Shown: positions 1 through 55,846 of the stretch, one piece after another | Layout of the letters: each line of letters starts with the position of its first letter | How positions within the stretch are numbered: position 1 is the stretch's first letter | Assembly: GCA_022703625.1 (NCBI GenBank) | Contig: JAKLDH010000005.1 | Span: forward strand, 1 to 55,846 | Length of the DNA stretch: 55,846 nt | Reading direction: 5' to 3' | From: Cyanobacteriota bacterium | GTDB taxonomy: Bacteria > Cyanobacteriota > Vampirovibrionia > Gastranaerophilales > UBA9971 | The notes under the pieces: model-generated | The model's input: only the letters and a program-made list of their open reading frames with translations | Told to the model about the DNA's origin: nothing | Databases searched by the model: none | Program-made: the position numbers and the translations under genes

Positions 1-85
1 AGCCGCATGTCCTTAAGAAGGCGTAGCGGCTGGCGAAGCCAGCCGCTACGCCAAATATAAAATTATTTATTTAGCAATTCAGGTT
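1..85. repeat. MITE family R1, right half of the copy that spans the window ends
   Basis: This is the right part of a non-autonomous inverted-repeat element. It ends in TTAGCAATTCAGGTT at 71-85, the inverted partner (one or two mismatches) of AACTCGAATTGCTAA at 55719. It contains half of a GC-rich hairpin (GCTGGC-gaa-GCCAGC). Bases 1-43 match 55804-55846 except the loop (gaa against ttc). The base after the element is the start of GATT, the same 4 bases that precede 55719, so the element carries a target duplication when the ends are joined. No transposase is encoded. Confidence 0.8.
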
Positions 86-255
86 GATTAAAATATCCGC
101 ATAAAAATATAATAAAAAATCCTGTTCCAACAAGAATAAGAATAATTTTATAAAAATTTAAAAGTTCCGCTAAGAGAAACTATAATAGCTGTCCAGCAAT
201 TATTCTTTATATCTTTATGGTGATTAATTTTTTCTTTTATATAATCTTGTTTCAT
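86..255 (-). pseudogene. Two-helix small membrane protein, N-terminal part (interrupted by MITE R1)
   Basis: Read leftward from ATG 255, the product starts MKQDYIKEKINHHKD and resembles the intact 79-aa protein at 50356-50595 (MEKDVIKEKIDMLRD). A one-base slip after about residue 33 puts the second hydrophobic stretch (LILVGTGFFIIFLCGYF) in another frame. The element at 1-85 then cuts the gene. Its C-terminus lies at 55665-55718 on the same strand. Removing the element plus one GATT gives CGYFNHYSIIEGLLKK, in frame and co-linear with the intact paralogue. The frameshift could be real decay or a sequence error. Confidence 0.65.
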
Positions 256-262
256 TTCTATT

Positions 263-364
263 CTATATATTTTCTTCAGTTTTGTTTAAACGTATTGCTA
301 TATATAACATAAGCCCGCAAATATAAAGAGAGCCAATCAATAATATAATTTCTTCAATACTCAT
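263..364 (-). CDS. Single-helix membrane microprotein, 33 aa
   Basis: ATG 364 to TAG 263 encodes MSIEEIILLIGSLYICGLML followed by a short charged tail. One hydrophobic segment (about residues 5-22) predicts a one-pass inner-membrane protein. It follows the 17-aa relic at 368-421 with a 3-base gap, the same order and spacing seen in the other two-gene cassettes of this window. The ribosome site is weak (AAGAG), which suggests coupling to the upstream stop. Function unknown. Confidence 0.5.
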   Translation of the reverse strand: MSIEEIILLIGSLYICGLMLYIAIRLNKTEENI

Positions 365-367
365 CTC

Positions 368-421
368 TTATTCTTCATTTTTTAATTTGCTTATAAGCGA
401 TTTTATTGCATCTTGTTTCAT
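368..421 (-). pseudogene. Relic of the two-helix cassette protein, 17 aa
   Basis: The frame MKQDAIKSLISKLKNEE joins the typical N-terminus of the two-helix family (MKQDxIK) directly to its typical C-terminus (LIxKL). Both membrane helices are missing, so this looks like an internal deletion. It is immediately followed by the 33-aa microprotein gene. It may survive only as a short leader that couples translation of its neighbour. Confidence 0.4.
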
Positions 422-488
422 TTTTCAATTATAACTATAAATCCGGAAATAATCCATAAAGTTAATCATAATTTAATGAGGTTTAATT

Positions 489-938
489 ATGACTTATTGT
501 TCAATTTCTGACATAACAGCCGCCATCTCTAACAGCGATCTTGCGCAGCTTACCAATGATTCCGGCGGGGATACCGTTGATTCTTCCAGGATTATCGACG
601 CCTTAAACTACGTTGATAACATCATTGACGGCTATTTGCGGGGAAGATACGACCTTCCGCTCGCTGTCATTCCCGATGAATTGAAATATCTTGCCGTTGA
701 TTTCGTTGTTTATAAGCTATACAGCCGCAGGATGTTCTCTGAAATCCCTGACAGCGTTAACAAATCTTACCAGAATGTAATTAAAATCCTTGAGCAAATA
801 CAAAAAGGAACTTTTAACCTTGGCGTTGAAACATCGGAAGCTTTTGGAAATCCTGCTCTGAAAACAAACAAGGATTCAACTTCTTCTTCTGTTAACAAGT
901 TTTACACTTCTGAAAAATGGGATGAGTATGATTTATGA
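489..938 (+). CDS. Mu gp36-like head completion protein (DUF1320 family)
   Basis: 149 aa, the usual length for DUF1320 proteins such as Mu gp36, thought to act at the head-tail connector. Visible family features are the N-terminal SISDITAAI helix, the central ALNYVDNIIDGYLRGRYDLPL segment (about residues 40-58) typical of gp36, and a following helix ending KLYSRR. A GAGG ribosome site precedes ATG 489. It overlaps the next gene by 4 bases (ATGA). On the circle it follows the major capsid gene, as in Mu-type head modules. Identity rests on motif and order. Confidence 0.75.
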   Translation: MTYCSISDITAAISNSDLAQLTNDSGGDTVDSSRIIDALNYVDNIIDGYLRGRYDLPLAVIPDELKYLAVDFVVYKLYSRRMFSEIPDSVNKSYQNVIKILEQIQKGTFNLGVETSEAFGNPALKTNKDSTSSSVNKFYTSEKWDEYDL

Positions 939-1342
939 ATATAAACACGATTGAAAATGAAATAATCGCTCAATTACAAAGCGATATAACCGATCTAAAA
1001 ATAGAAGGATTCCCTGATAATCCCGCTCAATATAAATTAATTCACCCTAAAGGAGCAATCCTGGTTCATTTCCTCGACGCAAATTATAATAAGCCTGAAG
1101 AAAACATTTTTATACAGCAGGCTGTAAATCTTGAATTCGCTCTAACTCTTATTATAAAAGGACTTCGTGATAAAAACGGAGCATATTCATATATAGAGTC
1201 CGTTATCTCTTCTCTGACAGGGTTTAATCCCACAGACTGCGGCAAAATATATCCTGTGAAAGTTGAATTCTTAAGAGAAGATAACGGAATCTGGCAATAT
1301 ACCTTTACTTTTTCAGTTCCTACAGAAAATTATAATAATTAA
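935..1342 (+). CDS. Mu gp37-like protein (DUF1834 family), tail terminator candidate
   Basis: 135 aa. Proteins in this slot between gp36 and the tail tube belong to the DUF1834/gp37 family and are thought to cap the tail or join it to the head. The sequence begins NINTIENEIIAQLQ and contains a predicted alpha/beta fold with no membrane segments. The start overlaps the gp36-like stop as ATGA, so translation is coupled. The next gene begins 12 bases downstream with its own AAGGAG site. Function is inferred mainly from position. Confidence 0.6.
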   Translation: MNINTIENEIIAQLQSDITDLKIEGFPDNPAQYKLIHPKGAILVHFLDANYNKPEENIFIQQAVNLEFALTLIIKGLRDKNGAYSYIESVISSLTGFNPTDCGKIYPVKVEFLREDNGIWQYTFTFSVPTENYNN

Positions 1343-1354
1343 GGAGAAAATAAA

Positions 1355-1909
1355 ATGGCAATAAGTACAACCGCCGCATTCAGGGGGATTTCTGACTGCA
1401 AAATTGCAGCTGTAACAGCCGACACAGCAGCAACATACACAAAAGGAACCCTTTATGACGTTCCCGTTAAAAACCTTAACATCACTGAAAATAGAGAAAA
1501 TTACGAACTTAAACACGATGACCAGGTTCAGGCTCTCGAATCTGTTCTGCAATCAGCTAATATTAGCGGGTCTATTGCCCGCATTCCCATGAATGTTTTA
1601 AATATTTTCACAGGTGGAGGCGTTACCGCTTCCGGGGCTGATTCAACAGAAGTTCAAACCTATGATCTCGATTATAACGACAACCCAAGCTATTTCTTCC
1701 TTGAGCTCGCCTCCGCTAAAGCTCATGCTGACGCCGGCGATGTCGCTGATGTCCATATTCAATTCAAAAAATGCAAAATTTTAAGCCTTGATTACAACAT
1801 TGAAGACGGTTTCGCAACGGTCAACTTCTCCGCTAAAGCAATCAGAACAATTTATGACGGTCAGATAAAATCTGTTGTTTTCAATGAAACAGCTACAGCA
1901 ATAAGCTAA
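1355..1909 (+). CDS. Major tail tube protein
   Basis: 184 aa, beta-rich, with no cysteines in a disulfide pattern. It has a strong AAGGAG ribosome site 7 bases before ATG. Residues 1-60 include a repeated beta pattern (LYDVPVKNLNITE), and the C-terminal half ends VNFSAKAIRTIYDG, consistent with a lambda V/Mu M-type tube subunit. It sits just before the tail chaperones and is followed by a rho-independent terminator, which suits a highly expressed structural protein. No sheath gene is present, so the tail should be non-contractile. The family is assigned from order and composition. Confidence 0.65.
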   Translation: MAISTTAAFRGISDCKIAAVTADTAATYTKGTLYDVPVKNLNITENRENYELKHDDQVQALESVLQSANISGSIARIPMNVLNIFTGGGVTASGADSTEVQTYDLDYNDNPSYFFLELASAKAHADAGDVADVHIQFKKCKILSLDYNIEDGFATVNFSAKAIRTIYDGQIKSVVFNETATAIS

Positions 1910-1937
1910 TAACTGTTAAATTCCCTTTACAACAAGG

Positions 1938-1997
1938 TTCTGACCTTTTATTCGCTTCGGGGGGCTTGGCGATCAACTCCCCCGAGGTTTTTCTTTA
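1938..1997 (+). terminator. Rho-independent terminator after the tail tube gene, first copy of a 60-bp direct repeat
   Basis: A stem TCGGGGG/CCCCCGA at 1957-1985 with a 15-base loop is followed by GGTTTTTCTTT. The whole 60-bp block, from TTCTGACCTT to TTTCTTTA, recurs almost unchanged at 2441-2498. The 443 bp between the two copies hold a microprotein gene and repeat element R2a. Confidence 0.65.
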
Positions 1998-2093
1998 CTG
2001 TTTTAAATCTATATCTTTAGGAATAGACTTAAAGGAAATATATGCGATTCCCCCAAAAATAATAACTGCTGTTAAAATGGCAAGATATTCCAT
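1995..2093 (-). CDS. Single-helix membrane microprotein, 32 aa
   Basis: ATG 2093 to TAA 1995 encodes MEYLAILTAVIIFGGIAYIS and a short polar tail. There is one hydrophobic helix (residues 3-20), and an AAAGGGG ribosome site lies about 10 bases upstream. It is the one-helix member of the cassette family seen at 4130, 46081, 50202 and 55542. Its two-helix partner upstream is decayed (2109-2228). The opposite-strand reading frame over this region is judged spurious. Function unknown. Confidence 0.5.
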   Translation of the reverse strand: MEYLAILTAVIIFGGIAYISFKSIPKDIDLKQ

Positions 2094-2108
2094 AAAATAT
2101 TCCCCTTT

Positions 2109-2228
2109 TTATTTTAATTCATTTAACATAATAATAATTTTTTTATTAATTATATTAATATTAATAATTCAATCTTTTAATAAAAAAATTCCGCTGATAA
2201 GAAAAATTTTTTCAATAATATATGAATT
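2109..2228 (-). pseudogene. Degraded two-helix cassette protein, C-terminal remnant
   Basis: Reading leftward, the last codons give INKKIIIMLNELK then TAA at 2109-2111, similar in shape to the LIxKL ends of the intact two-helix proteins. Earlier codons are broken by in-frame stops, and element R2a begins at 2229, where the N-terminal part should be. This matches a cassette whose first gene was destroyed by an insertion. The similarity is short, so confidence is low. Confidence 0.3.
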
Positions 2229-2413
2229 ATACCAATCAAAATAAGTTTTCGTTAATTTGTTAAAAAGCTGATATCTACAGCCCGCGACGCCCTGCGGGCG
2301 TCGCGGGCTGAGTAAGGGTAGGGCAGGTGTTTTGCCGAAGGCAAAACACCTGCTAATTAAGGATTTACAAAAACCATCTTTTTTATTTAACGGTTTTTTA
2401 AATTGATTGGCAT
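2229..2413. repeat. Double-hairpin inverted-repeat element R2a
   Basis: The ends are ATACCAATCAA (2229-2239) and TTGATTGGCAT (2403-2413). Inside are a 15-bp perfect stem with loop tgc (2278-2310) and a 14-bp perfect stem with loop gaa (2323-2353). A second, inverted copy lies at 21690-21852. Between the copies the GC-rich stem differs by paired changes (C-G to T-A and A-T to C-G), so the fold is conserved while the sequence is not. No open frame inside. Confidence 0.6.
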
Positions 2414-2440
2414 AGTTTTATCGTTTAGTATAAACTCATT

Positions 2441-2498
2441 TTCTGACCTTCTCTATATTTCGGGGGCTTGGCGATCAACTCCCCGAGGTTTTTCTTTA
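2441..2498 (+). terminator. Second copy of the 60-bp terminator repeat
   Basis: This block repeats 1938-1997: TTCTGACCTT, then TCGGGG/CCCCGA around the same 15-base loop, then GAGGTTTTTCTTTA. The stem is one pair shorter than in the first copy. It now sits 40 bases before the tail chaperone start and may reduce read-through into that gene. Confidence 0.5.
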
Positions 2499-2504
2499 AT
2501 AAAA

Positions 2505-2526
2505 ACCGATAATATTTTTTATGCAA
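2505..2526. repeat. Solo end of repeat family R4
   Basis: ACCGATAATATTTTTTATGC matches the terminal inverted repeat of the R4 elements at 3094-3365 and 41027-41674 with one or two changes. No partner end is nearby, so it may be the scar of a deleted copy. The ribosome site of the tail chaperone gene begins right after it. Confidence 0.35.
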
Positions 2527-2537
2527 AAGGAGCATTT

Positions 2538-2873
2538 ATGAGCAATTTGGCTGATATAAAAGAGAAAAAAATGCCTATAACTATAAATAACAAAACAAAA
2601 TATCTGCATTACGATCTGAACGCCTTTGCGGAGCTTGAAGAAATCTACGGGTCAATAGACAAGGCTTTAAACGAACTCTCTGAAGGGCGCGTAAAAGCAA
2701 TAATAAATTTCCTTTGGGCGGGGCTGATTCACGAAGACGAAACCCTCTCAATAAAAGACGTCGGCAAGATGTTTGATCTCTCTCAAATACAGGAAATTGG
2801 AAGTTTGATCAATAAAGCAATAATCCTTGCGATTCCTGAACAAAAAGACTCCACCGCAAAAAAAAAGACCTGA
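2538..2873 (+). CDS. Tail assembly chaperone, gpG-like
   Basis: The ATG at 2538 is preceded by AAAAGGAG, which fixes the start. An upstream in-frame ATG would run through the terminator repeat and is rejected. The 111-aa product has residues YDLNAFAELEEIYGSIDKAL, a hallmark of phage tail chaperones located between tail tube and tape measure. It ends in a poly-lysine run encoded by nine A residues, where a -1 frameshift can fuse it to the downstream frame (2882-3073), as in lambda G/GT. The chaperone coats the tape measure during tail assembly and is not in the virion. Confidence 0.7.
   Translation: MSNLADIKEKKMPITINNKTKYLHYDLNAFAELEEIYGSIDKALNELSEGRVKAIINFLWAGLIHEDETLSIKDVGKMFDLSQIQEIGSLINKAIILAIPEQKDSTAKKKT
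2858..2867 (+). other. Probable programmed -1 frameshift site
   Basis: Nine A residues followed by G (codons AAA AAA AAG in the gpG-like frame) form the classical A_AAA_AAG slippery heptamer four codons before the stop. Slipping back one base continues as GAC CTG AAA GAA AAG ATG, straight into the 2882 frame, with no stop between. The predicted fusion is about 178 aa. Confidence 0.65.
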
Positions 2874-2881
2874 AAGAAAAG

Positions 2882-3073
2882 ATGGAACTTGATTGGGTAT
2901 GGTTATATTATTGCGCTACGGTCTTTTTAGGGATGTCTGAAAAAGAATTCTGGAAAACATCTTTGCGGAAATTATCCGTATTGATTTCTAAGCATTTTGA
3001 AGCTTGCGGGCTTGAAAAAAAATCAGAAGAAGAACAAAATAATGAGGCTTTTAGCCGACTTATGCGGCTTTAA
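2882..3073 (+). CDS. Tail assembly chaperone, T domain (reached by -1 frameshift)
   Basis: 63 codons from ATG 2882 read MELDWVWLYYCATVFLGMSE. No good ribosome site precedes this ATG, and the frame is open back to the slippery A9G run at 2858-2867. It is therefore more likely translated as the C-terminal part of a G-T fusion than on its own. The T part normally contacts the tail tube subunits during assembly. Length, position and frame relation fit. It is followed by repeat element R4. Confidence 0.6.
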   Translation: MELDWVWLYYCATVFLGMSEKEFWKTSLRKLSVLISKHFEACGLEKKSEEEQNNEAFSRLMRL

Positions 3074-3093
3074 GGAAATTTTATAAAAAATAT

Positions 3094-3365
3094 ACCGATA
3101 ATATTTTTATGTAAAAAACAAAAAAAACATACATTTGAAAGCGTAGGGGGTTCGGGGGCTTGCCCCTGACCGATATGTCAGTTTGTCATGTTCGTTTTTC
3201 TTTCTTTTGCTTCGTTTTCTTTCTTTTTGCGTTCAAAAAGAAAGAAAATGAAGAAACGGTAAGTATTCTATTGCATGCTGGAAAGATGCTGAAACAAGTT
3301 CAGCATGACACTTTTAGCGACGTTGAACGGTTAATTTAAAAATTACATAAAAAATATTATCGGTC
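3094..3365. repeat. Inverted-repeat element R4a (about 271 bp)
   Basis: The ends are ACCGATAATATTTTTATG at 3094 and its inverted partner ending ATTATCGGT at 3364. The middle contains GC-rich blocks also present, partly inverted, in the larger copy at 41027-41674, and a small hairpin (ATGCTGAA/TTCAGCAT). It fills most of the 390-bp gap between tail chaperone and tape measure. No transposase frame was found, so it would need one supplied in trans. Confidence 0.7.
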
Positions 3366-3463
3366 TTAATTTGTATTTGAAGAATTTTTTATTGCCTCTT
3401 AATTCTATACGGAAATTATACTTTATTATAAGGATTTTTTACTTAATTTGTGGTGAAAATAAA

Positions 3464-4126
3464 ATGGATAAAAAATTTGACGTTAACCTGACTCTACAAA
3501 CTAATGAGGTTAAAAAAACTCTCGCTGAATTAAAAACCGCTTTTGAAATGTCTTCAAAAGAAATATCAAAAAGCTTTGAACCTTTAAAAAATACCGCTAC
3601 TCACTCTAAACAATTAATAGACAACATGAAATCATTTAAAGCCGAAACCGGTGAGGCTGGAAAAGAAATAAATAAAATAGTTACAAGCCTGAACTCTATT
3701 TTGGGAAATAAAACCTCTTTTTTGGAAGTTTTGACCAAAACAGAAAATACCTCCTCTCAATCAAAAGGCGGGATTCGAGGAGCATTATCGGCTTTATTAA
3801 AGCTGGGCAATCAAGAAGATATTTTGTTTGATGCCGGAGGCATTGTTCCGGGAAGTTTTAGTCAAAGCGTGCCCGTGATTGCTCATGGGTCTGAAATGAT
3901 CTTAAATCCTAAACAACAGGCGAATTTATTTCGCCAAATCAACGGGCAGGCGTCTTCTGCAAATACACAAACGCCTAATTATGTTTATGCCCCTCAAATT
4001 AAAACCGGCGCAACTCCTCATGAAGTTATGGACGTGTTAAATACACACAGCAGACAGTTCTTTGCTATGGTCGCAGACGGCATACATACAGATTCAACCC
4101 TAAGAAACGCCGTTAAAGGGGTTTAA
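3464..4126 (+). CDS. Tape measure protein (very short)
   Basis: 220 aa from ATG 3464, after GGTGAAAATAAA. A longer frame starting at 3371 begins inside repeat-derived DNA and is less likely. Residues 10-110 are a predicted helical, repeat-poor coil (TLAELKTAFEMSSKEISK). Residues about 150-180 carry the AGGIVPGSFSQSVPVIAHGSE segment typical of tape measure C-termini. At roughly 1.5 angstrom per residue this implies a tail of only about 30-35 nm, close to gene-transfer-agent tails. Position between chaperones and tip proteins supports the call. Confidence 0.7.
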   Translation: MDKKFDVNLTLQTNEVKKTLAELKTAFEMSSKEISKSFEPLKNTATHSKQLIDNMKSFKAETGEAGKEINKIVTSLNSILGNKTSFLEVLTKTENTSSQSKGGIRGALSALLKLGNQEDILFDAGGIVPGSFSQSVPVIAHGSEMILNPKQQANLFRQINGQASSANTQTPNYVYAPQIKTGATPHEVMDVLNTHSRQFFAMVADGIHTDSTLRNAVKGV

Positions 4127-4129
4127 CTA

Positions 4130-4231
4130 TTATTTTTTAGATGGGTGGAGATCCCGGGCTTTATAAATCGCATAAATGAAAATCGATAAAAACAAAAGCA
4201 CCATTATTGTAAGCATAATTTCGTCCAGCAT
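4130..4231 (-). CDS. Single-helix membrane microprotein, 33 aa
   Basis: ATG 4231 to TAA 4130 encodes MLDEIMLTIMVLLFLSIFIY plus the basic tail AIYKARDLHPSKK. One membrane helix spans residues 5-22. A GGAG site lies 8 bases before the ATG, overlapping the stop region of the upstream two-helix gene. Antisense to, and convergent with, the tape measure gene, which ends 3 bases away. It belongs to the recurrent two-gene cassette family of this window. Function unknown. Confidence 0.55.
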   Translation of the reverse strand: MLDEIMLTIMVLLFLSIFIYAIYKARDLHPSKK

Positions 4232-4237
4232 TTTTTC

Positions 4238-4456
4238 TTACTCCTTTAATTCTCTTAAAAAGGCGCTAATTGCCTTTATTAAAATAAACGCCATAAACGT
4301 TAAAGTAATTATGGCTAAATATGATAAATTTTTTTGAAATATTGAAACATTTTTAAAATTTTGAAATAACCATGCGGTACAACCTGCATCAAGTGTTACT
4401 AAAAATGTTAATAACAATTTAAAAAAAGAAATTGCTTCTTTAATTTTATCATTCAT
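4238..4456 (-). CDS. Two-helix small membrane protein, 72 aa (cassette family)
   Basis: MNDKIKEAISFFKLLLTFLV begins the protein. Hydrophobic segments at about 11-29 and 44-63 predict two membrane helices joined by a short polar loop, with a charged C-terminus (LRELKE). A GGGAGCAG-like site precedes ATG 4456. It heads a two-gene unit with the 33-aa microprotein at 4130-4231. Paralogous units lie at 46196/46081 and 50356/50202. It sits antisense between the tape measure and minor tail genes, as expected for an inserted moron. Confidence 0.6.
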   Translation of the reverse strand: MNDKIKEAISFFKLLLTFLVTLDAGCTAWLFQNFKNVSIFQKNLSYLAIITLTFMAFILIKAISAFLRELKE

Positions 4457-4519
4457 TTTAATCTGCTCCCTTATATTATTTTATACTTTGAGCTTAGATT
4501 GTCAACAGGAGCCTTTTTT

Positions 4520-4894
4520 ATGACAGAAACGTTTAATTATCAATATAAAACAGCTTATCAAACAAGCTCTCAATGGAATACCATTATCGATGAGGTATAT
4601 TCAGGCGGTGAACAACGCCGGAATTTATGGACAAATTCCCGCAAAAAATGGGTTCTGGAGTTTTCTAAAAATGACGCTGACGCAAACGCAATAATGGCTT
4701 TTTTTAACGCAAGAAAAGGGCGTTATGAGGCGTTCTACTGGACATGGCAAGCTACACATCCTGTAACAGGGAAATCTATGGGCGGGGACGGAACGCAATA
4801 TACCGTCAGGTTTGACCAGGACGAACTTAACCTGGAGCATCTGGCTTTAGGGTATAAAACTTTTCAGATTACGCTTGTTGAAACTGTTATTTAA
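4520..4894 (+). CDS. Minor tail protein, lambda M-like / DUF2460-related
   Basis: 124 aa from ATG 4520, preceded by CAGGAG. The motif GGEQRRNLWTNSRKKWVLEF and the FFNARKGRYEAFYW segment (about residues 63-77) are characteristic of M-type tail tip proteins that join tube and tip. The product is about the size of lambda M and only half the length of the gene-transfer-agent DUF2460 proteins. It follows the tape measure, as expected, and its 3' end overlaps the antisense RelE-like toxin gene by 8 bases. Confidence 0.7.
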   Translation: MTETFNYQYKTAYQTSSQWNTIIDEVYSGGEQRRNLWTNSRKKWVLEFSKNDADANAIMAFFNARKGRYEAFYWTWQATHPVTGKSMGGDGTQYTVRFDQDELNLEHLALGYKTFQITLVETVI

Positions 4895-5138
4895 CTTTAT
4901 AGCTGTCTTTTCTATGCAAAATTCTTGCAATATAAATAATGTCCTCTACTACATCAAATAAAATCCGGTAATCTCCTGACCTCATTATATATGCTGGATC
5001 AAAATTTACTAATTTCTTACAGTTTGAAACATTTGGGAAATTTTCCAGTGTCTTTAATGTTTCAAGAAGCTGTTTTGTTACAGATTTATCCAGTTTGTTT
5101 AAATCTTTTTGAGCGGATTTTCTAAGTTGCGCTTTCAT
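4887..5138 (-). CDS. RelE/ParE-family toxin
   Basis: 83 aa with the family pattern LRKSAQKDLNKL near the N-terminus and RSGDYRILFDV followed by IARILHRKDSYK at the C-terminus, the core of RelE/ParE toxins (ribosome-dependent mRNA cleavage or gyrase poisoning). The start overlaps the antitoxin stop by 17 bases, so both come from one message running antisense to the tail operon. It likely acts as an addiction or anti-phage module carried by the element. Confidence 0.8.
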   Translation of the reverse strand: MKAQLRKSAQKDLNKLDKSVTKQLLETLKTLENFPNVSNCKKLVNFDPAYIMRSGDYRILFDVVEDIIYIARILHRKDSYKVK

Positions 5139-5358
5139 TTTTTACATATTCTTCCAATGAAATGCTTTCTTCGCCTCTTGTTTGTTTAATCAACTCATAA
5201 TCAATCAAATCCTGGATTTTTTCCCATTCCTTCATGTTAATGATAACAAAACCTTCATTATCTTCATCTGTAACAGAAACAATCTCATCGAATTTTTCAA
5301 TTTCTGAAATTATATTTTTGATTTTTTTTAGAAAAATTTTTTTAGAAAAATTAATCAT
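5122..5358 (-). CDS. Phd/YefM-type antitoxin
   Basis: 78 aa, first gene of the pair with the RelE-like toxin. The N-terminal region (residues 1-45) fits the DNA-binding, dimerising part of Phd/YefM antitoxins, with FVIINMKEWEKIQDLIDYEL matching the usual VVIxxxEYExL helix. The C-terminus is acidic and polar (GEESISLEEYVKNESAT), as expected for the toxin-neutralising tail. An AAGG site lies upstream of ATG 5358. Such antitoxins usually repress their own promoter. The AT-rich 50 bp upstream would hold it. Confidence 0.7.
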   Translation of the reverse strand: MINFSKKIFLKKIKNIISEIEKFDEIVSVTDEDNEGFVIINMKEWEKIQDLIDYELIKQTRGEESISLEEYVKNESAT

Positions 5359-5411
5359 AAATTATACCTTAATTTATTTATTTTAATTATATCATATTAA
5401 AGGAATTTTTC

Positions 5412-6116
5412 ATGTCAAAAGGATTAAGCGCTTCTCAAAAAACTGAAATTACTAAAAATGCGGTTAAAACCCGTATTTTATTAACTATAACCCTCAATAA
5501 CATTGCTAATGACGTGATTCGAATAATTGAAAATGATACTCTGACAAGCTTTGAGCATGGCGGAAATACTTATATTGCCGCTATGGTTAAAAGAGGAAGC
5601 CTTGACAGCCGGATTGAAGGCGGTCCTCAAAAAGTTAACATAAAAATCAGTAACATTAACCAGGCATATAGCAATATAATTGCCAACCAAGGCGATGTTC
5701 TCACAAATTCCCGCTGTATTGTTGAAGAAATCATATTTTACGACAATCAAGACCTTTTACTTTTTGAAAATAACGATAATATAATCTTTGAAGACAATAA
5801 CTATCTGTTATTAGAATTATTTGATCTTGTTTTAGATAACGCAATCAATATTTTTGAGGGTTTTGTAAATAATGTTCAGCTGACAGAAAAGGAATTCACT
5901 TTTGATGTTGAACGTATACTCGGCGGGTATTCTACTTACAGCCCAAATACAACTTATGACGTAAACTGTCAGTGGAAATTTAAAGATTCTCGATGTCAAT
6001 ATTCAGGAGAGCAAACAACTTGCGATAAAACGCTGACTTCCTGCAAGGCGAGGAGCAATGAAACAAGATTCGGCGGATATCCTTCCATTCCGGGGGAGCT
6101 TGTTATCAGGGGATGA
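5412..6116 (+). CDS. Minor tail protein, lambda L-like / DUF2163-BR0599 family
   Basis: 234 aa. The C-terminus has four cysteines (C186, C195, C204, C211) in the pattern CQWKFKDSRCQY...CDKTLTSCKAR ending in RFGGYP. This is the iron-sulfur-binding end of lambda gpL and of DUF2163 gene-transfer-agent proteins. Residues 112-138 contain an acidic/leucine repeat (LLLFENN...LLLELF) often expanded in these proteins. AAAGGAA precedes ATG 5412. It forms part of the tail tip with the M-, K- and J-like neighbours. Confidence 0.8.
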   Translation: MSKGLSASQKTEITKNAVKTRILLTITLNNIANDVIRIIENDTLTSFEHGGNTYIAAMVKRGSLDSRIEGGPQKVNIKISNINQAYSNIIANQGDVLTNSRCIVEEIIFYDNQDLLLFENNDNIIFEDNNYLLLELFDLVLDNAINIFEGFVNNVQLTEKEFTFDVERILGGYSTYSPNTTYDVNCQWKFKDSRCQYSGEQTTCDKTLTSCKARSNETRFGGYPSIPGELVIRG

Positions 6117-6121
6117 AAACT

Positions 6122-6445
6122 TTAAACTTTAATAATTTTGCCTTTTTTGATTATTTCCTGGTATAAAAAATCGCCTTCTTTGACATTTTGATATTCTTCA
6201 AGTGAATATGCCCGTGGCGAAATGTCAAAATCAAATTTTTCGCTAATTTCTTTTAATTTTACGCATTCATCAAAGAAATCTTTTCCAAAATCTGGAGAAA
6301 CAACGGCAACATCAATATCGCTGTCTTCTCCTGCTCTGTTTTCAGCATAAGAACCAAATAAAAAAGCAACTTCAACCTTTATATTACTATTTTTAATTGC
6401 TTTTATATAATCTTTAAGTTTTTTCATAATTGGTTTTTTAGCCAT
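6122..6445 (-). CDS. MNT-type nucleotidyltransferase antitoxin
   Basis: 107 aa minimal nucleotidyltransferase. FLFGSYAENRAGEDSDIDVAV (about residues 29-49) holds the GS and DxD residues that bind nucleotide and metal. It pairs with the HEPN protein encoded upstream. In known pairs the MNT protein neutralises the HEPN RNase by adding AMP to it. The ATG at 6445 has a GAGAGG site. An alternative ATG at 6427 would overlap the HEPN stop as ATGA. Antisense to the tail operon. Confidence 0.85.
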   Translation of the reverse strand: MAKKPIMKKLKDYIKAIKNSNIKVEVAFLFGSYAENRAGEDSDIDVAVVSPDFGKDFFDECVKLKEISEKFDFDISPRAYSLEEYQNVKEGDFLYQEIIKKGKIIKV

Positions 6446-6807
6446 TTAAAAACCTCTCTTGTTTGGTTGATAATTTTTAAAGTATTTTCCTTTGTACATT
6501 TTACTTTTAATTCATTTCTTTTTTCCGCATATCTGGTTTCAATATAATAAACATTTAAATATCTAAATAGAATTTTTGTTTCTTCTGAAAGTTTTTCAGT
6601 CAACTTTGTAATTTCTGAAAGATATATTAAATCGTGCTTTTTAGGCGCATCTTTTTCATTTTTATAAATATATATAGCCTTTATGGCTTTTTCAACGCAC
6701 TGTTGACACATAAAAACAGACCACAAAAACTGATTGCCCTTAAAACTCCACTCGGCAGCCTGTAAATCTTCTTCTGCAATATTAAACCAAATTTCATATC
6801 TTTCCAT
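6424..6807 (-). CDS. HEPN-domain toxin
   Basis: 127 aa, all-helical. The sequence WFNIAEEDLQAAEWSFKGN and CQQCVEKAIKAIY are hallmarks of HEPN proteins paired with MNT enzymes. KKHDLIYL follows in the middle, and YIETRYAEKRN near residue 95-105 supplies the arginine-containing motif. HEPN toxins of this type are RNases. Here the RX4-6H motif is not clearly complete, so activity needs testing. It is the first gene of the pair, 22 bases overlapping the MNT gene. Confidence 0.8.
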   Translation of the reverse strand: MERYEIWFNIAEEDLQAAEWSFKGNQFLWSVFMCQQCVEKAIKAIYIYKNEKDAPKKHDLIYLSEITKLTEKLSEETKILFRYLNVYYIETRYAEKRNELKVKCTKENTLKIINQTREVFKWLKNQL

Positions 6808-6837
6808 AATTTAATAATTATAACATATAAATCAATC

Positions 6838-7173
6838 ATGAACATAAGTATTTTATGCCAAAACATCGGCGGTTATGACGAAAAGCTTGACTGTCTTTAT
6901 ACTGTGTATCTTCTTTATCCAGAAATTCCTTCATATAATTTGATTCAGGACGAAAATTACTTTGTACCCCTTATAAACAAATACTTTATAGAAATTCAAA
7001 CTCCTGAACAAGGCGATTTGCTTCTTTTTAAATTGTTTAACGGCTTTCATTTCGGTATATATGCCGGTGATGACAAGTTTTTTCATTGCTGTAAAAAGCA
7101 TAAATTAAGATTAACGAATTTATCAGCGTATAAAAAGTTTTTAAAAGGTGTATATAAATGGTTTCATCAATAA
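6838..7173 (+). CDS. NlpC/P60-like tail tip peptidase, lambda K-like
   Basis: 111 aa, shorter than typical family members. A cysteine in KLDCLYTVYLLYP (C19) and a histidine in FHFGIYAGDD (H71) match the Cys-His core of NlpC/P60 cell-wall peptidases in tail tips. The fold GDLLLFK...HFGIYAG is conserved. The gene lies between the L-like and J-like genes and overlaps the latter by 16 bases. It probably cuts peptide crosslinks during DNA injection. No signal peptide. Confidence 0.75.
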   Translation: MNISILCQNIGGYDEKLDCLYTVYLLYPEIPSYNLIQDENYFVPLINKYFIEIQTPEQGDLLLFKLFNGFHFGIYAGDDKFFHCCKKHKLRLTNLSAYKKFLKGVYKWFHQ

Positions 7174-10100
7174 TTAGCGCGGTGTCATCAATAGGATTTG
7201 CGGTTGCAGGCGCTGCCGCATCAGCTTTTTCTTTCAGCGGCGGGTTTGGAACAATAATAAAAGTCGCAAGTTTTACTTTTAATGCGATAGATGCTTTGAC
7301 AAATAAACAGGAAACTCCTCTGCAAAATTCATCAAGCCCTACTTATACTTTTGGTCCTCTGCAAACACAGGTTTCAAACCTGCTTGCCCGTCCTATTGTC
7401 TATGGACAAGTTAAAATTGCCGGAAATAAAATCTGGCAAACAGGCGAAAATACATCAACCGTTAAACAAATAATATGCCTTTGCGACGGTGAAATAAACT
7501 CTATTTCAGAAATAAAACTTAATGATTTAGATATTACAACGCTTTCAGGCTGTTCATATACTGCTTATTACGGCAACGGAACTCAAAATATTGACTCAAG
7601 AGTCCCGGGAGCAACTCAGGCAATTAAAGCGGAAAAAGTGGGCGGGCTTAAATATGACGCTTACTTGGCAATTACGGCTCAAGCTTCTAAAAATCTGTCT
7701 AGCTCGGGGTTTAACGTAACCTGTATTGTTGAAGGCAAAAAAATTAGGGTTTATACAAATACTGAAACCTATACAACAACTTACAGCAGTAATCCAGCCT
7801 GGTGCATACTTGATTTTCTTGCTTGCTACAACGGAACAGGTCTTTCTTACAGCGAAATAGACATTCAAAGCTTTATAAATGCGGCTTCTTACTGCTCTGA
7901 ACAGGTTGACGGGCAGGACAGGTTTAAACTTAATATTGTTCTTGACGCTAAATTATCGCGGCTTGACTGGCTTAATGCCATGTTATTAGTTTGCAGAGGC
8001 TATATTGTTTATCAGTCCGGCAAAATATATCTTAAAATAGATCAGTCAGGAAGCGGCGTTCAAAGCTTTGACAGCTCTAATATTATTGCGGGAAGCGAAA
8101 AATTCTGGACGACGCCAAGAGAAAACAAGTATGACATAGTAAAAGTTCAGTTTATTGACCCAAACAATGAATACGCAAGAGTTTATGCCGTTGCGGAACT
8201 TTCGGATTACGGCAATGAACAGCCTATTGTTAAAACCGTTGAGGCTCTCGGGATAACAAATTTCAAGCAGGCTTCAAGATTAGCCTGGTTTTACCTCAAT
8301 GAAGCAACTACAACAAACAAATTTATAACTTTTTCTACGACAAAAGAAGGTCTGGACAGAACTATAGGCGATATAATAAGCGTTAGTTCCTCTGTAATGG
8401 GGTATACAAATAAAATTTTTAGAATTATCTCTATGAGTGAAGTTCAGGAAGGACAAATTGAGCTTACATGCAAGGAATATAACGCAAATTTATATGATGA
8501 CACACAGGGAAGCGTTGCGCCAAGCATTGATATAATTGACGGAACAAATATATTTAACACTGCCGTTACTGATGTTACCGTTCAGGGCGATACAAATACC
8601 GATCAAACAAGGGTTTTACAACAATTAATAGATAATCTGGCAGATGGAACCGGCGGAACTTTAAATGTAGACGCCTCTGAAACAGGCGTGTATATTAATG
8701 CGGCGTTAAATGTTAAGTCAAATGTTGATGTTAACTTTAAATGCCCTGTTTTTTTGGGAAAATACGGGCAACTTAGAATATATGGCGGATTTGCGGAAAC
8801 GCCTTCTGAAAACCTCCCTCAAATCCGCTCCGACCTTACCGCTGGAACAAAAACGATTTACTGCGGAACGGATGTTTACTCCACCGCTGATAATTACTCT
8901 GTCGGAAACAGAATTATAATAAGGGGCTTATCGGACGGAAACGGCGAGGCTATTGAATATCAGGAAGCAACTGTTTCAAGCGTTAATATCGAAGAAAACA
9001 ATATTACTATCGAAGAAAATTTAGAATATAACTTTAAAGCAAGCTATCCCACAGGAGATTACGAAGAAAATTTTGGCGTGGTCGACAGAACATATATAAC
9101 TTTCATGACTTTTACAACGTTAAATGCTGACGCGCAAAGAGCTGACACTTCCATTACAGTTTCTAACTCTTCAGGCTTTAATCTTGGAGATTATATTTTC
9201 TTTGGAGATAATAAAACACCTGCTGATATTACCGGGAGTTCAACAAATACCTTTAGGCATGAGGTAAATAAAATTATTGACATCTCAGGAACAACCATCA
9301 GCCTTGAAAATGCTCTTTGTCATGACTATGAAACCTCTTACAAAGCATATATAGTTAAAATGAATGTGGTTAAAAATGCTTCTATAAAAGGCGCTAAAGT
9401 AAATTATAACGCTGAACCCGATTCGTTTACAATAAATGCGTTTACAATAGCTTACGCAAAAGATTGCAGAATAACTGATTGCGTTGTTGAAAATGAAGGA
9501 GATTACACCAGCAAAGGGCACGGGTTCAGAATAGACAGGGCAATTAATTGCCATACAAATAATTGCGCTGTTTATTCTCCTAAATACATTGAAGCGTCTG
9601 AAGGTTACGGGTTCAGCTTTTACCGTTGCAATGGTTGTTCACACAACAATAGTTACGCTAAAGGTTGCAGACACTCATTTTTGACGTTTAGAGGGGCTAG
9701 CCAGAACAGATTTAACGATGTGATTTCCATAAACTGCCGAAAAAGCGACATTGACTTCCATGGCGGCGACGAATACGCCAATGTTGTTGACGGTTTTACA
9801 ATTATCGGAGGCAATCAGAAATATGGCTCTAACCTTGAAGCGATTAAATTTGGCAATGAGTCCCATGTTGCAGGCTCTTATAATAATATTGTCCGAAACG
9901 GAACTGTTGTTGATTATAAAGGCTATGGAACAGGCATAACGCCGATTTCAGAAAACAATATTGTTGAAAATGTTACATTTAGAAATATTGAGCAGTTAAT
10001 AAGATGCGTTGATCTCTCTCTTGACGGAACTTTAACTGCTTCAAACAATATAATTAAAAACTGCATTATAGATACGGTAACTTCTGATCTTGGAACTGTT

Positions 10101-11057
10101 GATTCAACTGTAAACGGAGGAAGTTCCCGGGTTATAGACGGCTTGGTTATTGATAATTGTTTGTTTAAAAACATTGAAACTTACTTCAAAAGCTTTAAAA
10201 ACACCGTTAATTGTAAAATACTGGACAATACTTTTATTAACGGCATTGAAAATACGGTTGACCCGTGGTTTATAGATGCTGATAACAGCGCTAATCTATT
10301 AATCAGCAATAATGTTATTCTCAAAGGCAATAAATTTGCCAGAATAAAGAACTGTACAGGCTTTATTTGCGAAAATAACAGGTTAAAAGATTTTTTTGAC
10401 AGCGTTGTTCTTGATGACGTTTCGGGAAATGACGGATATATATTCAAAAATAATGACGTTCAAGGCTTTTCTGAAACAATTGAAGCAGAAGAAGGCGGTT
10501 CTGACAGTGGAATATTGATTAAAAACAACTATATCCACAGTGAAATTGTTTTTTCAGATACTGTTTCTGCATCTGGCGCAAATATTACGGCATTAATTCC
10601 TTTTGACGGGACCACACCGCTTATAACAGAAGGTGAAGAAGTTTTAAACTGCGTGTATCAGCCTAAAAATACTAAAGCTTTAATTAAACTGGACTGCATA
10701 ATACCTGCTGTATATACGGATGTGGCGACAAATGCGGTGTTAAGCCTTTTTAAAAATTCGGATTGCATTGGAGCTACCGGTATAAGGCTTCCAAATACAG
10801 GCTCAAGCTCCGGCGATTTTATACAATTAACCACTATGATTGATATTTCAAGCATTAATCCGTTTAGTTTATCTTTAAGACTGGGCGCTAAAACTTCTGG
10901 TCCTGTTTTAACAATTGGGGACAGGTTTAACGGGCTTGGAATTCCTTATATTATTATCGTTGAAACAGGGTATTCTGAAATAAATGATTGCTTATACACT
11001 GAAGATTTAAGCGGGTTTATTGTTACAGAAGATTATAAGCATTTTAATAAGGAGTAA
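7158..11057 (+). CDS. Tail tip (gpJ/GTA gp15-like) protein fused to a beta-helix tailspike
   Basis: 1299 aa. Residues 1-450 resemble tip attachment proteins: a small hydrophobic, glycine/alanine-rich N-terminus, then LARPIVYGQVKIAG and RLDWLNAMLLVCRGYIVYQSG. From about 480 to 1110 the protein turns into a right-handed beta-helix, with many NNxxxNxxVENxxF-like turns (for example ENNIVENVTFRNIE). This fold is used by tailspikes that bind or cut polysaccharides. The last 150 residues look like a jelly-roll cap. The fusion would place a glycan-active spike directly on the tail tip. Confidence 0.75.
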   Translation: MVSSIISAVSSIGFAVAGAAASAFSFSGGFGTIIKVASFTFNAIDALTNKQETPLQNSSSPTYTFGPLQTQVSNLLARPIVYGQVKIAGNKIWQTGENTSTVKQIICLCDGEINSISEIKLNDLDITTLSGCSYTAYYGNGTQNIDSRVPGATQAIKAEKVGGLKYDAYLAITAQASKNLSSSGFNVTCIVEGKKIRVYTNTETYTTTYSSNPAWCILDFLACYNGTGLSYSEIDIQSFINAASYCSEQVDGQDRFKLNIVLDAKLSRLDWLNAMLLVCRGYIVYQSGKIYLKIDQSGSGVQSFDSSNIIAGSEKFWTTPRENKYDIVKVQFIDPNNEYARVYAVAELSDYGNEQPIVKTVEALGITNFKQASRLAWFYLNEATTTNKFITFSTTKEGLDRTIGDIISVSSSVMGYTNKIFRIISMSEVQEGQIELTCKEYNANLYDDTQGSVAPSIDIIDGTNIFNTAVTDVTVQGDTNTDQTRVLQQLIDNLADGTGGTLNVDASETGVYINAALNVKSNVDVNFKCPVFLGKYGQLRIYGGFAETPSENLPQIRSDLTAGTKTIYCGTDVYSTADNYSVGNRIIIRGLSDGNGEAIEYQEATVSSVNIEENNITIEENLEYNFKASYPTGDYEENFGVVDRTYITFMTFTTLNADAQRADTSITVSNSSGFNLGDYIFFGDNKTPADITGSSTNTFRHEVNKIIDISGTTISLENALCHDYETSYKAYIVKMNVVKNASIKGAKVNYNAEPDSFTINAFTIAYAKDCRITDCVVENEGDYTSKGHGFRIDRAINCHTNNCAVYSPKYIEASEGYGFSFYRCNGCSHNNSYAKGCRHSFLTFRGASQNRFNDVISINCRKSDIDFHGGDEYANVVDGFTIIGGNQKYGSNLEAIKFGNESHVAGSYNNIVRNGTVVDYKGYGTGITPISENNIVENVTFRNIEQLIRCVDLSLDGTLTASNNIIKNCIIDTVTSDLGTVDSTVNGGSSRVIDGLVIDNCLFKNIETYFKSFKNTVNCKILDNTFINGIENTVDPWFIDADNSANLLISNNVILKGNKFARIKNCTGFICENNRLKDFFDSVVLDDVSGNDGYIFKNNDVQGFSETIEAEEGGSDSGILIKNNYIHSEIVFSDTVSASGANITALIPFDGTTPLITEGEEVLNCVYQPKNTKALIKLDCIIPAVYTDVATNAVLSLFKNSDCIGATGIRLPNTGSSSGDFIQLTTMIDISSINPFSLSLRLGAKTSGPVLTIGDRFNGLGIPYIIIVETGYSEINDCLYTEDLSGFIVTEDYKHFNKE

Positions 11058-11060
11058 ATT

Positions 11061-11426
11061 ATGGCTAATCAAAAAATTACACAATTAACAGAGCTTACAG
11101 CGGTTGATAAAGCGGATATTCTTTATATTGTAGATGACCCTAGCGGTACGCCTGTAAGCAAAAAAGCTACCGCAAAAAATATAACCAAGGCTGGAGCGGC
11201 TGACGGCGCATGTTCAGCCATCATGGACGCTAATTTAACCGCGTCAAAAAACCTCGTTTCTGACGGTAGTGGAAAAATTACTACGACTGACAACATATTT
11301 TGCCGCTGGAGAGGCGCTTCCGCCGGTGATCCAGGCTCAAATCTGGCGGGTGATTTATATAAAGACACCTCTGACAGCGATAAAATTAAAATTTACGACG
11401 GTTCAACCTATATAACTTTGAATTAG
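11061..11426 (+). CDS. Short tail fibre/structural protein
   Basis: 121 aa with the N-terminal pattern NQKITQLTELTAVDKADILYIVDDPSG. This pattern is found in many phage proteins that sit after the tip protein and anchor fibres. The C-terminal part (GDPGSNLAGDLYKDTSDSDK, then KIYDGSTYITL) matches a common fibre repeat. A GGAG site lies before ATG 11061, and the gene is 3 bases after the tip gene. Likely a virion component. Its exact role is unknown. Confidence 0.6.
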   Translation: MANQKITQLTELTAVDKADILYIVDDPSGTPVSKKATAKNITKAGAADGACSAIMDANLTASKNLVSDGSGKITTTDNIFCRWRGASAGDPGSNLAGDLYKDTSDSDKIKIYDGSTYITLN

Positions 11427-11436
11427 GGGGCTATTT

Positions 11437-11778
11437 ATGGCAATTACTATATCAGGAAATGACATATATATAAAAAAAGGGGATTCTGCCTCTATTAACC
11501 TTGATTTTAATATTAATATTACAGGAGCAACCCTCTATTTTACCGTGAAAGCATCTATTGACAACACGGAAAATACTTTTCAAAAAGTCGTAACTTCTCA
11601 TTCTGATGCCGCAAACGGTCTTACGACAATTACTTTAAGCTCTACTGACACAAATATTACAGCAGGGCAATATGTTTATGACATTCAAATTAACCTTCAG
11701 GGCGGCGCCGTGCATACTATTTTCCCGTCAAACGCAAATAAAACCGGTTATTTATACATAACAAAGGGGGTTTCATAA
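11437..11778 (+). CDS. Baseplate/fibre adaptor with immunoglobulin-like fold
   Basis: 113 aa, entirely beta-rich, beginning with a [23 protein letters not shown] stretch that resembles the N-terminal domain of BppU-type baseplate proteins. [13 protein letters not shown] near the end is the usual last strand pair. A GGGGGC site precedes the ATG. The start of the next gene overlaps its stop by one base (TAATG), indicating coupled translation. It probably attaches the downstream fibre or lectin proteins to the tip. Confidence 0.55.
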
Positions 11779-12461
11779 TGAGTGACATCTCTGTAACAAT
11801 AAGTTCCGGCGAAACAATCTCTGTAGCCCTTAACGGGGACAATACAAGAGCCTCTCAAATTGCTGTTAGCGCAACAAATTTTGACGGAAATTTATCCTCC
11901 GCCGATACCAACGTTCAAAAAGCGCTTGAAACCCTTGATGAAATGACGGGGCTTGGTGGCGGAGAAACAAATACAGCCAGTAATGTCGGAACTTCCGGTG
12001 TTGGCGTTTTTAAACAAAAATCAGGCGTTGATTTACAGTTCAAAAAAATAAATGCAGGCTCTGCAAAGGTTACCGTAACTGATGATACTGAAAACAGCGA
12101 AGTTGATATTGATGTAAGCATTAGTAAGTCTGATGTCGGGCTCGGCGATGTCGCAAATGTTAACTGGGGCAATATCTCAACAAAAACAGACGACTATACG
12201 CTCGCTTTAGCTGATAACGGCAGGGTAATTACTCTTAATGCGGCGACTGCAAAAACTATAACTGTTCCGGATAGTCTTTCCGCCGGTTTTTCCTGCTCTG
12301 TTCTTCAAATTGGAGCGGGACAGGTCGCTTTTTCCGGCTCTGGAAGCATGGCGATTAGAAACAGGCAATCCCACACAAAGACAGCGGGGCAATACGCCTT
12401 GTCTACGCTTTTTGTGTATGCCTCAAACAATGTCTTATTACAGGGGGACACCGCATCATGA
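11778..12461 (+). CDS. Tail fibre protein
   Basis: 227 aa. Contains the fibre motif [18 protein letters not shown] (about residues 40-58) and the [14 protein letters not shown] repeat seen in many tail fibres. A C-terminal domain ([20 protein letters not shown]) resembles a small trimerising head. Its start overlaps the previous stop and its stop overlaps the next start (ATGA), so the fibre genes form one translational chain. Likely a trimeric fibre for host binding. Confidence 0.65.
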
Positions 12462-13348
12462 GTTTTATAATCCCAAGCTTTCAAGGATTAGCTGCATTTT
12501 CCTCCGCGCCGCTGCTCCTTGATAATATTTCAAATCTTTCTTTTTCTGCGGTTTGGTCATTAATAAGGGAATTAACCAGTTATACGGGTTATCTTTGCGA
12601 TATTCGGATCGACAAAGTCGGGCAGCCTGAATATAGGGTTAAATACGACGCTAATAATGTTTTTTCCCTCAATAGTCCTTGTTATGACTCTTCGGACGCT
12701 TATCAGGGCGCTCTTGGCGATCTTGTGGGCAGCGACAGCGCTTATTGCAAAAAATATTACGACCAAATCGGGGCGCAGCATGTAATACAAGCAACGGATT
12801 CGGCTCAGCCTAAAATTATAAACGCCGGGTCGTTAATAACTCAAAATTCCAGTCCTGTCTTAAGTTTTGACGGCGGGGATTGGCTTCAGCGCCAAGATGC
12901 GGTTATAATTAATCAAACAAGCGGAACATGGACGTTTTTATGCGGAGTAATTGACGATTCCGGAGATACAACAACGGACCAAATTCTTGATCATGATCAA
13001 AACCCTCGTGTAGCCCAGTTTTTACGCAAAGCCAGCTCTAACTACAATACTATAACTATTGTCCCATCTGTAGTAACCTGCACAGAAGCTAAGCAAGCAA
13101 GTTTTAATATTTGCTCCGGGTCCAATGACGGAACTAATATGGGTTTGTATGTTAACAATGATGGCGATGACATCAAAAGCGCTGCCGGTTCAGCTACAGG
13201 AGCGGCTCATTTTACAATGGGAGCCACTTGGGCAGGACTTAATCTTTTTACAGGCAAATTGGGAGCTGTAATTTTTGCTAACAACACTAACACAACAGAT
13301 CGTGAAGCCATAAGGGACGCTTTAATGACTAGATATGGGGTGTCTTAA
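12458..13348 (+). CDS. Concanavalin-like lectin / arabinofuranosidase-like receptor-binding protein
   Basis: 296 aa. The segment [23 protein letters not shown] (about 98-120) matches the YDQSGNGNxxxQ...QP signature of phage and environmental ConA-like domains related to GH54 arabinofuranosidases. A second beta-sandwich follows ([11 protein letters not shown] through MTRYGVS). No clear catalytic acid pair can be assigned, so sugar binding is more likely than cleavage. As the last fibre gene it is a good candidate receptor-binding tip. Confidence 0.65.
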
Positions 13349-13423
13349 CTGATCCTCCTTATAAAACCGCCCCGTCAACAATATAAATTTCAAATTATTT
13401 ATATAACTAAAAGGAACAAAAGA

Positions 13424-13588
13424 ATGGAATGGTTAAATCTAGTGCCTCTGCCTATTGCTCTTGGCATGGTTTTATATGTTAACAGCAGAATTGAAACCCA
13501 TGAAATAAATTGCCCGATACACGATCAATTAAACAGTTTAAACAAAAAAATTGATATGATTCTTGAACACTTATTGGGAAAAAGGTGA
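13424..13588 (+). CDS. Small holin-like membrane protein, 54 aa
   Basis: ATG 13424 after AAAAGGAAC encodes MEWLNLVPLPIALGMVLYVN, one membrane helix, then a polar amphipathic stretch (DQLNSLNKKIDMILEHL). A helix plus short coil upstream of the endolysin fits a holin, an XhlA-like haemolysin or an adaptor. The stop overlaps the possible GTG start of the endolysin, and the operon context supports a lysis role. Assignment by size and position only. Confidence 0.5.
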   Translation: MEWLNLVPLPIALGMVLYVNSRIETHEINCPIHDQLNSLNKKIDMILEHLLGKR

Positions 13589-13593
13589 TTAAT

Positions 13594-14028
13594 ATGGATA
13601 TATGGCGCGCTTTAAAACACTTTAAGCCGCATGAAAATTGGGGCAACTCTAAAAAAATAAATGGCATGCTTCTTTTACTGCTTGATGAAATAACAGAACA
13701 GGTTAAAAGCTATTCCCTCTGTAATTATAATAAAAATTCACCCTGTATTATACATTGCGCTTATGAAACCTCAGGACATTCCCCTAATTCACAACACTAT
13801 AAAGGAAATGCGGCTGACTTTCATTTTAGCAATATACCCCCTTTTAAAACATATGAAACCATTATAAAAGTATTGAAAGACACGCAAACAGAAAATTTTG
13901 TTGGTCTTGGCGTTTATCCTGATTGGATTAATCCTGGTTTTCATCTTGACGCAAGAGGAGAAAAAGCCAGATGGTCAAGAATTAACGATGTTTATAAATC
14001 AATTAACGACGGTTTAAATAAACTGTGA
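13594..14028 (+). CDS. Endolysin, peptidase M15 family
   Basis: 144 aa from ATG 13594, which has AAAAAGG 8 bases upstream. A GTG at 13585 overlapping the preceding stop is possible. SGHSPNSQHYKGNAADFHF (about residues 58-76) and GFHLDAR near residue 120 carry the His, Asp and His zinc ligands of M15 (D,D/L,D-carboxypeptidase-like) peptidases. The enzyme would cleave peptidoglycan stem peptides at the end of the lytic cycle. No signal peptide, so it relies on a holin. Confidence 0.8.
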   Translation: MDIWRALKHFKPHENWGNSKKINGMLLLLLDEITEQVKSYSLCNYNKNSPCIIHCAYETSGHSPNSQHYKGNAADFHFSNIPPFKTYETIIKVLKDTQTENFVGLGVYPDWINPGFHLDARGEKARWSRINDVYKSINDGLNKL

Positions 14029-14039
14029 AAGGATAATTT

Positions 14040-14264
14040 ATGAAAGATTTTTTTGAAACGATTATTAATGCCATTATTGAAGCTGAAAACACTTATATAA
14101 ATATTCCGCAAAGCGGAAAACAAAAAAAAGAAATAGTGATTGAAACTATTAACAAAATAATTGATATCCCTGTTATTCCCGAATTTCTGGAAGAACAGGC
14201 CTTTTCTTTAATTATAGATTTAATTGTTTTTATTTTTAACAAATATAATTTTTTTAACAAATAA
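14040..14264 (+). CDS. Possible second holin or lysis accessory protein, 74 aa
   Basis: AAAGGATAATTT precedes ATG 14040. The N-terminal 50 residues are amphipathic and charged. The C-terminus (AFSLIIDLIVFIFNKYNFF) is a single hydrophobic helix. Tail-anchored small proteins at this place, after the endolysin and before a terminator, are often holins or antiholins. No recognised family. The gene ends the late operon. Confidence 0.45.
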   Translation: MKDFFETIINAIIEAENTYINIPQSGKQKKEIVIETINKIIDIPVIPEFLEEQAFSLIIDLIVFIFNKYNFFNK

Positions 14265-14306
14265 AAGGATTTTCGCCAAAACACCCGCAAAACCCTTTAT
14301 TTTATT

Positions 14307-14338
14307 AAAAAGCAGGATTTGAAATCCTGCTTTTTTTG
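14307..14338 (+). terminator. Bidirectional rho-independent terminator
   Basis: A perfect inverted repeat AAAAGCAGGATTT/AAATCCTGCTTTT is followed by a run of T and preceded by A residues, so it works on both strands. It lies between the end of the late operon and the convergent HTH gene at 14340-14837. Confidence 0.85.
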
Positions 14339-14339
14339 T

Positions 14340-14837
14340 TTATATTACCCTGATTTTCCACCATTTTTTATTTATTTTTTGTTTTAACTCTTCATTTTCC
14401 CGCTTTAATTGTTTTGATTGTTCCAATACCTGTTTTAATTCGGCGTTTAATCTTATTAATTCTTTATCTTTTCGGTTTTCTGAGTCTTCTATTAACTTTT
14501 GTTGCAATTCTGCTTTTAAAGCCCTTTCAATATACGATTCAATTCTGTCATTATACCCCTTTGAATACTCTAAAATTTTATTAACGATTTCTCCTTGATC
14601 TAACTGGCTATTCTGGGAAACAAAACTGGTTTCGTTGTGGGTTTCAATTGTTTCGTTACTTATTTCAATGCCAAATTCGTTTAATTGTTTGCTTGTTAAC
14701 TCAACAGCCTTTACAGCTCTATTGTTTACATGTTTCACAACCGTTTCAATACCCATTTTTCTGATTTTTTTCTCTATTGTTGTTCTGGAAACGGATAATG
14801 TTTCTGCCAGTTCACTTATGGTGTATTTAAAGCCCAT
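14340..14837 (-). CDS. HTH DNA-binding protein with coiled-coil tail (plasmid/phage regulator or replication accessory)
   Basis: 165 aa. Residues 1-45 (YTISELAETLSVSRTTIEKKIRKMG) form a MerR/DUF536-like helix-turn-helix. Residues about 105-155 (ELIRLNAELKQVLEQSKQLKRENEELKQK) are a clear coiled coil. This layout is known from plasmid replication-associated and phage regulatory proteins. It is transcribed divergently from the HTH gene at 15062. The shared 224-bp region has a perfect palindrome over a promoter, a likely binding site for this protein. It could be a repressor or a partition/replication factor. Confidence 0.6.
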   Translation of the reverse strand: MGFKYTISELAETLSVSRTTIEKKIRKMGIETVVKHVNNRAVKAVELTSKQLNEFGIEISNETIETHNETSFVSQNSQLDQGEIVNKILEYSKGYNDRIESYIERALKAELQQKLIEDSENRKDKELIRLNAELKQVLEQSKQLKRENEELKQKINKKWWKIRVI

Positions 14838-14884
14838 TTGAAACCCCTTTTATTTCTAATTTTAATACCCTTTTAATATGGCTC

Positions 14885-14922
14885 TTGACAGCGCTTTTAA
14901 AGTGTATATCATGAACATGATA
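14885..14922 (+). promoter_or_regulatory. Rightward promoter with overlapping operator palindrome
   Basis: TTGACA at 14885-14890 and TATCAT at 14907-14912 are spaced by 16 bases. The -10 box is the left arm of TATCATG-AA-CATGATA (14907-14922), a perfect 7-bp-arm palindrome. A protein bound there would block the polymerase. The downstream transcript would include 15062-15685 and then the polysaccharide genes from 15692. Confidence 0.6.
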
Positions 14923-14947
14923 AAAATTAAATATGAAAAAACCCTCT

Positions 14948-15007
14948 TTAAGGGAGGGGCTTTAAAAATTTCTTTTTAATATTTGCAAAATTATTATCCT
15001 CCCTTAA
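14948..15007 (+). promoter_or_regulatory. Inverted repeat in the leader before the replication-type HTH gene
   Basis: TTAAGGGAGG (14948-14957) and CCTCCCTTAA (14998-15007) are perfect inverted copies separated by 40 AT-rich bases. Each arm also sits in a smaller imperfect palindrome around TTAAGGG. They could form a leader hairpin or be paired protein sites. An origin function is possible but there are no clear iterons. Confidence 0.4.
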
Positions 15008-15061
15008 GGGAATTTTGTCAATGTTTTATTTCAGTTTTAACCTGATGGAGGAGGATTTCTT

Positions 15062-15685
15062 ATGCAAAATTTAACCGGCGCGGCTAAAAACAATTTTACT
15101 CAGTTTGAGCTTTCTAAATTGCTTATTACAAGTCATTTTTTTTCAAAGAATAAAATGAGCCCGTCTGCAAGGCTTGTTTTAATTGTTTTGTGTTCGCATT
15201 ATCCTAATGTGTATCCAAGCATAAAAACTATTCAAAATGAGTCGGGTATCGCTTCTAAAACAAGCGTTATTAATTCCTTGAAGGAATTGTCAAAAGCAGG
15301 GTTTGTTTTGTATGAAACAAAAAATGTTAACCATTACACTTTTACTTCTTATTTTTTTGAAATTTTAAAAGTTGGACCTGGCGGGTACAGGGATTGTAGT
15401 GGTGGTGGTACAAAAATTGGTCATAAACAAATAAATAAAAATATAAATAATAAATTTGAAAAAAAATTAAATTTTTTGGAAAAAAGGGGAAAGGAACCTA
15501 AAGATTATAAGAATACTTATTTAACGGGAATTAATTATCCAAAATGGCAAAAACCAATAAAACATGAAAAAAGTTCTCCTTTGGATTTAAATGAAGAACA
15601 AGCAATCAGTTTTTTGGAAAAATTGCCTAAAAGTATGCATAATACCTATTTTGCTTTAGAATTAAAGAAAAAATGGAAAATATAA
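15062..15685 (+). CDS. Helix-turn-helix protein, replication initiator-like
   Basis: 207 aa with a strong GGAGGAGG site. Residues 30-95 (MSPSARLVLIVLCSHYP, then IQNESGIASKTSVINSLKELSKAGF) form a winged helix of the HTH_36/phage O-protein N-terminal type, found in plasmid and phage replication proteins. The C-terminal half is basic and poorly conserved, with no helicase or primase motif. It is the only replication-like gene in the window. It stops 6 bases before the first polysaccharide gene, so the two are probably co-transcribed. Confidence 0.6.
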   Translation: MQNLTGAAKNNFTQFELSKLLITSHFFSKNKMSPSARLVLIVLCSHYPNVYPSIKTIQNESGIASKTSVINSLKELSKAGFVLYETKNVNHYTFTSYFFEILKVGPGGYRDCSGGGTKIGHKQINKNINNKFEKKLNFLEKRGKEPKDYKNTYLTGINYPKWQKPIKHEKSSPLDLNEEQAISFLEKLPKSMHNTYFALELKKKWKI

Positions 15686-15691
15686 TTAAAA

Positions 15692-17161
15692 ATGGAAAAC
15701 GCAAATAAACTTTTTGGAGCTGTAAAATGGTCGATGTTGGCGGAAATCTCTTCTAAAGCTGTTACTCCTCTAATTTTTATAATTTTGGCAAGGATTTTAA
15801 GTCCTGAAGATTTTGGGGTTACTGCTATTGCGGCTATTATAATAAGTTTTTCACAGATTTTTTGGGATGCCGGTTTAAATAAAACGCTTATTCAGCGGCA
15901 AAAAGATGTTGAAGAAACCGCAAATATTGTATTTTGGACAAATATAACTTTAAGTATTTTAATTTATCTGGTCCTTTTTGTATTTGCGGGAGAAATTGCC
16001 GCATTGTTCAAGGAGATGAGGGCGGAAGCCGTAATTAAAGTTCAGGGGTTGCAAATAATTTTAGCTTCGCTTTGTTCGGTACAAACGGCTTTATTTCAAA
16101 AAGAAATGAATTTTAAGCCTATATTCTGGACAAAATTCATTTCTTCTGCGCTTCCGGGTTTTTTGTCAATTCCTCTTGCTTTAATGGGCTTTAATTATTG
16201 GGCTTTAGTCGCAGGAACATTATCCGGATCAGTGGCGCAGGTTTTTATTTTATGGTTTATAAGTTCATGGCGTCCGGTTTTTCAATATAATTTAAGGATA
16301 GCAAAAGAGCTTTTGGGTTTTGGTTGCTGGGTTTTAGGAAGGGATTTATTGGGATGGCTGATTGTATGGACTGATTCGATTATTGTCGGATGTTTTTTAA
16401 CTTCGCATGAGTTGGGATTGTTTAAAACAGGCGGTAATTTTGTATTAATCTTTTTGGCGGTAACTGTGTTGCCCTTAGAGCCTATAATATACAGTTATCT
16501 TTCCCGTTGGCAAAACGATTTTTCTAAATTTAAAAAAATATTAATGGATGCTAATAAAATCGTTTTTTCAATAGTTCTTTTTATTGGACTTTTTTTGTGT
16601 CTTGAAGGTCAATCAATCTCTGGTTTATTGTTTGGGAGCGCCTGGAACGGAATTGGTCCGGTTATTGTTACAACCGGTTTAAAAAATGCTTTAACTTATT
16701 TGGTTTATATAAATACTTTTGCTTATATGGCTATTAACAGACCTGATTTGTCAACTAAAATTACTGTTTTTGGGTTGTTTTGGTATTTGCCGCTTTATTT
16801 ATATTCAATCACTATAAGTTTTAATTGTTTTTTGTGGACAAGATTAATAATTACTATAATACCGGTATTATTGCAGGTATTGATTGTTAAAAAAGTTTTT
16901 AAAATAAGTTTAATCAGTTATTTTAATAATGTTAAGTGGAGTTTTATTGCAGGATTAATTTCTTTTGTTTTTATAAAAATTATTGATGGTTTTATTGTTA
17001 ATTCAATTTATGAACTTGTTTTTCATATAAGTTTAATTATATTAGTTTATTTTTTAATATTGTTATTTGACAAAGATTTATTGAATTTTGTAAAATTATT
17101 GTTTATTAAAATAAGGGATGTTTTTGAAAATAAAATTAAAAATATTAAATTTATATTATAA
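15692..17161 (+). CDS. Lipopolysaccharide/polysaccharide flippase, Wzx/WzxC-like
   Basis: 489 aa with about 12-14 hydrophobic segments from residue 12 on. ILARILSPEDFGVTAIAAII and the following FWDAGLNKTLIQRQ are diagnostic of MOP-superfamily polysaccharide exporters. It moves lipid-linked oligosaccharide across the inner membrane. It is first in a rightward run of six genes (15692-21698) with short gaps or overlaps. A second, unrelated flippase lies at 25038. Base composition becomes visibly more AT-rich from here to about 27 kb. Confidence 0.85.
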   Translation: MENANKLFGAVKWSMLAEISSKAVTPLIFIILARILSPEDFGVTAIAAIIISFSQIFWDAGLNKTLIQRQKDVEETANIVFWTNITLSILIYLVLFVFAGEIAALFKEMRAEAVIKVQGLQIILASLCSVQTALFQKEMNFKPIFWTKFISSALPGFLSIPLALMGFNYWALVAGTLSGSVAQVFILWFISSWRPVFQYNLRIAKELLGFGCWVLGRDLLGWLIVWTDSIIVGCFLTSHELGLFKTGGNFVLIFLAVTVLPLEPIIYSYLSRWQNDFSKFKKILMDANKIVFSIVLFIGLFLCLEGQSISGLLFGSAWNGIGPVIVTTGLKNALTYLVYINTFAYMAINRPDLSTKITVFGLFWYLPLYLYSITISFNCFLWTRLIITIIPVLLQVLIVKKVFKISLISYFNNVKWSFIAGLISFVFIKIIDGFIVNSIYELVFHISLIILVYFLILLFDKDLLNFVKLLFIKIRDVFENKIKNIKFIL

Positions 17162-17906
17162 AATTATAGGGGAATTTCCGAAATGTACAGTATTTAGCGC
17201 AGATTGGATAAATACCAGAGTTAGTTGCAAATTTTTTAAAAAAATAAAAAAACATTTTATAAAGTCGTCTTATATTATTATTGATGTTGGCTCAGGGGCA
17301 AGCCCGTATTATAATTTTTTTCAAGACATAGATAAAGAATATATTGCGGTTGATCTTCAAACAGCATTACCTAAAAATGAAAAGAGAAAAATAAAACAAA
17401 TAGTCGGGTCAATAGAATGCCTGCCTTTTTCTGATAATTCAGCGGATATAATTCTTTGCGCCGCTGTTTTAGAACATGTTGAGGATCCCTTTAAAGCATT
17501 TAAAGAAATATATAGGGTATTAAAACCAGGCGGTTTTTTTATAGGCTCTATTCCTTTTTTGTATCCTATACACATGGAGCCTTATGATTATTGGAGATTT
17601 ACTGATTTTGGAATAAAAAAAATATTATTAAAAGAAAACTTTGAATTACTTGAATTTGATAGAAATTTTGGTGTTTTTTCAGCAATAACAGTTATTATAA
17701 ATAGAGGATTAATATGCCCTTTTAAAACAAATTTTGAAAAAATTAATAAATGTTTTAAAATAATTGATAATTTATATGTTAGAGAGTTTTTGTTTTTTCC
17801 AATAATAGGTTTTTTAAATATAATAAGCTTTTTATTGGATAAAATATTTATTTTCAATAGGAATAATTCAGCGACAATTTTTCTTTGGTTATCTCAGAAA
17901 AACTAA
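17118..17906 (+). CDS. SAM-dependent methyltransferase
   Basis: 262 aa. Motif I IIDVGSGASPYYNF (about 54-67), acidic residue AVDL (77-80) and the post-motif LCAAVLEHVEDPFKAFKEI with VLKPGGFF mark a class I methyltransferase of the Methyltransf_11 type. The C-terminal hydrophobic stretch may hold it at the membrane. Overlaps the flippase by 44 bases. Likely methylates a sugar or lipid-linked intermediate. Substrate unknown. Confidence 0.75.
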   Translation: MFLKIKLKILNLYYKIIGEFPKCTVFSADWINTRVSCKFFKKIKKHFIKSSYIIIDVGSGASPYYNFFQDIDKEYIAVDLQTALPKNEKRKIKQIVGSIECLPFSDNSADIILCAAVLEHVEDPFKAFKEIYRVLKPGGFFIGSIPFLYPIHMEPYDYWRFTDFGIKKILLKENFELLEFDRNFGVFSAITVIINRGLICPFKTNFEKINKCFKIIDNLYVREFLFFPIIGFLNIISFLLDKIFIFNRNNSATIFLWLSQKN

Positions 17907-17937
17907 ATTATAATAAAATAAATTAAAGAAAGTTTAA

Positions 17938-18885
17938 ATGAAAAAAAGAAAACCAATATATTTTGTGTCATATCCAAAATCCGGCAGAACCTGGATTACG
18001 ATGATGCTGGCTTATATTCAGGCAAAAATGACAGGTCAGGAAATAGACGCTTGTTTATATAATTTTGGTGTTTATAAGTCAAAAAAAGATGATTTAAATT
18101 TTCCGAAAATTATAATTGATCACGCTTTTAAAGAGGAATATATTTATCAGGGGAAAAAGTTTCCTCTGGATTTTTATAAAAATAGAAAAATTTTGCTTTT
18201 AGCCAGAGATCCTAAGGATGTATTGGTTTCTCACTATCATTTTTTTAAAAACAGATACGGAATAATAAAAAGTGATATAAATGATTTTATTAAATTTAAA
18301 TATAATAAAAAATATTTTTATATAACTACGTTTTTAACAAATAATAATATTTTAAAATATTTTGGCTTTTTTAATTTTATTATTTGTCCTTTTTTAAATT
18401 TTATTCATAATAAGGCGCATAAAGATATTTTTATTGATAATATAGGCAAAAGTAAATACCGAATGTATGCGGAAAGATTTGGGTTGGAAACAATCGTTAA
18501 TTATTTGAACTCCTGGGTAGAAAATAAAAATTCTTTTGCTGATTTTAGGATTTTTTATTATGAAGATATAAGAAAAGAGCCGTTTCTGTCTTTTAAACAA
18601 ATGTTAGAGTTTCTTGAAATAAAATGTGAGGATTATTTAATTAAAGAAGCTATTGAATTTGCTTCTTTTGAAAATATGAGGAAAATTGAACTTGAAGGCT
18701 CTATAAAATGGGAAGATTTGTATTTAACAAAAAAAGAAAATTTTGTTCAACAAAATTTTTTAATGACCAGAAAAGGGCAGGTCGGTTCATATAAAGAGGA
18801 ATTATCGCAGGAAATGTCGGAATATATTGATAATTATATTAGGGACAGACTTAATAATGAGTTTATAAGGTATAAAAGAGCATAA
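17938..18885 (+). CDS. PAPS-dependent sulfotransferase
   Basis: 315 aa. YPKSGRTW (12-19) is the 5'-phosphosulfate loop, ILLLARDPKDVLVSHYHFF (85-103) holds the Arg and Ser that bind the 3'-phosphate, and TRKGQVGSYKEE near the C-terminus matches the RKGxxGDWK signature. The enzyme transfers sulfate from PAPS to a hydroxyl, here probably a sugar of the surface glycan. No PAPS synthesis gene is in the window, so the host must supply it. Very AT-rich. Confidence 0.9.
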   Translation: MKKRKPIYFVSYPKSGRTWITMMLAYIQAKMTGQEIDACLYNFGVYKSKKDDLNFPKIIIDHAFKEEYIYQGKKFPLDFYKNRKILLLARDPKDVLVSHYHFFKNRYGIIKSDINDFIKFKYNKKYFYITTFLTNNNILKYFGFFNFIICPFLNFIHNKAHKDIFIDNIGKSKYRMYAERFGLETIVNYLNSWVENKNSFADFRIFYYEDIRKEPFLSFKQMLEFLEIKCEDYLIKEAIEFASFENMRKIELEGSIKWEDLYLTKKENFVQQNFLMTRKGQVGSYKEELSQEMSEYIDNYIRDRLNNEFIRYKRA

Positions 18886-19476
18886 ATGATTAAAGAAATT
18901 TTTTGTTTAAATTATATTATATTTAATAATTTAATTAAAGAAGCCTTTATAAGAACTCATTTGACGAATGAGGAAAAAATTAACTTATATAGATTTTCTA
19001 AGAAATTAAAAAAGCAAAATCCCATTGCTTTGGAAATAGGAAGTTATTTGGGGGCTAGCGGTTGTTTTTTGGCAAAGGGATTAAAGGGTTTTAACGGGAG
19101 GCTTTATTGTGTTGATACCTGGCAGAATAACGCTATGGACGAGCCTGAAAGAGATACTTTTAATGAATTTACGCAAAATATAAAAAAATATACGGATATA
19201 ATAATTCCTTTAAAGGGGAAAAGTTGTAAAGTTGTTGAAGAATTTAGAAAAACAGGAAAAAATATAGATTTGCTTTTTATTGACGGCGATCATAGTTATG
19301 AAAGCTGTAAAACAGATTGGGATTTATACAGCCCACTTTTAAATAAAAATGCTGTTGTTATTTTTCATGATACAGGTTGGGCTGAGGGAGCACAAAGGGT
19401 TATAAAAGAAAATGTTGTTAATATCGCTGATAAAATTCTTGAGCTTAAAAATATGCAGGCGTTTAAATTAAAATGA
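18886..19476 (+). CDS. Class I methyltransferase (Methyltransf_24 type)
   Basis: 196 aa. ALEIGSYLGASGCFLAKGL (about 44-62) is motif I and LLFIDGDHSYESCKTDWDLY (about 138-157) the acidic loop typical of cephalosporin-hydroxylase/Methyltransf_24 proteins in glycan clusters. It begins directly after the sulfotransferase stop and overlaps the next gene by 4 bases (ATGA), so it is tightly coupled in the operon. Confidence 0.8.
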   Translation: MIKEIFCLNYIIFNNLIKEAFIRTHLTNEEKINLYRFSKKLKKQNPIALEIGSYLGASGCFLAKGLKGFNGRLYCVDTWQNNAMDEPERDTFNEFTQNIKKYTDIIIPLKGKSCKVVEEFRKTGKNIDLLFIDGDHSYESCKTDWDLYSPLLNKNAVVIFHDTGWAEGAQRVIKENVVNIADKILELKNMQAFKLK

Positions 19477-20483
19477 TGAAGTATTCAATAATTATTCCTG
19501 CATACAATAGAAGTTGTTTGCTTGAGCGGTGTCTTAAACATCTTTCCGGATTAAATAAGCCGGACTTTGACTATGAAGTTTTAGTTGCAGATAACGGTCC
19601 AACAGACAAAAACAAAAGGGTTTACGAATCATTTATAGGGAAAATTCCAAATTTAAGCTACTTTTATGAAAAAGAATCGGGGCTGCTCGTTGGAAGACAT
19701 TCAGGCGCAAGAAAAGCTCAGGGAGAAATTCTTTGTTATCTTGATGAGGATAGTTTTGTTGATAAAAATTGGCTTATAGCTATAGAAAAAGCTTTTAAAA
19801 ATCCTGAAATTAAGATTGCCACAGGGTTAGTTCTTCCGGAATATGAAGTTAAACCGCCGGAATGGCTAAAATATGCCTGGATAAAAAATAAACACGGTAA
19901 ATATTTAGGTTCTTTAAGCTTGCTTGATTTTGGGCAAAAAGAAAAAATAGTTTCGCCTTTATTTGTTTTCGGATGTAATTTTATAATTAGAAAACAGGTC
20001 TTTTTTGACTTTAAAGGAACCCATCCCTGTAGTATGCCGGAAGGTTTGTTTGAATATATTGGCGATGGAGAAACAGGACTGGCAAAAAAACTTGTTTTAA
20101 AAGGAATACAGGCTTTATATTCGCCGGAAATCAAGATTAATCATTTTGTTGCTGATTCAAGAATGACAGAAGATTATTTTGTAAAACGTTTTTTTCATGA
20201 AGGAATCTGTAATTCCTTTACGGAATATCGGCAAAAATACGGTTTATACGGGAAAGAAAGAAATAAATATTTGGTTTTGGCTAATTATTTCAGGTTTTTT
20301 GAGAAATTATCACGGCATTTTGCAGAGAAATTGCTGTTTTCTCATGATGATAATTATAAAAAATGTCAAAAGATTTTGTCAGAAGCGAAAAAAAGCTATA
20401 ATAAAGGCAAGCTTTTTCATAAAGAAAAAGTGGAAAATAATCCTGAGTTGTTAAAATATGTGTTGAAAGAAAATTATTTATAA
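19473..20483 (+). CDS. Glycosyltransferase family 2
   Basis: 336 aa. SIIIPAYNRSCLLERCLKHL opens a GT-A fold. VADNG follows, and ILCYLDEDSFVDKNWL (about 87-102) carries the DED nucleotide-metal motif. EFGDGETGL-like EYIGDGETGLAKKL (about 193-206) is the acceptor-side acidic motif. No membrane helix. It adds one sugar to the growing lipid-linked unit in the cytoplasm. Donor unknown. Confidence 0.85.
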   Translation: MMKYSIIIPAYNRSCLLERCLKHLSGLNKPDFDYEVLVADNGPTDKNKRVYESFIGKIPNLSYFYEKESGLLVGRHSGARKAQGEILCYLDEDSFVDKNWLIAIEKAFKNPEIKIATGLVLPEYEVKPPEWLKYAWIKNKHGKYLGSLSLLDFGQKEKIVSPLFVFGCNFIIRKQVFFDFKGTHPCSMPEGLFEYIGDGETGLAKKLVLKGIQALYSPEIKINHFVADSRMTEDYFVKRFFHEGICNSFTEYRQKYGLYGKERNKYLVLANYFRFFEKLSRHFAEKLLFSHDDNYKKCQKILSEAKKSYNKGKLFHKEKVENNPELLKYVLKENYL

Positions 20484-20486
20484 AAA

Positions 20487-21698
20487 ATGTCGGAAAACAA
20501 TAAAAAAAGAATAGCGGTTTTTTTCTATGAAAATAGAAATATTAATACTTACCCATATGTCGTTAATTCAGCGCGTTTGTTGGCGGAGCAGGGATATTTT
20601 GTTGATATTTACCTGAATGAATCTCAAAAAACAGAATTAGACATTGAAAATTGCAAATTTTTTATAGTCAGTGATTTAGATAGATATAACTATATTTTTA
20701 ATACGGCAAAACAGGTTCACGATCAACGCTATAACTATGATTTTTTGTTTGTGTATTCGCCGGAAGGTCTTTTAATAAGCTTTTTGTTAAATCAGTACGC
20801 TAAAAATATTATTCCGGCAGTTTATTTTTCAATGGAATTAAAATACAAATATATTATTTTTCTTTATATATTAGAAATTATATTTATATATTTTTTGTTA
20901 AGATTTAGTTTCTCTAAAATTAAGTTTAAGGTGTTAAAAACTTTGTTTATTTATAGTTTTCAAAAAGAAAAAATGAAAAAAATAATAAAATTTTCAGTGG
21001 TTATGGATAAAGACAGAGCGGAGATTTTGAAACGGGAATTTGATTTTGTAGACAGGATAGTTCTTTTGCCTAACAGTTATATAGGTTTTTTAGAAGCTTC
21101 CTCGGATTTTGCTTATAAAAAGTTTAATATTCCGGCGGATAAAAAAATTCTGTTGTTTACAGGCGGTATTGAAAAAGCGGTTTTTGACGAAAAATTGCCT
21201 TTAGCGCTTGAAAAGCTTGGAACAGAATACACGCTTTTGTTAAGCGGATTTAGCAGGTTTAACTATCTCGAAGAAATTAAAAGACAATATAAACTTTTGA
21301 TTGAAAACAAAAGACTTGTTATAAATGACGTTAATCTTGATGAACAGGAATATGACGAGCTTATAAGAAGCTGTTATATTGGGCTTGCCTGGTATAAAAA
21401 GACAAAAGTTAAAAATCTTTATTATATGGGTTTATCGTCAGGAAAATTAACAAAATATTTGTCCTGTAAAAAGCCTGTTATTGCTCCTTCTTTTCTTTAT
21501 AAATATTCGGAAATAATAGACGTAAATCAAATAGGCAAAACTTGCGCTGACGTTTCAGACATTCCGGAGGCGGTTAAACAGATTGAGCTTAATTATAATA
21601 AATTTACTGAAAATGTTGAAAAGTTTTATATTGAAAATTTGGAGTTTGAAAAGCAGTTTCAAAAGGTGATAAAAGCATTAAAAGAAATCGGCAAATGA
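20487..21698 (+). CDS. GT-B glycosyltransferase (GT4-like)
   Basis: 403 aa. An N-terminal Rossmann half (KKRIAVFFYENRNINTYPYV) is followed by a hydrophobic hairpin (about 115-150, FLYILEIIFIYFLL) that may anchor it to the membrane. The C-terminal half has LLFTGGIEKA and YYMGLSSGKLTKYLSCKKPVI, with the S/G-LxxYLxxxxPVI signature of GT4 enzymes. Its last codons run into repeat element R2b. A similar end (ATAAAAGCATTAAA) recurs beyond the element at 21851, so the original stop may have been displaced. Confidence 0.7.
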   Translation: MSENNKKRIAVFFYENRNINTYPYVVNSARLLAEQGYFVDIYLNESQKTELDIENCKFFIVSDLDRYNYIFNTAKQVHDQRYNYDFLFVYSPEGLLISFLLNQYAKNIIPAVYFSMELKYKYIIFLYILEIIFIYFLLRFSFSKIKFKVLKTLFIYSFQKEKMKKIIKFSVVMDKDRAEILKREFDFVDRIVLLPNSYIGFLEASSDFAYKKFNIPADKKILLFTGGIEKAVFDEKLPLALEKLGTEYTLLLSGFSRFNYLEEIKRQYKLLIENKRLVINDVNLDEQEYDELIRSCYIGLAWYKKTKVKNLYYMGLSSGKLTKYLSCKKPVIAPSFLYKYSEIIDVNQIGKTCADVSDIPEAVKQIELNYNKFTENVEKFYIENLEFEKQFQKVIKALKEIGK

Positions 21699-21852
21699 AA
21701 AAGATGATTTTTGTAAATCCTTAATTTGCAGGTGTTTTGCCAAAGGCAAAACACCTGCTATAACCGTCTATAGCCCGCGCCGCCCGCAGGGCGGCGCGGG
21801 CTATAGATATTAGCTTTTTAATAAATTAACGAAAACTTATTTGGATTGGTAT
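21690..21852. repeat. Double-hairpin inverted-repeat element R2b (inverted relative to R2a)
   Basis: Reverse complement of the family copy at 2229-2413. It contains GCAGGTGTTTTGCC/GGCAAAACACCTGC with loop aaa, a GC stem TAGCCCGCGCCGCCC/GGGCGGCGCGGGCTA with loop gca, and the end ATTGGTAT at 21845-21852. The left inverted end is not clear. ATAAAAGCATTAAA occurs on both sides (21669-21682, 21851-21864). It separates convergent GT operons and may also terminate transcription. Confidence 0.6.
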
Positions 21853-21859
21853 AAAAGCA

Positions 21860-23107
21860 TTAAAGATGAATATTTAAGGTTTTGTATAAATCATAATATT
21901 TTTGTGAAACTAACTTTATATCAAAATTTTCTTCAGCTTTTTTTCTTGCATTAGTTGATATTATTTTATATTCATCGTTACTTAAGCTTAAAGCCCATTT
22001 AATTCCCTGCGCAAGGTCAGCGGCTTCATAAGGTTTTGCAAGATAGCCGCTTGTTTTATGGTCTACGATATCTAATAATCCGGTTGCTTCAAAAGCAATT
22101 ACAGGAGTAGCGCATGCAAGTGATTCTGAAGCGGTTTGTCCGAAAGATTCCTGAATAGACGGCGCTATTGTTGCATCACAAGCTGAATATAATAAAGCCA
22201 TTGTTATTTCATCTTTTAATATGCCCATATAATGGGTTTTTAGGTCAAAACCAAGAGGGTTTTCAGGTTTATTAGCCCCAAAAATAACCAGTTCAAATTC
22301 TTCATTTTTGAAAAAAGTTAGCGCGTTAATAAGGTGATTAAGTCCTTTGTTTTTATCAATTAAACAGTTAAACGCGCCAAAAAGTAATAGTTTTTTGTCT
22401 TGCGGTAAATTTAATATATTTCTGGCAACCTTTTTTTCTGAAGGTTTAAAAATATTTATGTCTAAGCCGTTAGGAATGGTTATAGTATTGATATTTTTAA
22501 GTAATTTACTCTTTTTAGCGTTTTCGCTTAGCCAAGAACTAGGGCATATAATAGTTAAGTCAAGATTTTTAAAAATTTTTTCTTTATTTTTAAAATTCCT
22601 ATAAGCCAAGTCCCTATAGTTGTTTGAATTTAAAACAGGACAGTTATTACATTCTTCAAGATATTTTAAACATTTACCGGCGCAATGACAGCCTCCTGTA
22701 AAAGCCCACATGTCATGTAAAGTCCAAGCTATTGGCGCTTTAATTTTTAAAAGCTGTTCCAGCCTTAAAAAGCCGGAGTTAATCCAATGAAGATGAAGAA
22801 TGTCAGGATTTATATTTTTTATTTTATTAAATAAATCATAATTTGGAACGATTGAGGAAGAAAAAATAACCTTTTCTCTTTGAGTATAAGGAATTAAAGC
22901 CAGTTTTTCAGCAGGATTTCTAAAAAGCGCTTTAAGTTTTTTAAAATCGGTTTCAGGTCCTTCTACATAATAAGGCGTTGTTGATTTGTTATTAACAAGC
23001 ATTTTAATTTGAGAGCCCGTGAGGTTTTTAATTCCTTCCAAAAGCCTGTAAGCCGCAATCGCAGCTCCGCCGTTTCCGTCGCGCGTATTTAAAAATAAAA
23101 TATTCAT
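21860..23107 (-). CDS. Glycosyltransferase family 4
   Basis: 415 aa GT-B enzyme. It begins MNILFLNTRDGNGGAAIAAYRL, has the DILHLHWINSGF and WTLHDMWAFTGGCH acceptor-side loops, and a C-terminal donor domain with SFGQTASESLACATPVIAFEATGL (about 332-355), the E-x7-E motif of GT4. Such proteins with a cysteine-rich C-GKCLKYLEECNNC loop occur in O-antigen clusters. Its start overlaps the upstream FkbM gene stop by one base. Confidence 0.9.
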   Translation of the reverse strand: MNILFLNTRDGNGGAAIAAYRLLEGIKNLTGSQIKMLVNNKSTTPYYVEGPETDFKKLKALFRNPAEKLALIPYTQREKVIFSSSIVPNYDLFNKIKNINPDILHLHWINSGFLRLEQLLKIKAPIAWTLHDMWAFTGGCHCAGKCLKYLEECNNCPVLNSNNYRDLAYRNFKNKEKIFKNLDLTIICPSSWLSENAKKSKLLKNINTITIPNGLDINIFKPSEKKVARNILNLPQDKKLLLFGAFNCLIDKNKGLNHLINALTFFKNEEFELVIFGANKPENPLGFDLKTHYMGILKDEITMALLYSACDATIAPSIQESFGQTASESLACATPVIAFEATGLLDIVDHKTSGYLAKPYEAADLAQGIKWALSLSNDEYKIISTNARKKAEENFDIKLVSQKYYDLYKTLNIHL

Positions 23108-24114
23108 TAAATTAAATCAACGTAGCCAATAAGTACAGTTTCATTTACAAAATGGTTAGGTTCCAGTTTTTTGAACATAAATTTATAATCAAGATTTAGA
23201 GATTCTATTAAGGGCTTTATTTGAAAAAAGTCTTTCGGATGATGGTATACAGAAATTATTATTAGGGGTTTAAACTTTTTAATTGTTTCCAAAGCGCCTT
23301 TTACCGCTTCCAATTCATAACCTTCTATGTCCATTTTAATTAAGCCTGGATTTAAATTATTGTCTTGAACAAATTTATCAATTGTAGTTATTTTTATTTT
23401 CTCGCTGTTTATTTTGTCAAAAAGAAGAGGGACATGTTCTCTTAAAACACTTGCCGCGCTAACTTCTCCGTATAGCTCAAGCTCTTCTTCTTTTTCTCCC
23501 AATCCGGCTTTAATCGGAAAAATTTTATTTTCATAATCATTTATTTTAATAGTTTTTTTTAAAACGTCATGATTTTCTTGATTTGGTTCAAAGGCGTATA
23601 TTTTATTATTGGTATAGTTGCAAAAAAGTAAGGCTGTATCTCCTATATAAGCCCCACAGTCAAGAAAGTCCTTGTTTTTTAAATTTTTAAGAACAGAATC
23701 AGATAAAAACTTTAAACCGTAATCATATAAAAAGGTTTGTTTTGGATAAGTAGGGATTGCATTTTTTGCCTGATGATCGGGCATTTTATATTTTTTGCGC
23801 AATTTTTTGATGTTTAAATTTTTATTTTGTTCCGTTTTTTCTTCTTTTGTATAAATTCCGTCGGCAAAATACCAGCAGTGGTCTATATATTTAGTTGAAG
23901 GAACAAGATATATAAATCTGTCAAAAATTAAATCTATAAGATCAGAGCTTTCTTTGTCCAGATTTTTTTTTAAATTTTCCAGTTCTTTTTTTGTTTTTAC
24001 AGGATTTTCAATAAAATATTTCTGCCAGTAGTCCCCCTGAACTACATAACAAACACTTTTTCTCAATAAAAAAATACGTTTATATAAATTATTTAAAGAT
24101 TTAAATATATTCAT
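23107..24114 (-). CDS. FkbM-family methyltransferase
   Basis: 335 aa. DFLDCGAYIGDTALLF (about 150-165) is motif I, YAFEPNQENHDVL the acidic loop, and LIKMDIEGYELEAVKGA the FkbM signature. It would O-methylate a sugar. An N-terminal 140-residue extension is helical and of unknown role. It overlaps the other FkbM gene by 14 bases and the GT4 gene by one, so this is one leftward operon. Confidence 0.85.
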   Translation of the reverse strand: MNIFKSLNNLYKRIFLLRKSVCYVVQGDYWQKYFIENPVKTKKELENLKKNLDKESSDLIDLIFDRFIYLVPSTKYIDHCWYFADGIYTKEEKTEQNKNLNIKKLRKKYKMPDHQAKNAIPTYPKQTFLYDYGLKFLSDSVLKNLKNKDFLDCGAYIGDTALLFCNYTNNKIYAFEPNQENHDVLKKTIKINDYENKIFPIKAGLGEKEEELELYGEVSAASVLREHVPLLFDKINSEKIKITTIDKFVQDNNLNPGLIKMDIEGYELEAVKGALETIKKFKPLIIISVYHHPKDFFQIKPLIESLNLDYKFMFKKLEPNHFVNETVLIGYVDLI

Positions 24115-24979
24115 TTCTTATATCCTTATAAATTTGTTTATCCTGATTGTGAAACATACAAATATCAAAATATGGAATATGTCTTTGAATATTAATATAA
24201 TTAGTTAATTCTTCCAGCAGAGATTTATTTTCAAGATTCATGGAGAGTAAAAAATTCCCTAAATGATCATAAAAAATTGCATAGTTGTATCCAAAGTTTA
24301 GCATATCATTGAAAAACATAAGCTGATTTTTGTCATCTTTGAAAACATATTCAGCGTTTTGTCCTTTTGTGGCAGTGTATTCAAAAAATATAACCGGCTG
24401 TGCTTTTTTAATGTAGTCTTTTGCTCCTTTTAATATTTTAATGTCATATCCATCTGTATCCACTTTCAATATTTTTGAAAATTGGAAGTCCTGCTCTTTT
24501 TCAAGTAAAGAATCAAGGGTTATTAATTCAATTGGATTTAAAGGATTTTTGTTGTTTTCTGACAAAAAACCGCTGCCGTTTTTGCAAATTAACTTTTGAT
24601 TTGTTTTTTCATTCTTGTTGCTTAAAAAAACTTTGACGTTTTTTACATTATTAAAACTTTGAGTGTTTTGTTTTAAATATTTAAAATAAGCGTCATTAGG
24701 TTCAATTGCTAAAATTGGAACATCAACGTCTGTTTTAACAAAAGCCACGGTATCTCCAATGTTTGCTCCAACATCAATAAGTTTAAGATCAGGATGATAT
24801 TTTTTTGTTTTTTTAACTATTTCTCTAAAATTTCTGGAATAATCTTTATAAATCAAAAAAAGAGAATGATAACAATGATAATAAGGAGCTTTTAACTTAA
24901 AATTTCCGACTATAATCTTTCCGGAAAGCCTATTAATAAATACCAGCAATATAAATAATATTTTTTTAACAATTTTCAT
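24101..24979 (-). CDS. FkbM-family methyltransferase
   Basis: 292 aa with LIDVGANIGDTVAFVKTD (about 69-86), ILAIEPNDAYFKYLKQN and ILKVDTDGYDIKILKGA, the three FkbM blocks. The N-terminus is hydrophobic (ILFILLVFINRLSG), a possible membrane anchor. Second FkbM enzyme in tandem, only distantly similar to its neighbour, so the glycan may carry two methylated positions. AAGGAGGGTG lies just upstream of ATG 24979. Confidence 0.85.
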   Translation of the reverse strand: MKIVKKILFILLVFINRLSGKIIVGNFKLKAPYYHCYHSLFLIYKDYSRNFREIVKKTKKYHPDLKLIDVGANIGDTVAFVKTDVDVPILAIEPNDAYFKYLKQNTQSFNNVKNVKVFLSNKNEKTNQKLICKNGSGFLSENNKNPLNPIELITLDSLLEKEQDFQFSKILKVDTDGYDIKILKGAKDYIKKAQPVIFFEYTATKGQNAEYVFKDDKNQLMFFNDMLNFGYNYAIFYDHLGNFLLSMNLENKSLLEELTNYINIQRHIPYFDICMFHNQDKQIYKDIRNEYI

Positions 24980-25037
24980 TAAGACACCCTCCTTAAATAT
25001 TAAAACATAATAATTTTAATTTTTATAGTGTTTTTCT

Positions 25038-26426
25038 TTACGGCAGTTTTAAAATTTTTAAGACGATAAGCTTTATATAATCTGCTAAAAACAATGCTTT
25101 CAGTTGCATTTTAAACAGGTGACGCGTTTTGTCGCTAAAGAGGTAAATTATATTATTACACCAGAAAAAAGTGATAATGGTTGCGTAAGAAGCTCCTGCG
25201 GCACCGAATCGTTTTATTAAAAAATAATTTAATAAGGCATTTATGATAGTTCCGGTAAAAATAGTTATGACATAAAGTTTTATATAATTTTTAACAATGA
25301 TCAATCCTGTTGTAGAAAGCCCAATAAAAAATGGAAGAATAGAAAATATTTGAATTGATAAAAGATATCCCGAGTTTTTATACTGACTTCCCCATAGAAA
25401 CTGAACGATAAAGTCATAATTAAAAAAGATAATAATTATTATGAAATATGCTGATATTGCCAGATAGTTAAGCAGTTTTTGAAAATCTTTCGTATAATGT
25501 TCAAAAGAGTTATTTTTATCAAGTTTTATTAATATAGGATAAGTAGATTGAAAAATACAATTAGCAAGTATAATAAAATAATAAGAAAAAAATGCGATAA
25601 CGCTATATAAACCTAATTCATAAGAACCCAGCATTTTTTCTATCATAATTTTGTCTATATTTAACATAATCATATTAAGAAATGCTGATAATATAAACAC
25701 CCAGCTAATTTTTATAAGATTAAAAGATTCTTTAAAATTTAATTTAATTTTTTTATAGTTAAAGAAAGGCTCGGTTTTAATAAAAAGAAAAATTAAAATC
25801 AGCGATATAATAAAAGATTCAATAGTTAAAGCAATACTAAAATAAACAAGTGAAAATCCGGAGATAATAAAAAATATTTTAAACAAAGCTGAAACCATAA
25901 GTCCTGAAGTTCTGGCGATTACGGTATATTTAGATTGAAGTTTATTTAAAAACCAGATGCTTAAAACATCAAAAGATTTAAATAAAAAACTTAATCCAAT
26001 AAAAAACGTTAGAAATAAATATATTATATCGTTTGGATAAGTCCAAAAACAAACTAGAACAGATAAAATAAGAATTAAAATACCACCAAAAAATTTAAGA
26101 AAAAAAGCTGATCCAATAATGTTTTCCTGATGCGCTTCTCTGTTTATAAGTTCTTTTGGTACAGTAGCAAGTAGTCCCAAATCCGAAAAAGGGGAAAAAA
26201 GTGCTAACAGGGCAAGCGCATAATTAAATTTGCCATAATCATCAGGTCCTAAATACCTTGCCACCCAAGCTCCAACTAATATGCCAAAAATTATTTTTAT
26301 TCCATGGTCTAAAATTAGCCAGCCGGAGTTTTTCGCTATATTTATTTTGTTTTCTGTATTAAATATTTTTTTAAAAGCATTTTTTATAAAAAACATTGTT
26401 TTTATCTTAATAAAATCTCTGTACAT
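25038..26426 (-). CDS. Oligosaccharide flippase (second Wzx-like protein)
   Basis: 462 aa, about 12-14 membrane helices. GILVGAWVARYLGPDDYGKFNYALALLALFSPFSDLGL is a MOP-family N-terminal signature. ATG 26426 lacks a ribosome site. ATG 26396 (MFFIKNAF) is an alternative start. It is transcribed leftward with the FkbM and GT4 genes. Two flippases of different type in one locus suggest two export units or two fused clusters. Confidence 0.85.
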   Translation of the reverse strand: MYRDFIKIKTMFFIKNAFKKIFNTENKINIAKNSGWLILDHGIKIIFGILVGAWVARYLGPDDYGKFNYALALLALFSPFSDLGLLATVPKELINREAHQENIIGSAFFLKFFGGILILILSVLVCFWTYPNDIIYLFLTFFIGLSFLFKSFDVLSIWFLNKLQSKYTVIARTSGLMVSALFKIFFIISGFSLVYFSIALTIESFIISLILIFLFIKTEPFFNYKKIKLNFKESFNLIKISWVFILSAFLNMIMLNIDKIMIEKMLGSYELGLYSVIAFFSYYFIILANCIFQSTYPILIKLDKNNSFEHYTKDFQKLLNYLAISAYFIIIIIFFNYDFIVQFLWGSQYKNSGYLLSIQIFSILPFFIGLSTTGLIIVKNYIKLYVITIFTGTIINALLNYFLIKRFGAAGASYATIITFFWCNNIIYLFSDKTRHLFKMQLKALFLADYIKLIVLKILKLP

Positions 26427-26521
26427 AGTGCCCAGTCTTTAAATACTATACTGCTTTTAAAAACTATTAGCAATTTTTAATGAATTTGAAGATTATAGAG
26501 AATGTTGGTAAAATAAAATTT

Positions 26522-26947
26522 ATGATAAAACAAATTTTTAACAAAGAAAATTTGCTGGCTGTAATAATCACAAATGATTTTTGTGAAAACGGCGTCTATT
26601 TTTGCACCCCGAACGATTTTTCCCAGCAGTTGGCTTATATGAAACATCCAAAAGGTAAAATTATCCCGCCGCATCTGCATAATCCCGTTAAAAGAGAGAT
26701 TTTTTACACAAAAGAAGTTCTTTTTATTAAAAAAGGCAAGCTTAGAGTTGATTTTTACGATGACGAAAAAGCGTATATAGAAAGTCATGTTTTGAAGCAG
26801 GGAGATACAATATTACTTGCAAGCGGAGGACACGGGTTCGAAGTTTTGGAAGAGATTGAAATGATAGAGGTTAAGCAGGGACCTTATGCCGGAGATTCTG
26901 ATAAAACAAGGTTTGAATGTTCCTGTAAAAAAATTGTCAGGGATTAG
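26522..26947 (+). CDS. Cupin-fold protein of glycan clusters
   Basis: 141 aa from ATG 26522. A longer frame from 26480 has no support. The sequence KIIPPHLHNPVKREI...EVLFIKKGKLRVDFYD...GDTILLASGGHGFEVLE shows both cupin motifs with the metal-binding His pair (PHLH) and GGHG. Related proteins in LPS clusters resemble WxcM/FdtA-like sugar isomerases or regulators, but no specific reaction can be assigned. Divergent from the flippase gene. Confidence 0.65.
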   Translation: MIKQIFNKENLLAVIITNDFCENGVYFCTPNDFSQQLAYMKHPKGKIIPPHLHNPVKREIFYTKEVLFIKKGKLRVDFYDDEKAYIESHVLKQGDTILLASGGHGFEVLEEIEMIEVKQGPYAGDSDKTRFECSCKKIVRD

Positions 26948-27279
26948 CAAGCTTCTTTCAGCATTGTTTTTAAATTGACGATAAAAGAATAATTATTGGC
27001 GGTTACTGCTTCTACGGTTCTTAAATCTTTTGTTAAAGCTTCCTGATTGCCTTCCATTTTTGCCAGAGTTATGTTTATTTGGTCATGCTCGGCTTTGTTT
27101 ACTTCTGCTGAGTGTACAAGAGCCCGTAACATTTCTGTATTTTCTTTGGTTTGGATTTCCAGAAGATCAAAACGCTGTTCCAAATTGTCAAACCGTTTTT
27201 CGAGTTTGTCAAAACGATGTTCTAAATTGTCAAATCTTCCGTTTAATGCCGCTAAAGCCTGTAATATTTTTTCTTCCAT
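26944..27279 (-). CDS. Coiled-coil protein, 111 aa
   Basis: Heptad repeats RFDNLEHRFDKLEKRF and so on fill residues 15-45, followed by KENTEMLRALVHSAEVNKAEHDQINITLAKMEG. The DNA under the repeats looks periodic (21-bp units) but is coding. No membrane segment. Proteins of this kind are common in Melainabacteria and phages, with unknown role. It overlaps the cupin stop by 4 bases, convergent. Confidence 0.5.
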   Translation of the reverse strand: MEEKILQALAALNGRFDNLEHRFDKLEKRFDNLEQRFDLLEIQTKENTEMLRALVHSAEVNKAEHDQINITLAKMEGNQEALTKDLRTVEAVTANNYSFIVNLKTMLKEAC

Positions 27280-27441
27280 TTTTACTCCCCGTTTGTTATT
27301 TTTAATTTATATTAAAATTAGCGTTTTTTCAATTGTTACAAATGTAAAAAATTATTTTTAAAAAGGGTTTTGGGCGGTTTATGCTATGATTGTTTATAGG
27401 GTTAATATGTAAAAAGATTATGCAAGTTGTCTGGTGTAAAA

Positions 27442-28569
27442 ATGAGCGGATTTATTCCTGTAAATGAACCTTTATTAAACGGAAATGAGAAAAAATATCT
27501 TGTTGAAGCAATAGAAACCGGCTGGATATCGTCAGAAGGACCGTTTATAAAACAGTTTGAAGAAAAATTCGCGAATTATATCGGCAGAAAATATGCCGTA
27601 GCTGTATGTAACGGTAGCGTTGCTCTTGAAGCGGCTGTGGAAGCTTTAAATCTCGAAAAAGGCGGCGAAGTTATAATGCCGAGCTTTACAATAATTTCCT
27701 GCGCCGCGGCTGTTATTCGGGCGGGCTTAACTCCTGTTCTTGTTGACAGCGATCCTTTAGCCTGGAATATGGATGTAAATCAGCTTGAATCTAAAATTAC
27801 CTCTAAAACAAAGGCTATAATGGTTGTTCATATTTACGGGTTGCCTGTTGATATTGATCCGATCGTTGAAATAGCTCAAAAATACGGCTTGAAAATAATT
27901 GAAGACGCCGCAGAAGTTCATGGGCAGACTTATAAAGAGAAAAAATGCGGCAGTTTTGGAGATATCAGCATTTTTAGCTTTTATCCCAATAAGCATATAA
28001 CGACCGGTGAAGGTGGAATGATTTTGACAGAAGATGAAACGCTCGCTGAAAAGTGCAGATCGCTTAGAAATTTATGTTTTCAGCCGCAAAAAAGGTTTTT
28101 ACATGAAGAATTAGGGCATAATTTCCGAATGACAAATCTTCAAGCGGCTTTGGGAGTGGCTCAGCTTGAAAGAATCGATGAATTTACAGAAATTAAGCGT
28201 AATATGGGTAAAAAATATACCGAATTGCTTGAAAATATTTCGTTTATACAATTGCCTTTGGCTAAAACAGCTTATGCGGAAAACATTTATTGGGTATATG
28301 GCATTGTATTAAAGCCTGAAATAGAAGTTTCCGCTGAAATAATCATGCAAAAGCTTAATGAAAAAGGCGTTGGAACAAGACCCTTTTTTCTTGGAATGCA
28401 TGAACAGCCGGTTTTTCATAAAATGGGATTGTTTAAAAATGAAAAATATCCTGTGGCTGAAAATCTGGTTCGGAAAGGTTTTTATATACCCAGCGGTATG
28501 GCTCTTACAGATGAGCAAATAAAAATAGTCGCAACGAAAGTTAGAGAAGCTTTATATGAGTGTGTTTAA
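27442..28569 (+). CDS. DegT/DnrJ/EryC1 sugar aminotransferase, perosamine synthase-like
   Basis: 375 aa from ATG 27442. A TTG at 27427 is possible. NEPLLNGNEKKYL and ETGWISSEGPFIKQFEEKFA at the N-terminus, EDAAEVHG (154-161) and FYPNKHITTGEGG with PLP lysine K184 identify a PLP-dependent aminotransferase acting on 4-keto sugar nucleotides, close to GDP-perosamine synthase. The 4-keto donor (for example from GDP-mannose dehydratase) must come from the host, since no dehydratase is encoded here. Starts a three-gene rightward unit. Confidence 0.85.
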   Translation: MSGFIPVNEPLLNGNEKKYLVEAIETGWISSEGPFIKQFEEKFANYIGRKYAVAVCNGSVALEAAVEALNLEKGGEVIMPSFTIISCAAAVIRAGLTPVLVDSDPLAWNMDVNQLESKITSKTKAIMVVHIYGLPVDIDPIVEIAQKYGLKIIEDAAEVHGQTYKEKKCGSFGDISIFSFYPNKHITTGEGGMILTEDETLAEKCRSLRNLCFQPQKRFLHEELGHNFRMTNLQAALGVAQLERIDEFTEIKRNMGKKYTELLENISFIQLPLAKTAYAENIYWVYGIVLKPEIEVSAEIIMQKLNEKGVGTRPFFLGMHEQPVFHKMGLFKNEKYPVAENLVRKGFYIPSGMALTDEQIKIVATKVREALYECV

Positions 28570-29329
28570 AAATTATTCTGCATATTATGACCTGTTATAT
28601 CAGGATAAAGATTATAACGGGGAGGTTGAATATATTGAAAAGCTTGTTAAAAAGCATGCAGATAATCCAAAAAATGTTTTAGAATTGGGTTGTGGGACTG
28701 GTAAGCATGCGGCATTGCTTGCTGAAAAAGGATATAATGTTTTAGGAGTGGATTTAAGTTCTACTATGCTTGAAATAGCAGAATCAAGAAAGGCTCTGCT
28801 TAATTCTGATATAGCAAACAGGCTTGAATTTAACTTGGGTAATGTTCAGAACGTAGAGTTTAACAGGAAATTTGATGTTATATTATCGCTTTTTCACGTT
28901 TCAAGTTATCAAACAACTAACGAAGAGTTGCAAAATTACTTTTTAACGGCTGAAAAACACTTGGAGCCAAAAGGAATTTTTGTTTTTGATTCCTGGTATG
29001 GACCTGCTGTTTTGACTGAAAAGCCTGAAAAAAGAACAAAAGTGTTTGAAAATACTCTTTTAAAAATTGCAAGAACGGCTCAACCTGTTTTATATCCTAA
29101 TGAAAATACTGTTGATGTGAACTATGATGTTGTTATAGAAGATAAAACAACCTCTAAAGTTGAGAAAATAGCTGAAACACATAAAATGCGCTATTTATTT
29201 TTGCCGGAAGCAAAAATAATGCTGGAAAATGCGGGTTTAAGCCTGATAGATAGCGAAGAATGGATTACCGGAAAGGAATTGGGGTTTAATTCCTGGAGCA
29301 GTTGTTTTATTGCCGGTAAACAAGCATGA
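28556..29329 (+). CDS. SAM-dependent methyltransferase
   Basis: 257 aa. NVLELGCGTGKHAALLAEKG (about 38-57) and VLGVDLSSTML are class I motifs. FDVILSLFHVSSYQTTNEEL gives motif II. Similar enzymes methylate amino or deoxy sugars. It overlaps the aminotransferase by 14 bases and the next GT2 by 4, so it probably acts on the amino sugar made or transferred by its neighbours (inference from context). Confidence 0.8.
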   Translation: MSVFKNYSAYYDLLYQDKDYNGEVEYIEKLVKKHADNPKNVLELGCGTGKHAALLAEKGYNVLGVDLSSTMLEIAESRKALLNSDIANRLEFNLGNVQNVEFNRKFDVILSLFHVSSYQTTNEELQNYFLTAEKHLEPKGIFVFDSWYGPAVLTEKPEKRTKVFENTLLKIARTAQPVLYPNENTVDVNYDVVIEDKTTSKVEKIAETHKMRYLFLPEAKIMLENAGLSLIDSEEWITGKELGFNSWSSCFIAGKQA

Positions 29330-30165
29330 ATGAAAAGAATAACCCCGTAATAACAGTAGTTACAGTTGTTTTAAACGCTGAAAAACATATTGAAAAAACG
29401 ATTTTAAGCGTAATAAATCAAACTTACCAAAATATTGAATATATTGTTATAGATGGCGGCTCTACGGACGGAACGCTTAATATAATCAAAAAATATCAGG
29501 ATAAAATAACGTTTTGGAAGTCTGAGCCGGACGAGGGCATTTTCGACGCCATGAATAAGGGTATAGATATTGCGACCGGCGTATGGATTAATTTCATGAA
29601 CGCAGGCGATTATTTTTATTCTGACGACGTTTTAGAGAGGATTTTTCAAGATAAAGAGATTAAGGAAGATTTCATTTATGGCGGAACTTTGGTTAATTTT
29701 CATATTGGCAAATATATTTCCCGCAAAGAAATGTCGGCGCCTGAACTAACTGATGAATTATGGAAATATTATCCCTGTCATCAAAGTTGTTTTATTAGAA
29801 CCGTTTTAATGAAGCAAAATTTATTTAAGGTAAATGATCCTGTTTTAAAGGTTTTGGCTGATTGCGATATTCTTTTGGATTTTTATTATAAAAAGAAATT
29901 AAAATTCCGCAGGGAAAATATTATCGTTGCTAATTTTTTGGGGGGCGGATTTTCTTCAGCGATTGTTTTTGAAAACCCGACATTTTCGGGTGTTAATTTG
30001 AAAATTAACAGGTGGAAATTGATTTCCAGATATATAAATCATTTTAAAGTCCATATTTATTATATATTGATGCTTGCCAGAACTTTAATTTTAATAATAT
30101 TATTAAAATTTATTCCTGATGTTTTTAAATTAAAGATATTTCAAAAGTTTTACCTTTTTAAATAA
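29326..30165 (+). CDS. Glycosyltransferase family 2
   Basis: 279 aa. VITVVTVVLNAEKHIEKTILSV, VIDGGSTDGT (the GT2 DGxSxDGT loop) and the FMNAGD metal motif (about 88-93) define it. It resembles GTs that add an amino sugar in colanic-acid-like clusters (WcaE type). The C-terminus has one hydrophobic helix. Coupled to the methyltransferase and aminotransferase upstream. It converges on the GT2 at 30158 with 8 bases overlap. Confidence 0.85.
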   Translation: MNEKNNPVITVVTVVLNAEKHIEKTILSVINQTYQNIEYIVIDGGSTDGTLNIIKKYQDKITFWKSEPDEGIFDAMNKGIDIATGVWINFMNAGDYFYSDDVLERIFQDKEIKEDFIYGGTLVNFHIGKYISRKEMSAPELTDELWKYYPCHQSCFIRTVLMKQNLFKVNDPVLKVLADCDILLDFYYKKKLKFRRENIIVANFLGGGFSSAIVFENPTFSGVNLKINRWKLISRYINHFKVHIYYILMLARTLILIILLKFIPDVFKLKIFQKFYLFK

Positions 30166-31054
30166 GGGAAATATAAAAATTAATTATTTTTCTCAGGAAT
30201 TTTTTGAGAAAAGCAAAAGAAATATTTTTGGTTTTTATAGAAAAATTGTTGTTTGAATCTTTGTTAAAGAAATAATGAAAACCAATATTAAAATAAGCAA
30301 AAGCAAATGCTATATTTTGATATTGAGAATAGATTTTATTTTTGTCTGTTTCATTAAAAAATTTATTTAGGATATAAATATTGTTTTGAAGTATTTTAAA
30401 AGGACTCATTGTTCTTGTTGCGCTGTTTTTAGGACGTATCATTATGGCTAAAGGTTTTTGAATACAGTACAAATTACTAATTAAGGCAATTCTTATACAT
30501 AACTCTAAATCTTCTCCAAAGCTTAAATTTGAATCAAACAATCCGGCTTTTAATAAAACATCTTTTTTTAATAGTATAGAGCAAGGAATCGGGCTATTAA
30601 AAGGAGTTAAAACAAGAGTTTTAATAAGAGTTTTTTGGTTTTTAAAATTATCATAAGTTTTAATAAATTTTATTCCTGTTGACTCTTCTATTAATTCAAG
30701 ATTTGAATACACAAGAGATATTTCAGGATTTTTTTTAAGGAAATCAAGCTGTAGCTGTAGTTTTTCAGGAAGCCATAGATCATCGGCATCTAAAAAGGCT
30801 ATATATTCGCCCTGTGATAGCTCAATGCCTTTATTCCTTGCTGACGAAACCCCCTGATTTTCCTGATAAAAATATTTTATTCGGGTGTCGTCAAATTGTT
30901 TTATAACGTTTTCTGTATTGTCTGTAGAGCCGTCATTAATTATGATAATTTCAAAATTCTGATAAGTCTGGTTTAAAACAGAATTTATAGCGTTTTTAAT
31001 ATAATTTTCAGCATTATAAGCGGGTATTATTATTGAGATCATTTTAAGCTCCAT
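30158..31054 (-). CDS. Glycosyltransferase family 2
   Basis: 298 aa. MISIIIPAYNAENYIKNAIN, IIINDGSTDNTENVI and AFLDADDLWLPEKL (the DxD at about 90-94) are classical GT2 features, followed by SFGEDLELCIRIAL, the ED acceptor motif. The alternative start at residue 5 (MISIII) is likely the true one, because the first ATG overlaps the upstream gene. Part of the leftward unit 35788-30158. Confidence 0.85.
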   Translation of the reverse strand: MELKMISIIIPAYNAENYIKNAINSVLNQTYQNFEIIIINDGSTDNTENVIKQFDDTRIKYFYQENQGVSSARNKGIELSQGEYIAFLDADDLWLPEKLQLQLDFLKKNPEISLVYSNLELIEESTGIKFIKTYDNFKNQKTLIKTLVLTPFNSPIPCSILLKKDVLLKAGLFDSNLSFGEDLELCIRIALISNLYCIQKPLAIMIRPKNSATRTMSPFKILQNNIYILNKFFNETDKNKIYSQYQNIAFAFAYFNIGFHYFFNKDSNNNFSIKTKNISFAFLKKFLRKIINFYISLI

Positions 31055-32258
31055 TTATACATTCAAAAATTAAGTTTCTGTATTTTTCGCCGGTTTTATC
31101 CAGGGTAAAATCTGTTAATAATTTATTATAAGCATTATCTGCAAGTTCTTTTCTTAATTGTCCGTTTTCTATTAATTCTATTATTTTTTCGGCAAGTTGA
31201 ACACTATTTCTTTGTTCAACAATAATTCCCGTCGTATAATTTTGGATCAGATCAGTTATTCCGCCTGCATCAGTTGTAATTATCGGAGTTTTTGCCGCCG
31301 CAGATATTGCTAATACTGTAGGCAGTCCTTCCAAGTCATCCTTTTCATTAATTGACGGGGCTACAAAGATTAAAGTCGAGGCAAAAACTTCAGGAAGTTT
31401 GGCGTATTCTATTGCTCCGCGAAAAATTATATTTTTTTCTATATTTAAATTTTTTGCCTGAATAACTAACTCGTTTTTTAATAAGCCGTCGCCAATTATA
31501 TGTAATATGGCGTCAGAATGGTTTTTAATAACTAAGGGCATTGCTTCAATAAGATATTTAACGCCTTTTTTCTCTACCAGCCTACCTAAAAACAGAATAT
31601 TTTTGTTTATTTTTGTTTTTTCAGTTGAATTTTGGGTTTTAAAAAGCTTTTCATCTATTGCCATAGGAATAACGGGTATAAAAGAGTTTATTTTCAATTC
31701 TTTTATTAATATATTTTTTATAAAGCCGCTTACGGCAACAACTTTGTTTGCTTGTTTAACAGTAAATTTTCCCGATAAGTTAGCAAAAAAATTGTTTTTT
31801 ATTAAAGCCGCATCCCCCCCAAGAGAAACGGTTAATATTTTTATGTCAGGCAAAAAAAGTTTAACGATAGCCGCAATTAAGCCTTGCGGAATAAGCCAGT
31901 GCGCAATTATAATGTCGGGTTTAAATTGTTTAATTGTTATAAAAGTTGATATAAATTGAAAAAACAGGAAAAAAGGAATAACGATAAAAAACAAGGAATT
32001 TTTTTTTAAAAAAGACATAATGCCGTTTCCTGAAAGTTTTTCAAGCGAATAAGGAAAAAAATATTTATATCTTTTAACTTGTATTCCTTCCATAAGTTCA
32101 CTTGTTTGAGCTTTTTCAGAATGAGGCGATAAAACTAAACACTCAAAGTCATCTGATGCCGCAAGGCTTTTGCAAAAATCCAGAATAAATCCGGGGCATG
32201 CGTCCCCTTTATATCTTGGAAAGGTGGACGCTGTAATTAAAATGCGTTTTTTCTGCAT
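31044..32258 (-). CDS. Glycosyltransferase family 4
   Basis: 404 aa from ATG 32258 (MQKKRILITASTFPRYKGD). An ATG at 32291 would overlap the GT39 gene by 55 bases. Features are the N-terminal AGD-like TFPRYKGDACPGFI, VGRLVEKKGVKYLIEAMPLV-type NILFLGRLVEKKGVKYL (about 213-229) and EKDDLEGLPTVLAISAAAKTPII with the GT4 E-x7 motif. It retains a 22-base overlap with the GT39 stop. Confidence 0.9.
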   Translation of the reverse strand: MQKKRILITASTFPRYKGDACPGFILDFCKSLAASDDFECLVLSPHSEKAQTSELMEGIQVKRYKYFFPYSLEKLSGNGIMSFLKKNSLFFIVIPFFLFFQFISTFITIKQFKPDIIIAHWLIPQGLIAAIVKLFLPDIKILTVSLGGDAALIKNNFFANLSGKFTVKQANKVVAVSGFIKNILIKELKINSFIPVIPMAIDEKLFKTQNSTEKTKINKNILFLGRLVEKKGVKYLIEAMPLVIKNHSDAILHIIGDGLLKNELVIQAKNLNIEKNIIFRGAIEYAKLPEVFASTLIFVAPSINEKDDLEGLPTVLAISAAAKTPIITTDAGGITDLIQNYTTGIIVEQRNSVQLAEKIIELIENGQLRKELADNAYNKLLTDFTLDKTGEKYRNLIFECINGA

Positions 32259-34096
32259 AAAGCCCTTTTCTTGAAAATATAAATATCCCACATTTTAGAG
32301 CTTTCTTTCTTTTCAAATTCAAGATTTTGCTTGCTAAATTCAACAAGATCATTGTTTATTCTTGATAGTACAAGATACATTAAAATTGTGTTTTCATATT
32401 CCTGTTTATTATTTGCTATTTCCTTTATTCTTGAAACATCGGGATAAATTACAAGACCTTTAAAAGATATTATTACAAGATGGTTATTATGTTCAAGTTT
32501 AGAAAAAATTTCTTCTTTTAGTTTTGTGTCGGCAAAAATATTGTTTGGGCTAGTAAGTATATTTTTATAATAATCATAATTAAATTTTTTATAATTTTTA
32601 TGTTTTAAATATTCTTTATATGGTTGGGTTTCCGCCATTTTAATATATAAATTTTTCAATTTTTTTTCTGATTCCTTAGCGCAAGGAAACCCGATCATAT
32701 AAGATCCGATTTCTGATAAGTCTTTTAGAGAAGTATCTTTAGTTAGGAAAAAAGGAAATATTTCAACATTACAATTAAAGATGTAATAAAAAAAATCAGA
32801 TCGGCTAGGGGTAAAATCTTTATCAAAAAGAATTTTTCTGCTGCCGATCAAAACAAAAGAGTCTTTGTCTGTAAAATTATATTTGTTAAGCATGTCTGTA
32901 GCAGGTTTAAATCCCAGCGGTCTTGTTTTTTTAGGCGCGCTGATCGGTAGGTAGATTAAAAAGAGCAGGTTTACAGAAATAAGAAAAATAAGGACGCTTT
33001 TTTTAAAAATATTATCTTGGAATGAAAGCCCGTAAGCCGTTAAAAGAATGAAAACAGGAGTAATTTCAATTAAATACCTGCTTACGCATACAACTTTTCC
33101 CTGAGCTGAAACAATACCAAACACAACGGTAAAGCCAAGACACATTAATAACAGCGTTAAATTAATCTGTTTTTTTGTAACAGCAATAATAATTCCATAA
33201 AGACTTATAATTATCGGCAAAAACACAAAAATTAAAAATACAATTGAAAATAATTTATCCTGAAACACAAAAGCGAAGTAGTTTTCAGGAGGGTTTGCAA
33301 AAGCGATTAGAAAAGGAGAAAAAGAATCTCCCAAAGCAAATAGGATTTTTGAAAAACTAAAAGTCGCCCACCATTGAGTACCAACGCCGGAATATTGCAT
33401 TCCTTGATTAACAAGATTAAATACCCTGAATAAATATGGAATGTATAAAATAAAAGTTATAAAGCCAGTAATAATAAGGGGTTTAAAGCTGTTTTTTTGT
33501 TTAAAGAAAAAATATAAACCGAAAAACAGGAATTCAAAAAAAACAAAAACAAAGGAAATGGAATGAGTGTATAAAAGCCCTGTATTTGCCAGAATAAGCC
33601 CGGCAATGTTTAATTTGGAAGGATTATTATTCGTTCTTAGTAGAAATAACGCTATCAGGGAGGTGAAAAGAGCCACAAGCGAATAAAAGCGCAATTCCTG
33701 CGAATAATAAATTAAAAGTGAATTAATAGCTGTTAAAAACGCCGCTAATAATGCGGTTTTATCGCATTTTAATTCTTTGCCGCATAAATAAGCGACAGGG
33801 ATTGTTAATGCGCCGAAAATAACGGGTAAAACTCTTAATACAAAGTCAGCTTCGCCGAAGAGCTTCATCCAGTAGTGAAGAATAATATAAAACAGCGGGG
33901 CGTGAATGTGTTTTGTGAAATATAGCTTAAAAAGATCCCCTATTGGCATCCTGGCTTCTATATATGTATGCATTTCGTCAAACCAGAGTCCTTCCGGCTT
34001 ATCTAAATGCCACATTCTCAGTAAAAAACCCGTTATAATTATTAATAGTAATAAAATAATGTTTTTATATTCTTTAATTTTTGAAATAAAAAGCAT
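32237..34096 (-). CDS. GT39-like (ArnT/PMT) integral membrane glycosyltransferase
   Basis: 619 aa with 11-13 hydrophobic segments up to about residue 390 and a soluble tail. LWFDEMHTYIEA (D40, E41) is the lumenal DE motif of GT39/ArnT enzymes, and IYYSQELRFYSLVAL the second family mark. Such enzymes use polyprenyl-phosphate sugars on the periplasmic side. A full-length paralogue is at 37508. Together with the GtrB-like GT2 at 34832 it resembles a prophage seroconversion set. Acceptor unknown. Confidence 0.85.
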   Translation of the reverse strand: MLFISKIKEYKNIILLLLIIITGFLLRMWHLDKPEGLWFDEMHTYIEARMPIGDLFKLYFTKHIHAPLFYIILHYWMKLFGEADFVLRVLPVIFGALTIPVAYLCGKELKCDKTALLAAFLTAINSLLIYYSQELRFYSLVALFTSLIALFLLRTNNNPSKLNIAGLILANTGLLYTHSISFVFVFFEFLFFGLYFFFKQKNSFKPLIITGFITFILYIPYLFRVFNLVNQGMQYSGVGTQWWATFSFSKILFALGDSFSPFLIAFANPPENYFAFVFQDKLFSIVFLIFVFLPIIISLYGIIIAVTKKQINLTLLLMCLGFTVVFGIVSAQGKVVCVSRYLIEITPVFILLTAYGLSFQDNIFKKSVLIFLISVNLLFLIYLPISAPKKTRPLGFKPATDMLNKYNFTDKDSFVLIGSRKILFDKDFTPSRSDFFYYIFNCNVEIFPFFLTKDTSLKDLSEIGSYMIGFPCAKESEKKLKNLYIKMAETQPYKEYLKHKNYKKFNYDYYKNILTSPNNIFADTKLKEEIFSKLEHNNHLVIISFKGLVIYPDVSRIKEIANNKQEYENTILMYLVLSRINNDLVEFSKQNLEFEKKESSKMWDIYIFKKRALCRKNAF

Positions 34097-34098
34097 AT

Positions 34099-34821
34099 TT
34101 AACCCCTTTTTTGCGCGATAAATTCGACGTGCCAGTTTAAAAAATCAATCTTGCCAAAGAACTTAGAGTACCATTTCGGCATAAATCTTGAATTAATTTC
34201 AATAATCTTAAAATTATTGTCTAAAAGCATTGTTTCAACTTCTTTTATGGATGTTTTATAAAGTCCCCAATCTCCCCACATTGTTGAATAAGAAGTTATA
34301 TTTGCTTTTCTAAAGATTTTTGTAAGGAAAAAAGCTGTTTTATCAGGGAAATAGTGAAAGGGATATGTTGCATGTCCTCCTTGTAATGAAAGAAAAGGAG
34401 GAAAGCTTAAATATAAATATCCGCGCTTTTTAAGATTATCTTTGATATTTTCAACAAATAAAGCTTGTTTTTCTTTGGGAATATGCTCTATAACTGAAGT
34501 ACAGAATATAAAATCAACGGGAGCGGTTTTATAGCTGATAAGATCAGCTTTTTCATAATTAATATTTTGTTTTTCGGAAATTTGAGAAGAAGAATAATAA
34601 TCTACAGCTTTAACCTGTTGGAAATAATCGGCTAAAACCGAAGAATAACCGCCATATCCACAGCCATAATCTATTACAGTTGAATTACAGGTTAAGTTTA
34701 ACTTGTTTTTTAATGTTTTTATTATATTTTCAGCTTGAAATTTTTGGAAAATAAAATAGTTTTGACCTCTTTTATTGTACAAATTTATTAATTTTATACA
34801 GAATTTCACAAAAGTAATCAT
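34099..34821 (-). CDS. SAM-dependent methyltransferase
   Basis: 240 aa from ATG 34821. Longer starts (34857, 34893) overlap the upstream GT2 by up to 62 bases. VIDYGCGYGGYSSVLADYF and FIFCTSVIEHIPKEKQALFVENI mark a class I methyltransferase of the ubiE/Methyltransf_11 type. It lies between the GtrB-like and GT39-like genes, suggesting action on the same sugar. Substrate unknown. Confidence 0.8.
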   Translation of the reverse strand: MITFVKFCIKLINLYNKRGQNYFIFQKFQAENIIKTLKNKLNLTCNSTVIDYGCGYGGYSSVLADYFQQVKAVDYYSSSQISEKQNINYEKADLISYKTAPVDFIFCTSVIEHIPKEKQALFVENIKDNLKKRGYLYLSFPPFLSLQGGHATYPFHYFPDKTAFFLTKIFRKANITSYSTMWGDWGLYKTSIKEVETMLLDNNFKIIEINSRFMPKWYSKFFGKIDFLNWHVEFIAQKRG

Positions 34822-34831
34822 CTTTAATGCC

Positions 34832-35788
34832 TTAATGCTTGCTTTTTGCTTTTTCATTTTCCAGTTTTCTAAGTTTATACTGGATATCTTCAAGGAGTTT
34901 TCTGTTTACTGCAAGTAAATCAGCCATGAAAGCCACAAGAATTGTTTGAAATCCCATCCCCAGGAAGATGGCGGATAAGATTAAAGAATGCAGATTTCCT
35001 CCGCCCTCACCAATTAATACAAAATAAACATATCTAAGTCCGATTATAAAACCAACCCAGAATAAACCAAAACCTATATAAACAAAGTATTTAAAGGGAT
35101 TATAAACCACAAAAAACCTGAGCATGGTTAAAATAGAGGTCCGTATATAGCAAGAAACGCTTTTTATAAGCTTGGATTCTCTTAAATCTTTGTTAACCCT
35201 TATGGGTACAGACATTATAGACATGTTTTTTTCGCCAGCCTGAATAATTGTTTCAAGAGTATATGTATATTTGCTGAAAACGTTTATCCGCATTGCCGCA
35301 TCTTTACTAAAAGCCCTAAATCCGCACGGGGCATCTTCTACGCAAGTATTACTCACCATTCTGACAACAGAGCTCCCTATTTTTTGAAGGATTTTTTTTA
35401 AAGGCGAAAAATGTTTTATTTGTTCTATAGGTCTTGCGCCTATTGTGATATCAGCTTTTCCTTCAAGGATAGGGCGGGATAGAGCGGGAATATCATGCGC
35501 GTTATATTGATTATCAGCATCAGTATTGACTATTACATCAGCGCCAAGATCAAGGCAAGTGCTAATTCCCGCCATAAATGCGCTGGCAAGCCCTTTGTTT
35601 TTATTAAAACAAATTATATGGTCAGCCCCGCATTTTAAAGCGATTTCAGAAGTTTTATCTGTACATCCGTCATTAATTATAAGCCATTCAACTGATGTAA
35701 AGCCTTCAACGTGTCTTGGCAATTGAGATAATGTTTCCGGCAGGGAGTTTTCTTCATTATAGCAAGGGATTTGAATTATTAATTTCAC
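34832..35788 (-). CDS. Polyprenyl-phosphate glycosyltransferase, GtrB/DPM1-like GT2
   Basis: 318 aa. IIQIPCYNEENSLPETLSQL, INDGCTDKTSEIA and VNTDADNQY (DAD at 90-92) form a dolichol-phosphate-mannose-synthase-type GT2. Two C-terminal helices (about 228-250 and 262-286) match bactoprenol glucosyltransferases such as GtrB. It should load a sugar onto undecaprenyl phosphate for the two GT39 proteins. First gene of the leftward operon, divergent from the oxidoreductase. Confidence 0.85.
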   Translation of the reverse strand: MKLIIQIPCYNEENSLPETLSQLPRHVEGFTSVEWLIINDGCTDKTSEIALKCGADHIICFNKNKGLASAFMAGISTCLDLGADVIVNTDADNQYNAHDIPALSRPILEGKADITIGARPIEQIKHFSPLKKILQKIGSSVVRMVSNTCVEDAPCGFRAFSKDAAMRINVFSKYTYTLETIIQAGEKNMSIMSVPIRVNKDLRESKLIKSVSCYIRTSILTMLRFFVVYNPFKYFVYIGFGLFWVGFIIGLRYVYFVLIGEGGGNLHSLILSAIFLGMGFQTILVAFMADLLAVNRKLLEDIQYKLRKLENEKAKSKH

Positions 35789-35809
35789 GCTCTCACCCGA
35801 AAAGTATAA

Positions 35810-35899
35810 ATATACTAAACGACAAAACTAATTAACATAAATTGTTTACGCGATAATGAGTAAAACTCGTTAAATGTAAACATATTAATGATTTTTAGC
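35810..35899. repeat. Repeat R3, copy 1
   Basis: About 88 bp beginning TATACTAAACGACAAAACT and ending TTAATGATTTTT. A second copy is at 46511-46600 (roughly 80 percent alike by eye). A small hairpin in the centre is kept with different loops (AATGAG/CTCGTT here, AATGAG/CTCATT there). It occupies part of the 227-bp divergent promoter region between the GtrB-like and oxidoreductase genes, so it may influence both. Confidence 0.55.
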
Positions 35900-36015
35900 A
35901 TAAACTTTATTTAAATTTTACTTTTTAATTGTTGAGGTGGCAAGAACTTTATTATTAGATAAATTTTTAAATAAAGTGTAAAATTAAATAATAAATAATT
36001 GTGGGAAAATAAAGT

Positions 36016-37527
36016 TTGAGCAAAAAACAGGCGATTATAATAGGAGCGGGACCTGCGGGGCTTACGGCGGCTTATGAACTGCTTGAAAAAACAGACATTG
36101 TTCCTGTGATCTTTGAAGAAAGCGGGCTTATTGGCGGGATATCAAGAACCATCGACTATAAAGGCAATAAAATCGACATCGGTGGGCACAGGTTCTTTTC
36201 AAAGTCGGAAAAAGTTGTGTCCTGGTGGCAAAATATGTTGCCTTTAAGCGGTAATCCCGATAAAACAGATAAAATAACGCTTTTAAGACAAAGAGTTTCT
36301 AGAATCCTCTTTCTAGGTAAGCTTTTTGATTATCCGATTTCTTTAAACGTCAATACTTTAGCAAATCTTGGCGTTTTTAGGGTCTTGAAAACAGGATGCA
36401 GTTATTTAAAAGCTAAAATTTTTCCGATAAAATCAGAAAAAAATCTTGAGGAGTTTTTTATAAACAGATTCGGAAACGAGCTTTATCAAACGTTTTTTAA
36501 GGATTATACAGAAAAAGTCTGGGGGGTTTCCTGCAAAAATATAAATGCAGAGTGGGGAGCGCAGAGGATTAAGGGGCTTTCTATCGCTAAAGCGGTTTCT
36601 CACTTTATTAAAAAGATCTTTTTTAAAGATTTTATAAAACAAAATAAGATTGAAACAAGTCTTATAGAACAATTTATGTATCCTAAATACGGACCAGGTC
36701 AACTTTGGGAAGAAGTAGCGGAAAAAATTCTTCAAAAAGGCGGTAAAATATATTTAAATCATAAAGTTACAGGAATAAAAGCTGTTGGAAACAGTATTTC
36801 TGCCATAATAGCGGAAAATCAGGATTCAGGGATAAAGTTTTTTGCGTCGGCTGATTATTACTTCTCGTCAATGGCGATTAAGGATTTAATAAGCTGTTTT
36901 GATTATAATACGCCGGATAACATAAAAGAAATAGCTGATGGGCTTATGTATCGTGATTTTATAACTGTCGGCTTATTGTTAAATAGCATGAAGCTTCAAA
37001 ATAATACATCTATAAAGACAATAAACAATATAATTCCTGATAATTGGATTTATGTTCAGGAAACAAGCGTTAAATTAGGCAGAATTCAGGTTTTTAATAA
37101 CTGGAGTCCTTATTTGGTAAAGGATTTAAATAAAATTTGGCTTGGATTAGAGTATTTTTGTAATGAAGGCGACGATCTCTGGAATAAAAAAGACGAGGAA
37201 TTCAAGGAATTTGCGGTTAATGAGCTTGTTAAACTTAATATTATAGATAAAAATGAGGTTATAGATTCTGTTATAATAAGATATAAAAAGGCATATCCGG
37301 CATATTTCGGGACATATCCAAGATTTGACGAGATTAAGGAGTTTTTAAACAGGTTTGAAAACTTATTCCCGCTTGGAAGAAACGGTATGCACAGATATAA
37401 TAATATGGACCACTCAATGCTTACAGCAATGCAGGCGGTTGAAAATATCATTAATAAAGAACAATCTAAAGAAAATATCTGGAATATAAATACAGAAAAG
37501 ATTTACCATGAAAATAAAAACGCTTAA
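36016..37527 (+). CDS. FAD-dependent oxidoreductase, UDP-galactopyranose mutase/amine oxidase-like
   Basis: 503 aa, TTG start at 36016. [18 protein letters not shown] (5-22) is the Rossmann GxGxx[24 protein letters not shown] (40-62) is the second FAD-binding block, common in FAD proteins of glycan clusters. [12 protein letters not shown] and [16 protein letters not shown] complete the fold. These are often annotated as protoporphyrinogen-oxidase-like. The actual reaction is unknown. It overlaps the following GT39 gene by 20 bases. Confidence 0.75.
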
Positions 37528-39238
37528 GCCAAATGTTTATTTTATAGCATTGATTTTTATTGTTATAATCGGCTCATTAATAAGGTTTTCTGGAATTGAT
37601 AAGGCTGATGGGCTCTGGTATGATGAGATATTGTCATATTCTTTGTCTAAAAATGCTTTTCCTTTTGGGATTATTGATACAGTAATGAAAAACGAGTTTC
37701 AAGGGGTTCTGCATTATCTTTATTTGGGCGTATGGATGATTTTTTTCGGGGAAAGTGATCTTTCATTAAGGCTTTCATCGTTTATTTTTGGTATAATGCT
37801 TATTCCTGCAATATATTTGCTTGGCAAAGAAGTTCATTCAAAAGGATTTGGGCTTTTTATAGCTTTGATGACGGCGTTTAATCCGCTGTTAGTGTACTAT
37901 TCACAGGAAGTCAGACCTTATTCTTTGTTGTCTTTTCTTGGCGTATTGTCATTTCTTTTTCTTTTCAGGGCATTAAGACAGCCTGATCGGTTAAATTTCT
38001 TTATATATGGGCTGGCTAACGTTTTGATTCTTTATACATATACGATAGGTTTTGTTTTCGTATTTCTACAGGTAGCAGTATTATTGCTATATTTAAAATT
38101 TACGCAAAATATGGCATTAAAAAAATTTGCTGTTGCCGCTTTAAGTGTTTTAATTTTGTATTTACCTTATTTAGCTTCTGTTATAAGTAATTTTTCTTAT
38201 TATTTCAGCTCTGCATTTATTGAACCGTTTTTTTATTCTGATTTTACTTTCTATGGCTTGCTTATTATGCTTCAGGATTGGTTTACACCCCTGTTATTCG
38301 GCATATATCGTTATAATGACGGTCTTTATAAAGAAATTTTTCTAAGCGGGTTAAATGGTCAATTTGTGTTCTTTTTGTTAATTATGTCAGTGGTTTTAAC
38401 CTTGTTATTCGGCTTAATTGCTTGTATATCAAAGGAAAAAAGGTTAGCTCTTTTGATTTTCCTGCCCTGTTTTGCCTTTTTAGGGTTTGAGTTTCTGGCG
38501 GATTTATTCGGCAGCTTTTGCCTTGTAACAAGGCATACATTGCTGGTTTTCCCGCTGATTTTGCTGTTATGCTGTTTAGGCTTATATAAATTTGCAAACA
38601 GAAAGGGCGTTGCGGTCTTTATTTCGGGGCTTTTGTTGTTTTATTGTTTAAATTTTATAGGAGAAGACTCTGTTGCAAGGTGGGAAAGAGGCGGTATCAA
38701 GCCTGTAGTAGGATTTTTAACCGGTTATAATCTTGGGAAAGACGATATTGTTTTAGTCCCAAGCCACAGTGGGTTTATAAAAAAATGCCTGCCTACGGTG
38801 AATACACTTGATATTAATTATATGGAAGCGGTTTTTCTTGATAAATCCAAGCTGTCATTGAAAAAATTTATTGCGAATCAGGAAATTATCAATAAAACAA
38901 ATAAAAACAATAGCCATATTCTTTTAAAGACTTATTTAATACAGGAGAAGCCCTCTGTTTCTCTTGAAAACTATTTAAATAAAAGCATTACAGGCTTAAA
39001 AAAGGGAAGATATCTAATAATAATAAGAAAAACGGATTATGCTTCTTTTGAAGAAAATGAGTTGAAAGAAATTCTTGAAAATCCGCAAAAATACAAGAAT
39101 ACAGCCATGTTTAGGATGTTTACGTCTAAAATAGTTAATGATTTGATTAAAATAAGCGGGAAAAGCCTCGATTTTATTGAAAAAAAAGAAGTTAAATCTA
39201 TTTGGACGGTATATATATTTAGAAAAGAGCTGATTTAA
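37508..39238 (+). CDS. GT39-like (ArnT/PMT) integral membrane glycosyltransferase, paralogue
   Basis: 576 aa. It matches the 619-aa protein at 32237 along its length: [13 protein letters not shown] (D39, E40), [16 protein letters not shown] and a similar soluble C-terminus ending in [11 protein letters not shown]. About 12 membrane helices. Last gene of the polysaccharide locus. AAGCGTTAATACGCTT just after the stop may terminate transcription between convergent genes. Likely transfers a different lipid-linked sugar in the periplasm. Confidence 0.85.
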
Positions 39239-39251
39239 AGCGTTAATACGC

Positions 39252-39674
39252 TTAATTCTCTAGTAAAAAGGTTTTAATTGCTTTCTCGTCTTGTAGGAGC
39301 TTTTTTAAAGCCAGGAACGTTAGTTCTTTTTTGCTTTTAAGACATTCTGATAAGAGCTCAAGTTCTGTATCAGTAATATTTTCAGAGATTGTTTTAACAA
39401 GGGCTTTTCCCCTGTTTAAAAAAGGCTCTTCTTCAGGGCTTAAAGGGCTTTTTACAAAAGGTTCTCCTTCTCCTGTCGCAATCCATTTAAAACTATATTG
39501 TTCATCAGGCATTTTTTTAAGTATTTTTTCCGCTAAGTCATAAGGAAATTTTACTTGTTTTCCTGCTTCAATGCTGTTTATTCTGCTTAGTTTTTCGTCA
39601 AGGAAACATGCAAACTTGACCTGGCTTAAGCCGGTCTTCTGTCTTATATATTTTAGTCTTTCAGATGTGTTCAT
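39252..39674 (-). CDS. XRE-family phage repressor
   Basis: 140 aa from ATG 39674 (MNTSERLKYIRQKTGLSQ). An upstream ATG adds an unlikely hydrophobic leader. The five-helix HTH (residues 4-60: SQVKFACFLDEKLSRINSIEAGKQVKFPYDLAEKIL) is Cro/CI type. The C-terminal part is helical, with no peptidase S24 motif, so there is no self-cleavage. It faces the divergent region 39675-40049 with a consensus promoter, the usual lysogeny switch layout. Confidence 0.75.
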   Translation of the reverse strand: MNTSERLKYIRQKTGLSQVKFACFLDEKLSRINSIEAGKQVKFPYDLAEKILKKMPDEQYSFKWIATGEGEPFVKSPLSPEEEPFLNRGKALVKTISENITDTELELLSECLKSKKELTFLALKKLLQDEKAIKTFLLEN

Positions 39675-40049
39675 AATAAAAAATAATAACAAAAAATTAA
39701 TTAATAAGGATATTCCCCTTGACATTAAGGACAAAATTCTTTACAATATAGCTTATATATTATATCAAATAGAATCACTTATAAACTTTAACTCAAAATC
39801 TCAGTCTTTTCAATAAATTTTAGGCTTTTGGCGAACTAATGCCTTGTTAGAGTTTAAATATCAAGTTGTGGGTTACTTAAATTTTATAAAAAACATTTTA
39901 AAAATAAATGCTTTTTGGGGGATTTATTACGTTTATTAACATTAATTTATAAAAAATATGGGTTATTTCAAGTATAAAAAGGTTGTTTGGCTAATAATTC
40001 GGTATTGTTAGCTTTATTCGCCGGTTTATGACAATAAGGGGGTAGCTAT
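39675..40049. promoter_or_regulatory. Divergent control region beside the XRE repressor
   Basis: 375 bp without a convincing gene. TTGACA (39719-39724) and TACAAT (39742-39747), 17 bases apart, form a strong rightward promoter. CCTTgacattAAGG at 39717-39730 overlaps its -35 and could be an operator. Two further sites share CTAAT...TTGTTAG: 39836-39850, and a longer imperfect palindrome at 39990-40012. The 300-base leader then ends at an AAGGGGG ribosome site. Confidence 0.6.
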
Positions 40050-40304
40050 ATGAGTTGTAAAGAGATTTTCCTTGAAGACTTCATTTCCGAAATCGTTGAG
40101 GATGAGCAAAAATTGAACAGATTCAACGTTTATTTTAAAAGGTGGATCAGTAGATATACATCCTTAAAACAGCTTACTGAAAAAATAAATATATATGATA
40201 ATGTCGAAATTCTTATACTGGATAAACATAAGTTTTTAGATGAATTGTATAGGTTATCAGACACAAAGTTGATAAAATCTTCTATATTTCAAAGAAAATC
40301 TTAA
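40050..40304 (+). CDS. Hypothetical early protein, 84 aa
   Basis: Strong AATAAGGGGG site before ATG. The product is charged and helical (IVEDEQKLNRFNVYFKRWISRYTSLKQLTEKI) with no membrane segment or known motif. It is the first gene downstream of the putative repressor-controlled promoter, so it may be an early regulator or antirepressor. No family recognised. Confidence 0.5.
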   Translation: MSCKEIFLEDFISEIVEDEQKLNRFNVYFKRWISRYTSLKQLTEKINIYDNVEILILDKHKFLDELYRLSDTKLIKSSIFQRKS

Positions 40305-40424
40305 TCTTTTTTTACAAATCTTACTTCAAAAAATTGCTAAAATATAAATATCATCAAAAATAAATCCAATGTTTTTATTCTAAGTTTTTGGGTTTATAAA
40401 AAGCAGTCAAGTAATTTAAAATGG

Positions 40425-40454
40425 TTGAGATTTTAAATACCGGTTTTATATAAT
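40425..40454 (+). promoter_or_regulatory. Promoter candidate for the 126-aa early gene
   Basis: TTGAGA (40425-40430) and TATAAT (40449-40454) lie 18 bases apart, about 90 bases before the GTG start at 40550. The rest of the 245-bp gap is AT-rich without repeats or frames. Confidence 0.4.
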
Positions 40455-40549
40455 TATTTTCACGCTGTTTTAATTGGTGGTGTTCCTGTTCTGGCGCTTA
40501 GCGGAATGGCTCGGCGGATTCTTTAAGAGATCGACAAGGGGGTTTTGAA

Positions 40550-40930
40550 GTGCTTAAATGTTGCGGTAAACAAATTAAACCTAAAAGATTCAGTTTTACT
40601 GACGATGACGGACTTAAAGTTTTAAAAATCGGCTATTGCAGGAATTCAAGCTGTGGAATCCTTGTAATAGAAATAGAGTCAATCACTCTCTTCGGTAAAG
40701 TTCAAAAAGAAACCTTGCGGGGCAAGAAAGCCCTCAGGTATATTGAAGATAACAAGCATAAGCTTCTGGAAACCAAGCGCCACAGGCAATATAGAAATAA
40801 CACCGCTAAGGGATTCTGCTATTCAAACACTTATTGGGATTTGAAGAAAAACAAAATCCGTCTGGAAAGACGGGAGCTGGCGACTGACAGGCTCATAAGC
40901 AAGGAGGAAATTGATCTTATCGTGGCATGA
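40550..40930 (+). CDS. Zinc-finger-like early protein, 126 aa
   Basis: GTG start with an AAGGGGGT site, the same purine-rich signal as at 40050. Cysteines at positions 4-5 (KCCGK) and 30/35 (YCRNSSCG) suggest a CxxC-type zinc ribbon in the first 40 residues. A basic region follows (KLLETKRHRQYRNNTAKGF). Size and Cys layout recall Ogr/Delta late activators, but similarity is not convincing. Possible transcription activator of late genes. Confidence 0.45.
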   Translation: MLKCCGKQIKPKRFSFTDDDGLKVLKIGYCRNSSCGILVIEIESITLFGKVQKETLRGKKALRYIEDNKHKLLETKRHRQYRNNTAKGFCYSNTYWDLKKNKIRLERRELATDRLISKEEIDLIVA

Positions 40931-41026
40931 TAAGCGTTATAGCTTTGAATATTAACGGGCAAAGAGGGTTTAAATCCTCTTTGTTCAATATAAGGGGATA
41001 ATTTAAAAATTTTAAATACAGGCGAT
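40931..41026. other. Gap before repeat R4b, nothing recognised
   Basis: About 96 bp. It contains AAAGAGGGTTTAAATCCTCTTT (40970-40984 region), an imperfect hairpin that may terminate the early transcript. No reading frame. Confidence 0.3.
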
Positions 41027-41674
41027 GACCGATAATATTTATTATGTAAAAACCAAGACAAAAGCATACATTTGTAAGCATAGGGGGTTTCAGGGGCTCT
41101 CCCCTGACACTCTTGTCCCCTTGGGGTTTAGTTTTTCTTTTCTTTTGATGCCTAAGGCACATTCACAGGGAAATGTTACTTGGATTGAGTCCCAAGTGTC
41201 CCGCTTTGCGGGTTCTTTTCTTTTTGCGTTCAAAAAGAAAAGAAAATGAAGAAACGGTAAGTATTGTATTGGAGGCTGGATAGAAAAGCCTTTTAATTTC
41301 CATGTTTGTTCATTTCTTTTTCTTTTTGACGCAAAAAGAAAAAGAAACGAACCAAAGAAAAAGAAAAACGAACATGACAAACTGACATATCGGTCAGGGG
41401 CAAGCCCCCGAACCCCCTCGTGTTTAAATGCATGTTTTTTGCTTTTGTCTTTTTTTGCCTTTATCTGATTTTTGCCTAAAATTTGAGCAGAATAAAATTT
41501 CTGAAAATCCGAAATTATATTTTAGATAAAAATTTTCGGGATTTCAGAAAATCATAAATTCGCAAAATTTACAGCCTCCAGGATCGATTTTAAGCCCGAG
41601 TTAATTTCTTACGGCAGGCTTAACTAAATAAAACCTTAAATTCAGGCGAAATTACATAATAAATATTATCGGTC
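41027..41674. repeat. Inverted-repeat element R4b (648 bp) with internal fold-back
   Basis: The 23-bp ends, starting GACCGATAATATTTATTATG at 41027 and mirrored at 41652-41674, are perfect inverted copies. Inner blocks are also inverted: CATAGGGGGTTTCAGGGGC (from 41079) against GTCAGGGGCAAGCCCCCG (from 41393), and TTTTTGCGTTCAAAAAGAAA against TTTTTGACGCAAAAAGAAAA. Shares its ends and inner blocks with R4a at 3094-3365. Small frames inside are low-complexity and judged non-coding. No transposase. Confidence 0.75.
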
Positions 41675-41790
41675 TTAATTTGTTTTTTATAACAATTTTC
41701 GTGTTTTTATTCTTTTAATTGCAATTTGGCATTAATTTTTATTTTTAGCGGGGTTATCTTTATAGTGGCAGTAAAAAGGAAACCGTTAAA

Positions 41791-42579
41791 ATGTTAAATG
41801 CTCTTACAAGAAAATTATGGGGAACCGCTTTAATTGAACAGCAGGTCTTAAAAGTCGGCGATGAATTATTTCAAAAAATGCCTGCTCAAAAAAAGAAAGC
41901 TGAACAGGTTTTAAAAGATGCCGCTGATAAGTTTATTCCCGGAAATAATATAAAAATTAATTCCATGACAACTTCTGAATTTCTGGAGCAGCCTAAGCTG
42001 ATTGCTTTTTGCGACCAGGTTTCGCCTTTTCAAAGCAACATAATTCTTAATTTTAAACGACTAAAAGAAAAACCGAAAGAATTTATTTGTGATTTTGTTC
42101 ATGAATTAACCCATGCTCTACAGGATACAAGGCAAAAAGCTCTGTGGAAAAGAGAAAGAGTTAATAAAGAATTGAAACTCGGGAATTTTTCATTCGGCGT
42201 TTATGATCGAATATTGAATAATTTGGATAATTATCAAATAACCTCCAATGATTTTAACGGAACTAAATTTAAGGCTAAAGCAAATAAAAAGCTTGAAAAG
42301 ATTATAACTAATACTATGCGAAAAAGTGTTGCTCCGTTTCTCTTTTTTGAACAAACTGAAAAAGTCAGGGTTGTTTATAAAGAAATCATGTTAAGGGCTA
42401 TAAACGAAGTTCAGGCATATAAAAACGAGGCTTTATTCGTTAAACAACATAATTTGCCTGTAGATAAAGGGGGTTTATTTTATCTTGAAGTTCATAAACA
42501 AATTATTAATCATGCAAAAGAAGATTTAAAAAAATTGAAAGACAAAGATTTTGTTTCCTCTGTTATTAAAAACGCATAA
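41791..42579 (+). CDS. Putative HExxH metallopeptidase-like protein
   Basis: 262 aa. FVHELTHALQDTR (about 108-120) contains HELTH, the zinc-binding HExxH motif of metallopeptidases, in a helical context. The rest is helical and charged with no membrane segment or signal peptide. A third zinc ligand could be E or H in RAINEVQAYKNEALF (about 208-222), which suits gluzincin-like folds. No named family can be assigned. Position beside tagged and accessory genes suggests a moron. Confidence 0.5.
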   Translation: MLNALTRKLWGTALIEQQVLKVGDELFQKMPAQKKKAEQVLKDAADKFIPGNNIKINSMTTSEFLEQPKLIAFCDQVSPFQSNIILNFKRLKEKPKEFICDFVHELTHALQDTRQKALWKRERVNKELKLGNFSFGVYDRILNNLDNYQITSNDFNGTKFKAKANKKLEKIITNTMRKSVAPFLFFEQTEKVRVVYKEIMLRAINEVQAYKNEALFVKQHNLPVDKGGLFYLEVHKQIINHAKEDLKKLKDKDFVSSVIKNA

Positions 42580-42604
42580 TTTTTATTCCGGACTGTTTTG
42601 TCGT

Positions 42605-43027
42605 TCAGGTAAGTAGGTTTAAGGTTTTTGCAAGTGGGAGCTGATCCTTTTTTATTGAAACCGGAACTTTATCTATTCCCGCATCCCTTATTGCCGCAAA
42701 GCGGTGTCTTCCGTCCATTATGCCCGCTTCAATTCCCCTTGAGGTTTTGCTTACCGCAACTAAAGAAGCGTAAATCGGTTCCGATGTTTCAAAAATATAT
42801 TCTTTTGCTCTGTCATATTTTGTTTTAACTCCGCCTACAGCATTTTTGCCGACATAATAATGCCGGTCCGCCGATAAAAGTTTGTCCAGCTTTTTAACGT
42901 CAACATTAACCAGACTAAAATCTTTTTCATAGCCGGGAGCCAGCATAAATCTTGCGGGGTTTAAATATCTTGCGGGGCTTGCGGCAAAATACGGCTGTTT
43001 ATTATAACTATTTAAACTTAATTGCAT
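42605..43027 (-). CDS. ParB/sulfiredoxin-like domain protein with N-terminal PxF leader
   Basis: 140 aa. GIMDGRHRFAAIRDAGIDKVPVSI (about 102-125) is the ParB/Srx-fold core (GxHRxxA). The segment before it supplies the ALVxV strand. It lacks the HTH of true ParB, so it is more likely an enzyme (NTP- or ADP-ribosyl-related) than a partition protein. The N-terminus (LNSYNKQPYF) has the short PxF leader shared with three other genes here. Confidence 0.55.
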   Translation of the reverse strand: MQLSLNSYNKQPYFAASPARYLNPARFMLAPGYEKDFSLVNVDVKKLDKLLSADRHYYVGKNAVGGVKTKYDRAKEYIFETSEPIYASLVAVSKTSRGIEAGIMDGRHRFAAIRDAGIDKVPVSIKKDQLPLAKTLNLLT

Positions 43028-43093
43028 TTTTTACTCTTTAGTTGTTTTAATTAATCCTATAAAACAACTGAATTTCTAAAATTGCCTAAATAA

Positions 43094-43528
43094 TTATATT
43101 ATTTCAATGTTTTTATCCTGCATAAAAACGGTGAATTCTTTATCAATAGTAAATATATGATTTTTAAGCCATTCTGCTAAAATAATATTTATATGTTCTA
43201 TCATTCCTGAAGAAAGCTCTTTTGGTCTGGTTTCTCTGGAAAAATAATACCTGAACGTTTTATAAAGATTTTTGAATATTTCATGTTCAGTGCGTAATTG
43301 ATTATAGCCGGGGAATTTATACCGTTTTGCGTAATATTCCTCCAGCATCATATGCAGGGTCATGTAATTGTCAAGTTCGTCTATTACTTCTTCTGTTTCG
43401 ATTGTGGAAATTAAGTTCTGCTCGCAAAAATCTATGATTTCATTTAATAAAGCAAATATTCTTTGATGCTGCTCGTCTATAATCCTGATGTTTGTTTCAA
43501 AGTCCTTATTCCATTCCAGTTTTTCCAT
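43094..43528 (-). CDS. Bacteriohemerythrin
   Basis: 144 aa, four-helix bundle. Iron ligands are visible: H21 in IDEQHQRIF, H58 and E62 in YMTLHMMLEEYY, H81 in RTEHEIF and H118/D122-like residues in LKNHIFTIDKEF. The N-terminal LEWNKDFETNIRIIDEQH is the family opening. It binds O2, and may supply or sense oxygen or nitric oxide. An unusual cargo for a phage, but common in Melainabacteria-type hosts. AAAATGGAA context gives the start. Confidence 0.85.
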   Translation of the reverse strand: MEKLEWNKDFETNIRIIDEQHQRIFALLNEIIDFCEQNLISTIETEEVIDELDNYMTLHMMLEEYYAKRYKFPGYNQLRTEHEIFKNLYKTFRYYFSRETRPKELSSGMIEHINIILAEWLKNHIFTIDKEFTVFMQDKNIEII

Positions 43529-43604
43529 TTTTTAAACCCTGATATAATTATTTCTATATTAATTTATACCTGCGGATTAAAAACTTAAAGACCTGATTCG
43601 GCAG

Positions 43605-43706
43605 TTATTTATGGACAGGGTTCTTTGTCATTTTTATAGCGGCAATCACTATAAGAATAAAAAATCCGGCGGCAACTCCAAATTGCAAAATTTCAATTCC
43701 TGTCAT
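43605..43706 (-). CDS. Single-helix membrane microprotein, 33 aa
   Basis: ATG 43706 after TTGGAGAAATAAA encodes MTGIEILQFGVAAGFFILIV and then AAIKMTKNPVHK. One helix (residues 6-23) with a basic tail, like the 4130 and 46081 microproteins. No two-helix partner next to it. The opposite-strand frame is a shadow. Confidence 0.5.
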   Translation of the reverse strand: MTGIEILQFGVAAGFFILIVIAAIKMTKNPVHK

Positions 43707-43867
43707 TTTATTTCTCCAATCTGTTTAATAATATTTCATTTTGTAAAAAATAAAGGTATATTCAGAAATCCTAAATTCAACCCTGTTTTTATATATTTAG
43801 AATACTCTACATTTAATTAAGTTTAAATTAAATTTAAATGTGGTATTATAATAATATTAGATTAAGT

Positions 43868-44198
43868 TAATTAAATAAACCGAGAAGGGAGCGGCTACTC
43901 CCCCTCAGTTCAACAGATTACAGGAATCTATCGAATAGTTTAACAAGTGGCGCTGCTAGGCTTTTAGCAGCGTTTTTGTCTATCAGAAAAATACCAATAA
44001 ACATAACGGCTAATATAGCAGTAATTGCCACCTGTGTAGATATTGTTATATCCACTTGTGTTAATCTCCTTTCAAGGCATTGCTAACATAAATCAAGACT
44101 TGCCTAAGGTCTTAACTAAATCTAAATTTCATAGTTTTCCTTTTTGAAACAAAAATGTTAGTATGCTGAAAGACTGAGGTTCTCGGCTTATTTAATTA
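43868..44198. repeat. Inverted repeats flanking a microprotein gene
   Basis: TAATTAAATAAACCGAGAA at 43868-43886 and TTCTCGGCTTATTTAATTA at 44180-44198 are inverted copies with one mismatch in 19. Further in, CCTCAG (43903) mirrors CTGAGG (44174). They enclose the 45-aa microprotein gene and look like the ends of a small cassette, or paired terminators. Confidence 0.45.
43918..44055 (-). CDS. Single-helix membrane microprotein, 45 aa
   Basis: GTG 44055 with AAAGGAG 10 bases upstream encodes a protein starting MDITISTQVAITAILAVMFI. One helix (about 8-25), then DKNAAKSLAAPLVKLFDRFL, an amphipathic tail. It lies between the early region and terminase genes, antisense. Similar in size to the cassette microproteins but with a longer tail. 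A toxin-like or holin-like role is possible but unproven. Confidence 0.5.
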   Translation of the reverse strand: MDITISTQVAITAILAVMFIGIFLIDKNAAKSLAAPLVKLFDRFL

Positions 44199-44342
44199 TC
44201 AAAGAACTGTTATATAAGTAAAAATGATTATTTTAAAATAGTCAATAAATATACAAGTAGTTAAGAATTATTTTTAACAATTTGTTTGTTACTTGACAAC
44301 ATAGAATTTAAAATTTAAACCCCCAAAGATAAAGGCAAATCT
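44199..44342 (+). promoter_or_regulatory. Upstream region of the late (terminase) operon
   Basis: TTGACA at 44293-44298 is an ideal -35 box but is followed by only weak -10 candidates (TTTAAA at 44314), about 30 bases before ATG 44343. A weak -10 would fit a late promoter that needs an activator. No gene in this stretch. Confidence 0.35.
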
Positions 44343-44789
44343 ATGCCAAGAAAAATGAATGCGATGCAGATTGAATTCTGCAAATATTATCTTGAATCCT
44401 GCGACGCTTGCGAGCCTAACGCATATAATGCCGCGCTTAAAGCAGGGTATTCGCAATCTGTCGCTAAAACTTATCCCTATAAATGGTTGCAACGACAGGA
44501 TTATAAAGATTATATCAATCTGCTGAAAGCTAAACATCAGCAGGAAAATGAATATACAATAGAAAAATATCTCGATGAGCTTGACCATGTCCAAAAACAA
44601 GCTCTTTCCGACGGGAACGTCAGTTTAACTCTGCGTATTCTTCAGGCAAAAGCTAAAGTTTACGGATTTGACAAGCTCACGATGAAAGACAAAAAAGATT
44701 ATCAACAGTTTACCCCCAAAATAGATGTATTTGAAAAAATAGAAGAGAAAGCCCATGTTTTTGAAAAAATTAGACATACCAACGCTTAA
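44343..44789 (+). CDS. Terminase small subunit
   Basis: 148 aa. MNAMQIEFCKYYLES, NAYNAALKAGYSQSVAKTYPYKWLQ and DYKDYINLLK are the Terminase_2 pattern, a DNA-binding HTH followed by an oligomerisation helix. It recognises the packaging site, often in or near its own gene. AAAGG precedes ATG 44343. It overlaps the large subunit gene by 35 bases. Confidence 0.85.
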   Translation: MPRKMNAMQIEFCKYYLESCDACEPNAYNAALKAGYSQSVAKTYPYKWLQRQDYKDYINLLKAKHQQENEYTIEKYLDELDHVQKQALSDGNVSLTLRILQAKAKVYGFDKLTMKDKKDYQQFTPKIDVFEKIEEKAHVFEKIRHTNA

Positions 44790-46077
44790 AGCGATTTATC
44801 AGGTTACAATCCTTGAAAATCCTTATATCCCCGTAATCCCCACAGATAAACAACTCGAATTCCTGCTGAATTTTGACAAAGAAATTCTCTATGGCGGAGC
44901 TGCAGGCGGCGGGAAATCTGCCGCGCTCCTTATGGCAGCTCTCATGTTCGTTGAAGACCCCGATTATAAAGGGTTGATTCTTAGAAGAACTTACTCGCAG
45001 CTTACACTTCCCGGCGCATTAATGGATATGAGTTTTGAATGGCTCGGCGGGACTGACGCAAAATGGTGTGGGCAAGAAAAACAATGGATTTTTCCCTCCG
45101 GCGCAACTCTTAACTTCGGATATCTCGACGCTGAACAAGATAAATACAGGTATCAAGGCGCAGCGTTTCATTTTGTCGGGTTTGACGAGCTAACGCAGTT
45201 CTCTGAGGCTCAATATACTTATTTGTTCTCCAGAACAAGAAAAATGAATGATTCTAAAATCCCTTTACGGTTTAGAAGCGCGTCTAATCCTGGCGGGATC
45301 GGGCATGAGTGGGTGAAAGACAGGTTTATAACGCAAAATAGCCCTGAAAGAAAATTTGTTCCGGCAACTATACAGGATAATCCGCACTTAGAGAAAGAAT
45401 CTTACCTCGAAAACCTCTCAAATCTTGATCCTGTAACAAGAAAACAGCTTCAAGAGGGTAACTGGGACGTTATTCAAGGAGGAAACTTTTTCAGGCAGGA
45501 AAAATTTGAGGTCGTGGATATTTATCCGAAAAATGCCCATTCTGTCAGATACTGGGATTTAGCGGCAACTCAGGAATGCTCAAATAAAGATTCCGACTAT
45601 ACCGCAGGCGTTAAAATCTGTGAACAAAACGGCATTTATTGGATTGTCGACGTTATAAGAAAAAAACTCTCACCTGCCGGCGTTGAAAGCTTAATCAGGC
45701 AAACCGCCGAGCTTGACGGGATTCGCGCGGAAATTTTTATGGAGCAGGAACCCGGAAGCTCCGGGTTAAATACTATTAGCCATTATGCAAGAAATATTCT
45801 TGCAGGATACTGTTTTAAAGGAGTTAAATCAACAGGAAGCAAGATTTTAAGAGCAAAACCTCTTGCCTCAGCCGTTGAAAACAATAACGTAAAGCTTGTG
45901 CGGGGAGCCTGGAACAGAGAATTTATTAATGAATGCGCCGTTTTTCCGCAAAAAGGTTTTCATGACGATATGGTCGACGCCGCTTCGGGGGCTTTTCAGC
46001 AGTTGCAAAAAGGCGGCGCCGTTCAGATATCCTCACAAAAACTCGACCGCTCTTCAGGCGTTACAAGAGGGTATTAA
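44755..46077 (+). CDS. Terminase large subunit
   Basis: 440 aa. Walker A GGAAGGGKS (47-55), Walker B FHFVGFDE with D144/E145, and coupling motif RSASNPGG (about 174-181). The C-terminal RNase-H-type nuclease has D268 (RYWDLAAT), E330 (FMEQEPGSSG) and GFHDDMVDA (401-409). Complete ATPase plus nuclease. It packages DNA into the prohead. The type suggests headful (pac) or cos cannot be told from sequence. The C-terminus is complete, so packaging should be functional. Confidence 0.95.
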   Translation: MFLKKLDIPTLKAIYQVTILENPYIPVIPTDKQLEFLLNFDKEILYGGAAGGGKSAALLMAALMFVEDPDYKGLILRRTYSQLTLPGALMDMSFEWLGGTDAKWCGQEKQWIFPSGATLNFGYLDAEQDKYRYQGAAFHFVGFDELTQFSEAQYTYLFSRTRKMNDSKIPLRFRSASNPGGIGHEWVKDRFITQNSPERKFVPATIQDNPHLEKESYLENLSNLDPVTRKQLQEGNWDVIQGGNFFRQEKFEVVDIYPKNAHSVRYWDLAATQECSNKDSDYTAGVKICEQNGIYWIVDVIRKKLSPAGVESLIRQTAELDGIRAEIFMEQEPGSSGLNTISHYARNILAGYCFKGVKSTGSKILRAKPLASAVENNNVKLVRGAWNREFINECAVFPQKGFHDDMVDAASGAFQQLQKGGAVQISSQKLDRSSGVTRGY

Positions 46078-46080
46078 TGC

Positions 46081-46194
46081 TTAAGAATTTTTGTGGGAAT
46101 CATCCCATCTTTTATCTGACCTATGCATCCACCAAAGGAATTGACCTGCTATAATTAAAACGCCTACAAATCCTATAATTTCCCAAGTCGTCAT
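46081..46194 (-). CDS. Single-helix membrane microprotein, 37 aa
   Basis: ATG 46194 to TAA 46081, with AAAGGAG inside the end of the upstream gene. Sequence begins MTTWEIIGFVGVLIIAGQFL, one helix, then a polar tail (WWMHRSDKRWDDSHKNS). It starts one base after the stop of the two-helix gene 46196-46438, so translation is coupled. Cassette inserted between terminase and the tagged-protein genes. Confidence 0.6.
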   Translation of the reverse strand: MTTWEIIGFVGVLIIAGQFLWWMHRSDKRWDDSHKNS

Positions 46195-46195
46195 T

Positions 46196-46438
46196 TTATT
46201 TGCTCCTTTCAAAATCTTTTATTAAATTTTCAATTTTATCTTCCTGTTTTACACAGCCGTTTAAAAATAAAAAGATTAAAATAAATCCTATTGTAAAAAA
46301 TATTTTTTCCCATAAACCTTCATCAAATCTGAAAACTAGACTTATAGTTCCTGCGATAACCAGAAACAAGGCTGTCCATCTTGTGTTTCTAAGATGAATT
46401 TCAAAATTTATTTTTTGTTTTAAAGTTTCTCTGTCCAT
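46196..46438 (-). CDS. Two-helix small membrane protein, 80 aa (cassette family)
   Basis: Charged N-terminus (MDRETLKQKINFEIHLRNTR), helix 1 WTALFLVIAGTISLVF, loop, helix 2 FFTIGFILIFLFLNG, and a tail QEDKIENLIKDFERSK. The layout and the ENLIKDF-type end match 50356-50595 (DNLITKL) and the broken copy at the window ends. Convergent to the terminase genes. No known family. Confidence 0.6.
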   Translation of the reverse strand: MDRETLKQKINFEIHLRNTRWTALFLVIAGTISLVFRFDEGLWEKIFFTIGFILIFLFLNGCVKQEDKIENLIKDFERSK

Positions 46439-46510
46439 AAGATTTATTATACTTTTTTAAACAGAAAAAAGCTATAAGCTTTATCTTTGAACTATATTAC
46501 TTATCAAGCG
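46439..46510. other. Short gap, nothing recognised
   Basis: AT-rich stretch upstream of the two-helix cassette. It should hold that cassette's promoter on the minus strand, but no clear boxes are seen. Followed by repeats R3 and R2c, which fill the rest of the 323-bp gap. Confidence 0.3.
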
Positions 46511-46600
46511 TTGTATACTAAACGACAAAACTGATTAACATGAATTGCCGACGGAATAATGAGGAGCACTCATTAAATGTAAACAGATTAATGACTTTTA
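46511..46600. repeat. Repeat R3, copy 2
   Basis: Starts TATACTAAACGACAAAACTG and ends TTAATGACTTTTA, matching 35810-35899 across about 88 bp. The central hairpin is TAATGAG/CTCATTA. It directly abuts element R2c. Confidence 0.55.
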
Positions 46601-46605
46601 TTATA

Positions 46606-46752
46606 ATACCAATTTGCAATCAATTTAGTATTAAATCTCCCCCCCCCTGCCCCCTCCCCAAGGGAGGGGAAGAAGAGTTGATAAGGTTTTTGCCGGCTAC
46701 GCCGGCAAAAACCTTATCAAAAAATATTACTCTTTGGATTGCAACTTGGTAT
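46606..46752. repeat. Hairpin element R2c with ATACCAA ends
   Basis: Left end ATACCAATTTGCAATCAA and right end TTGGATTGCAACTTGGTAT are inverted copies with a few mismatches. The centre holds a 20-bp perfect stem (arm TTGATAAGGTTTTTGCCGGC, loop tac) and a C-rich/G-rich block. The ATACCAA ends relate it to R2a and R2b. No frame inside. Confidence 0.6.
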
Positions 46753-46761
46753 AAGAACAGA

Positions 46762-47238
46762 TTAAGCGATAAATATATCTTCTTCGGGTTTGATTTTTAG
46801 AATCTCTTTAACTTTTAAATCCGCCAGTTCCATCGCTTTTTTTATGCCGGTTGAAAAACTTTCAGGCGTTATATTCACTTCGCCGGTTTTTTTATCTCTT
46901 AAGTTCAGTTTTGTAAGAAATGAAGGGGCTTTTGTTTGGCTGTTTAAATCTGTTTGCGGTTCAAAGGCGGTTTTTAAAAGCTGATATTGAGAAATCATAT
47001 CGTCAATATTCTTGTGAGTCGTTGTAATGTTAAAAATATCCCCTTTTGCGGGAGTTATTGATATATCAAAATCTTTTGTGGTATAAATAAGCTCATCTTT
47101 TTCGGACTTCCAGGCTTTTATAAAGGCGTCTGAAGCTTCCGGTGTAAACGTATCACGCGCGTTTGATTCTGAGCCTTCTAAATAGACTGTTCCAAAGTTA
47201 GGCGTATTCTGCTTTGAGTTTACGTTTCCAATTATCAC
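46762..47238 (-). CDS. Hypothetical protein with N-terminal PxF leader, 158 aa
   Basis: GTG 47238, with GGGGAAAG upstream. The N-terminus MIIGNVNSKQNTPNFGTVYL has P13-x-F15, like three other proteins of this window. The remainder is soluble alpha/beta (RDTFTPEASDAFIKAWKSEKD, DISITPAKGDIFNITTTHK). No known family. Its 75-bp leader is nearly identical to that of the S8 peptidase gene upstream, so the two genes may be co-regulated. Confidence 0.55.
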   Translation of the reverse strand: MIIGNVNSKQNTPNFGTVYLEGSESNARDTFTPEASDAFIKAWKSEKDELIYTTKDFDISITPAKGDIFNITTTHKNIDDMISQYQLLKTAFEPQTDLNSQTKAPSFLTKLNLRDKKTGEVNITPESFSTGIKKAMELADLKVKEILKIKPEEDIFIA

Positions 47239-47312
47239 TTTTCTTTCCCCTTTAATTTATTAAATTCATGTTTTAACAAAACATATAAAAGGAAAAATTT
47301 TACTTTTATTTA
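47239..47312 (-). repeat. Duplicated leader L1
   Basis: About 75 bp in front of the 46762-47238 gene, repeated at 48383-48458 before the S8 peptidase gene. It includes the shared GGGAAAGAAAA ribosome site before GTG and a small hairpin ATGTTTT-gtt-AAAACAT. Only a few bases differ. Confidence 0.65.
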
Positions 47313-48382
47313 AAAAATTTTGCTTGTAAATCTTTTCCTAAAGCCACAGGGGCTGAAAAAGAACTACCGGCAATACAATTAACTATATTTTTTGTTCTTC
47401 CGGAATTTTCCGGATCATAAACAATCACTTCGTTTTTCTTGCGAAAAACTTCCCCGATTTTATTATCATTAATAGATACAAATTCCCCCAAATTTACTAG
47501 GTAATAATAATCTTTTTCTTCAATTAATTCCCTATTAAAAAGACCTCCTAAAGAAAATAATTTGTTAGAAACAGAAGATAAATCTCCTTCTTCAATTTTA
47601 TCCCAATCTTCTTTTGTCGCTATAACTTCTTGTGCTTTTCTGCCAATAAATTTTTTTGCCTGGGATTCTTTGCCCGAAACTTCCGAATCCAATATTTCAG
47701 GCTTATCATCACCGGTTAAATCAAATCCGCCTTCTACTTTTGTGATATTATAAACAGCTTTTTCCCACCGATTGGCTAAACTATTAGATAAAATTTTATC
47801 TCCCTGACCATTTAAGCCACCAACATTAATAGTTTTATCTGATAGATTATATAGATTAAACGATTCAAATCCAAAAGCATTGCCAAGCGCTATATATATT
47901 GAAGACTTAAATTTATTTACTATATCTCCAAACTTATCAATTGTTTGTGCTGATGTATTATCATCTGTGTATTTACTCTTTCTTAATAAATTCATAATAC
48001 TATCTGAGTTTGCTTTTAAATTTACAGGATTAACATTATTAAAAATACCATAATGACAGGGATTTCCTAATGAAATATTGATGGCATCATATTTTTTATC
48101 AATATTTAATAAAGTTTCAAGCATATCTTTCTCATTATAATCGGTTGTTCCATTAGAAAATTTCGGTAATATTATTTTATCTATTTTAGCTTTTGGACAA
48201 TACGCTTTTATAAATCTTTCAACAATATCTCCATGACTACAATCATTAATGCCATCTCCATCAATATCATACTTTTTTTCCACATCAATCATCAGAACTT
48301 TTGGATTTTGTGTGTTTTTAAAAGAAACTTTTTGTTTGAAAATAGGCATTTGCTGATTTGAACTTAGATTTACAACAGACAC
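47306..48382 (-). CDS. Subtilisin-like serine protease (S8 family) with PxF leader
   Basis: 358 aa from GTG 48382. Catalytic blocks in order: D33 (VLMIDVEKK), H50 (CSHGDIVERF, matching HGTxVA), INISLG (like VINMSLG), N168 (YIALGNAFG, oxyanion Asn), TINVGGLNGQG (like ITVGAxxxxG) and S341 (CIAGSSFSAPVALG, matching GTSxAAP). DIDGDGIND (39-47) inserts a calcium-loop-like sequence between D and H. No signal peptide and no prodomain; instead a short leader with P13-x-F15. All four active-site residues are present, so it may be active. Confidence 0.75.
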   Translation of the reverse strand: MSVVNLSSNQQMPIFKQKVSFKNTQNPKVLMIDVEKKYDIDGDGINDCSHGDIVERFIKAYCPKAKIDKIILPKFSNGTTDYNEKDMLETLLNIDKKYDAINISLGNPCHYGIFNNVNPVNLKANSDSIMNLLRKSKYTDDNTSAQTIDKFGDIVNKFKSSIYIALGNAFGFESFNLYNLSDKTINVGGLNGQGDKILSNSLANRWEKAVYNITKVEGGFDLTGDDKPEILDSEVSGKESQAKKFIGRKAQEVIATKEDWDKIEEGDLSSVSNKLFSLGGLFNRELIEEKDYYYLVNLGEFVSINDNKIGEVFRKKNEVIVYDPENSGRTKNIVNCIAGSSFSAPVALGKDLQAKFFK

Positions 48383-48458
48383 TTTTCTTTCCCTTTAATT
48401 TATTAAATTCATGTTTTAACAAAACATATAAAAGGAAAAAATTTACTTTTATTTAAAA
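48383..48458 (-). repeat. Duplicated leader L2
   Basis: Second copy of the 75-bp leader found at 47239-47312, here before the S8 peptidase GTG. Same ribosome site and hairpin. It may carry a shared promoter. Confidence 0.65.
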
Positions 48459-48540
48459 AAAATTTATTTAGCTGAATATGCCTTTATTTTGTCTATAATT
48501 TCTTGATAATCCAAGCCCGTTCGCCTTCTGTAAGTTCAAT

Positions 48541-48654
48541 TTATTTGCAATTGTCGTTTTTACATGGGTCGATTTTTGTAAAGTTAATCGCCCAATATAA
48601 TGTTACTATCGCTATAAATGCAACCCCAAAATAAGTTATTATATCGTATATCAT
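48541..48654 (-). CDS. Single-helix membrane microprotein, 37 aa
   Basis: ATG 48654 encodes MIYDIITYFGVAFIAIVTLY then WAINFTKIDPCKNDNCK. One helix (7-24), and two cysteines in the tail. The ribosome site is weak (AGAG). It is divergent from the portal gene 76 bases away. Same size class as the other cassette microproteins, without a two-helix partner. Confidence 0.45.
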   Translation of the reverse strand: MIYDIITYFGVAFIAIVTLYWAINFTKIDPCKNDNCK

Positions 48655-48730
48655 TTTTTTTAACTCTAAACTTTTATACTGCAAATAATTATACCAAATT
48701 TTTATAAAAAATACAGATTTGAGGTAAAAT

Positions 48731-49945
48731 ATGAAATTTTTTGATTTTTTTAAACCCCAAAAATCAACTCCGAAAAAACGCTATTATAATGAATCTCCTC
48801 CTCTGCTCGGGCAGGAGCTGGCTAAAAGAGAACGGCTCGATCTTAATTTTATTCTCGGATATCTGCCTGATCCCGACGAAATCCTCTCTAATACAGGCAA
48901 AAATATCTCCGCTTACAGAAAATTAATGCTTGATTCTCAGGTCAGAGCCTGCGTTAATTCCAGAAAAGCCGGAACTATGAGCCTTCTTTGGGAAATTGAC
49001 AGGGGGAAAACAAAAACTCCGCAATCTTTGCTTATTAAGGATTTATACAGCCGCCTTGATATTGACGGCATTAACAACGCCATTCTTAACGCTCCAATGT
49101 TCGGGTTTCAACCTATTGAAATTGTTTGGGACAAAGTCGGCGAGTATATCCTCCCTGTGAACCTGATTCCTAAAAATCCCGAATGGTTTTTATTCGATAA
49201 AGACAATAATTTAAGGCTTGCTACTCTTAATAACGGCTTTTGTGGCGAGCTTTTACCTGATAAAAAATTCTTGACGCCCACTTATAACGACATTAACAAT
49301 AAATATTTTAACCCGTACGGCGACAGGATTCTTTCTTCGTGTTTCTGGCACGTTACTTTTAAAAAGTCCGGCTTTAAATGGTGGGTTACTTTCGCTGAAA
49401 AATACGGCATGCCCTATATTATCGGCAAGCTTCCACGCTCAACAATGGATTCTGACAGAGAAAACATGAAAAATCAACTCGAAAATATGGTTAGTGATGC
49501 TGTGGCGGTAATTTCCGATGACGCTCAACTTGATTTCATTGAACCGGCAGGGAAAAATGCCAGCTCTGAACTTTATGACAAATTGATTACCGCTTGCGAT
49601 CAGGCAATTTCTAAGGCTATTCTTGGACAAACACTTACTACCGACGGGAATCACGGAGATTCAGGCTCATACGCTCTCGGCAAAGTTCATGCTGGCGTTA
49701 GAGATGATATCGTTTATTCTGATAAAAAAATTGTCGAAAACACTCATAACCAGCTTATTAAATGGATTTGGGAAATTAACTTTAATTCCGGCGAAATTCC
49801 TGAGTTCTCGATGTTTGAGGAAGAAAATATTGACAAAACTCTTGCGGAACGTGATGAAATACTCGTTAAACAGGGCGTTAAGTTCTCTAAGTCTTATTAC
49901 ATTAACAACTATGGACTTGCAGATAAGGATTTTGAAATTTTATAA
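48731..49945 (+). CDS. Portal protein, Mu gp29-like (DUF935)
   Basis: 404 aa. LDSQVRACVNSRKAGTMSLLWEID (about 69-92), NAPMFGFQPIEIVWDKVG and KYGMPYIIGKLPRSTMDSDRENM are hallmarks of DUF935 portals. QTLTTDGNHGDSGSYALGKVH (about 297-317) is the wing/crown region. The 12-subunit ring is the DNA entry channel. GAGG precedes ATG 48731. The family member is a little shorter than Mu gp29 but ends normally. No gp30/F-type minor head gene follows. Confidence 0.9.
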   Translation: MKFFDFFKPQKSTPKKRYYNESPPLLGQELAKRERLDLNFILGYLPDPDEILSNTGKNISAYRKLMLDSQVRACVNSRKAGTMSLLWEIDRGKTKTPQSLLIKDLYSRLDIDGINNAILNAPMFGFQPIEIVWDKVGEYILPVNLIPKNPEWFLFDKDNNLRLATLNNGFCGELLPDKKFLTPTYNDINNKYFNPYGDRILSSCFWHVTFKKSGFKWWVTFAEKYGMPYIIGKLPRSTMDSDRENMKNQLENMVSDAVAVISDDAQLDFIEPAGKNASSELYDKLITACDQAISKAILGQTLTTDGNHGDSGSYALGKVHAGVRDDIVYSDKKIVENTHNQLIKWIWEINFNSGEIPEFSMFEEENIDKTLAERDEILVKQGVKFSKSYYINNYGLADKDFEIL

Positions 49946-50034
49946 GGGATTATAAAACAAATTAAGCGGGGGTTTTGTCGTCTGCTGTTGCTATAATAAC
50001 ACTTGCAATCATACCTCCTGTAAAAATTATAAAT
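49946..50034. other. Gap between portal gene and MITE R1, remnant frame
   Basis: About 90 bp. On the minus strand ACAGGAGGT directly precedes a 16-codon frame (MIASVIIATADDKTPA). The ribosome site is too close to its ATG and the frame is cut off by the MITE, so it is probably a remnant. Confidence 0.25.
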
Positions 50035-50164
50035 AACTCGAATTGCTAATTAGTCGAAACGCTGAAATAGATTGAAATTTTATTTTAATTTTTTATGCGG
50101 CTCGCAGGCTTTGCCTGCGAGCCGCTACGCCAAATATAAAATTATTTATTTAGCAATTCAAGTT
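50035..50164. repeat. MITE family R1, complete copy (130 bp)
   Basis: Ends AACTCGAATTGCTAA and TTAGCAATTCAAGTT (15 bp, one mismatch), flanked on both sides by AAAT (target duplication). The centre is a 13-bp perfect stem GCGGCTCGCAGGC with loop ttt, the inverse of the loop aaa in the other copy. The copy at the window ends is 40 bp longer because it has a second hairpin. No reading frame. Confidence 0.8.
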
Positions 50165-50201
50165 AAATAAAAGAATTAGTAAAAGATTATTTGTATTCAT
50201 T

Positions 50202-50354
50202 TTATTTCGCTTCTTTTTTAAGTTTTTCTAAAAAAGGATCGGGACGGTTTATTTTATAATTAAAATATAAGCCTAAGCCAAGAAGATATATACAAAATAG
50301 TATCTGAACAATTTCTGTGATGCCAATTGGTATTCCATTTACGTTAAAAATCAT
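50202..50354 (-). CDS. Single-helix membrane microprotein, 50 aa
   Basis: ATG 50354, with GGAGAGG upstream, starts MIFNVNGIPIGITEIVQILF, helix GITEIVQILFCIYLLGLGLYF, then NYKINRPDPFLEKLKKEAK. It begins one base after the stop of the two-helix gene 50356-50595, exactly as at 46194/46196. Convergent with the portal gene. Unknown function. Confidence 0.6.
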   Translation of the reverse strand: MIFNVNGIPIGITEIVQILFCIYLLGLGLYFNYKINRPDPFLEKLKKEAK

Positions 50355-50355
50355 T

Positions 50356-50595
50356 TTAATTCACCTCTCCTAGTTTTGTTATTAAATTATCAATTTCAAT
50401 TTCTTTTTTAAAATACGCTTGAAAAAATATTATTGAGAAAAGAAAACCTATCGGGAACAAAAACCAGGAAATAATATATCCCATATTAAACGCAACCGCA
50501 ATTGTACCGCCAATAGTTACTACGGTTGCATTCCAGAGATGGTTGCGAGTATCTCTTAACATATCTATTTTTTCTTTAATAACATCTTTTTCCAT
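50356..50595 (-). CDS. Two-helix small membrane protein, 79 aa (cassette family)
   Basis: MEKDVIKEKIDMLRDTRNHLWN, helix 1 ATVVTIGGTIAVAFNMGY, helix 2 SWFLFPIGFLFSIIFFQAYF, tail KKEIEIDNLITKLGEVN. This is the best preserved family member and the reference for the broken gene at 86-255 plus 55665-55718 (MKQDYIKEKI...FLCGYF...IEGLLKKL). No database family recognised. Confidence 0.65.
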   Translation of the reverse strand: MEKDVIKEKIDMLRDTRNHLWNATVVTIGGTIAVAFNMGYIISWFLFPIGFLFSIIFFQAYFKKEIEIDNLITKLGEVN

Positions 50596-50646
50596 ATTTA
50601 TATATTTTAGCTTTTAATTTTAAACAAGTCTATAAAACTGACAAAT

Positions 50647-50718
50647 AAAGGGGAGAATATGTGTATTTGCAAAAATACAGCGGTTGTTAACCTACTTTTG
50701 CGTAAGCAGACTGGGTAA
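50647..50718 (+). pseudogene. Truncated 5' copy of the 49-aa gene
   Basis: The ribosome site and first 11 codons (MCICKNTAVVNL) nearly equal 51160-51206, then the frame runs off into the hicB end and stops at 50718. It is the upstream member of a head / full / tail set of direct repeats around two hicAB modules. Confidence 0.55.
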
Positions 50719-50899
50719 CAGCTTCCGGAACTGGTAAGCCGTCTTTTATCAAGCTTTGTATATGAAATTCCAAGGCTTCCTGCATATTTTTCATTGTTTC
50801 TTCAACGGTTTTCCCTACAGCCACGCATCCTTCAACATCAGGAGCATAAGCTCCAAAGCCGTTTTTACTTTTTTCTATAATAATAAGATAATTTTGCAT
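50687..50899 (-). CDS. HicB-type antitoxin
   Basis: 70 aa. YLIIIEKSKNGFGAYAPDVEGCVAVGKTVEETMKNMQEAL is the HicB partial RNase-H-like fold. No C-terminal DNA-binding domain, so a minimal form. It follows hicA in the same direction with a 24-base gap and AAAGGAT upstream. Neutralises HicA. Confidence 0.85.
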   Translation of the reverse strand: MQNYLIIIEKSKNGFGAYAPDVEGCVAVGKTVEETMKNMQEALEFHIQSLIKDGLPVPEAVTQSAYAKVG

Positions 50900-50923
50900 A
50901 AATTTTATCCTTTCTTCGGGTTT

Positions 50924-51109
50924 TTATTTTAAGCCTGCCTGCTTTAATACGCTGTTTAATGTTCCTTTGGGCATATCTATTCCTGCATTTCCTGCAATTG
51001 TTACCTTGCCGGGCTTAGTTGGATGTCCATATTGTCTATGGCTGCCAACCTGATTAACTAAATGCCAACCATCTTTTTCTATTAATTGAATAAGTTTTCT
51101 TACTTTCAT
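50924..51109 (-). CDS. hicA: HicA-type mRNA interferase toxin
   Basis: 61 aa. MKVRKLIQLIEKDGWHLVNQVGSHRQYGHPTKPGKVTIAG has the dsRNA-binding-like fold, with the catalytic His in GSHRQYGHP (H24). MPKGTLNSVLKQAGLK is the typical end. It cleaves mRNA when HicB is lost. Typical length. Antisense to the head operon. Confidence 0.9.
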   Translation of the reverse strand: MKVRKLIQLIEKDGWHLVNQVGSHRQYGHPTKPGKVTIAGNAGIDMPKGTLNSVLKQAGLK

Positions 51110-51171
51110 TATAAATTATTTCAAATCTGTTCGCATTATTAATAATAACAAAAAAGCAAAAAGGGGATAAT

Positions 51172-51321
51172 ATGCGCATTTGCAAAAATACGGCGGTTGT
51201 TAACCTCTATAATAAGTTTGCGGCGGCTCAGCAATTTAAGCGGCATTTGAATTCTTACGGCATTAAAGCAAAAACCCCTGTTAAGCCTTTTCTATCTTTG
51301 ACTAACAAAGGGTTTTGCTGA
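51172..51321 (+). CDS. Hypothetical 49-aa protein, intact copy
   Basis: AAAAAGGGGATAAT site, then MRICKNTAVVNLYNKFAAAQ and so on to NKGFC. Basic, with three cysteines, no membrane helix. Partial copies of its start (50647-50718) and its end (51970-52023) flank the two hicAB modules, so this seems to be the original gene at this site in the head operon. It lies in the slot where Mu-like phages have head genes. Function unknown. Confidence 0.5.
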   Translation: MRICKNTAVVNLYNKFAAAQQFKRHLNSYGIKAKTPVKPFLSLTNKGFC

Positions 51322-51322
51322 T

Positions 51323-51655
51323 TTAAGCAATATATTTTTCCAAAGCTTCATATATTATTGAATTTATTGATTTTCTCTGGCTTTGCGCCTTTAATGCGGC
51401 TTTTTTATGCAATTCAGGACTTATCCTTACATTTAACGTCCCCTTGAATTTTTTAAAAGGTTCTTTTCCGCTTTCTTTACAATCTTCTATATATTCTTCC
51501 ACAGATTCCTGAAAATTGCTTATCAGTTCTTCAACGTTCTTTCCTTCATACAAAATTAAATCTTCAACAAATAAAATTTTACCGAACAAGCAGTTGTCTT
51601 CCTGGCTAAATTCAACAGAACCGCAAAAATTTTTGTATTCAAGTATATTTTTCAT
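51323..51655 (-). CDS. HicB-type antitoxin with ribbon-helix-helix tail
   Basis: 110 aa. LEYKNFCGSVEFSQEDNCLFGKILFVEDLILYEGKNVEELISNFQESVEEYI is the HicB fold. GTLNVRISPELHKKAALKAQSQRKSINSIIYEALEKYI is a C-terminal RHH DNA-binding domain that represses its own promoter. Spaced 3 bases after its hicA. Distinct in type from the 70-aa HicB nearby. Confidence 0.9.
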   Translation of the reverse strand: MKNILEYKNFCGSVEFSQEDNCLFGKILFVEDLILYEGKNVEELISNFQESVEEYIEDCKESGKEPFKKFKGTLNVRISPELHKKAALKAQSQRKSINSIIYEALEKYIA

Positions 51656-51658
51656 TTT

Positions 51659-51907
51659 TTATTCCTCCAGGTTTAATTTTTCTTTTATTTCATTAATTAC
51701 ATAAGTTTTAACAATGTTTTGCGGGTGGGGTTTATGTGTTTTAATTATATTTCCGACTGAATTTATAAATTTAACCCTTGAACCGCTTGTTTTTCCAGTT
51801 TTTATTTCATTATAGCCTAATATTTCAAGCAGTTTAACCAGTTCTTCCCATGTAAAATCCTTTGGGTTATTTAAAAATCTCTTTATTAATTTATTATTTT
51901 TACTCAT
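51659..51907 (-). CDS. HicA-type toxin
   Basis: 82 aa. FTWEELVKLLEILGYNEIKTGKTSGSRVKFIN followed by THKPHPQNIVKTYVINEIKEKL is the GSRxxF...HKPHP form of HicA found with RHH-type HicB. The His in HKPHP is conserved. Upstream of its hicB, same strand. Second, unrelated HicAB module in 1.2 kb. Confidence 0.85.
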   Translation of the reverse strand: MSKNNKLIKRFLNNPKDFTWEELVKLLEILGYNEIKTGKTSGSRVKFINSVGNIIKTHKPHPQNIVKTYVINEIKEKLNLEE

Positions 51908-51969
51908 TTATTTATCCTCTCCCCATTTAAATTAATAATACCATATTTTAGTACCAATTGCAACTGTTT

Positions 51970-52023
51970 TTAAAGCAAAAACCCCTGTTAAGCCTTTTTT
52001 ATCTTTAACTAACAGAGGGTTTT
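51970..52023 (+). repeat. 3' partial copy of the 49-aa gene
   Basis: TTAAAGCAAAAACCCCTG and onward repeats 51263-51316 with few changes and includes the last 17 codons of the 49-aa gene. It is the tail end of the head / full / tail repeat set around the hicAB modules. Confidence 0.6.
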
Positions 52024-52043
52024 AACTTAAATTTATAATAAAA

Positions 52044-52427
52044 TTAATCTTTTTTCGGTTTAAAAGCGTTTACTGCGGCGTTTATATGATTTGATAAAAT
52101 CAGACCTGGCGCAACAAAAAATGTAGTGATTGCTAATAATGGTTTCACTGCTTTCATATTAGTTAACGCCTGTACATTTCCTTGTTTAAAATCTTTTGCA
52201 ACATTTGCCACAAATTTGCCTGCTAAACCTAAAGCTCCTATTAATCCAGCTTCAACTCCCATGCGGGTGAAGCCGTCTTTTTTCTCGCCTTTAATTAACT
52301 GTCCTGATCCGGGTAAAATTGCTGAAGCTGCCGCTGCTCCATAATTATATTTTTTTTCATTTTTTCCGAATGCGGGTTTTTGAGCTGTTTGCGGTAGCGC
52401 GGAGTTTATTGAATTTATTCCTGTCAT
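52044..52427 (-). CDS. Small membrane protein with PxF leader, 127 aa
   Basis: ATG 52427 after GAGGGAAG. Earlier in-frame codons are unlikely. The leader MTGINSINSALPQTAQKPAFG holds P18-x-F20. ASAILPGSGQLIKGEKKDG is the motif of small DUF5683/TM2-like membrane proteins. Two hydrophobic segments follow (GLIGALGLAGKFVANV and LLAITTFFVAPGLIL). Probably membrane-bound. Antisense between HicA and protease genes. Confidence 0.55.
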   Translation of the reverse strand: MTGINSINSALPQTAQKPAFGKNEKKYNYGAAAASAILPGSGQLIKGEKKDGFTRMGVEAGLIGALGLAGKFVANVAKDFKQGNVQALTNMKAVKPLLAITTFFVAPGLILSNHINAAVNAFKPKKD

Positions 52428-52567
52428 TTTTCTTCCCTCTTTTTTCAATTTATATAAAATTATATAAAATTTTTCGCTTTCTGAACATATAACTTGCGAA
52501 AATATTAATAATTGACAGTTTTTTACAAAAACTTTTACAAATCTATACACAAATGGAGTAATTATCT

Positions 52568-53446
52568 ATGAATTTTTTTGAAAATCAATGGATAGAAATT
52601 TTTAGAGCCGGCGAACAAACGGATTCCGCCGGAAACACAAAAAACTGGACAGCTTCAGACCTTCAAAAAATAGTCAGTAATTATAATTCGAAAAAACATG
52701 AAGCTCCACTCGTGATCGGGCATCCAAAAGATAATGCCCCTGCTTTCGGCTGGGTTGAACAGCTTAGAACCGACGGGAATATTTTATTTGCACGCTTTAA
52801 ACAGTTAGTTCCCGAATTTATCGACGCTGTGAAGCAGGGTTTATACAAAAAACGCTCAATTTCTCTTTATCCCGATTTTACATTGCGCCATGTCGGGTTC
52901 CTCGGAGCTGTTCCGCCCGCCATAAAAGGGCTGGCGGATATAAAATTTAACGAAAAAGAAAGTATCACAATAGAAATAAACTCTCAAACAAAGGAGGCAA
53001 ACTTTATGACTTACCCGGGAACAGATAAAGACAGGGAAATTTCTTCCCTCAAAGCTCAACTCAAAAAAGAACAACAAAAAAACAGGCAGGCAGAGTTTAA
53101 AGAGTTTATTAACAAGCTCCATTCAGAAGGACGTATTGTTTCTGATCTGCAAAATATTGCAATCGACCTTATGGAAGCCATGCACGAAGCCGGAGAAATA
53201 AATTTCTCGGACGGGAAAGCAAATGCACTCGAAAAATTTAAAAATTATCTGCAAAAACAACCTAAAATGGTTGAATTTGGAGAAATCGCAAAAACAGAGA
53301 ATGTTAACTGCTCATCAGCTTCGGAACAGTTAAATATATTGGCGATGGAAAAAACTAAAAAACATAATATCTCTTTTAGCGAGGCTTTAAGCATTATTCA
53401 AGCTGAAAATCCTGATTTGGCACAAAAAGCGGCTATGGAAATTTAA
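52568..53446 (+). CDS. Phage head maturation protease, Mu I-like, with nested scaffold
   Basis: 292 aa. NWTASDLQKIVSNYNSKKHEAPLVIGHPKDNAPAFGWVEQLRTDG (about 25-69) and YKKRSISLYPDFTLRHVGFLGAVPPAIKGL (about 97-126) are the Mu I protease blocks, with His and Ser as likely catalytic residues. Residues 147-292 are a charged coil (scaffold). It follows the HicAB region and precedes decoration and capsid genes, as in Mu. Confidence 0.85.
   Translation: MNFFENQWIEIFRAGEQTDSAGNTKNWTASDLQKIVSNYNSKKHEAPLVIGHPKDNAPAFGWVEQLRTDGNILFARFKQLVPEFIDAVKQGLYKKRSISLYPDFTLRHVGFLGAVPPAIKGLADIKFNEKESITIEINSQTKEANFMTYPGTDKDREISSLKAQLKKEQQKNRQAEFKEFINKLHSEGRIVSDLQNIAIDLMEAMHEAGEINFSDGKANALEKFKNYLQKQPKMVEFGEIAKTENVNCSSASEQLNILAMEKTKKHNISFSEALSIIQAENPDLAQKAAMEI
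53006..53446 (+). CDS. Nested scaffold protein, Mu Z/lambda Nu3-like
   Basis: In the protease frame, AAAGGAGG at 52990-52997 lies 8 bases before ATG 53006, a near-perfect ribosome site inside a gene. It would yield the last 146 residues (MTYPGTDKDREISSLKAQLK onward), a coiled, charged scaffold. This mirrors Mu I/Z and lambda C/Nu3, where the scaffold is made separately in excess. Confidence 0.75.
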   Translation: MTYPGTDKDREISSLKAQLKKEQQKNRQAEFKEFINKLHSEGRIVSDLQNIAIDLMEAMHEAGEINFSDGKANALEKFKNYLQKQPKMVEFGEIAKTENVNCSSASEQLNILAMEKTKKHNISFSEALSIIQAENPDLAQKAAMEI

Positions 53447-53483
53447 TGCGAAGCGGGCGTGATGATAAAACACATTCTAAAAA

Positions 53484-53783
53484 TTATGCGGCTTTTCTGA
53501 ATAATTCGTGATATAAGCTGTCTAATCGGGCATTTACTGCGTCGATTCTGGAAAGGAGCGCTTTAAAGTTATCATCCTGTTTTTGGCTTAAAGTATCCAT
53601 TCTCTGGCTTAATGTGTCCATTCTTTGGTTTAAAGAATCCCCTTTTTGTCCTAAAGAATCTATTCTTTGACTTAACGTGTCAAATCTTTGATTAACCTGT
53701 TGCATAAACTGGAAAAGCATTATAAAAATACTTAAAAAACCTAAAATCATTGTAATTAATACAGCTATTATTTCAAAACTCAT
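53484..53783 (-). CDS. Membrane-anchored coiled-coil protein, 99 aa
   Basis: An N-terminal helix (FEIIAVLITMILGFLSIFIMLF) is followed by heptads RFDTLSQRIDSLGQK, SLNQRMDTLSQRMDTLSQK and so on. The repeat is coding, not an array. It resembles the coiled coil at 26944 in style but adds a membrane anchor. Antisense between protease and decoration genes. Possibly a superinfection-exclusion-type moron, not shown. Confidence 0.5.
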   Translation of the reverse strand: MSFEIIAVLITMILGFLSIFIMLFQFMQQVNQRFDTLSQRIDSLGQKGDSLNQRMDTLSQRMDTLSQKQDDNFKALLSRIDAVNARLDSLYHELFRKAA

Positions 53784-53872
53784 ACTTAAACCTCGTTAAT
53801 AACTTTTTTATTTATTATAACTCAATTTACAAATTATTTCATTAAAAAACACAAAAAAAGGAGAAAATAATT

Positions 53873-54271
53873 ATGGCGTTTCAAAGTTCACCTGTGCTCG
53901 ATTTCAGCTTTAAAGCGGCTGAAAATTTAAGTTCATATCAATATCATTTTGTAAAAGTCGATTCTAACGGATATATCAGACTTCTTGACTCAAATACTGA
54001 GCTTCCGGACGGAGTTCTGCAAAATGCACCGGATTCCGGCGAAGAAGCTACTGTTAGAATGCTTGGCATTTCTAAAGTTGTCGCTAACGCCGCTCTCGAT
54101 GAAGGGACGTTTATTAAGCCCGAATATGTCAGCGGTACAGATTGCGGCAAAGCCGCCGATGCTTCTGCAAGCCTCGGCATGACCTGCGGAAGAGTCATAG
54201 GGGCTTCCGGTGCTGAAGATGATCTTTGTAGCGTGTTCCTTACCCCTTATGTAGGGCTGGCAGCAGCGTAA
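53873..54271 (+). CDS. Head decoration protein (DUF2190 type)
   Basis: 132 aa with AAAAGGAG 8 bases before ATG. LSSYQYHFVKVDSNGYIRLLDSNTELPDGVLQNAP and VRMLGISKVVANAALDEGTFI match DUF2190 cement proteins, made of a small beta fold that binds the outside of the capsid lattice. Precedes the major capsid gene, as usual. A MITE of the CATTGCGAG family separates the two. Confidence 0.8.
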   Translation: MAFQSSPVLDFSFKAAENLSSYQYHFVKVDSNGYIRLLDSNTELPDGVLQNAPDSGEEATVRMLGISKVVANAALDEGTFIKPEYVSGTDCGKAADASASLGMTCGRVIGASGAEDDLCSVFLTPYVGLAAA

Positions 54272-54279
54272 TAAGGCGC

Positions 54280-54416
54280 TGTCATTGCGAGCCGATGAAT
54301 AGTGATTATATGCGGATAATTAACTTGCGAAGCAATCTTCCCCTGCTTCATGCCGGAAGATTGCTTCGTGTGTTCAGTTTCTTTTTTACATACCAGCTTA
54401 ACGTCTCGCAATGACA
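54280..54416. repeat. CATTGCGAG-type MITE
   Basis: Perfect 12-bp ends TGTCATTGCGAG (54280-54291) and CTCGCAATGACA (54405-54416). Inside, GCGAAGCAATCTTCC mirrors GGAAGATTGCTTCG. This is a widespread non-autonomous repeat of many bacterial genomes. It sits between two head genes that must be co-expressed, so it must be tolerated or used as an attenuator. Confidence 0.75.
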
Positions 54417-54460
54417 TTACAATAAAAATACAAAAATTTAACCAAAAAGGAGAAATATAA

Positions 54461-55462
54461 ATGGTAATCGGAAAAAATATCGTAACAGCAAGTGCATTAA
54501 GAAATGCGTCTATCTTCTACAGCACGCCGGAATTTGTGGCGGATCAGGTCTTTCCTCTTCTCCAGACAAATTCTCCCACAATGAAAATTACAAAATATCT
54601 CCCTTCTGACTACTTCAGAAACGATGCTGACGTTAGAGGCGAAGGTGGTGAAGCTAAAAGAGGCGGGTTTAAAACTACAGAAGTAACTTACAGCACTATT
54701 GAAACCGCTTTTGCTGTTCCTATTACTGACGAATTGCGAAGAAACGCAAAAAAACAATCCGCTCAGCCTTTACAGCCTGATATTGAAGCTGTTGAACTCG
54801 CAAAAAGAAAAGTTATGCTCAAAAGAGAATCTGAAGTGGCTTCTTTAATTACTGCGGCAACCTGGGCAGACGGCGTTTCCGGCGGCGAAGACGCCGAAGG
54901 TGCCTGGGCGGCGGCGGCAGGAACTAATACTTTTATCGCTGATATCAAAAAAGGTTTAAAAACTTTAAGAGAAAAAGGCATTGTTTCTAACCCTAATCTG
55001 GAAATAAGACTGCTTCTTGATGATTACAGTTTTGATGAAGTTGTTGAAATCGCCGCTATCAAAGACCAGATAAAATATACATCCTCTGAGTCCATCACTC
55101 CCGATATGCTCGCTAGAATTTTAAAGATTGACAAAGTTATTGTTCCTTCTGTAATTGAAAACACCGCAAAAGAAACTAAAGCAGGAACTGAATTTACAGC
55201 CTCAAGAATCTGGAAAATCAACGCTACTAAAGGAATGGCTTTATTATACGCTTATCCTAAACGTCTGGGATTAAGAATAATGTCCGCCGGGCTCATCATT
55301 AACGATCGTTTTGACGAAGAAGAAGGCGGCGAGCATGAAAGAGTCATGAAATGGAGAGAATCTTCAAATCACCAAGATGTTTATGAAGTCGGCGAATTGC
55401 GTGATCAGCTTCAAGTCTGTGCTGAAGCGGCTTATATGTGGAAAGATACCATCGTTACATAA
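54461..55462 (+). CDS. Major capsid protein (HK97 fold)
   Basis: 333 aa with AAAAGGAG before ATG 54461. FYSTPEFVADQVFPLLQTNSPTMKITKYLPSDYFRND at the N-terminus and the central ELRRNAKKQSAQPLQPDIEAVELAKRKVMLKRES helix resemble E/gpT-like capsid proteins. The C-terminal domain contains ASRIWKINATKGMALLYAYPKRLGLRIM. No N-terminal scaffold domain, which agrees with the separate nested scaffold gene. A terminator follows. Confidence 0.8.
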   Translation: MVIGKNIVTASALRNASIFYSTPEFVADQVFPLLQTNSPTMKITKYLPSDYFRNDADVRGEGGEAKRGGFKTTEVTYSTIETAFAVPITDELRRNAKKQSAQPLQPDIEAVELAKRKVMLKRESEVASLITAATWADGVSGGEDAEGAWAAAAGTNTFIADIKKGLKTLREKGIVSNPNLEIRLLLDDYSFDEVVEIAAIKDQIKYTSSESITPDMLARILKIDKVIVPSVIENTAKETKAGTEFTASRIWKINATKGMALLYAYPKRLGLRIMSAGLIINDRFDEEEGGEHERVMKWRESSNHQDVYEVGELRDQLQVCAEAAYMWKDTIVT

Positions 55463-55492
55463 AAACTCCCTCTCCTCCCTATCTATATATCA

Positions 55493-55530
55493 AGACGAGG
55501 AAGTTTATAACTTCCCCGTCTGTTTTTTTT
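55493..55530 (+). terminator. Rho-independent terminator after the major capsid gene
   Basis: AGACGAGGAAGT/ACTTCCCCGTCT (one mismatch) with loop ttata, followed by eight T. It separates the head genes from the connector genes at 489 and boosts capsid mRNA stability or lowers downstream expression. Confidence 0.85.
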
Positions 55531-55541
55531 ATTTCCAGTTT

Positions 55542-55661
55542 TTATAAATTTTCTATATCTTTATTGATTTTATGGTACTGCAAAAGACCATAGATAGTTC
55601 CTCCAATTAAAACAACTGTCACAAAAGCTTGAACTATATATGTTAATGTCGTATTATCCAT
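55542..55661 (-). CDS. Single-helix membrane microprotein, 39 aa
   Basis: ATG 55661 (GAAAAGGGGGAATAAAAA upstream) starts MDNTTLTYIVQAFVTVVLIG, one helix, then a polar tail ending DIENL. It begins 3 bases after the stop of the interrupted two-helix gene, repeating the cassette layout. Convergent with the capsid gene terminator. Confidence 0.55.
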   Translation of the reverse strand: MDNTTLTYIVQAFVTVVLIGGTIYGLLQYHKINKDIENL

Positions 55662-55664
55662 TTT

Positions 55665-55718
55665 TTATTCCCCCTTTTCCAATTTTTTAAGCAATCCTTC
55701 TATAATACTATAATGATT
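55665..55718 (-). pseudogene. Two-helix small membrane protein, C-terminal part (cut by MITE R1)
   Basis: Reading left from 55718: HYSIIEGLLKKLEKGE then TAA at 55665. It aligns with EIEIDNLITKLGEVN, the end of the intact 79-aa family protein. The N-terminal part is at 86-255, across the window junction. The element 55719-55846 plus 1-85 with GATT on both sides separates the two. Confidence 0.7.
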
Positions 55719-55846
55719 AACTCGAATTGCTAATTACCCGAAACGCTGAAATAGTTTGAAACTTTATTTTAATTTTTTATGCGGCTCGCAGGCAAAGCCT
55801 GCGAGCCGCATGTCCTTAAGAAGGCGTAGCGGCTGGCTTCGCCAGC
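55719..55846. repeat. MITE family R1, left half of the copy that spans the window ends
   Basis: Starts AACTCGAATTGCTAATTA, preceded by GATT. It contains the 13-bp stem GCGGCTCGCAGGC with loop aaa, then GCGTAGCGGCTGGC and half of a second hairpin at the very end. Bases 55804-55846 equal 1-43 except loop ttc for gaa. Joined to 1-85 it makes a 170-bp element. Confidence 0.8.

What the first reader, a model, noticed from the sequence alone, without database searches (positions are those of the whole stretch)
4130..4456. Recurrent two-gene micro-operon: a two-helix protein plus a one-helix microprotein
The unit (72-80 aa two-helix, then 32-50 aa one-helix, gap 1-6 bases, shared ribosome site) occurs at 4238/4130, 46196/46081, 50356/50202 and across the junction (broken). 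Relics lie at 368/263 and 2109/1995, and solo microproteins at 43605, 43918 and 48541. All are antisense in gaps of the late operon. Repetition with conserved architecture but divergent sequence suggests a selected membrane system: toxin pair, superinfection exclusion or an anti-phage moron family.
Basis: partly seen in the sequence, partly recalled or inferred. Interest (0 to 1): 0.8.

Follow-up and report, generated by a model that had tools for sequence, protein, structure and literature searches.

The report
Mobile pair of tiny membrane genes
A two-gene cassette of about 400 bases, encoding a two-helix and a one-helix membrane protein, recurs in this phage and hops as a self-contained unit between phages, a plasmid and the gaps of essential operons in gut-type Cyanobacteria relatives; its make-up resembles a toxin-antidote module, but its function is untested.

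Summary
Three intact pairs (4238/4130, 46196/46081, 50356/50202), two or three wrecked pairs and solo microproteins sit antisense in this phage. A profile built from them finds the pair throughout the order Gastranaerophilales (72 of 286 genomes; all 10 of the host's family; up to 19 copies) and on an Aquifex plasmid. Of 110 two-helix ORFs, 104 are followed directly by a one-helix ORF (28 of 331 for other genes). Both genes are under purifying selection (dN/dS about 0.1-0.3). It is not a phage-specific gene: most copies lie in gaps of housekeeping operons (atpD-atpC, accB-accC, fabH-fabD, argJ-argB, leuC-leuD). Nearly identical cassettes occur at unrelated sites, empty sites exist in sister species, and one block runs exactly from the -35 box to just past the second stop. 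New architecture: the two-helix gene is usually leaderless (-10 box ending 6-7 nt before ATG in 52 of 98) and lacks a Shine-Dalgarno; the microprotein has a very strong one. This fits a transposase-less toxin-antidote-like membrane module (two-helix = effector, one-helix = abundant neutraliser); superinfection exclusion is the main rival. No known family matches. Function is inferred, not shown.

The parts
4238..4456 (-). two-helix (2TM) protein, 72 aa, second subfamily
4130..4231 (-). one-helix microprotein, 33 aa, strong SD (AAAGGAG)
4478..4505 (-). promoter TTGACA-16-TAAAAT, with a short SD-bearing leader (this subfamily is not leaderless)
46196..46438 (-). two-helix protein, 80 aa, main family (93 bits)
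46081..46194 (-). one-helix microprotein, 37 aa from ATG at 46194, SD AAAGGAG
46446..46451 (-). -10 box TATAAT ending 7 nt before the ATG (leaderless start)
50356..50595 (-). two-helix protein, 79 aa, main family (seed of the profile)
50202..50354 (-). one-helix microprotein, 50 aa, SD AGGAGAGG
50604..50609 (-). -10 box TAAAAT ending 8 nt before the ATG
368..421 (-). 17-codon remnant of a two-helix gene (TM part deleted), TATAAT 6 nt before its ATG
263..364 (-). intact one-helix microprotein of that remnant unit
67..255 (-). N-terminal part of a broken two-helix gene (stops/frameshift, then MITE)
55665..55718 (-). C-terminal remnant (...SIIEGLLKKLEKGE*) of the same two-helix gene on the other side of the MITE/contig junction
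55542..55661 (-). intact microprotein of the MITE-interrupted unit
1995..2093 (-). microprotein, 81% identical to that of an intact pair in a related phage (L210)
2109..2244 (-). probable decayed two-helix gene upstream of 1995
   Evidence: sequence; inference
43605..43706 (-). solo microprotein, close to L003 and L035 microproteins
48541..48654 (-). solo microprotein

Best explanation
A mobile, transposase-less, two-gene membrane module that works like a toxin-antitoxin (addiction) module. Shown: a cassette of about 350-400 bp carries its own sigma-70-type promoter, a two-helix protein (N-in/C-in hairpin) and, coupled to it, a one-helix protein (N-out/C-in); the pair is inherited and moves as a unit, is under purifying selection, and is gained and lost at lineage-specific sites in operons and phage gaps. 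Inferred: the two-helix protein is the growth-affecting partner, made sparingly from a leaderless message; the one-helix protein is made in excess from a strong Shine-Dalgarno site and holds it in an inactive complex in the membrane. Loss of the cassette, or a shift from SD to leaderless initiation under stress, would free the two-helix protein. In phages the antisense units with their own promoters could be expressed independently of the late operon.
For: Pairing 104/110 against 28/331. SD energy: two-helix mean -2.1, microprotein -8.1, other genes -3.4 kcal/mol; paired p 6e-17. -10 hexamer at the leaderless position in 55/98 (41 exactly 6 nt, 11 at 7 nt) against a shuffle mean of 9.8 (max 16) and 14/233 other genes; -35 match 55% against 21%. 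Purifying selection: pooled pN/pS 0.29 for both; orthologues mostly 0.05-0.28. Co-inheritance: Mantel r 0.39, p<0.0005. Mobility: same cassette at unrelated sites, L158/L161 93%, L087/L088 94%, L081/L121 83% within one genome; in fabH-fabD, L172/L176 cassette dS 0.06 and 0 against fabH dS 0.81, with edges at the flanking genes, while sister L177 is empty; accB-accC gap 10-13 bp in three relatives and filled in another genus. Company: the gaps holding the pairs also hold ParE, MNT-HEPN and two HicAB modules; the Aquifex plasmid pair follows PIN/AbrB and AbiEii toxin genes. Precedent: 32 of 37 M. tuberculosis TA pairs with a mapped start are leaderless (PMC3898074); toxin-first TA orders exist (PMC7167474).
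Against: No toxicity or neutralisation has been shown. Decay is not clearly asymmetric: about 13-15 units with broken two-helix genes against 2-4 intact ones without a microprotein, near the ratio of gene lengths. About 45% of units lack a leaderless-type box (some have leaders, some are embedded in operons), and the 4238 subfamily has an SD. No homology to any known toxin. TSS positions are inferred from consensus, not mapped.
Confidence: 0.48

Rival explanations
1. Superinfection-exclusion or anti-phage membrane module: the pair sits in the inner membrane and blocks DNA entry of competing phages; phages carry it as a moron and hosts keep copies in their operons.
For: Membrane proteins, phage-borne, antisense with own promoter in the phage, accessory and slot-variable: a related phage with a 77%-identical portal has a different pair in the same post-portal gap. 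Known exclusion proteins such as P22 SieA and HK97 gp15 are inner-membrane proteins (PMC10883804). 3 of 7 host-genome hits lie on this one 56-kb contig.
Against: Most copies are in housekeeping operons, not in prophages or defence islands; no PADLOC or PHROG match; exclusion does not explain the leaderless/strong-SD asymmetry.
Confidence: 0.22
2. A beneficial membrane complex (for example a regulator of the proton-motive force or of a membrane enzyme) acquired horizontally, with excess one-helix subunits as part of its stoichiometry; not toxic.
For: Purifying selection, strict pairing, placement inside core operons including atpD-atpC and accB-accC.
Against: Patchy presence, several divergent copies per genome, unrelated neighbouring pathways, frequent loss by deletion.
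Confidence: 0.2
3. Holin/antiholin-like or release function of the phage.
For: Small hydrophobic two- and one-helix proteins in a phage.
Against: Antisense to the late genes, several copies, absent from most related phages, and mostly chromosomal.
Confidence: 0.04
4. Chance hydrophobic ORFs in AT-rich gaps.
For: Gaps are AT-rich and short TM ORFs arise by chance (28/331 baseline).
Against: Conserved profile, pairing, selection, promoter and SD signals.
Confidence: 0.01

Closest known systems
Toxin-first type II TA modules (hicAB, higBA, mqsRA)
   Same: two small genes, effector first, coupled, mobile without a transposase, gained and lost, on phages, plasmids and chromosomes
   Different: here both products are membrane proteins, no DNA-binding partner and no homology; start signals split leaderless against SD
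Leaderless TA operons of M. tuberculosis (PMC3898074)
   Same: TA-type genes preferentially leaderless
   Different: there soluble, mostly VapBC-type, first gene usually the antitoxin (own knowledge); here only the first (two-helix) gene is leaderless
Type I small membrane toxins (Hok, Ldr, TisB, Fst)
   Same: small hydrophobic proteins in many divergent copies (own knowledge)
   Different: partner here is a protein-coding gene; no antisense RNA family found
Inner-membrane superinfection exclusion proteins (P22 SieA, HK97 gp15, T4 Imm)
   Same: small membrane proteins carried by phages
   Different: no sequence match; two-gene unit; mostly chromosomal in core operons
Aquifex aeolicus plasmid ece1 AQ_RS08815 (WP_164930901.1) and the unannotated 34-aa ORF behind it
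   Same: same bicistron; profile score 50 bits, 4-nt overlap, next to TA genes
   Different: two-helix gene has an SD; other phylum; annotated only as hypothetical

Membership tests
Toxin-antitoxin module (any type) | first protein inhibits growth, second neutralises it | not testable with these tools
   needs expression assays
Toxin-antitoxin module (any type) | two coupled small genes kept together | tested here: met
Toxin-antitoxin module (any type) | horizontally mobile, patchy, found on mobile elements | tested here: met
Toxin-antitoxin module (any type) | antidote made in excess of toxin | tested here: inconclusive
   predicted from start signals only
Known type II TA families | sequence match to a known toxin or antitoxin family | tested here: not met
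Type I TA | RNA antitoxin antisense to the toxin gene | tested here: inconclusive
   no Rfam family matched; a new RNA is not excluded
Superinfection exclusion proteins | sequence match to a known exclusion family | tested here: not met
Superinfection exclusion proteins | blocks phage DNA entry when expressed | not testable with these tools
   needs plating assays
Superinfection exclusion proteins | mainly prophage-encoded | tested here: not met
   most of about 100 copies are in chromosomal operons
Insertion sequence or MITE | terminal inverted repeats and target-site duplication | tested here: not met
   none seen at cassette edges

The most novel reading that the evidence does not exclude
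A new kind of mobile addiction or defence module in which both partners are transmembrane and the balance is set by two modes of translation: leaderless for the two-helix effector, strong Shine-Dalgarno for the one-helix antidote. Stress that favours leaderless initiation would tip the ratio and arm the module. It spreads without a transposase by lodging inside essential operons and phage gaps.
Probability: 0.22. Interest if true: 0.85.

Novelty: new variant of a known kind. Interest (0 to 1): 0.68.

Why it matters
It is an abundant, unannotated gene family (no Pfam, NCBIfam, PHROG, PADLOC or PDB match; microproteins are below usual gene-calling limits) that repeatedly enters the most conserved operons of a bacterial order and its phages. 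If it is a toxin-antidote module, it would be an all-membrane one whose dosage is encoded by leaderless versus SD initiation, a directly testable idea, and it would explain how very small selfish cassettes spread without transposases. At the least it gives a defined profile, a list of sites with filled, empty and decaying states, and a clear expression prediction.

Tried and rejected
Profile searches of Pfam, PHROGs, NCBIfam, PADLOC, PDB: no credible match (NCBIfam BA5345_fam at E 1e-3 is below its cut-off). Rfam: none. Single-sequence AlphaFold gave one continuous helix, uninformative. Viral-contig scans with single proteins or close alignments found no pair; the full alignment had no conserved peptide. 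Consensus tblastn against plasmids and phages found nothing, possibly filtered as low complexity. Decay asymmetry (two-helix lost first) was tested as a toxin signature and is only a weak trend. Insertion by MITE/IS considered: no inverted repeats or duplications at edges. Literature searches found no description of this family.

Full report
Setting. The window is contig C112 of an unnamed 2.5-Mb genome. Relatives in its family match named MAGs: Cyanobacteria bacterium UBA9971, Gastranaerophilales PL23a_bin.110 and Melainabacteria GWA2_34_9. The contig is a phage: its large terminase has relatives in 1,673 phage records and its capsid protein has a weak Pfam phage-capsid hit, just under the cut-off. 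Its two ends are halves of one two-helix gene split by a hairpin MITE, so the map is circular.

The observation. The relic at 368/263 is a two-helix gene with its membrane part deleted plus an intact microprotein; the junction unit is frameshifted and MITE-interrupted; 1995 is the microprotein of a decayed unit, because an 81%-identical microprotein follows an intact two-helix gene in a related phage. 43918 is not shown to belong.

A real family. Homologues of 50356 occur in the host chromosome and in all ten genomes of its family. With an alignment, 72 of 286 genomes of the order match, up to 19 per genome, the number of candidates that are scored. Across the phylum, matches stayed within this order. 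Outside it, Aquifex aeolicus plasmid ece1 carries the same bicistron with an unannotated 34-aa second gene. The 4238 subfamily is related (hhalign 96%).

Pairing. Among 110 distinct two-helix ORFs with room downstream, 104 are followed by a 25-50 aa one-helix ORF, mostly at -4 to +4 nt; for other genes the figure is 28 of 331. The two proteins are co-inherited (Mantel r 0.39; 0.22 among divergent pairs only; both p<0.0005). The charge pattern predicts a two-helix hairpin with both ends inside and a one-helix protein with its C-terminus inside.

Selection. dN/dS in fabH-fabD orthologues is 0.07-0.14 (two-helix) and 0.09-0.24 (one-helix). Over 14 further pairs the pooled pN/pS is 0.29 for both genes, with one higher value (0.66) for two copies inside one genome.

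Where it lives. In chromosomes the unit sits in gaps of core operons. NCBIfam confirms atpD/atpC, argJ/argB, adk/map, fabH/fabD and leuC/leuD-type neighbours; accB/accC, scpA/scpB and trpB neighbours are read from sequence. In phages it is mostly antisense to late genes: the window, L139 (77%-identical portal, different pair in the same post-portal gap) and L088. Most related phages lack it and carry other cargo in these gaps. In the window the same gaps hold ParE, MNT-HEPN and two HicAB modules.

Mobility. accB-accC is 10-13 bp in three relatives, 64 bp in another, and carries the unit in a different genus. In one genus with 22 genomes, fabH-fabD carries the unit in four, relics in three (one a precise deletion between short repeats) and neither in most others. 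Cassettes of L172 and L176 are 98-100% identical while fabH is at dS 0.81; the identical block ends at the flanking genes, and the close relative L177 is empty. Cassettes of 93-94% identity lie at unrelated sites (L158/L161, L087/L088); for L158/L161 the shared block runs from the -35 box to about 12 nt past the second stop, without inverted repeats or target duplication.

Expression architecture. The two-helix genes have weaker SD signals than ordinary genes, the microproteins much stronger ones (mean duplex energies -2.1, -3.4 and -8.1 kcal/mol). In 55 of 98 non-redundant units a -10 hexamer lies where the transcript would begin at the ATG itself (41 at exactly 6 nt, 11 at 7 nt); shuffles give 9.8 on average (max 16) and other genes 14/233. 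A -35 match at 16-19 nt is enriched, 55% against 21%. Start codons were chosen by the protein profile, not by the promoter. So many units carry their own promoter and give a leaderless first gene; operon-embedded ones often do not.

Interpretation. A two-gene, mobile, patchy, selected, self-contained module whose first product is made weakly and second strongly, in the company of toxin-antitoxin genes, is best read as working like a toxin-antidote module with both partners in the membrane. In M. tuberculosis 32 of 37 TA pairs with a mapped start are leaderless (PMC3898074), and toxin-first TA orders are known (PMC7167474). Toxicity, neutralisation and complex formation are inferred only. Superinfection exclusion (compare P22 SieA, PMC10883804) remains the main rival.

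Limits. Genomes are mostly MAGs; the genome search scores at most 19 candidates per genome; transcription starts are predicted; decay asymmetry between the two genes is not significant once gene length is considered; the range beyond Gastranaerophilales could not be searched fully.

Noticed in passing
window 14800-39200: A cluster of about 24 kb of glycan-biosynthesis genes (two flippases, DegT-type aminotransferase, methyltransferase, FAD oxidase, PMT-type glycosyltransferase) inside the circular phage map: unusual cargo for a phage of this size.
   Followed up: partly
window 50032-50172 and 55710-55846 plus 1-93: Hairpin MITE-like repeat with terminal inverted repeats (AACTCGAATTGCTAA...TTAGCAATTC); one copy splits a two-helix gene with a short probable target duplication.
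   Followed up: partly
window 4887-5358, 6122-6807, 50687-51109, 51323-51907: Four toxin-antitoxin modules (ParE type, MNT-HEPN, two HicAB) antisense in the late-gene gaps.
   Followed up: partly
L188 2252-2356 (Aquifex aeolicus ece1): Unannotated 34-aa membrane microprotein overlapping AQ_RS08815 by 4 nt, with a strong SD.
   Followed up: yes
G000:C150, G000:C123 and relatives (L212-L216): A second phage lineage with a portal about 50% identical, adenine-methyltransferase-like genes and no detected pair, in the same host genomes.
   Followed up: no
L029, L013 (scpA-scpB gap): A small HTH gene directly upstream of the pair, giving a possible three-gene unit.
   Followed up: no
window 43918-44055: GTG-start 45-aa one-helix ORF with good SD and a terminator-like end, unlike the family; possibly an unrelated small membrane toxin.
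   Followed up: no

Follow-up and report, generated by a model that had tools for sequence, protein, structure and literature searches.

Gene content of the contig and the divergent pair at 14340-15685

The window analysed here is the whole of contig C112 (55,846 bases) from a 2.5-Mb Gastranaerophilales MAG in 166 contigs. Profile matches place phage head-tail, tail, gpJ-like and endolysin genes on the forward strand at 489-14264, a surface-glycan cluster of 23.5 kb at 15692-39238, and an HTH_3 gene with terminase, portal, protease and capsid genes and interspersed cargo at 39252-55462, the glycan genes being flanked by phage parts on both sides (the tail-endolysin block at 0.5-14.3 kb and the terminase-capsid block at 44.3-55.5 kb). 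The glycan cluster comprises Wzx flippases, glycosyltransferases, methyltransferases, a sulfotransferase, a DegT aminotransferase, an amine oxidase and two PMT-like genes. Phage structural genes and rep, described below, share one contig, the combination of structural genes with plasmid-type replication functions by which a phage-plasmid is recognised. Across the MAG, capsid and terminase give a single match each; the related genomes G004 and G005 hold further, distant matches. The gpJ gene has relatives in MAGs named Candidatus Gastranaerophilales and Melainabacteria bacterium GWF2_37_15. The phage structural genes are open reading frames, but the tape measure (3371-4126) is short, at 251 aa compared to 1000 aa in the phage contig L061 (4885-7887), whose gpJ is 66% identical; short tape measures also occur in G002, G003 and G005 and are reminiscent of gene transfer agents. 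Toxin-antitoxin-like pairs lie amid the phage structural genes (4887-5358, 6122-6807, 50687-51109 and 51323-51907; two HicA by Pfam, the rest by eye). A flavin amine-oxidase-like enzyme (36016-37527) has a match in all ten family genomes, weak in G006, and the only close copy in the MAG sits on this putative phage-plasmid. Gene names on the G009, G012, G038, G258 and G331 contigs were assigned by eye from translations, as were, without a profile, the nif, modA, trpB, dTDP-sugar, ArdC-like, resolvase and some toxin-antitoxin genes.

Between the first phage part and the glycan cluster lie two divergent genes, one on the reverse strand (14340-14837, 165 aa) and rep on the forward strand (15062-15685, 207 aa), which the sequence-only reading had taken for a coiled-coil HTH gene and a winged-helix, replication-like gene forming a phage-plasmid-like replication or control pair. 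These assignments were borne out: the product of rep, REP, matches HTH_36 (PF13730, E 3e-9) and replication-initiation PHROG_270 (E 1.5e-10), an AlphaFold2 model of the 14340 protein shows a winged HTH (1-55), a disordered linker and, supporting the coiled coil, a single long helix (81-164) ending KKWWKIRVI, and the pair recurs on plasmid-like contigs and at phage-type loci. The same reading had stated that no integrase is present; a tyrosine integrase (PF00589) is indeed absent from the contig, but eight matches occur on other contigs of the MAG, where an integrase had been named as grounds for refutation, and none of the eight is linked to the element.

Only HTH_36 exceeded the cut-off among Pfam matches of REP at E ≤ 1, and RepA_N was not among them. 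A REP profile built from four rows matched 33 of the 383 genomes of the order. Scanning IMG/VR with REP found no relative, PLSDB gave no match to the window REP and two weak partial Mesorhizobium matches to that of contig C55, phage records yielded six matches only, all weak and partial, and sequence searches of the PDB returned nothing useful. A fold search with the REP model (mean pLDDT only 59) retrieved common winged-helix proteins and singled out no initiator, and no convincing iteron family was found around rep. On the best reading, REP would start theta replication from an origin located within rep or close to it. One genome, G009, has three plasmid-like contigs (L106 on C62, L107 on C92 and L028 on C55), all with the rep, antisense and HTH-coiled-coil module, and their leader sequences differ among themselves, as those of compatible plasmids would. 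On the 12.2-kb contig C62, which by eye carries no phage genes, one rep is split across both contig ends, as expected of a circle.

In all 12 leaders that were compared, an HTH-coiled-coil gene precedes rep and diverges from it. The C-termini of homologues of the 14340 protein are KWW, FFGLK-type or transmembrane-like; the transmembrane-like end replaces KWW in three of them (L083, L084 and L101, by eye), which suggests membrane tethering. No DUF536 was among the listed matches of the 14340 protein, and a fold search with its model gave nothing below E 0.02, with RacA at E 0.15. The architecture of the protein is Par/RocS-like, and it probably acts in segregation as a one-protein system of the pSK1-Par/RocS type.

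The rep leader and its predicted antisense RNA

The rep promoter, TTGACA-16-TATCAT, lies at 14885-14912 (forward strand, promoter match 11/12), between the two genes as had been proposed, and a promoter was called here in 11 of 12 related leaders, G331 being the exception. Its -10 (14907-14912) falls inside an operator-like inverted repeat at 14907-14922 (TATCATGAACATGATA). The repeat had been called a perfect palindrome; it is self-complementary at 14 of 16 positions, with 7-bp arms around a central AA (TATCATG-AA-CATGATA). Inverted repeats with a gap of 2 nt and arms of 7 or more appeared in 7% of 1000 Markov-1 resampled versions of the intergenic region, and in the window the pattern is found once without mismatch and twice with up to two mismatches, compared to a chance mean of 0.24. 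CATG half-sites spaced by 2-3 nt stand at the rep -10 in five of the twelve related leaders (by eye). An operator at the rep -10 is plausible, and the CATG dyad fits a second, protein-based control alongside an antisense RNA, the short, predicted RNA looking like the main conserved control rather than the -10 operator.

That RNA is suggested by a second, leftward promoter and a leftward terminator in the intergenic region, both overlooked in the sequence-only reading. The promoter, TTGACA-17-GATAAT, occupies 14993-15021 on the reverse strand (match 11/12), with identical hexamers in the G4 and G5 leaders and analogous ones in the other nine (weakest -10, 4/6). It would give an antisense (countertranscribed) RNA of about 50 nt (14936-14986, reverse strand) complementary to the rep mRNA leader and ending at element I, a hairpin at 14942-14958 followed by T6 that matches an intrinsic terminator; with the T6 run, the terminator spans 14958-14936, about 50 nt past the leftward promoter. 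Element II (CCTCCCTTAA, 14998-15007, forward strand) is predicted to pair either with leader positions 14948-14957 (TTAAGGGAGG) or with the rep Shine-Dalgarno sequence (GGAGGAGGA, 15047-15055). Element II also overlaps a palindrome, TCCCTTAAGGGA, and element I is a dyad.

This layout is kept in twelve related leaders from plasmid-like and phage-type loci of Gastranaerophilales, which were partly picked by eye (divergent HTH gene and terminator visible) and of which L106 (C62) and L061 were placed by hand to reach twelve; the predicted antisense RNA measures 37-54 nt across them. Elements I and II differ in sequence between loci, yet are complementary within each. The pairing is locus-specific, with a cognate mean of -19.92 kcal/mol compared to -9.53 kcal/mol for permuted partners over the 12 loci (0 of 5000 as low), and, when each of eight groups (labels assigned by the analyst) contributed a single locus, -20.38 compared to -9.81 kcal/mol (again 0 of 5000). 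In the G0, G5 and G4 leaders, the central bases of I and II vary together on both sides (TTAA/TTAA, TTT/AAA and TAT/ATA, by eye). When 30 REP loci, a subset of the REP matches that leaves aside L106 (no start) and L104 (no REP), were scored by one rule, ten had a terminator 107-120 nt before the start codon, a leftward promoter and I:II pairing (P ≤ 0.05), 17 had no terminator, and three had a terminator without I:II support. Rfam returned no family at gathering score. An antisense gene with its own terminator can be read within the rep leader in all twelve cases, with I and II covarying, and the layout is that of antisense-controlled rep genes, with promoter, terminator and RNA as predicted features.

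Pairing of element II with the Shine-Dalgarno sequence was weak over the 12 loci (P = 0.067) and stronger over the eight group representatives (P = 0.0026). Eleven leaders were folded with element I blocked, G349 being left out as its Shine-Dalgarno sequence was not recognised. Access to the Shine-Dalgarno sequence dropped strongly in C55, C62 and C92 and less in G258, G5 and G331, stayed near zero throughout in L061 and G12, and did not drop in G0 (the window leader, 0.15 to 0.15), G4 and G38. As a general rule, this pairing is only partly supported.

The first glycan gene, a Wzx-type flippase (PF13440, E 2e-74), begins at ATG 15692, 6 bp after the rep stop at 15685 as had been noted, and genes from 15692 to 21698 follow closely spaced on one strand. 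From this junction it had been proposed that one operator governs both replication and glycan expression, subject to a check for a terminator near 15.69 kb. On the forward strand from 15062 to 18200, terminator matches fall only inside genes (15250-15266 and 18147-18169), and read-through from rep into the glycan genes is possible in the window. The link is not conserved, however: in G004, rep is followed by two toxin-antitoxin-like genes and the glycan genes point towards it, and G005 has another gene about 105 bp after rep. The idea that fusion of rep and glycan genes into one operon is a conserved arrangement was rejected, since G004 and G005 are organised differently. The operator itself is plausible, and glycan control by it is possible for the window.

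Gene order, strand composition and repeats

Capsid and head-tail genes stand at opposite ends of the window but are neighbours in the four relatives in which they were seen (G002, G003, G004 and G005). The sister genome G005 carries these phage genes as one uninterrupted block in which capsid adjoins head-tail, followed by rep and then by glycan genes, so that the window, with phage genes at both ends, is circularly permuted relative to G005. Two contigs of G004, if joined, give the order of the window. The junction between the PMT and HTH_3 genes, with 13 bp between them in the window and 23 bp in G004, closes a circle and is repeat-free in the window.

The detrended cumulative GC skew of the window has its minimum at 15,007, within the rep leader, and its maximum at 42,640, an arc of 27,633 compared to a half-contig of 27,923. 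When GC3 skew was fitted with gene orientation as a covariate on a 500-bp grid, the best half-circle origin fell at 15.0 kb, with a residual of 98 compared to 277 without arcs. The skew coefficient of the window (automatic ORFs) was 0.21 (R2 0.66; 0 of 200 permutations as good), and those of nine other contigs of the MAG were 0.03-0.08, the sequences of C1 and C96 in this comparison being short of their last bases. The permuted order and the skew minimum in the rep leader lend further support to the phage-plasmid-like character of the pair. In the G004 composite, the best skew origin (29.0 kb) was close to rep (29.19 kb; coefficient 0.07, P = 0.01), with the raw minimum elsewhere; in G005, the origin was off rep (34.5 compared to 26.7 kb); and the chromosomal copy in G002 gave a significant fit too (0.08). 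Moreover, the skew arcs nearly match the division into glycan and phage content, and since a break at the glycan edges fits nearly as well as a half circle (rss 107 compared to 98), the skew signal is confounded by gene content.

Both contig ends (1-43 and 55804-55846) lie inside a dispersed hairpin repeat of about 174-182 bp. Joined, they make up a single 174-bp copy that has 93.7% identity with one on contig C1, a result consistent with a circle. The end-repeat arm occurs 156 + 147 times in the MAG, and overlap of the contig ends as proof of a circle was rejected because the bases in common come from a repeat with hundreds of copies. A dispersed repeat of about 182 bp also occurs in the phage part (2227-2403) and in the glycan part (21673-21855), and several of the MAG contigs listed begin within such a repeat.

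Two related copies have neighbours of chromosomal type. The G005 copy adjoins nif-like genes (L024, G005:C289, 41.7-52.4 kb), a set that includes, as the neighbour of the phage HTH_3 gene, a modA-like gene; this modA-like gene has a match in two of the ten family genomes, one of them weak. In G002 (L039/L040, G002:C86, about 35-60 kb), a phage cluster without rep lies between a dTDP-sugar-like and glycan cluster and a trpB-like gene. Given these flanks, the element can be chromosomal. Similarities of the phage proteins roughly track rpoB of the hosts, those of the capsid less so; close capsid relatives occur one per genome in five of the ten family genomes, and a close rep is found in three of these five (G000, G004 and G005). 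For the window itself, the 55.8-kb contig is probably a whole circle, with a terminus near 43 kb.

A proposed maintenance cassette of pSK1/pSK41 type and its alternatives

From the gene pair, the promoter and terminator matches, the covarying elements I and II, the permuted order and the skew, we infer, as the reading with a good but far from complete claim, that 14340-15685 is the maintenance cassette of a circular, extrachromosomal phage-plasmid, similar to those of pSK1 and pSK41 and consisting of an antisense RNA, the initiator REP and a Par-like protein, with the glycan genes as cargo. The leftward promoter would drive the antisense RNA of about 50 nt, terminated by hairpin I. As long as no antisense RNA is bound, I could pair with II in the leader, leaving the ribosome site open; once the RNA occupies I, II would be released and could pair with the rep Shine-Dalgarno sequence, so that REP output would fall with rising copy number. 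This ON/OFF leader model is drawn by analogy from proposals for pSA564, pSK1 and pSK41 in portions of the source texts (PMC8129170, PMC5703833), and for its last step, in which antisense binding lets II hide the Shine-Dalgarno sequence, support is partial. The 14340 protein may additionally repress rep through the CATG dyad on the rep -10.

It is rather unlikely, though a serious prospect, that the phage genes and glycan cluster form a locus of the chromosome maintained by vertical descent, either a domesticated phage or something like a gene transfer agent, whose circular order arose from a tandem copy or repeat mis-joining and whose rep cassette is a leftover. The flanks in G002 and G005, one close capsid per genome in half of the family genomes, gene similarity roughly in step with rpoB, the tape measure of a quarter of the length found in the related phage contig, the toxin-antitoxin genes and host-type repeats within the phage part, and contig ends that both lie in an abundant repeat would all suit such a locus. 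The enzyme at 36016, with its matches across the family, would be odd as plasmid cargo and tells against the phage-plasmid reading. Against the chromosomal reading stand the skew minimum at rep with the maximum opposite, the repeat-free PMT/HTH_3 junction that closes a circle in the window, the conserved antisense layout, and the absence of a second capsid or terminase copy from the MAG; mis-joining in the glycan part is also less easy, since the repeat copies there are at most 91% identical to long matches elsewhere.

The intergenic region invites two further readings. Inverted repeats ahead of rep genes are often initiator sites, and elements I and II could be operator repeats in DNA, bound by REP or the 14340 protein, with no RNA switch; the palindrome overlapped by II, the dyad in I and the -10 dyad, which suggests that DNA operators are present in the region, speak for this, but it sits poorly with the leftward promoter and T-run terminator that bracket I and II at near-constant spacing in ten of the 30 scored loci and in the two placed by hand, and with central bases that change on both sides, and we think it decidedly improbable. 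Divergent HTH genes with a -10 dyad also resemble immunity regions, and the pair might be a lysogeny or lysis switch of repressor and activator, no replication unit, that drives the glycan operon in line with the operator idea of the sequence-only reading, as the 6-bp junction and the lack of a forward terminator match between rep and the flippase gene would allow. This we consider very improbable indeed, as REP matches replication-initiator profiles and is encoded on plasmid-like contigs, the antisense layout is typical of rep genes in the portions of a review bearing on it (PMC5703833), the window has an HTH_3 gene resembling a repressor elsewhere, at 39252, and the junction with the flippase gene is not conserved. 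An extension of the maintenance-cassette reading, in which a phage-plasmid of these non-photosynthetic relatives of cyanobacteria carries the host glycan locus and the rep antisense switch sets glycan dose and, by read-through, expression, is also improbable, with perhaps an outside chance; if true, superinfection exclusion would be tied to copy number, glycans being what phages bind.

Antisense control of rep with a divergent segregation gene is best known from staphylococcal plasmids. As far as the excerpts of PMC5703833 and PMC8129170 go, the rep leader of pSK41 encodes a short antisense RNA roughly 100 nt ahead of the start region, the pSK1, pSK41 and pSA564 leaders are proposed to adopt ON and OFF folds that exclude each other and conceal the ribosome site, and the divergent upstream gene rac of pSA564 could serve segregation. 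The window resembles these RepA_N replicons in its rep-leader antisense RNA, predicted here, and pSA564 in its divergent gene, but REP is of HTH_36 type, the predicted RNA is 37-54 nt compared to about 83 nt in the staphylococcal plasmids of those excerpts, and the module lies in another phylum alongside phage structural genes. According to the part of the review concerned with RNA control (PMC5703833), such control is apparently absent from RepA_N plasmids of other genera. The same text describes for pPR9 an autonomously replicating Rep with a pfam13730 HTH, a phage-like N-domain and an upstream control region of pSK41 type; the likeness to REP covers the HTH_36 N-domain and the control region only, and pPR9 is a staphylococcal plasmid and not a phage. 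The 14340 family appears to share with pSK1 Par, RocS and RacA, as excerpted from PMC11500499, a winged HTH, a coiled coil and a short C-end, or in three homologues a transmembrane-like stretch, but differs in the lack of a listed DUF536 match and the weakness of the RacA fold match.

Extrachromosomal mycobacteriophage prophages, in the passages of PMC7157519 that treat them, are maintained in a plasmid state by RepA or RNA-based origins with parABS adjoining structural genes. The window likewise has a predicted replication gene and a putative segregation gene adjoining structural genes, and would be kept as a plasmid in a similar way, but the RepA of those prophages is of another family, their partition is by ParABS, and an antisense switch in the repA leader does not feature in those passages. 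In the Synechocystis plasmid pSYSA, as excerpted from PMC9978351, ssr7036/asRNA1 and CyRepA1 form a system in which an antisense RNA beside rep sets copy number and loss of rep leads to integration. An antisense RNA beside rep, predicted for the window and acting in a cyanobacterium in pSYSA, is the trait in common, whereas in that excerpt Rep is a helicase-primase, the antisense RNA is directed against a small protein-coding gene, and a ColE1-like mechanism is given.

Read in this way, the logic, an antisense-controlled rep with a divergent segregation-type gene, is a known one, and what differs is the initiator type, the phylum and the phage setting. No description of this module in Gastranaerophilales was found in the open-licence papers searched. 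If true in the phage-type and plasmid-like loci of Gastranaerophilales, it would mean either a wide spread of antisense rep control or its convergence, and a phage-plasmid would be connected with surface-glycan cargo of very large size. Gastranaerophilales is, to our knowledge, an order without genetic tools, and the rep-14340 module is a candidate minimal replicon for it.
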